Shown one piece after another: positions 1 through 20,076 of a stretch of 20,076 nt of DNA (position 1 is the stretch's first letter; every line of letters starts with the position of its first letter). Source of the stretch: Baffinella frigidus (taxonomy: Eukaryota > Cryptophyceae > Cryptomonadales > Baffinellaceae); assembly GCA_026770585.1 (NCBI GenBank), contig MU648052.1, forward strand, positions 3,626-23,701. Direction: 5' to 3'. The notes under the pieces are model-generated. The model was given only the letters and a program-made list of their open reading frames with translations. It had not been told where the DNA came from and did not search any database. Both the position numbers and the translations under genes were made by a program.

Positions 1-70
1 GGTGAGAGAGTGAGAGAGTCATGAAAAAGTGAGAAAGTGGTGAACGAGTGAGAGAGTGGTGAGAGAGTAT

Positions 71-115
<45 letters not shown>

Positions 116-155
116 TGAGTGAGAGAGAGTGAGAGAGAGACGGAAGAAGACGTTA
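1..155. repeat. GA/GAGT-rich microsatellite
   Basis: This is low-complexity purine DNA made of gagagt/gtgagag units. A pure AG run lies at about 74-112, with looser GTGAGAGA units on both sides. The reverse complement gives a long Leu/Ser reading frame that is simply the repeat translated, so I do not call a gene. No promoter or other signal is visible. Confidence 0.9.
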
Positions 156-310
156 GGAGACCTTCCCGGTATAGTAGGCACGACGAGGACAGACGACGCA
201 TGAGAATGTAGCCGGTGTAGGACAATGATGGATGAAGCCGGAGGGGTGCCTGGATTACCCTCCGCCCGCGGTACAGGGCTCCTTGGTACGATAAGATTGG
301 GACACGGGGC
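156..310. other. Unassigned non-coding DNA
   Basis: I see no credible gene, RNA or repeat here. The stretch joins the microsatellite to the first R repeat copy. GC content rises towards the right. Confidence 0.5.
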
Positions 311-612
311 GGGAGAAGGCGAATGGGGCCGGCATCGTGGGTTAGATGAGGGGGGGCGGGGACGGCACGCTCGACGGCCTCGCATGTAGAGGAGACTGGG
401 TACCGGCATTGCGCTGCTCACAGTACCCGAGTTCACCCCTGGGGGGTGTGCGCCTATTAGGAACATTCTGATAGTTTAGAAGGGGAACGTGGACGGCCGG
501 TCTGGTAAATTTGCCAGATAGGTCTGCTGCGCGATCCATCGGGAGCGGCCCCTGGAACCACAGCGGGCGGTGCCCAATGCTCTATTTGGGAAGTAAGGCC
601 AACCCGATCCTT

Positions 613-740
613 GCTTGGGGATGGCATGGGCTGACACCGACAATCCTGTCTATTAAACACGAAATCAACGGAAATCCTAGCTTGGGGATCGCACGGGCTG
701 ACACCGACAATCCTGTCTATTAAACACGAAATCAACGAAA
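613..740. repeat. 67-bp tandem duplication inside R copy 1
   Basis: The unit beginning GCTTGGGGAT occurs at 613 and again at 680, each running through the GGGCTGACACCGACAATCCT motif to the CACGAAATCAACG tail. R copies 2 and 3 have only one unit, so the duplication arose in this copy, probably by slippage on the tail repeats. Confidence 0.9.
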
Positions 741-856
741 TCAACCGGCGGCTCCGATCGCAGGTGATCACCCCCGGGTGAGCGCTGGCGCCCACGAGTT
801 TTACAACGTGACGAGACAACGAACCCTCATCAGGCCGCATCCCCTCCCTTCCCTTC

Positions 857-861
857 ATAAT
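857..861. repeat. Left target-site duplication of element 1
   Basis: ATAAT directly precedes the 5' LTR, and ATAGT directly follows the 3' LTR (13536-13540). The uninterrupted R copy has ATACT at the matching place (14591-14595), between the same flanks (CCTTC on the left, CACCGCC on the right). A 5-bp duplication is normal for copia integrases. The one-base mismatch is most simply a later point mutation. Confidence 0.75.
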
Positions 862-1187
862 TGAGAGACGAAGTAATAAGGACGCTAAGCTGTAAGGTCA
901 GAAGGCTATCATGGGAGCCTCTCCAGGCTTCCATGCTACTTAAGGGATCAAGTTAAGAATAGCCTTCTGAAGTGAAGACTTACAAAAGTCAACTTTGGAA
1001 GAAAAGTAACGTGACTAATGAAGGAGGGGCCGGAAAAGGGCTCCAAGGATCCGGGAGGATCCAAAGGCTCGCTTTCCGGCACCTTGACATTTTCCCGACA
1101 CGACTTTGTGTCCTCGTCTGCGTCACCCGCCGTTGCCTGTGAGCAGAGCATCCCCTGCCCTGCTTCCCCCGGCTACGGCCTCTATTA
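862..1187 (+). repeat. 5' LTR of element 1
   Basis: It starts TGAGAGACGA and ends CTCTATTA, matching 13221-13535. The first ~177 bp differ from the 3' LTR at only about three positions and the last ~55 bp are nearly identical, but the ~110 bp between differ heavily with indels. That variable part starts with a hairpin: GCCGGAAA at 1029-1036 pairs with TTTCCGGC at 1073-1080. A palindrome, GACTT (977-981) and AAGTC (986-990), is conserved in all three LTRs of the window. No clear TATA box is visible. The 3' end is TA rather than the usual CA. Confidence 0.93.
1029..1080 (+). other. LTR hairpin (5' LTR)
   Basis: GCCGGAAA and TTTCCGGC form an 8-bp perfect outer stem. The interior holds two GGATCC motifs. 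The equivalent places in the other two LTRs also form strong hairpins of different sequence, which points to a structural role in the RNA, perhaps near the polyadenylation or R region. The role is inferred. Confidence 0.7.
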
Positions 1188-2083
1188 GGCTAGCGCCCTG
1201 CCCCCACGCAGCCCTGCTCACAGCTAGACGGCGTAGCGGCGCCCTGGTCGGGATTCCAGCGCCGACCGCCAAAGTCTAGACAGAGAATGATTCCGGACAC
1301 CGATCCGAAGCCGGCAGACCGAGACCCTGTAGAACCAACCGAGCACGATTCCAGCGCCGACCGTCAAAGTCTAGACAGAGAATGATTCCGGACACCGATC
1401 CGAAGCCGGCAGACCGAGACCCTGTAGCACTGACAGATCATAGCAAGCCTCAGCCCCTCCGGAACCGCTAGGGAGCCAGTCCAACCATCGCTCCGCCGCG
1501 ACAGCGCCGATAGCTCGTTGCCCAGACAGAACTGATAGATCTCCGCTCCACCCGACGATCGAAGACCGACGAACCGACGCCGCTCGCTACGATTTGCACC
1601 CGACAGACACACTTGCACCGGACCTCACTGCCCACCGCAACCAATAGTTCGAGGCATAGTGACTGGCCACAGACGGACGGCCTTGCACCGGGCCCAACCG
1701 ATCATTTGTCTATGGATGGCCACGGGGAACACCCATGCTTGGCCGAGCATCCCCGTCAGGTAAGGTGAAGTGATCGGGAGTCGACTGGCACCAGTCGTTT
1801 GCTCCAGCACTGTACTCACCCTCCACGGATGCAAATGTGAAGGAGAGCAACGGCAATCCCCCTAGCCGTAGTGTCAGTCTCAGCCGAACCACCAACCCCG
1901 GAAATGCAATCCCAGTCAAAAGTCTCACAACAGGTCCCTCCCTCGAACAGCGAGCACGGACACCGTCTCCGCTACCACCAAACCACCGCTCTCACCGAGC
2001 CTCTTCGGGGAGACACCTCCTGCTCCAGCCACCGTCTGAGACGCACCTCCGTGATGCGCACGTGAACACCTCCGTCCAGCGAC
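1188..2083 (+). other. Untranslated leader of element 1
   Basis: These 896 bases separate the 5' LTR from ORF1, an unusually long leader for a copia element. The bases after the LTR (GGCTAGCGCCCTGC) do not begin with the TGG expected for pairing with a tRNA 3' CCA, so primer use is unclear. The leader has upstream ATGs: one small frame at 1871-2065, in the ORF1 frame and ending just before it, and another at 1837-2175 that overlaps the ORF1 start in a different frame. These would hamper simple ribosome scanning. The packaging signal probably lies here, but I cannot point to it. Confidence 0.7.
1252..1427. repeat. 95-bp tandem duplication in the leader
   Basis: The block beginning GATTCCAGCGCCGACCG at 1252 recurs at 1347 and runs through TCTAGACAGAGAATGATTCC to GAGACCCTGTAG, with about one mismatch over 81 bp. 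The spacing is 95 bp. Near identity means a recent duplication or active homogenisation. Its place next to the 5' LTR would suit a dimerisation or packaging element, but that is speculation. Confidence 0.92.
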
Positions 2084-3655
2084 ATGAGCGGGAATCCCCT
2101 TCAACGGGTTGGAGGAGCCCTCCCCGGTCAACCAGCCGGCAGCATGCGCCGTCGCAACACCAGCGCCCAACGTAACGCGGCACCCGCTGCTGCTGGCGGC
2201 TACGCTCAACCACCGGACCACACCGCTCCACGCTTCGCGCCCAGCAACTCCAGGGAAATCGCGCTCGGGCACCTTGGGGAGCACATCCACTACAACACAA
2301 CGATGGGCCTCCCCACCGACGGCATCTCGCTGGAGCTGTACTGGACTGGCCCCGAAGGGATGATCCCCGCCCCAGCTCAACCGCAGCAGCGAGGCATGCA
2401 GCGTTGGTCTCCCGGCCCGCTGTCGGAATCTCCAGCCGCCAGGCATCGGCGCGAGCGCTCCATCACCGGATCACCGAGATCCAACGCCGGGCAATTCGGC
2501 GAACCACCGAACTTCGGAGCGATACCGCCGTCTGGAGGCCTGTTCCCACCGAACGGAGGAATCGCACCACCGCAAGCGGTACCCCTCGCGAACATGCCGC
2601 CGCAAGCTCCTCCCGGAGGCCAAATCTTCCAGCCCCACCCTCCGCAGGGAGGACCTCCCGGCCAAGCGGAACCTCCAGTGCATCCGGTCATCGCGCCCTC
2701 CGAATTCCGACCCCCGCTGGAGCGCTACACGTTCTTCGTCGACCGGGAACGCCAGGCCTGGCGAGTCAGCAGCGACAACGCCTACCTGATCCCCAACCCG
2801 AGCACCTCCGACTTCCACCACTGGGACCCGAACCTCCTCGCGCGAATGTGCCGCATCTCCTGGGACGAATTCCGAACCACCATCAACCGAATCCTCTACC
2901 CGCAAAACACGGAATGGAACGCCGTGCAGCGCAAACGCCAATCTGCGGACGAGTTCCAAACTCTCCAGCAGTACCTCACGTGGAACCAAGGCCTCAACAG
3001 CAACCTCCAACAGATGCTTAAGACCATCTTTCCAGTGTACAACGAGTGGATCCGCCTCATGGTGTTGACCCCCGGATGCTCGTTCCGGTTCATGGGATTG
3101 GACCACGAGGTCCCGCAGCACACCACCCTGCCGCTCGACGTTCTCCAGGAAGTGTACGAAGCACTCATCACCTCCACCTCTCAGGGAGACTCGATCAACC
3201 CAGCTCCGTCCAAGTTCATCTCCCTCTACAACCAACGGGACCGTTCCGCACACCACATGTGCACGGTGATCGAGGTGATCCTGGACTTCTACAATGCCTC
3301 AGTCGACAACCCCCTGAGCGGCGAGGTTCACTTCCTTTGGCAAGGCTGGTCCCACGAGGCCGTACTCCGCTACCTGTCCGCGTACATCGCAGATATGGAA
3401 CACACGTTCCGCAACGTGCTCGGGTACCACACCCTCGAGCCAAACCTCCGTACCCAGCTCCAGCTGCTCGTCGGACACGTCCACGCACTGTGCTGTGACA
3501 TAGCCTCAGCGCACCAGTGGACCTGCCCCGCGACACCTACGTTCACCTTCCAGACCTTCTCTCATCAGGAGACCGAGTACATCACGGACCGCCCTACGAT
3601 CAACTTTCGGACCGTCCTACACCCGATCGACCTCACCCAAGTACACGGCACGTAA
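2084..3655 (+). CDS. ORF1: putative structural (Gag-like) protein, 523 aa
   Basis: I do not recognise this protein by sequence. It is the first ORF after the leader. An in-frame stop at 2063-2065 makes ATG 2084 the likely start, and it has a purine at -3. Residues 1-215 are low complexity, rich in Pro, Gly, Ala and Gln, with Arg-rich patches (near 20 and 120) that could bind RNA. From about 220 to the end the protein is mainly helical in character, with Trp-rich stretches (HHWDPNLLARM, ISWDEFRTTINRIL) and no zinc knuckle. Position and composition suggest a capsid or Gag-type protein, or an accessory ORF beside the Gag-like part of ORF2. Its frame differs from that of ORF2. The ORF2 frame is open back to 3504, so the two overlap by about 150 bases. 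Confidence 0.8.
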   Translation: MSGNPLQRVGGALPGQPAGSMRRRNTSAQRNAAPAAAGGYAQPPDHTAPRFAPSNSREIALGHLGEHIHYNTTMGLPTDGISLELYWTGPEGMIPAPAQPQQRGMQRWSPGPLSESPAARHRRERSITGSPRSNAGQFGEPPNFGAIPPSGGLFPPNGGIAPPQAVPLANMPPQAPPGGQIFQPHPPQGGPPGQAEPPVHPVIAPSEFRPPLERYTFFVDRERQAWRVSSDNAYLIPNPSTSDFHHWDPNLLARMCRISWDEFRTTINRILYPQNTEWNAVQRKRQSADEFQTLQQYLTWNQGLNSNLQQMLKTIFPVYNEWIRLMVLTPGCSFRFMGLDHEVPQHTTLPLDVLQEVYEALITSTSQGDSINPAPSKFISLYNQRDRSAHHMCTVIEVILDFYNASVDNPLSGEVHFLWQGWSHEAVLRYLSAYIADMEHTFRNVLGYHTLEPNLRTQLQLLVGHVHALCCDIASAHQWTCPATPTFTFQTFSHQETEYITDRPTINFRTVLHPIDLTQVHGT

Positions 3656-3728
3656 ACTCCTCCTCGGCACCACCACGGACGTCCACGAGTTCGGGGACTC
3701 CTGGCTAGACACCACCCGGGAAGTCTTC
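3504..3728 (+). other. ORF1/ORF2 overlap and possible +1 frameshift window
   Basis: In the ORF2 frame the nearest upstream stop is TAG at 3501-3503, so ORF2 could be entered anywhere from 3504. ORF1 ends at 3655. Moving from ORF1 to ORF2 needs a +1 shift, the direction used by yeast Ty1. The ORF2 ATG at 3729 has a poor context (T at -3) and lies 73 bases after the ORF1 stop, so re-initiation is the alternative. I do not see a known +1 slippery heptamer. Confidence 0.5.
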
Positions 3729-6700
3729 ATGGATTCCACCGAAATGGCCACGGGCACCGGACCAACCACCGAAGCGCAATGGAACCTGAGCATTCAGAAG
3801 AATCCGCCCCAGGGCCTCTCCGCCTACGGATCCGTCCCGGCGTTCACTCCTCTCCACCCCTTCCCGGGGTACGGAGCACCACCCGTGGCGATCCCAGCGA
3901 CAGTCTCGTCCTCCGCCATCGTCCTGGCAATCGCCGACGGCTCCCTGTGGTTCGTCCGCCAACGTGGAATGGCCAAGGCACCCTGCGACCTTCCCCGAGG
4001 CAAGTCCCCGTTCGCCGGCAAGACCGATCTCCTCGACATCGTCGAACACCTCAAAGCCATGCTCAAAACATGGTTTGGAGGTGTGGACATCACGGGCCTC
4101 CTGCGCAACTACCCCTTTCTCAACCAAAAGAAACGGGTCTTCGAGAACGTCATCCCGGGCACCTACGACAGCGACGGCCGCAACAACCCCGAATACCGCG
4201 CCAAAGTCGGGAAGATGTGGGCTGAGATTTTCCTCAAAGAAAAGCACACACCTTTCTACGCCGCAGTCATGGAGCTTCTCGCCCAGCTCGGGCATCTCAC
4301 CATCGAGTCATTTATGCTCGATGAGAAACACTGGTGGGAGTTCACCCTCGCCATCGAAGAATACCTCGCCATGATCGCGCTCTGGGTGGGCAAGAAACAC
4401 CTCGCCAACTCCTGCTTCGTCGGCATCAGCAGCTCCCTGTGCAACCTCGAGCTCGGACACTCGACGGATGACATCCCGGTGCAATACCTCCTACAGATCG
4501 TGTCCATCTGGCAGCTTGCCCTACGCAACACCCAGGAATCGGTCCTGGAGCTGAAGAAGGACTTCCGCGACGCTCTCCAGTTCCGGAACAACATTCTGTC
4601 CGATGAAACCTGCGAGAAACTCGCCGCCCTCCAAGGAACGTGGGCACGCGCCCCCAAGGACCTGAAGGCGCACGTCCCAGACCTCCTGGTGACATCCATC
4701 GAGCGGGCCATCCAAGTGACCCTTGCGATCGACGTCAACTGCGGACACTACAACAAGCTCCTCATCACCCAATTCCAGACAAAACTGATGCCTATCCTCT
4801 CTGAGGGGGGCTTCACTGGACCGGGCGCGTACACCATGCAGAAATTCTGTGAAGATGTCCGCGAGATGAACCGCTTGGGACGCGTCCTCGAACTACGCAT
4901 GAACACCACCGACGAGCACGAAACCCCCCTCAAAGTGGGGATTCTGGCAGCCAACCTCTTGGATAACAACGCCAAGACACCGGCACGCAAAGGCACCCCA
5001 GGCCCGGCAGCCAACACCGAAGCTAGGCTATGCCTCTACTGCGACAAACCCGTCAAATGGCACCCCACCATGACGTGGGCGCAGCACGACTGCCCGGCGC
5101 CACGCAAAGACCGGGGGCGCTCCTCCTCCCCGTCTGGGTGCCGCCGGTGCAACAAGCCTCGTCACGAGTGTACTTGCGCATCCTCCCGCTCACGTAGCCG
5201 CGATCGCTTGGATTCCCGAGGACGCAGCCATGGCCGGGACGACCTCCAGGACACCACCGCCAACCCCACCTCCACCTGGGTGCCCCACCCTCCGGCTCAG
5301 GGCCGCGACCGTCCGAACAACGACCGCGGTGGTGGCAACAGGCGTACCATCGGCCACGGGCGCACCTCGACTATGTGCACCCTGCTCGCGTCCCTCGTCA
5401 TCGCGACCAGTGTCCCCTCGACCCTCGCCATGACCACGGACTTCTCGGAGACACCTATCCCGATCATCACCGCCAGCTTCGTCAACATCTGTGCGCTGAT
5501 AATGACCGCGATGACCATCTCCACCATGACGCGTCTCGCCAATGTCGGTCTCCAATTCGCGACTATCTTCCTCCCGGCTTGGGCATATCACGCACACCAG
5601 CCGATGAACAGCACGGAGACCAACACCATCTGCGCCTCGGCTCTACTGCTCATGGCCGCAGCAATGAGTGCTTTCACCCTGTCGTCCATCTTCGTACACC
5701 GCACCAACAAAATCACCGCAATATTCCGACTGATGCGCCTTCTCGCCACCATCGGCGTGATGATGACTATTGGAGCCGCGATCCTTGGATCCCTCTGGAT
5801 ATCCTACCTGGGCCACGAGCGCGTTCCTGGCAAAGCAACAGCAAAGAACTCAACACCGTACGTCACCTCGATTACACCGTTCAACTCTACGCCGCTTACC
5901 CCAGCGTGGATGAACGAGACAACCGCCGGCACCCGCCCCACCGGCAGTCACCTCAGAACTCACTCTGAGCGCAACATCTCTCTCTCGGATCTCCCTCTCT
6001 CGAGGAGCCCGTGGGACGCTCAGGACGAAGAATCCACGATCGGCGACCATCTCCTGCGGGCCTCCTGGACCAACGGAGGTCTCCACCACCTTTTCACCTC
6101 GACATGGGTGCTCAGCGTCTTCCTCGCAATGAAGACTTTCTCTCATCACATGTGCATGCGCATCCACGATGCCACGCACAGCACTCCGAAGAAGATCCCG
6201 ACTCTGCACCGTCGCGCGTACATCACCGCGCTACTGTTCACGCTCCTCCTCCTGCGAGGCACTAGTGCCCACACCTCCTCCTCGCTCACGCCTGGAGTCG
6301 AGACAGGAACCAGCTGCTCGCACTTCGCGGGAGAATCGACACCAGCAGCCACCACCACCGCCGAACCCACGCCGACGGCTGGAACCGCAGCAGCCCCGCA
6401 CGCGTATCAGCACCATGTGCCGGGCGGAATGGCCTCGAGCACCTCCCTTGACAAGGAAGGTCCCTCGACGAAAGAGCCGCCAACCTCGAACCAGTCCGAC
6501 GACCGCTCTCACGGAAACTCCGCAGATCCTCCTCCGTCCGCGCACCCCCACGCAGGATCTCTACTGGAGCGGTACGATAAGCTGCTCGCAAGCACTTCAT
6601 CTCTTCCGGACAGCCTCCTCAGCTCTATCTACCTCATCGACACAGGCACCCAGATCACCCTGGTGTGCTCGATGCAGAATCTCACTAACGTGATCGAGCT

Positions 6701-9700
6701 TTCTACCCCCATCGCCTGGGGGGGAGCCAACGTCGGAGCCGCCCAACTCGCAACACACAAAGGGGACCTCACGGTCCACCTGTGCACCGATGACGGGAGA
6801 GCTCACCCGACTATCATTCCGGGAGCCTACTACTCGGCTACAGCGCGCCTGAACGCAGTGTCCACCAGCGACTTGCTCGCTGCCGAAGTGTCCCTCCAAC
6901 TCGACACCGAACGGCCTGGTGAAGCGACAATCGTCTTCAACGACTCCCGTAACACCCGGTGCGTGTCGAAAGTGAAATGGATCGAAGCACTTCCCTTCCT
7001 TCCGACCTCCAACTTCCAGGAGCGTTCCGACTCGAACTCTGCGCTCGAACACCCGTCGATTTTCTCCTGCCTGCTCGGCAAACTACCACCAGCCGACTAC
7101 ATGCATCTGATCTTCGACCACTGTCCCAAAGAGGTGCTTCAACGCATCCTCGCCAGGACAGTCGGCTTGGCCTCCAAGACCTTGAAGTTCTGCAACATCT
7201 CCGGCAAATGTCACACGTGCATGGAAACACGTGGGCGCGTTCCGGATAGCAACGACTCGGAACTCCCCGAAATGGTGCTGGAAATCGACGACTTGTGGTG
7301 CATGGATCTGCTCAACTTCCCCAACGCACCGAGCATGGACGGCAACAAACACTGTCTGATCATCATTGATGCCTTCTCATCGTACCGCACCGTACTGTTC
7401 GCACCTACGAAGAACGGGCTTATACCCCAGTTGGAAACCTACCTCCAGTGGCACTTCAACTACACTGGCCGCCGCCCGAAAGCCTTCCAAACGGACGGCG
7501 CCGGCGAACTAGCTGAAAGGAACATCACTCAGCTGATGACTAAGTACGGAATCTCCCAACGCCTATCTGAACCGTACGATGCTCGCGCGAACGGTCGCGC
7601 TGAGAAAAGCGTTGACATGGCCTGCAAGTACCTTCGCTCTACTCTGCAGCACTCTGGGCTGTCCTACAAATTCTGGCCCCACGCCTTAACCTACTGGACT
7701 CAAATCCGCAACCGCATCCCACTGCGCAGCAACGCCACCAGTGCAGATGACAAAATCGGAGAAAGCCCCTTCTCCGTATATTTCCCGGGAGCAACCAACG
7801 ACATCTCCTCGTTCGCTATCTTAGGCGCTTTCACCACAATCCATCTCACCAAGCAACGTATGCAAGACCTGGGTCTGCACACGAAGCTGGATGTCAACAG
7901 CCAATCCGGAGTGTTCCTCGGCATCTCACCTCCAGGACGCTCACGCAAGGGCATGTACGTCTACATCAAATCTCTGAACAGAGTGGTGGTTGTGCGAAAG
8001 GGCAACGTCGATGGCACATGGCTCCCGTACCGGAGAATCAATCGACGCCTCAAAGCTTTCGAGAACCCGGGCCTTCCGGAGTCCATGCTCCTCACCCGCG
8101 AAGAGCTTCAAGGGCAACTCTCGAGGATGCACCTCGACTTCCCGGACATTGAATTGACCCACGAGGAAGAAGAGCACAACACCTTCGAGATCTCCGTGCC
8201 CCACGCGGATGATGAGGACCTGGCCGCACTCTACGCTCCACGGAACCACGCGGGATCGGGTCAGATCCTGCCCCACCAAGAGAGCCTCGATCGTCGGGAC
8301 ACCAATCGATCCAGGAGTGACAGAAGAAATGCAGAAGTTCACCAGAGCTTTCGCGCACAGCGCAAGCAAGCCTGGAGCTCCCTCTTGGACAGCCAACTGG
8401 TCGCGTTCTTCGAAACCTTCCGGATCGCTCTTCTTCTTCCCGCATCCTTCTTTGGACCCGACTCCAAACGCTACGCCATCCGCGGACATCGCATGCGACC
8501 AACTGTCCCGTACCCCGACTCGGTACGGATGGCCGGATACCAAACGCTCGGTGTTTCCCCTTCTTCAGATTTCCAGGACTGGGTCGCAGGCCCAGGCTCT
8601 GGCATTCTTGGGGACCTCCATGTTCACGGATCGCACTCTCTACGCGTTGCCCTGGGATCTCGGTGGCCACTGGCAACTCCCCTCGAAGACCTGGCGGCCT
8701 CCAGTGATTTCGGAGCCGACATCCTCGAACCTCCGGAGCCGGCACCCTCTCGTGCCGAGCTTTTGACCAAGAAACGTGCGCGATCGCTCGAAGCCGCTGC
8801 CTCATCTGCTGCCGCCAAGCAAGCCAAAGCACGGTCGACAACACCCGAGCGCCACTCAACGTCTCCTCGCCGATCTCCGCGTGGTCAACCCGCAGCTCTG
8901 GCTACACTCTGTGCAGCACTCACATGGAGCAACCCCATCGAGCAACCATCAACGACTCCCGCACCGGAACCGTTCGTAGTCCTTACCTCCTCTCAAGCCG
9001 CCCAACTCGTGTGCAACATGACGGACATGCTCCACATTCCTCGCTGGGCAGCAGTCCCGACTCCACGAGCTGACCTCGCTGTCGCGGAGCGTGCTCTCGC
9101 CGCCGCCTATACCAACGCGTCCTACGAACACTGCGACATGCACCAGGACACCGGCAAAGTGACAACTCTCCAGTCAGTGATAGTCGGTGCAACCGTATAT
9201 CCTGACGCTCTCGACTCTACTCTCGTACACCACCGTCTGCTAGCTCAAGCCACAGACGGATCTACAAGAATGATCGGAGTCTCGGAACTGGCACACCACC
9301 ATGCGGTGGAACCTGGGCCAGCCAAGATCCACGCACCAACCGTACTTTGGCTCCCGGCAGCAACAAATCAGCGTGACTCACGTTTGACTGTCTCCGAAGA
9401 GCAAATCGAAGCCGTTGAGGAATTCTCCAGCGATCTCCCTGATGAAGTGTCGCGCAACTGGACTAAAGATGACGAACACTCGTACTCGTCATCTCCTGGC
9501 GCCACCTCCATCCGTGTTTCCTCCATGACCGCACCGCCTGAACACATAACATCCACGGAATCACCAGCGCCGATGGTGAACGTCGCATCCCTGGGACTCT
9601 TGGCATGCGCCGCATCGTCTCTGATCGACCTTTCCTCTCGACCGGAACCTCCCCCGGAAGCTCACGAAGAGCCGGCGGATCGGGCCATCAAAACCGCACT

Positions 9701-11441
9701 GCTCAACGTTCCCCTTGGCCTCTCCGACGCCCCTGGGAACCTGCGGGAGGCCCGCCGACGCCCCGACTGGGAAGAATGGAGGACTGCCTGCCTCTCTGAG
9801 ATGAACACTCTGATCGAGAACGGCACGATCGAACTCGCGAAACCACCTCCGGATGCCAAGATCGTACAATCCACCACCAACCTACGCATGAAGCGCGACG
9901 CCGACGGACAGCCCTGCCGTCGCAAGGCCCGCTTCTGCGCTCGAGGCGACACGTACTCCGCGGGCAAAGACGTCCCTATCTTCGCCCCTACAGCACCCTG
10001 GCCCATCGTTCGAATGCTGTTCGCCATCGCATGCGCCAACGGTTGGAGCGTCAAAACTTTCGACGTGGCTGCGGCCTTCACCTCCGTCGACAGAACGGGC
10101 CTCCCAGATATCTGGCTACGGGCACCTCCTTTCTTGGGCTATCCTGTGGATCACGCCTTCCACCTCAAGAAGAACCTGTACGGCTTCGCACACAGCCCTC
10201 AGGCATTCTACGACGACTACTCTGCGTTTATCCTCAGCCTCGGCTTTGAGCGATGCTCGTACGATAAGACCCTTTTCAAACGACACACGAGCCTCGGCAT
10301 CATCTACATGAGTATGTACGTCGACGATGCCCTGGTCGTGACATCTACTGAAGAAGCCTGGATAGAGCTCATCTCCGAAGTTGAGGCCCGATACGAGCTC
10401 TCCAGCAAGGGTGACGCCACACTCCACCTCGGTCTGACCGTCGAACACGACCTCGAGAAAGGAACCCTCACCCTGGGCAACACCAAGTACATCGAACTCC
10501 TTGCTGAACGCTTCAACATTCTGCTCGACGCTAAGGAAACCACCCCCTTCAAAACTCCGAAGACACGCCTCTATCCAGGCGCGGTCACCGGAGAATCCGT
10601 GGTGGGACTTCGTGAACAACAAGCGTACCGTGCAGGAGTCGGCAACGTCAACTGGCTGGCAACCACCAATCGACCCGACCTGTCCTTCGCGGTCTCGCAA
10701 CTCTCCAGATACATCTCCGCCCCGACGCCGACCCACGTGGTGGCACTTCAGCACGTGCTCCGCTACGTTGTTGCCACTCGCGCACAGGCGATCACGTATC
10801 ACCGGGACCCAGTCATCTGTCCGGCAATCCGCACCGCGGAGACACCCGAGATGGTCGACAGGAACCAACTGTGCGGCTTCTGCGACGCCGACTTCGTGAA
10901 TGACGTAGCTACGAGGAAATCCCACACCGGATATGTATTCCTCCTCAATCACGCTGCCATCGACTGGAAGTCGTCTCAACAGCGCCTCGTAGCATCTTCC
11001 TCTACGGAATCTGAGTACCTGGCACTGTCGCACTGCGTCAAGACAGCCCAGTACATGCGCCACATCCTGAGCTTTCTGGACCTCCCGCAGGAAAGCCCGA
11101 CTCCTATCTTCGAGGACAACGCCGCATGCATCTGCCTGTACAACAGCGACTCCCACGAGAGCCGCGTAAAGCACTTGGACATCCACCTCCACAACGCGCG
11201 CGAGCACGTCGCGAGAGGCACCATCGTCCTCCACTACGTCACCACGGCGTGCCAAGCCACAGACTTCTTGACCAAAGCCGTGGCCAACGCTCTGATGTCT
11301 CGCCCCATGGCGGTCCTCTTCGGATCCGCGATCTCCGCCTGGGATAACGGCACCAAGGACATGAAGCGCCCGGAGCAGCGCTACCTGGTACCATTTGCTC
11401 CTCTCAGCGCCAAGCCCGCCCTGGACGCTGGCGCCAAGTGA
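3729..11441 (+). CDS. ORF2: Gag-like/membrane/copia Pol polyprotein, 2570 aa
   Basis: A single open frame. Residues 1-430 are helical and Gag-like. Cys/His motifs follow: C435-x2-C438 with H445, H453, C455, and C471-x2-C474-x4-H479 with C481, C483, both unlike the standard CCHC knuckle. Residues 549-850 form a membrane-type block (separate entry). The aspartic protease motif LIDTGTQ has D971. The integrase has H1126-x4-H1131 and C1161-x2-C1164, then catalytic D1193, D1256 and E1292 (exact D-35-E spacing). A linker of about 500 residues contains a basic, nuclear-localisation-like stretch near 1681-1720 (KKRAR...SPRRSPRG). The reverse transcriptase starts near 2015, with FDVAAAF (D2112) and YVDD (D2199, D2200). 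RNase H shows D2386, E2429, D2463 and D2484. All are expected copia residues, so the enzymes look functional. Typical copia polyproteins have about 1400 residues. Confidence 0.96.
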   Translation: MDSTEMATGTGPTTEAQWNLSIQKNPPQGLSAYGSVPAFTPLHPFPGYGAPPVAIPATVSSSAIVLAIADGSLWFVRQRGMAKAPCDLPRGKSPFAGKTDLLDIVEHLKAMLKTWFGGVDITGLLRNYPFLNQKKRVFENVIPGTYDSDGRNNPEYRAKVGKMWAEIFLKEKHTPFYAAVMELLAQLGHLTIESFMLDEKHWWEFTLAIEEYLAMIALWVGKKHLANSCFVGISSSLCNLELGHSTDDIPVQYLLQIVSIWQLALRNTQESVLELKKDFRDALQFRNNILSDETCEKLAALQGTWARAPKDLKAHVPDLLVTSIERAIQVTLAIDVNCGHYNKLLITQFQTKLMPILSEGGFTGPGAYTMQKFCEDVREMNRLGRVLELRMNTTDEHETPLKVGILAANLLDNNAKTPARKGTPGPAANTEARLCLYCDKPVKWHPTMTWAQHDCPAPRKDRGRSSSPSGCRRCNKPRHECTCASSRSRSRDRLDSRGRSHGRDDLQDTTANPTSTWVPHPPAQGRDRPNNDRGGGNRRTIGHGRTSTMCTLLASLVIATSVPSTLAMTTDFSETPIPIITASFVNICALIMTAMTISTMTRLANVGLQFATIFLPAWAYHAHQPMNSTETNTICASALLLMAAAMSAFTLSSIFVHRTNKITAIFRLMRLLATIGVMMTIGAAILGSLWISYLGHERVPGKATAKNSTPYVTSITPFNSTPLTPAWMNETTAGTRPTGSHLRTHSERNISLSDLPLSRSPWDAQDEESTIGDHLLRASWTNGGLHHLFTSTWVLSVFLAMKTFSHHMCMRIHDATHSTPKKIPTLHRRAYITALLFTLLLLRGTSAHTSSSLTPGVETGTSCSHFAGESTPAATTTAEPTPTAGTAAAPHAYQHHVPGGMASSTSLDKEGPSTKEPPTSNQSDDRSHGNSADPPPSAHPHAGSLLERYDKLLASTSSLPDSLLSSIYLIDTGTQITLVCSMQNLTNVIELSTPIAWGGANVGAAQLATHKGDLTVHLCTDDGRAHPTIIPGAYYSATARLNAVSTSDLLAAEVSLQLDTERPGEATIVFNDSRNTRCVSKVKWIEALPFLPTSNFQERSDSNSALEHPSIFSCLLGKLPPADYMHLIFDHCPKEVLQRILARTVGLASKTLKFCNISGKCHTCMETRGRVPDSNDSELPEMVLEIDDLWCMDLLNFPNAPSMDGNKHCLIIIDAFSSYRTVLFAPTKNGLIPQLETYLQWHFNYTGRRPKAFQTDGAGELAERNITQLMTKYGISQRLSEPYDARANGRAEKSVDMACKYLRSTLQHSGLSYKFWPHALTYWTQIRNRIPLRSNATSADDKIGESPFSVYFPGATNDISSFAILGAFTTIHLTKQRMQDLGLHTKLDVNSQSGVFLGISPPGRSRKGMYVYIKSLNRVVVVRKGNVDGTWLPYRRINRRLKAFENPGLPESMLLTREELQGQLSRMHLDFPDIELTHEEEEHNTFEISVPHADDEDLAALYAPRNHAGSGQILPHQESLDRRDTNRSRSDRRNAEVHQSFRAQRKQAWSSLLDSQLVAFFETFRIALLLPASFFGPDSKRYAIRGHRMRPTVPYPDSVRMAGYQTLGVSPSSDFQDWVAGPGSGILGDLHVHGSHSLRVALGSRWPLATPLEDLAASSDFGADILEPPEPAPSRAELLTKKRARSLEAAASSAAAKQAKARSTTPERHSTSPRRSPRGQPAALATLCAALTWSNPIEQPSTTPAPEPFVVLTSSQAAQLVCNMTDMLHIPRWAAVPTPRADLAVAERALAAAYTNASYEHCDMHQDTGKVTTLQSVIVGATVYPDALDSTLVHHRLLAQATDGSTRMIGVSELAHHHAVEPGPAKIHAPTVLWLPAATNQRDSRLTVSEEQIEAVEEFSSDLPDEVSRNWTKDDEHSYSSSPGATSIRVSSMTAPPEHITSTESPAPMVNVASLGLLACAASSLIDLSSRPEPPPEAHEEPADRAIKTALLNVPLGLSDAPGNLREARRRPDWEEWRTACLSEMNTLIENGTIELAKPPPDAKIVQSTTNLRMKRDADGQPCRRKARFCARGDTYSAGKDVPIFAPTAPWPIVRMLFAIACANGWSVKTFDVAAAFTSVDRTGLPDIWLRAPPFLGYPVDHAFHLKKNLYGFAHSPQAFYDDYSAFILSLGFERCSYDKTLFKRHTSLGIIYMSMYVDDALVVTSTEEAWIELISEVEARYELSSKGDATLHLGLTVEHDLEKGTLTLGNTKYIELLAERFNILLDAKETTPFKTPKTRLYPGAVTGESVVGLREQQAYRAGVGNVNWLATTNRPDLSFAVSQLSRYISAPTPTHVVALQHVLRYVVATRAQAITYHRDPVICPAIRTAETPEMVDRNQLCGFCDADFVNDVATRKSHTGYVFLLNHAAIDWKSSQQRLVASSSTESEYLALSHCVKTAQYMRHILSFLDLPQESPTPIFEDNAACICLYNSDSHESRVKHLDIHLHNAREHVARGTIVLHYVTTACQATDFLTKAVANALMSRPMAVLFGSAISAWDNGTKDMKRPEQRYLVPFAPLSAKPALDAGAK
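5373..6290 (+). other. Membrane/envelope-like block within ORF2 (residues ~549-854)
   Basis: Hydrophobic segments lie at residues 549-568 (signal-peptide-like, ending SVPSTLAM), 576-600, 608-622 (weaker), 634-656, 669-695, 788-806 and 830-845. Between the last two groups, and in one short loop, are five Asn-x-Ser/Thr sequons (in MNST, KNST, FNST, MNET, RNIS). A Thr/Pro/Ser-rich, mucin-like stretch then runs to the protease. The block lies after the zinc motifs and before the protease, where copia elements normally have only a short spacer. I infer a multi-pass membrane domain with a glycosylated luminal loop that the protease would release. I do not recognise a family. Confidence 0.8.
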
Positions 11442-12042
11442 ACACCTTCGCCCGGCCTCGAACACCGGCGCCGTACCACCACCATCAAGGGATACTTCAC
11501 ACCCCTTTTATCACCTCTTCTCACCCATGTCTGGCCTCGCTGAGCCGGGGGGGGAAGGGTGTGAAAGCCAACCTGAATACTACAACACCGCCGGAAGAAG
11601 ACATCTCCAACGCACCTTCGAGGATCACCGCCGCCTTAGCCCCTCAGAGAGGGCGCAACCAACGAACAACAACGCTTCAGAGAGGGCCAACCTCTCTGAA
11701 CGTCGCCGTTTAGCCCCTCAGAGAGGGCGCAACCAACGGGCAGCAATTCCTCAGAGAGGGTTAACCTCTCCGAGAAGAAGACAAACATCTAAGACCTTCA
11801 TCTCCCTACCTCTCAGAGGACAAGGACGCGAATGATCACAACCAGCTCCCTAGAGAGGGCTGCAACGGATGTAAACGCAACGGACGCAATAACAGCCGAC
11901 TTCGATCGAAAGCGAGATTCCAAGTCTCTGCACGCGCAGTCGAAAGACTCACACTCCAACCTCGAGACTCGATCTCACACACTTGTTTTGACCCCTTTTA
12001 CTTGAAACACACCTCATCACAACCCACTAACCCACCTTCCTC
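11442..12042 (+). other. 3' untranslated region between ORF2 and the antisense gene
   Basis: There is no credible coding frame here. The stretch is marked by repeated CAGAGAGGG motifs and a tandem repeat (separate entry). The antisense gene ends at its right edge. No AATAAA is visible for that gene in the bases following its stop. Confidence 0.7.
11636..11783. repeat. 74-bp tandem repeat with hairpins and PPT-like motifs
   Basis: The unit beginning TTAGCCCCTCAGAGAGGGCG occurs at 11636 and 11710. Each unit ends in an inverted repeat. The first is perfect: TTCAGAGAGG (11676-11685), loop GCCAA, CCTCTCTGAA (11691-11700). The second keeps the hairpin with small changes (CAGAGAGGG, then CCTCTCCG). 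The motif CAGAGAGGG recurs about five times and closely resembles the GAGAGAGGG purine tract next to the 3' LTR. The repeats could prime extra plus strands or fold in the RNA. Both ideas are inference. Confidence 0.88.
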
Positions 12043-12669
12043 TCAAACCCGAGAGTAGAACTGAGACATGAGAGACTGGCGAAGGGCCAACGTGGGTGCT
12101 GATTCACGCCCCATGTAAATGACGTCATCGTCACTCTCAGAGTCCTCCTCGGACTCCTCCTCCGAGGATAACTCATACTCCTCCTCGGCTGTCGATTCCG
12201 ACCCGTAGTCTGAGCCTACCAGACTCCGAGAGTCCATCTCCGAATCGTCCTCAAACGACGCGACGATCTCCTCAGAGTCTTCCTCCTCGCCGGAGTCCTC
12301 CTCCCCCTGAACCTCCACGCGCGCACGAACCTTGCGGATAAGCGGTTCGTCCTCCGAAGAATCTTCATCATCGGAATCGACCGGACGAGACCACACCTTC
12401 CGACGCCCCAGCATCGACGGATACTGCGGAACCGGCTCGGTCACCCCGAGCTTGGCACGAAGGCGAGCCGACCGCTCAGCGACCCGCTTCGAGCGGCTCC
12501 TAGCGGAACGAGCGACTCCCAGCGATGCGACCACCCGCAGCTTCAGGACAGTCTCCCATTCCTCCGCCATGGCAGACTGAAGAGGGCGGCTCTCCTCCTG
12601 GCCCATCTCGTGGGCCTCGAGCGAAGCCGCGTAGCGCTGAGCCTTGAACTCGTTGAACGTGAAGATCAT
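12043..12669 (-). CDS. Antisense acidic protein, 208 aa, within element 1
   Basis: This ORF lies between ORF2 and the 3' LTR on the strand opposite to the element's other genes. I do not recognise it. Residues 1-60 (MIFTFNEFKAQRYAASLEAH...) look helical. Residues 55-75 are Arg-rich (SRSKRVAERSARLRAKLG). From about 98 onward it is dominated by Asp, Glu and Ser (DSDDEDSSEDE, EEEDSEE, SSEEESEEDSESDDD), followed by a short tail ending QFYSRV. This basic-then-acidic layout suits a nuclear or chromatin-binding, histone-chaperone-like or transactivator protein. No shadow of a sense gene explains it, since no sense ORF of note lies opposite. A TATAAAA motif upstream on the same strand supports independent transcription. 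Antisense ORFs near the 3' end are known in some plant retrotransposons. Confidence 0.8.
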   Translation of the reverse strand: MIFTFNEFKAQRYAASLEAHEMGQEESRPLQSAMAEEWETVLKLRVVASLGVARSARSRSKRVAERSARLRAKLGVTEPVPQYPSMLGRRKVWSRPVDSDDEDSSEDEPLIRKVRARVEVQGEEDSGEEEDSEEIVASFEDDSEMDSRSLVGSDYGSESTAEEEYELSSEEESEEDSESDDDVIYMGRESAPTLALRQSLMSQFYSRV

Positions 12670-12720
12670 GCTAGAAAAGCGTGGCAGTGGATGAAATCAG
12701 TGAGTGGATTCAGCAATCTC

Positions 12721-12727
12721 TTTTATA
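12721..12727 (-). promoter_or_regulatory. TATA-like box of the antisense gene
   Basis: The minus strand reads TATAAAA here, 52 bases upstream of the antisense ATG (12667-12669). With a usual TATA-to-start spacing of about 30 bases, the RNA would begin near 12695 and have a short leader. The region further upstream, 12728-12960, is AT-richer than the rest of the element, as promoters often are. Confidence 0.6.
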
Positions 12728-13211
12728 CCCCCCCGAAAACGGTTACATGCGTAATCAGTCAACTCTCGTGCCAAACTCTACGCCTCCTCATAGTCTGCTT
12801 AGCACCTATGAACGACTATTAGTCTACTACTACACCCCGTGGAATTACTCAACCGTAACTCCACAGGCTTCACCTTAGCGCCTGTCAAAAATGCCAATTA
12901 AGTTAACTTGCTGCGCCTCTGAAAATGGACACACCAAGCTTGCCCCCTATTTGACTAAACACTTCTAAAATTAAGGTACAATCCTTATTCGTGGAAGTAA
13001 CCTCTCGCTCTTTCTTTCCTCTGGTGAAACCTCAGGGAACTCGGATGGATTCTCCTTCAACCTCCTACTTACGGAATCCCCGACGCCACGGAGATCGTCT
13101 ACCTCCGTTAGTCGCCGTATCACGGCTTGACTACTTCTACGGAATCTCCGACCACGGAGATCATCGACCTCCTAGGAACGACGAGCTGCGAGAGTCCTCA
13201 CTCTAAGCCTT
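12728..13211. other. Non-coding 3' region of element 1
   Basis: I see no gene here. It holds the presumed upstream region of the antisense gene and, nearer the LTR, an imperfect duplication with a period of about 67 bp. One unit begins CTACTTACGGAATCCCCGAC at 13064 and the second begins CTACTTCTACGGAATCTCCG at 13131. Both contain CACGGAGATC followed by an ACCTCC block. The corresponding zone of element 2 has similar words next to its LTR. Confidence 0.6.
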
Positions 13212-13220
13212 GAGAGAGGG
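13212..13220 (+). other. Polypurine tract of element 1
   Basis: GAGAGAGGG ends exactly where the 3' LTR begins with TGAGAG. A purine run at this place primes plus-strand DNA synthesis in LTR retroelements. It confirms the LTR boundary and the plus orientation. Confidence 0.85.
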
Positions 13221-13535
13221 TGAGAGACGAAGTAATAAGGACGCTAAGCTGTAAGGTCAGAAGGCTATCATGGGAGCCTCTCCAGGCTTCCATGCTACTT
13301 AAGGAATCAACTTAAGAATAGCCTTCTGAAGTGAAGACTTACGAAAGTCAACTTTGGAAGAAAAGTAACGTGACTAATGAAGGAGGGGCCGGAAAAAGAA
13401 TCGAGGATCCGTTCTCGCTTTTTCCGGCACCTCAACTTTTCCCTGACACGATTCTGCGTCTCGCCTTCGTCGTCCGTCGCCTGCCTGTAAGCAGAGCATC
13501 CCCTGCCCTGCTTCCCCCGGCTACGGCCTCTATTA
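13221..13535 (+). repeat. 3' LTR of element 1
   Basis: It matches the 5' LTR end to end (TGAGAGACGA ... CTCTATTA) but is 11 bp shorter. Its hairpin is the strongest version: GCCGGAAAAAG (13388-13398) pairs perfectly over 11 bp with CTTTTTCCGGC (13418-13428). The palindrome GACTT/AAGTC lies at 13336-13349. The region from the hairpin to about 13480 is much more diverged from the 5' LTR than the two ends are. Confidence 0.93.
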
Positions 13536-13770
13536 ATAGTCACCGCCGACCTCCTAATCCCTAACCCAGCAGGTCCAAGCGGACATGACCAGGAGGGCAA
13601 GACCAACTTCTACTGCCGCACATGAGCCCTCGCCAACCCCTCGCCAACCCCTCCCCTCCCTCCCCACCGATGCTTTGTACTAACCTATGGTTGAGGCTCT
13701 TTCAGCCTCCGACTCTGCACTGCCATGACCTTTGCAACCCGCACATTACGGGTTCTAACCGTGCATCGAT
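13536..13770 (+). repeat. Repeat R, copy 1, right part
   Basis: The first five bases are the right target duplication (ATAGT). The sequence then continues the R copy broken at 861: CACCGCC(G/A)ACCTCCTAA, CAAGCGGACATGACC, GGAGGGCAAG and TGCCGCACA words occur in the same order at 14595-14690. The motif TGACCTTTGCAACCCGCACA at 13726 recurs at 14866. The limit at about 13770 is approximate. Confidence 0.8.
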
Positions 13771-14105
13771 TGTTAACCGTGTATCTCTCTGACCACACAA
13801 ATCCCGATATACACTGCATGCATTGCCTTGAAAATCCTGTACATCGTTGCGAATTTGTGCACATTTAACCTTTTCAATAGGTCACCTTCAACCTTTTCAA
13901 TAGGTCACTATCTAAATAATGACCCTCAGGGGGGTCCAAAGTACAACTTCCGCCCAAAACCATACATCAGGTGAGACGAACAGCCGACAATCATGAACCA
14001 ACGATAGAGAGAGTTGAACCTTACAGGCTAAGGTTCTTTAAGCCACACATGCATACATGCAGACGACTCAGAAGGTCCACAGGACCTTTGGGCATGCCCC
14101 ACCAA
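13771..14105. other. Spacer with a 23-bp tandem repeat
   Basis: I see no gene here. AACCTTTTCAATAGGTCAC occurs at 13867 and again at 13890. The rest is AT-richer than its surroundings and unassigned. It precedes R copy 2. Confidence 0.6.
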
Positions 14106-14960
14106 GGGAGAAGACGACTGGGGCCGGCATCGTGGGCTCGACGAGGGGGGGCGGGGACGGCGCGCTCGACGGCCTCGCACGTAGAGGAGACTGGGTTGCG
14201 GCGTCACGCTGCTTCCAGTACCCGAGCTCACCCCAGGGGGGGGTGCGCCTACTAGGAACATTCTGATAGACTAGGGGAGAACGTGGAGGGCCAGTCACGC
14301 TATTTTGCCTGACAGGACCGAAACGCGATCCATCGGGAGCGGCCCCTTGAACCACAGCGGGCGGAGCCCAATGCTCTATTTGGGAAGCAAGGCCTATCTG
14401 ATCCTAGCTTGGGGACGGCACGGGCTGACACCGACAATCCTGTTTAATAAAGACGAAATCAACGAAATCAACTAATAAGTGTGTCTGGCTTGCCAAGGTG
14501 ATCACCCCCGGGTGGGCGCTGGCGCCCACGAGTTTTACAACGTGACGAGACAGCGAACCCTCATCAGGCCGCATCCCCTTCCTTCCCTTCATACTCACCG
14601 CCAACCTCCTAACACCTAACCCTGAAGGTTCAAGCGGACATGACCTGGAGGGCAAGGCCTACTTCTCCTGCCGCACACGAGCCCTCACTGGACTGCATCA
14701 CCCCCCCTCCTCTCCCGATTGCTGTCGTCCTAGACTGCATCATCCCCCCTCCCCTCCCGATGGCTTTCCTTGTATGTTGAGGTTCTTTGAGCCCTGCATC
14801 CTGACGTGTACCTTGCCGACCTTTTGCAGCCTGCAATTTCCGGGGGTTTGAATGTGCACCCCTTTTGACCTTTGCAACCCGCACAACTTTACAACCTCGC
14901 TGTATGTGTCGTTTTGTTTGCAAAATAAATAAATAGATTGACACTATTGTGAATTGTACG
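14106..14960 (+). repeat. Repeat R, copy 2 (uninterrupted, empty insertion site)
   Basis: This copy aligns with both halves of copy 1, so it shows the locus without element 1. The site is ATACT at 14591-14595. The first module ends in AATAAA-like sequence and CGAAATCAA units (to 14472). The second module starts near 14498 and has a perfect inverted repeat, GTGGGCGC (14512-14519) and GCGCCCAC (14522-14529). An approximate 42-bp duplication lies at 14691 and 14733 (GACTGCATCA followed by a C-rich run). The copy ends near AAATAAATAAATAG (14922-14937), perhaps a retroposon tail. No coding frame is convincing. Confidence 0.8.
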
Positions 14961-15146
14961 CCGCTCACTTGAGCCGGCGGCTCCGTGAATTTACTCAAAC
15001 ACCGTTTGGGGGTCCGCAGGTGAGGACAGCATACATCATCGCATGGACGGCGAGGACGGCTGCGGACGTGGGGCGGGGGGGGCGCACAGCATGCCTCGCG
15101 GCGGTGCGCCCGCGGAGGAACCCCTTCCGGGTCCCTTTGCTTCTGA
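14961..15146. other. Unassigned G-rich DNA between R copies
   Basis: I see no gene. The words GGGGGTCC, AGGTGAG and CATACATC near 15008-15040 loosely recall the DNA before copy 2 (13930-13980), so a more diverged part of the repeat may extend here. Confidence 0.4.
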
Positions 15147-15451
15147 GGGGCCTTTCCGGCATAGTGGGCTCGACGAGGGGGGGCGGGGACGACGCGCTCG
15201 ACGGCCTTGCGGCGGCGCGCCCGACAAGATAATCTTTCTTAGTTCGACTAGGGGGGGAACGTGTTGGGCCAGTCTGGCTGTTTTGGCCTGACAGGTCTGA
15301 CGCGCGATCCATCGGGAGCGGCTCCTTGAACCACAGCGGGCGGAGCCCAATGCTCTATTTGGGAAGCAAGGCCTGTCTGATCCTAGCTTGGGGATGGCAC
15401 GGGCTGACACCGACAATCCTGTTTAATAAACACGAAATCAACGAAATCAAC
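15147..15451 (+). repeat. Repeat R, copy 3 (first module only)
   Basis: It matches 14125-14472 from the GGCAT.GTGGGCTCGACGAGG motif to the AATAAA and CGAAATCAACGAAATCAAC tail, with one internal deletion of about 40 bp relative to copy 2. It lacks the second module, which shows that the two modules can occur separately. Ending exactly on the 9-base tail suggests this is a true 3' terminus of a retroposon. Confidence 0.85.
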
Positions 15452-15791
15452 TCCACCCCTTCCCTCCCTGCCTCCGTGCCGCCCGCGCGCAGCCCTTAAT
15501 CACTGCCCGCTTCCCGCTCGCGTTTGCCCACAGCGCCCTGCCATCCTGCTCCGCGCGCTCCTGACCCAACCCCAGCCCGCCTGAGCCAGAAACTCAGATC
15601 GAAATTCTGACGGGTGGCCGCGCTCGGGTTTCTCCCGGGTCTCTCCGCGCTGGGGGGGGGGATAACGTGGACCTGAGCAGCGCGTTCAGCCCGCGCCGCG
15701 CAGGGGAAGCCGGAACACCGAACGGCGGAACCCCTCGCAGGTGCAGCCGCCCGCCACAACTCGCTCGCTGGTCGGACGGTTACGGACAATT
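15452..15791. other. GC-rich DNA between R copy 3 and element 2
   Basis: I see no credible gene. The DNA is very GC-rich, with a run of G near 15652-15660 followed by ATAACGTGGACC, which recalls a word of repeat R (GGGGA.AACGTGGA) and may be a fragment. It forms the left flank of element 2. Confidence 0.5.
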
Positions 15792-16134
15792 TCAGAGAGC
15801 TCTACGAGCGGGTAGAAGTACAGCAGGGGAATCTGTTCACAGGAGGCGGCGCGGGGCGCCGCGGGAGGCAGAAGGACACTGGAATGGGCAGGCAAATTTC
15901 GGATGAGCTGCGGCTCCGAATTCCCCCTTCTCGTGAAGAGGGGGAATTGGAGCCGTTAGCTGCCTTCCTTGTAATAATCACGTCCCCATCTTTCCTCCAC
16001 TTTTGACTTCCGTAAGTCAACCTTCCTCAGAGACCGCTTCTTAAGTTGACCTCCTTAAGTGTCTTAGAGGTAGGTCATGTTCCTTTCAGCGTTCCTTGAG
16101 GCTCGCAACCTATGCATCTCAGGCTGGTCTCTCA
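15792..16134 (-). repeat. 3' LTR of element 2
   Basis: Read on the minus strand it starts TGAGAGACC and shares with element 1 a CTTAAGG..TCAA.TTAAGAA block, the GACTTAC..AAGTCAA palindrome (here TTGACTT/AAGTCAA, 16003-16020), GGA.GAAA, ACGTGA.TA and AAGGA.GG words. After the hairpin it shares GTGTCCT and CCTGTGA.CAGA.TCCCCTGC, all in the same order. The far end is placed near CTCTCTGA (15792), by analogy with CTCTATTA. That boundary is uncertain by a few bases because no partner LTR is in view. Confidence 0.8.
15912..15954 (-). other. LTR hairpin (element 2)
   Basis: GGCTCC and AATTCCCCC on the left pair with GGGGGAATT and GGAGCC on the right around a short loop, making the strongest inverted repeat of this LTR. 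It occupies the same position as the GCCGGAAA hairpins of element 1, between the ACGTGA..AAGGA.GG words and the GTGTCCT word, but its stem sequence is different. Confidence 0.8.
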
Positions 16135-16145
16135 CCCTCGCTCAC
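16135..16145 (-). other. Probable polypurine tract of element 2
   Basis: The minus strand reads GTGAGCGAGGG up to the start of the LTR. It corresponds to TTGAGAGAGGG of element 1, with a few pyrimidine interruptions. It supports the orientation of element 2. Confidence 0.6.
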
Positions 16146-17992
16146 GAGGATAAAGAGCGATGTCACTAGGCAGGAGACTGCTTCTCAGGGAGTCGATGAT
16201 GCGAAGAGCGACCGCCCGACGGCTTCCTTCAGTAGGCTTCCTGGAGTAAGTCCGTCTCTCGGTTTCCTGAGAGAGGGAACTCGAATTGACTAGCTCTTTT
16301 GAGGAGTGTCACTTCAATAAAGACTTCAGATGAGACATAGGTGGATAGGTAAGTAACGCTCACAATTTTGGACATTTTGGAGCGACACCTGAAGGGAGAG
16401 ATAAGTGGACGCGAGCGTTTAGCGGTAGGTCTTTTCACAGAGTTCAGTTGATCAGGAGTAGCACCCTTTTGGGTTACTCAGGGTTTCGATTTCCGGTTCT
16501 TCCCCGGTCGTAGTTGAACGTCTTGAGCCGCTGGTCGATCAGGGTCTGTCGAGTCAGGTGAGCCTTACTTTCTTTTCCGAGTCTCAAAGGGGACACGTCG
16601 TGAAGGGGGTTCAAGGTGTCAGGGACGGTGACACCTGGTTGTCAGCTTTCGTTGCGGAGTGCTCGACAGAACTCCTTCCTCCTCGGATCTCCTTCGCCAG
16701 AAAGGAAGGAGGTTAGGGAGAGTCCTGTTAGCACACGAAGAGGTTCGATTTGATTCCCAAGACGAGAAAGAACGGGGGATGCCCCGGAGCTCGGAGAGAG
16801 AGGAGTGGTCTCTTAACTTGTCATGTGCCTATTTGCGAGAGGTTATTCCATGAGGAGGCAATTAGTGTGGAGGCAGTAATTCTTCTCCCAACACTGGGCT
16901 TGGTTGAGCATTGAACGGCAGAGGGGTGTCAATGATCAGAGAGGTCACAATCTGCCTCCTAATGCCCCATGTTGTGAGAGGAAGCTGTACTTCTTTTGTT
17001 TTGATCTTAGGGTAATCATTCAAGATTGGAGATCCGATTTTTGATCCTTCCTTGGGTTCAGGTTTTAGAGAAGAGCCAAGGGTCGAGAGGGCACTGTCCT
17101 GCATGAGCTCCGACCTTTTAGAAGAGAAGGCTCTTCAACTTCGCTGTCCGTGGTCCTGCATATGGTGCGCAGAGGGGGCAGGGAGAGGAGAGAGAGGCCC
17201 TTGAGAGTTTGGGCTTGAGATTTAAGTTTTCAGGATAAGTGAGCTTGTTTTGCTGCTCTGAGGGTTGTTCACAATTTCGGAAGAGCCATAGGTCCGCGAG
17301 TCTGACGCATTTCCGAGGAGCGGATGTTATTCCAGTCTTTCGTTTACATGCGGGCTTAGCTAAGGTAACCGTTGCTAGGGATGGCTCCTCTTAGCCGCTC
17401 TCACGCTTAGGGAGGGAGAGCGGGATCGTTGTTGGAGCCATTCTTTCTACGTTTTGAGCGCAGTTTCGAGCGGAGGTGAAGACTGAAAGTCCTCTCCTCC
17501 GGCTCTTTGATGATGTTGGCGCTGGAGAGTTGGTTCTGCCGACCCTCGCTAGGAGCGGGGTCGGTGAGCGGAGGAGACGAGGTTGGAGACGACGAGTGAC
17601 TGCGGCGCACCTACTCCTCCAGCCCTCGCTCAAGCATGAGAGCGGTGGGAGACAGGTTTTGACGGCGATGGGTGACGGCGGCGCGCGCGCTCCTCCAGCC
17701 CTCGCTGAGGCGTGAGAGCGGTGAGCGGGCTGGCTCCTCCAGCCCTCGCTGAGATGCGTGGGCGGTGGGTGGAGACTCCTTGGAGCTCCGCCCGCGAGCG
17801 TGGGTGCCGAGTGGGTTCCCGCACGGGTGAGTTCCGTGAGTTTCTGCGTTACTCTCCTCCCTTATCTTGCAGGCTGGCCACAGGCGGAGAGATTAGTTCT
17901 GGAAGCAGATGCGCTCGGGCGAGTCCCGTGGAGGAGCTGGTGCCGCGGAGGGTCGACGGTGGTTGAGGCTCGACGGGCGGGACCCTCCTGCC
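16146..17992 (-). other. Long 3' untranslated region of element 2
   Basis: About 1.8 kb without a convincing coding frame on either strand; the longest frames are below 100 codons and lack structure. Unlike element 1, I find no acidic antisense gene here. The words nearest the LTR (ATCGACTCCCTGAG, CCTCGTGAGCGAGGG, read on the minus strand) resemble the element 1 sequence just before its purine tract. A tandem repeat lies at 17541-17775. Confidence 0.6.
17541..17775. repeat. Imperfect tandem repeats in the element 2 3' region
   Basis: CTCCTCCAGCCCTCGCT occurs at 17614, 17690 and 17734, with a looser GACCCTCGCT copy at 17541. Each is followed by a variant of GCGTGAGAGCGGTGAG. The spacing is irregular (about 44 and 76 bp). 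Their place, after the last ORF and before the LTR, matches the 74-bp repeats of element 1, although the sequences differ. Confidence 0.75.
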
Positions 17993-18178
17993 TCAGGGAC
18001 TGGCGTGTCCGCGTAGCTGAGGTGGGAGCAGGTCAATGAGGCGTCCGTGGAGAACCATGTCGATGCAAGTGTGGCGGCTCAACGAGCGGTCCTCGAACAC
18101 CAGGATCTTGGTGGTGATCCAGACGGGAGGCATGTCGTCGGGTTGGAAGTTCAACTGGATTGTCGTCACGCCCAGTCC
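17993..18178 (-). other. In-frame continuation beyond the stop of the 626-aa ORF
   Basis: After the TAA the same frame runs 61 more codons to TGA at 17993-17995. The translation has protein-like character, for example PDDMPPVWITTKILVFEDRS and TCIDMVLHGRLIDLL, with balanced hydrophobic and charged residues. The TAA may therefore be a recent nonsense mutation or a read-through stop. Sixty-one open codons can also arise by chance in GC-rich DNA. Confidence 0.45.
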
Positions 18179-20059
18179 TTAAAACGTGGTGTAGTGGCGC
18201 TCGAGGCTTCTCCGGTGAGGCCCGCCCTCGGACTTGAACAGCTCGTGGATCGCGCCGGAGTAATCTTCGAGTGAGTCGATGTCGATGCCGTAGGAGACGG
18301 CGCAGGAACGGGAGATCGCGGGGTAGCGCGCTTCACGGTCCTGAGAGGCGATAATCGCGACCTCTGCGTCGGGGACGCCTGGCGCGTAGAGGTGGACACG
18401 TGCCTTGGGGATGTCGAACTCTTGGAACATGGACGAGACCTGGTTGCCGCGGACGCACGTGGGATTGGCCCGAGGTTCCGGGAGGTTGGGCAACGACGAT
18501 GCCGCGTCCAGAGTTGGAACGTGTTCGAGGCGGTGGACGTGGGTGAGCCCAGCAAGGAGCCAGACGGGGAGACGCCCGCAGGGCAAGGTGTGGCTCTGAA
18601 TCCAGGTTGTCATGTTCTCCGGGGTGAGGCCCGCGGCGGCCAGCAGGGCATCGTTCGTGGCGGAGGAGGCAGCGACGCGGCGCCCGAGGATGTAGTCGGG
18701 AGGCCCGAAGTCTCCATCGGGAAGATTGTTCAATCCGTCGTCCCCCCTCTTGATCGGCAGCGCAAAGAAGAGGCCCTGCTCCGTCCCGGTGCCGACGGTG
18801 GACCAGTACAGAGTGTAAGTGCTGCGGTTGATGCCGATCGTCGGGGGGGAGGGTCCGATGCAGACTGTGAGGTCGCGCGCCATGGCGTGGTAGACCGACA
18901 GAGTGTTCTCCGCGAAGACGTCCTCGGAGGAGTATCGCACGAGCAGGGTGAAGGTCTCAGTCGCGGAGGTGATGAGCTCGAGGATGCCCCAGGCGATGCC
19001 TGGTGCCAGCTCGGGTATTTTGTACGCGGCCACTTCCGTGTCGGAGAGCAACTTTACGACGCCTTCAAATGCTGAATTCAGTCCGGACAGCGCGGTGGGG
19101 TCGAACGACATGCGAAGCAGAGGAGCGTTGTAGTCGTAATCGTCCTCCTCGTTGGAGCCGCTATCGCTCCCGAGCCACATGGGCTCCATGGGAGTCACCA
19201 GGAGGCCGGGCACGCTTGTACGTTCCGGAGGGCCCGACTCCACCAGGACCCATCTACGGGGGCGTTCCGGGGGGGCGGCCATGGCCGAGTCGTTCCGGCT
19301 TGCGTGCAGCGTCATGGCGAGGAGCAGGATGGCAAGACAGGCGATGCTCACGATGACGGGCGAAGAGGCGTAGGCCCAGTGCTCCGACGCGGAGTGAGTG
19401 ATCGTGCTCGCGGCCGCCGTGGTGAGGACTTGGGCGGCGGCCAGGACGGCTGTCCAGATCGTGCGCGTCCGGGGTGCGAGCTGCCCCGGGCCGCGGTGGA
19501 GGTATCGGCGCTTCTCGGAGCTCCCAGTCGAGGAATGCCCAAGAGCTGCCGGCGTCGGCAAGTGCGGCGTTCGGGGGAGCGGCGCGAGACGTGGTGGGCC
19601 AGACTGGTGGAGGTGTTCCTTCTGGGAATGGTGGCACGCCGGGCAGGTCGAGGTGTGCCCCGACGATGGGCACCCCGGGCTGAAGGGACGGTGGTCGGCG
19701 ACTGTTTTCGGGATTAATGTGAGTGCGCAGAGTACTGCGAAACCCTTCAAAAAGAGAATAATCTTCTCTCCTGAATCTGTCACGTTTCCCACGCTTGCGT
19801 CTATGCTGGATCTCATGACAGCGTGTGTGAAAACAAAAAGTGTTATGCGTCGTATGCAATGTAAAATTCGTGTAGGTGTATGTGTTTTGACTGTGTGCAA
19901 CAGGGTCATACAGATGATGTTGATGCTACCATAGATTATAGCTACCTGGTGTATTGGGATGATATTTTCCATTGCTTTGAGCAGTATTGTGATCATCGTC
20001 ATCATTACGACTCGTTCTATGCGGGACGTTATCTCTATGAAACGTTGTATCTGTGACAT
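18179..20059 (-). CDS. Putative membrane protein of element 2, at least 626 aa
   Basis: I do not recognise this protein. The frame has no stop between ATG 20059 and the window edge, so it may begin further right. The first ~120 codons are AT-rich and hydrophobic (about 17-56 and 100-118, the latter signal-like: ILFLKGFAVLCALTL), unlike the GC-rich remainder, so they may be leader, intron or transferred DNA. A Pro/His-rich part follows, then two likely membrane helices (201-219 and 233-251), an acidic patch (SNEEDDYDYN), and a soluble-looking domain of about 350 residues with at least two N-glycosylation sequons (NRST, NMTT). M249 or M82 are alternative starts. In element 2 it lies downstream of where pol should be, the usual place of envelope-like genes. 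The frame ends at TAA 18179-18181 but stays open beyond it. Confidence 0.7.
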   Translation of the reverse strand: MSQIQRFIEITSRIERVVMMTMITILLKAMENIIPIHQVAIIYGSINIICMTLLHTVKTHTPTRILHCIRRITLFVFTHAVMRSSIDASVGNVTDSGEKIILFLKGFAVLCALTLIPKTVADHRPFSPGCPSSGHTSTCPACHHSQKEHLHQSGPPRLAPLPRTPHLPTPAALGHSSTGSSEKRRYLHRGPGQLAPRTRTIWTAVLAAAQVLTTAAASTITHSASEHWAYASSPVIVSIACLAILLLAMTLHASRNDSAMAAPPERPRRWVLVESGPPERTSVPGLLVTPMEPMWLGSDSGSNEEDDYDYNAPLLRMSFDPTALSGLNSAFEGVVKLLSDTEVAAYKIPELAPGIAWGILELITSATETFTLLVRYSSEDVFAENTLSVYHAMARDLTVCIGPSPPTIGINRSTYTLYWSTVGTGTEQGLFFALPIKRGDDGLNNLPDGDFGPPDYILGRRVAASSATNDALLAAAGLTPENMTTWIQSHTLPCGRLPVWLLAGLTHVHRLEHVPTLDAASSLPNLPEPRANPTCVRGNQVSSMFQEFDIPKARVHLYAPGVPDAEVAIIASQDREARYPAISRSCAVSYGIDIDSLEDYSGAIHELFKSEGGPHRRSLERHYTTF

Positions 20060-20076
20060 CCTTTCAGGAAATCACC

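Follow-up and report, generated by a model that had tools for sequence, protein, structure and literature searches.

Hydrophobic segments kept between Gag and protease in a clade of copia-type retrotransposons

The 20,076-nucleotide stretch of DNA analyzed here (the window) holds a full-length copia-type LTR retrotransposon whose polyprotein contains a multi-pass-like hydrophobic block between the Gag-side Cys/His clusters and the protease. The existence of such a block had been claimed in an earlier note and was borne out, as the block is kept across a clade of related elements and its hydrophobic parts are under purifying selection, which is looser than in the enzyme parts. Judged from the sequence features described below, chances are about even that the block is a conserved module that inserts Gag-Pol several times into the membrane of the endoplasmic reticulum (ER) and anchors particle assembly there.

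The element and its hydrophobic block

The element spans positions 862-13535 (12.7 kb; all features lie on the plus strand unless stated otherwise). Its 5' LTR of 326 bp (862-1187) pairs with the 3' LTR (13221-13535), the two differing by indels and at 16 of about 309 LTR pairs (21 of 314 including five in flanking columns). The insertion is bordered by an imperfect 5-bp target duplication (ATAAT, 857-861; ATAGT, 13536-13540), and a repeat paralogous to the flanking host DNA but lacking the element (14106-14686) resembles an empty site, with matches between 311-859 and 14106-14593 and between 13533-13631 and 14588-14686. ORF1 (2084-3655; 523 aa) represents the N-terminal, Gag-side part of the polyprotein and had no match in Pfam. 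ORF2 (3729-11441; 2570 aa) encodes the C-terminal part of Gag, the hydrophobic block, protease, integrase, and reverse transcriptase (RT)-RNase H. The integrase core (rve, PF00665; 7290-7580, residues 1188-1284; E = 2e-7, 31.6 bits versus a cut-off of 32.6) precedes the RT (RVT_2, PF07727; 9825-10547, residues 2033-2273; E = 2.6e-24, over the cut-off) in the Pfam search, and by RVT_2, the integrase upstream of RT, and the LTRs with target duplication the element is of the Ty1/copia type (Pseudoviridae). The protease region (6564-6968), recognized by sequence, carries the motif D971-T-G-T downstream of the block, where the earlier note had placed it. Upstream of the block, the "zinc motifs" of that note are visible as two Cys/His clusters (residues ~435-483; 5031-5177) that appear nucleocapsid-like by eye, but no zinc knuckle was reported there in the Pfam search of ORF2. 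Every Cys of both clusters is kept in the database relative P0001, and in a further relative, P0010, Lys takes the place of His in the second cluster. The proposed single reading frame runs from the Cys/His clusters through RNase H but does not cover the whole polyprotein, since ORF1 and ORF2 are in different frames in the window copy; they form one frame in P0001, and the frame of ORF2 extends upstream of its first ATG with residues matching P0001. An AlphaFold2 model of the Gag part of ORF2 (residues 57-440) was helical, but its pLDDT of 42.2 was too low for a search for related folds. A conserved antisense ORF that encodes an acidic protein of 208 aa (12043-12669, minus strand) is located between ORF2 and the 3' LTR.

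Kyte-Doolittle hydropathy in 19-residue windows revealed seven hydrophobic segments (S1 to S7) between the Cys/His clusters and D971. The cluster reported at residues ~549-850 was thus confirmed, but its number of "about six" segments became four strong (S1, S2, S4, S5) and three weak ones (S3, S6, S7), with strong peaks at ORF2 residues 549 (1.67), 579 (2.03), 638 (2.06), and 671 (2.04) and weak peaks at residues 597 (1.10), 783 (1.15), and 830 (1.22). S1 (residues 549-567; 5373-5429) is signal-peptide-like, as noted earlier, with a short hydrophobic core that terminates in P-S-T-L-A. It is followed by S2 (578-597; 5460-5519), by S3 with an FLPAWA motif (603-619; 5535-5585), and by S4 (636-656; 5634-5696) and S5 (669-690; 5733-5798). 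A variable loop of 77 residues (694-770; 5808-6038) separates S5 from S6 (786-804; 6084-6140), which is followed by HHMCMRIH. The short, likewise signal-peptide-like S7 (829-843; 6213-6257) reads RRAYITALLFTLLLL and continues with T-S-A-H. All five N-x-S/T sequons reported earlier are present (residues 627, 707, 719, 729, and 749), four of them in the variable loop, and the Thr/Pro-rich stretch after the segments corresponds to a Ser/Thr/Pro-rich linker (844-945; 6258-6563) in which these residues make up 44%, compared to 23% for ORF2.

Four peaks of at least 1.6 within 320 aa, as observed in the window, occurred once among 300 shuffles of ORF2 and three times among 1000 shuffles restricted to the block; with a threshold of 1.2 these numbers rose to 12 of 300 and 72 of 1000, respectively. 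On the window sequence alone, the block is only moderately unusual by these shuffle statistics, and it is regarded as real because of its conservation across relatives and not because of single-sequence statistics. The AlphaFold2 model of the block contained helices over all seven segments, with a very low pLDDT (37.8) that was too poor for a fold search. Searches against Pfam and PDB sequences and an Rfam search yielded no significant match for the block; the comparison with protein profiles that the earlier note had proposed was thus made, and no family, Env included, was matched significantly.

Conservation and selection among relatives

Database relatives were collected in three protein searches, each of which scored only the approximately 8000 candidates with most shared words and may have missed relatives. 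The first search returned nine proteins, the second and third (the latter with the block only) P0010 alone. The block occupies the identical place in P0001 (64% identity over the shared part) and P0010 (55%). Identity between ORF2 and P0001 was 75% for residues 1-500, 58% for S1-S5, 56% for S6-S7, and 80% for the protease, compared to 32% for the variable loop (28 gap columns) and 50% for the linker (34 gap columns); ORF1 was 53% (residues 61-210) and 65% (211-523) identical to residues 1-500 of P0001. The best-kept segments in the comparison with P0001 were S1 (16 of 20 residues identical) and S7 (13 of 16). The segment pattern is common to the window, P0001, and P0010, whose fragment ends with the S7 core, and the three pairwise alignments contained no gaps inside S1-S6, while the variable loop showed 24-34 gap columns. 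The motifs FLP.W...AHQ and HH.C.RIH.A.H are kept in family 1 (defined below). Among the eight more distant proteins P0002-P0009, some of which may end short of the region, only P0006 showed a comparable block before the protease. This copia protein from ENA has four hydrophobic segments (952, 1009, 1088, 1148) before its protease motif at 1276, and by eye its first (ACTLLLG...VPYARA) and last (RRASWAVLLITLFFL) segments resemble S1 and S7, but it shares only 30% identity in part of the integrase and 27% in RT with the window element. The similarity of its block to that of the clade was not significant (hhalign P 0.13), and its peak cluster was matched by 6 of 300 shuffles at a threshold of 1.6 and by 50 of 300 at 1.2. 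Scans of viral contigs and of prokaryote genomes found no relatives.

All genomic copies stem from one assembly of 382 Mb and 1364 contigs, probably of a eukaryote. A search with the block gave ten rows, and a block-independent search with residues 947-1430 (protease to integrase) gave at least 26, of which those on C443, C238, and C994 (43-51 residues) were left out and those of one contig were merged. Members of the clade, 58-100% identical in the protease-integrase search, were found on at least 15 contigs and fell into two families: family 1 (C1288, which is the window, C1302, C1255, C1313, C1279, C1169, C1340, and C1229) and family 2, with about 60% identity (C1304, C1270, C1346, C1296, C1277, C961, and C1212). 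Whole or in pieces, the block was present at the same place in 13 of the 15 clade elements among the matches listed. Damage was seen in several copies: the block contains a stop in C1313 and is split over frames in C1279, C1229, C1304, C1270, C961, and C1212, and C1169 breaks below it. The other two elements are truncated: only S6-S7 are left in C1302, where similarity stops at residue 785, and in C1340 about 320 bases precede the match, which starts at residue ~1108. The search for other copies that had been proposed along with the original observation revealed, among the matches listed, no clade element that reaches upstream and lacks the block. At four places with distant copia elements (C1224, C603, C104, and C236; 23-29% identity, with D-T-G), no peak of at least 1.5 was found in the approximately 300 residues before the motif, a span that in the window covers S5-S7 and most of S4 but not S1-S3, and a threshold at which the weak segments are invisible. 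As far as tested, the block thus marks one copia clade. Contigs with numbers between C961 and C1346 hold the long clade matches, which makes the true source organism of the elements uncertain.

Seven family 2 loci (L009, L026, L027, L029, L030, L031, and L033) were read at a peak threshold of 1.2 (1.3 for L033). Peaks corresponding to S1, S5, and S6 occurred in all seven, to S4 and S7 in six, to S2 in three, and to S3 in none, and extra, mostly weak segments between S5 and S6 numbered two in L026, L029, L030, and L031, one in L027 and L033, and zero in L009, whose block is 24% identical to that of the window over the main stretch. The family 2 S1 reads LCS[LM][LM][TP]AL.IS.N. or VCTLMAAVMIAAN, and S7 reads R[KR]A[YC]..., followed by A-x-A-H or similar past the core.

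Selection was assessed as dN/dS from Nei-Gojobori counts over aligned codons. For the close family 1 pairs L003-L004, L003-L002, and L004-L002, respectively, the hydrophobic parts had values of 0.13, 0.16, and 0.17, similar to the Gag C-terminus (0.19, 0.15, and 0.18), with 0.07, 0.15, and 0.06 on the protease side and 0.58, 0.58, and 0.97 in the variable loop, which over ten pairs ranged from 0.47 to 1.07 and is near neutral. Against L003 and L004, the partial copy L006 gave four values of 0.09-0.20; against L002 it gave 0.13 and 0.74, the last value (L002-L006a) being based on 109 codons only with a dS of 0.08; the partial copy L005 (72 codons) gave 0.20-0.24 in four comparisons. In comparisons of the window with other copies, dN/dS was 0.34-0.51 for the hydrophobic parts (six comparisons; dS 0.70-1.24) and 0.64-1.07 for the variable loop (four comparisons), compared to 0.05-0.06 for RT of the window versus six family 1 loci and 0.12 versus L009. 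The six family 2 pairs had values of 0.26-0.46 in the block and 0.09-0.17 in protease-integrase. The comparison of block and RT called for in the earlier note therefore turned out in favor of a selected block, though one changing faster than RT. None of the refuting outcomes named in that note arose within the clade.

Predicted membrane topology and alternative readings

Both S1 and S7 resemble signal peptides in having a short hydrophobic core, mostly small residues at -3 and -1, and Ala at -1. The earlier note supposed that the element's protease releases the membrane part, which may be one route. The S1 ends P-S-T-L-A, P-S-A-L-A, and P-G-T-L-A (G-I-T-A of L029 is a poorer fit) and the residues T-S-A-H, A-S-A-H, and A-N-A-H after S7 would also fit cutting by signal peptidase, an enzyme that cuts flavivirus polyproteins at internal signals. 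In the proposed mechanism, the signal recognition particle (SRP) would bind S1 once Gag is already in the cytosol, and the segments downstream of S1 would span the membrane with the fast-changing loop on the lumenal side. Host signal peptidase may then cleave after S1 and S7, which would leave a membrane tail at the C-terminus of Gag and release a multi-pass protein. The module would thereby be an explicit form of the signal-less ER translation that seeds the assembly sites of Ty1.

Lys and Arg residues were counted near the segments, with the N-terminal flank taken as a loop. Under a seven-span model with the N-terminus inside, cytosolic loops contain 14 of 17 of these residues in the window, 19 of 22 in P0001, and 16 of 19 in P0010, and the cytosolic loops predicted for family 1 contain no sequons. 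The loops S4-S5, X0-X1 (between the two extra segments), and S6-S7 of family 2 conform to this pattern, but the S3-S4 loop on the supposed lumen side contains 4-9 Lys/Arg in the three loci counted; P0006 has no clear charge pattern. The charge pattern of family 1 favors an odd number of spans and hence a predicted lumenal Pol. Seven spans and a cytosolic Gag would place protease, integrase, and RT in the lumen, where they would be unable to copy RNA that is with Gag in the cytosol. Since S3, S6, and S7 are only weakly hydrophobic, the number of spans may be odd or even, and the conflict would be eased if one weak segment does not span the membrane, if insertion is partial, or if Pol re-enters the cytosol. 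A more far-reaching version, which we put forward only tentatively and consider rather improbable, is a copia lineage with a membrane protein in the middle of Gag-Pol that is bracketed by two internal signals in a flavivirus-like manner: Gag would stay cytosolic with a membrane tail, the fast-evolving multi-pass protein would be released, and Pol would pass via the ER lumen, leading to membrane-wrapped particles by a route unlike that of Env.

The earlier note had instead read the block as an envelope. That it is an envelope-like protein or fusogen, released from the polyprotein and acting at the cell surface to let particles exit or pass between cells, appears unlikely. Such a role would agree with the faster change of the block relative to the measured C-terminal Gag, protease, integrase, and RT parts, with the near-neutral loop and the Ser/Thr/Pro-rich stretch, and with a sequon that all six family 1 sequences have shortly before or at the beginning of S4, downstream of S3, although at shifted positions; moreover, the loop sequon of P0010 coincides with window residue 749 in the BLASTP alignment. 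The number of sequons in the long loop varies, however, from four in the window to one each in P0001 and P0010 and zero in L002, L003, and L004, and family 2 has its sequons at other places. Fast change is not special to the block, as residues 61-210 of ORF1 are as diverged from P0001 (53% identity). Seven hydrophobic segments also contrast with the one signal peptide and single C-terminal membrane anchor of the Env type, neither a large Cys-bearing ectodomain nor a match to a Pfam Env family was seen, and multi-pass proteins with short loops are unlike the known viral fusogens. The envelope part of the original claim was therefore not upheld; the block may nonetheless be glycosylated, in view of the sequon that recurs near S4. 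Precedent for Env-less spread exists in Drosophila, where small transmembrane fusogens are described as moving retrotransposons from cell to cell (PMC11952523). An internal start at M549 that would produce a separate envelope protein is disfavored since this Met is not universal: the window, P0001, L002, L003, and L004 keep it, whereas P0010 has Lys, L009 has Val, and L029, L030, and L031 have Leu at this position. No ORF of a size fitting a standalone Env exists downstream of ORF2, with sense ORFs of at least 80 aa between ORF2 and the 3' LTR encoding only 146, 91, and 82 aa, and BLASTP indicated no kinship of the block with ORF3 (18179-20059, minus strand).

The several short, weakly polar segments and the two motifs kept in family 1 would also suit a viroporin- or membrane-remodeling-like helper that alters host membranes or ion balance and does not anchor Gag, but matches to channels or transporters were not significant (best Pfam hits YmgL, E 0.21, and DUF5671, E 0.33; in PDB the BceB permease, E 4.8), and we regard this role as quite unlikely. 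Lack of detectable homology to known retroelement domains in Pfam and PDB could point to a captured piece of a host membrane protein that is carried as a functionless passenger. This reading is very unlikely and is disfavored by the selection result, with dN/dS below 1 in two families; in addition, the 13 of 15 clade elements among the matches listed retain the block, and its absence is limited to truncated copies or contig ends. That the segments are a composition artefact, namely chance hydrophobic stretches in a Ser/Thr/Ala-rich linker, would be in line with the 72 of 1000 shuffles that reach the lax threshold of 1.2, but is extremely improbable and is refuted by the conservation of the segments, which are kept among relatives only 24-58% identical in the block and lie outside the indels of family 1.

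Relation to known retroelements

The window element resembles other Ty1/copia elements (Pseudoviridae) in its LTRs, aspartic protease motif, integrase before RVT_2, and Gag-side Cys/His clusters in the polyprotein, but differs by its size of 12.7 kb and by the hydrophobic block between Gag and protease. The ICTV profile gives a range of 4 to >9 kb for the Pseudoviridae, lists no block between Gag and protease, and mentions env only after gag-pol, in Sirevirus (PMC8515867). According to the available accounts, the env-like gene of Sirevirus is an ORF of its own after pol (PMC8515867; PMC3414828). Like the window element, Sirevirus elements are copia elements that encode a functionally uncharacterized, predicted membrane protein, but the window block is located inside Gag-Pol and no env-like ORF lies downstream of gag-pol. 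For a block with predicted membrane segments that copia elements would carry between Gag and protease, no precedent was found in the titles and abstract openings of the open-licence papers listed.

As a proposed function, co-translational ER targeting of a copia polyprotein has a parallel in yeast Ty1, whose RNA is reported to be translated with SRP, with RNA and Gag reaching the ER; Gag is described as entering the ER lumen, with a proposed return, and as having no recognizable signal (PMC3945221). The window element differs from Ty1 Gag, as characterized there, by its signal-like and hydrophobic segments. Membrane proteins other than Env are reported from further LTR retrotransposons. The short transmembrane protein of Drosophila MDG1 elements is described as serving cell-to-cell transfer (PMC11952523), but these fusogen-like sORF2 proteins are presented as short separate ORFs of another group, whereas the window block consists of several segments in frame with pol; small transmembrane ORF3s are likewise reported for LTR elements of bdelloids (PMC5408684).

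The sources consulted treat copia elements as intracellular and place an env-like gene solely downstream of pol, in one plant genus (PMC8515867; PMC3414828). If the proposed reading as a membrane-inserting module is true, the selected block inside Gag-Pol would be a copia lineage's own membrane step. ER-coupled assembly, which is known in Ty1 with no signal identified, would become testable via a discrete module, and the clade would represent another path for LTR elements toward an enveloped or cell-to-cell life.

Reading frame of the element and further hydrophobic stretches

The reading frame differs between ORF1 and ORF2 of the window's copia element, changing across positions 3655–3729, and is continuous there in P0001, the database relative that also carries the hydrophobic block. 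The frame change may mean that this copy is broken, or it may mark a site of recoding. ORF2 also has two more isolated hydrophobic stretches between the integrase and RT, one at residue 1557 (8397–8453) and the other at residue 1948 (9570–9626). Between the integrase and RT of the distant copia protein P0006 (ENA), residues ~1788–1857 contain LFSG and PPCSTFS motifs; this stretch may resemble a cytosine methyltransferase.

Genomic surroundings of the element and its clade

The host repeat carrying the insertion of the element occupies positions 311–859 and 14106–15452, and in one copy of this repeat the target site is uninterrupted. Outside the element, an ORF of 626 amino acids on the minus strand (18179–20059) encodes several hydrophobic segments within residues 1–255; no match was found when it was compared with Pfam, and a diverged relative is present, in pieces, at positions 192–577 of the genomic locus L015. 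Clade members with long matches are located on high-numbered contigs of the assembly (C961–C1346), and the eight of these contigs whose length is known measure 19.5–123 kb. These high-numbered contigs are possibly repeat-rich leftovers or derive from another organism. Distant copia elements were also found on contigs C104, C236, and C603.

Antisense ORF upstream of the 3' LTR

An acidic ORF of 208 amino acids is encoded antisense to the element between ORF2 and the 3' LTR (12043–12669). Counterparts exist at five other family loci (L011, L014, L016, L017, and L018), with identities of 59–68% in the main stretches. DUF4746 was a weak Pfam match (E = 3.5e-4), under the cut-off. Differences from L018 favor the third codon position (33, 29, and 87 at the first, second, and third positions, respectively), a trend that likewise appears in L017, L014, and L011, and dN/dS ranges from 0.15 to 0.37 in ten pairs. 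The aligned part is free of stop codons in L018, L014, and L011 and contains one stop in L017. Based on the third-position differences, the dN/dS values, and the frame kept open in L018, L014, and L011, this ORF is likely a genuine gene that the element encodes on its antisense strand.
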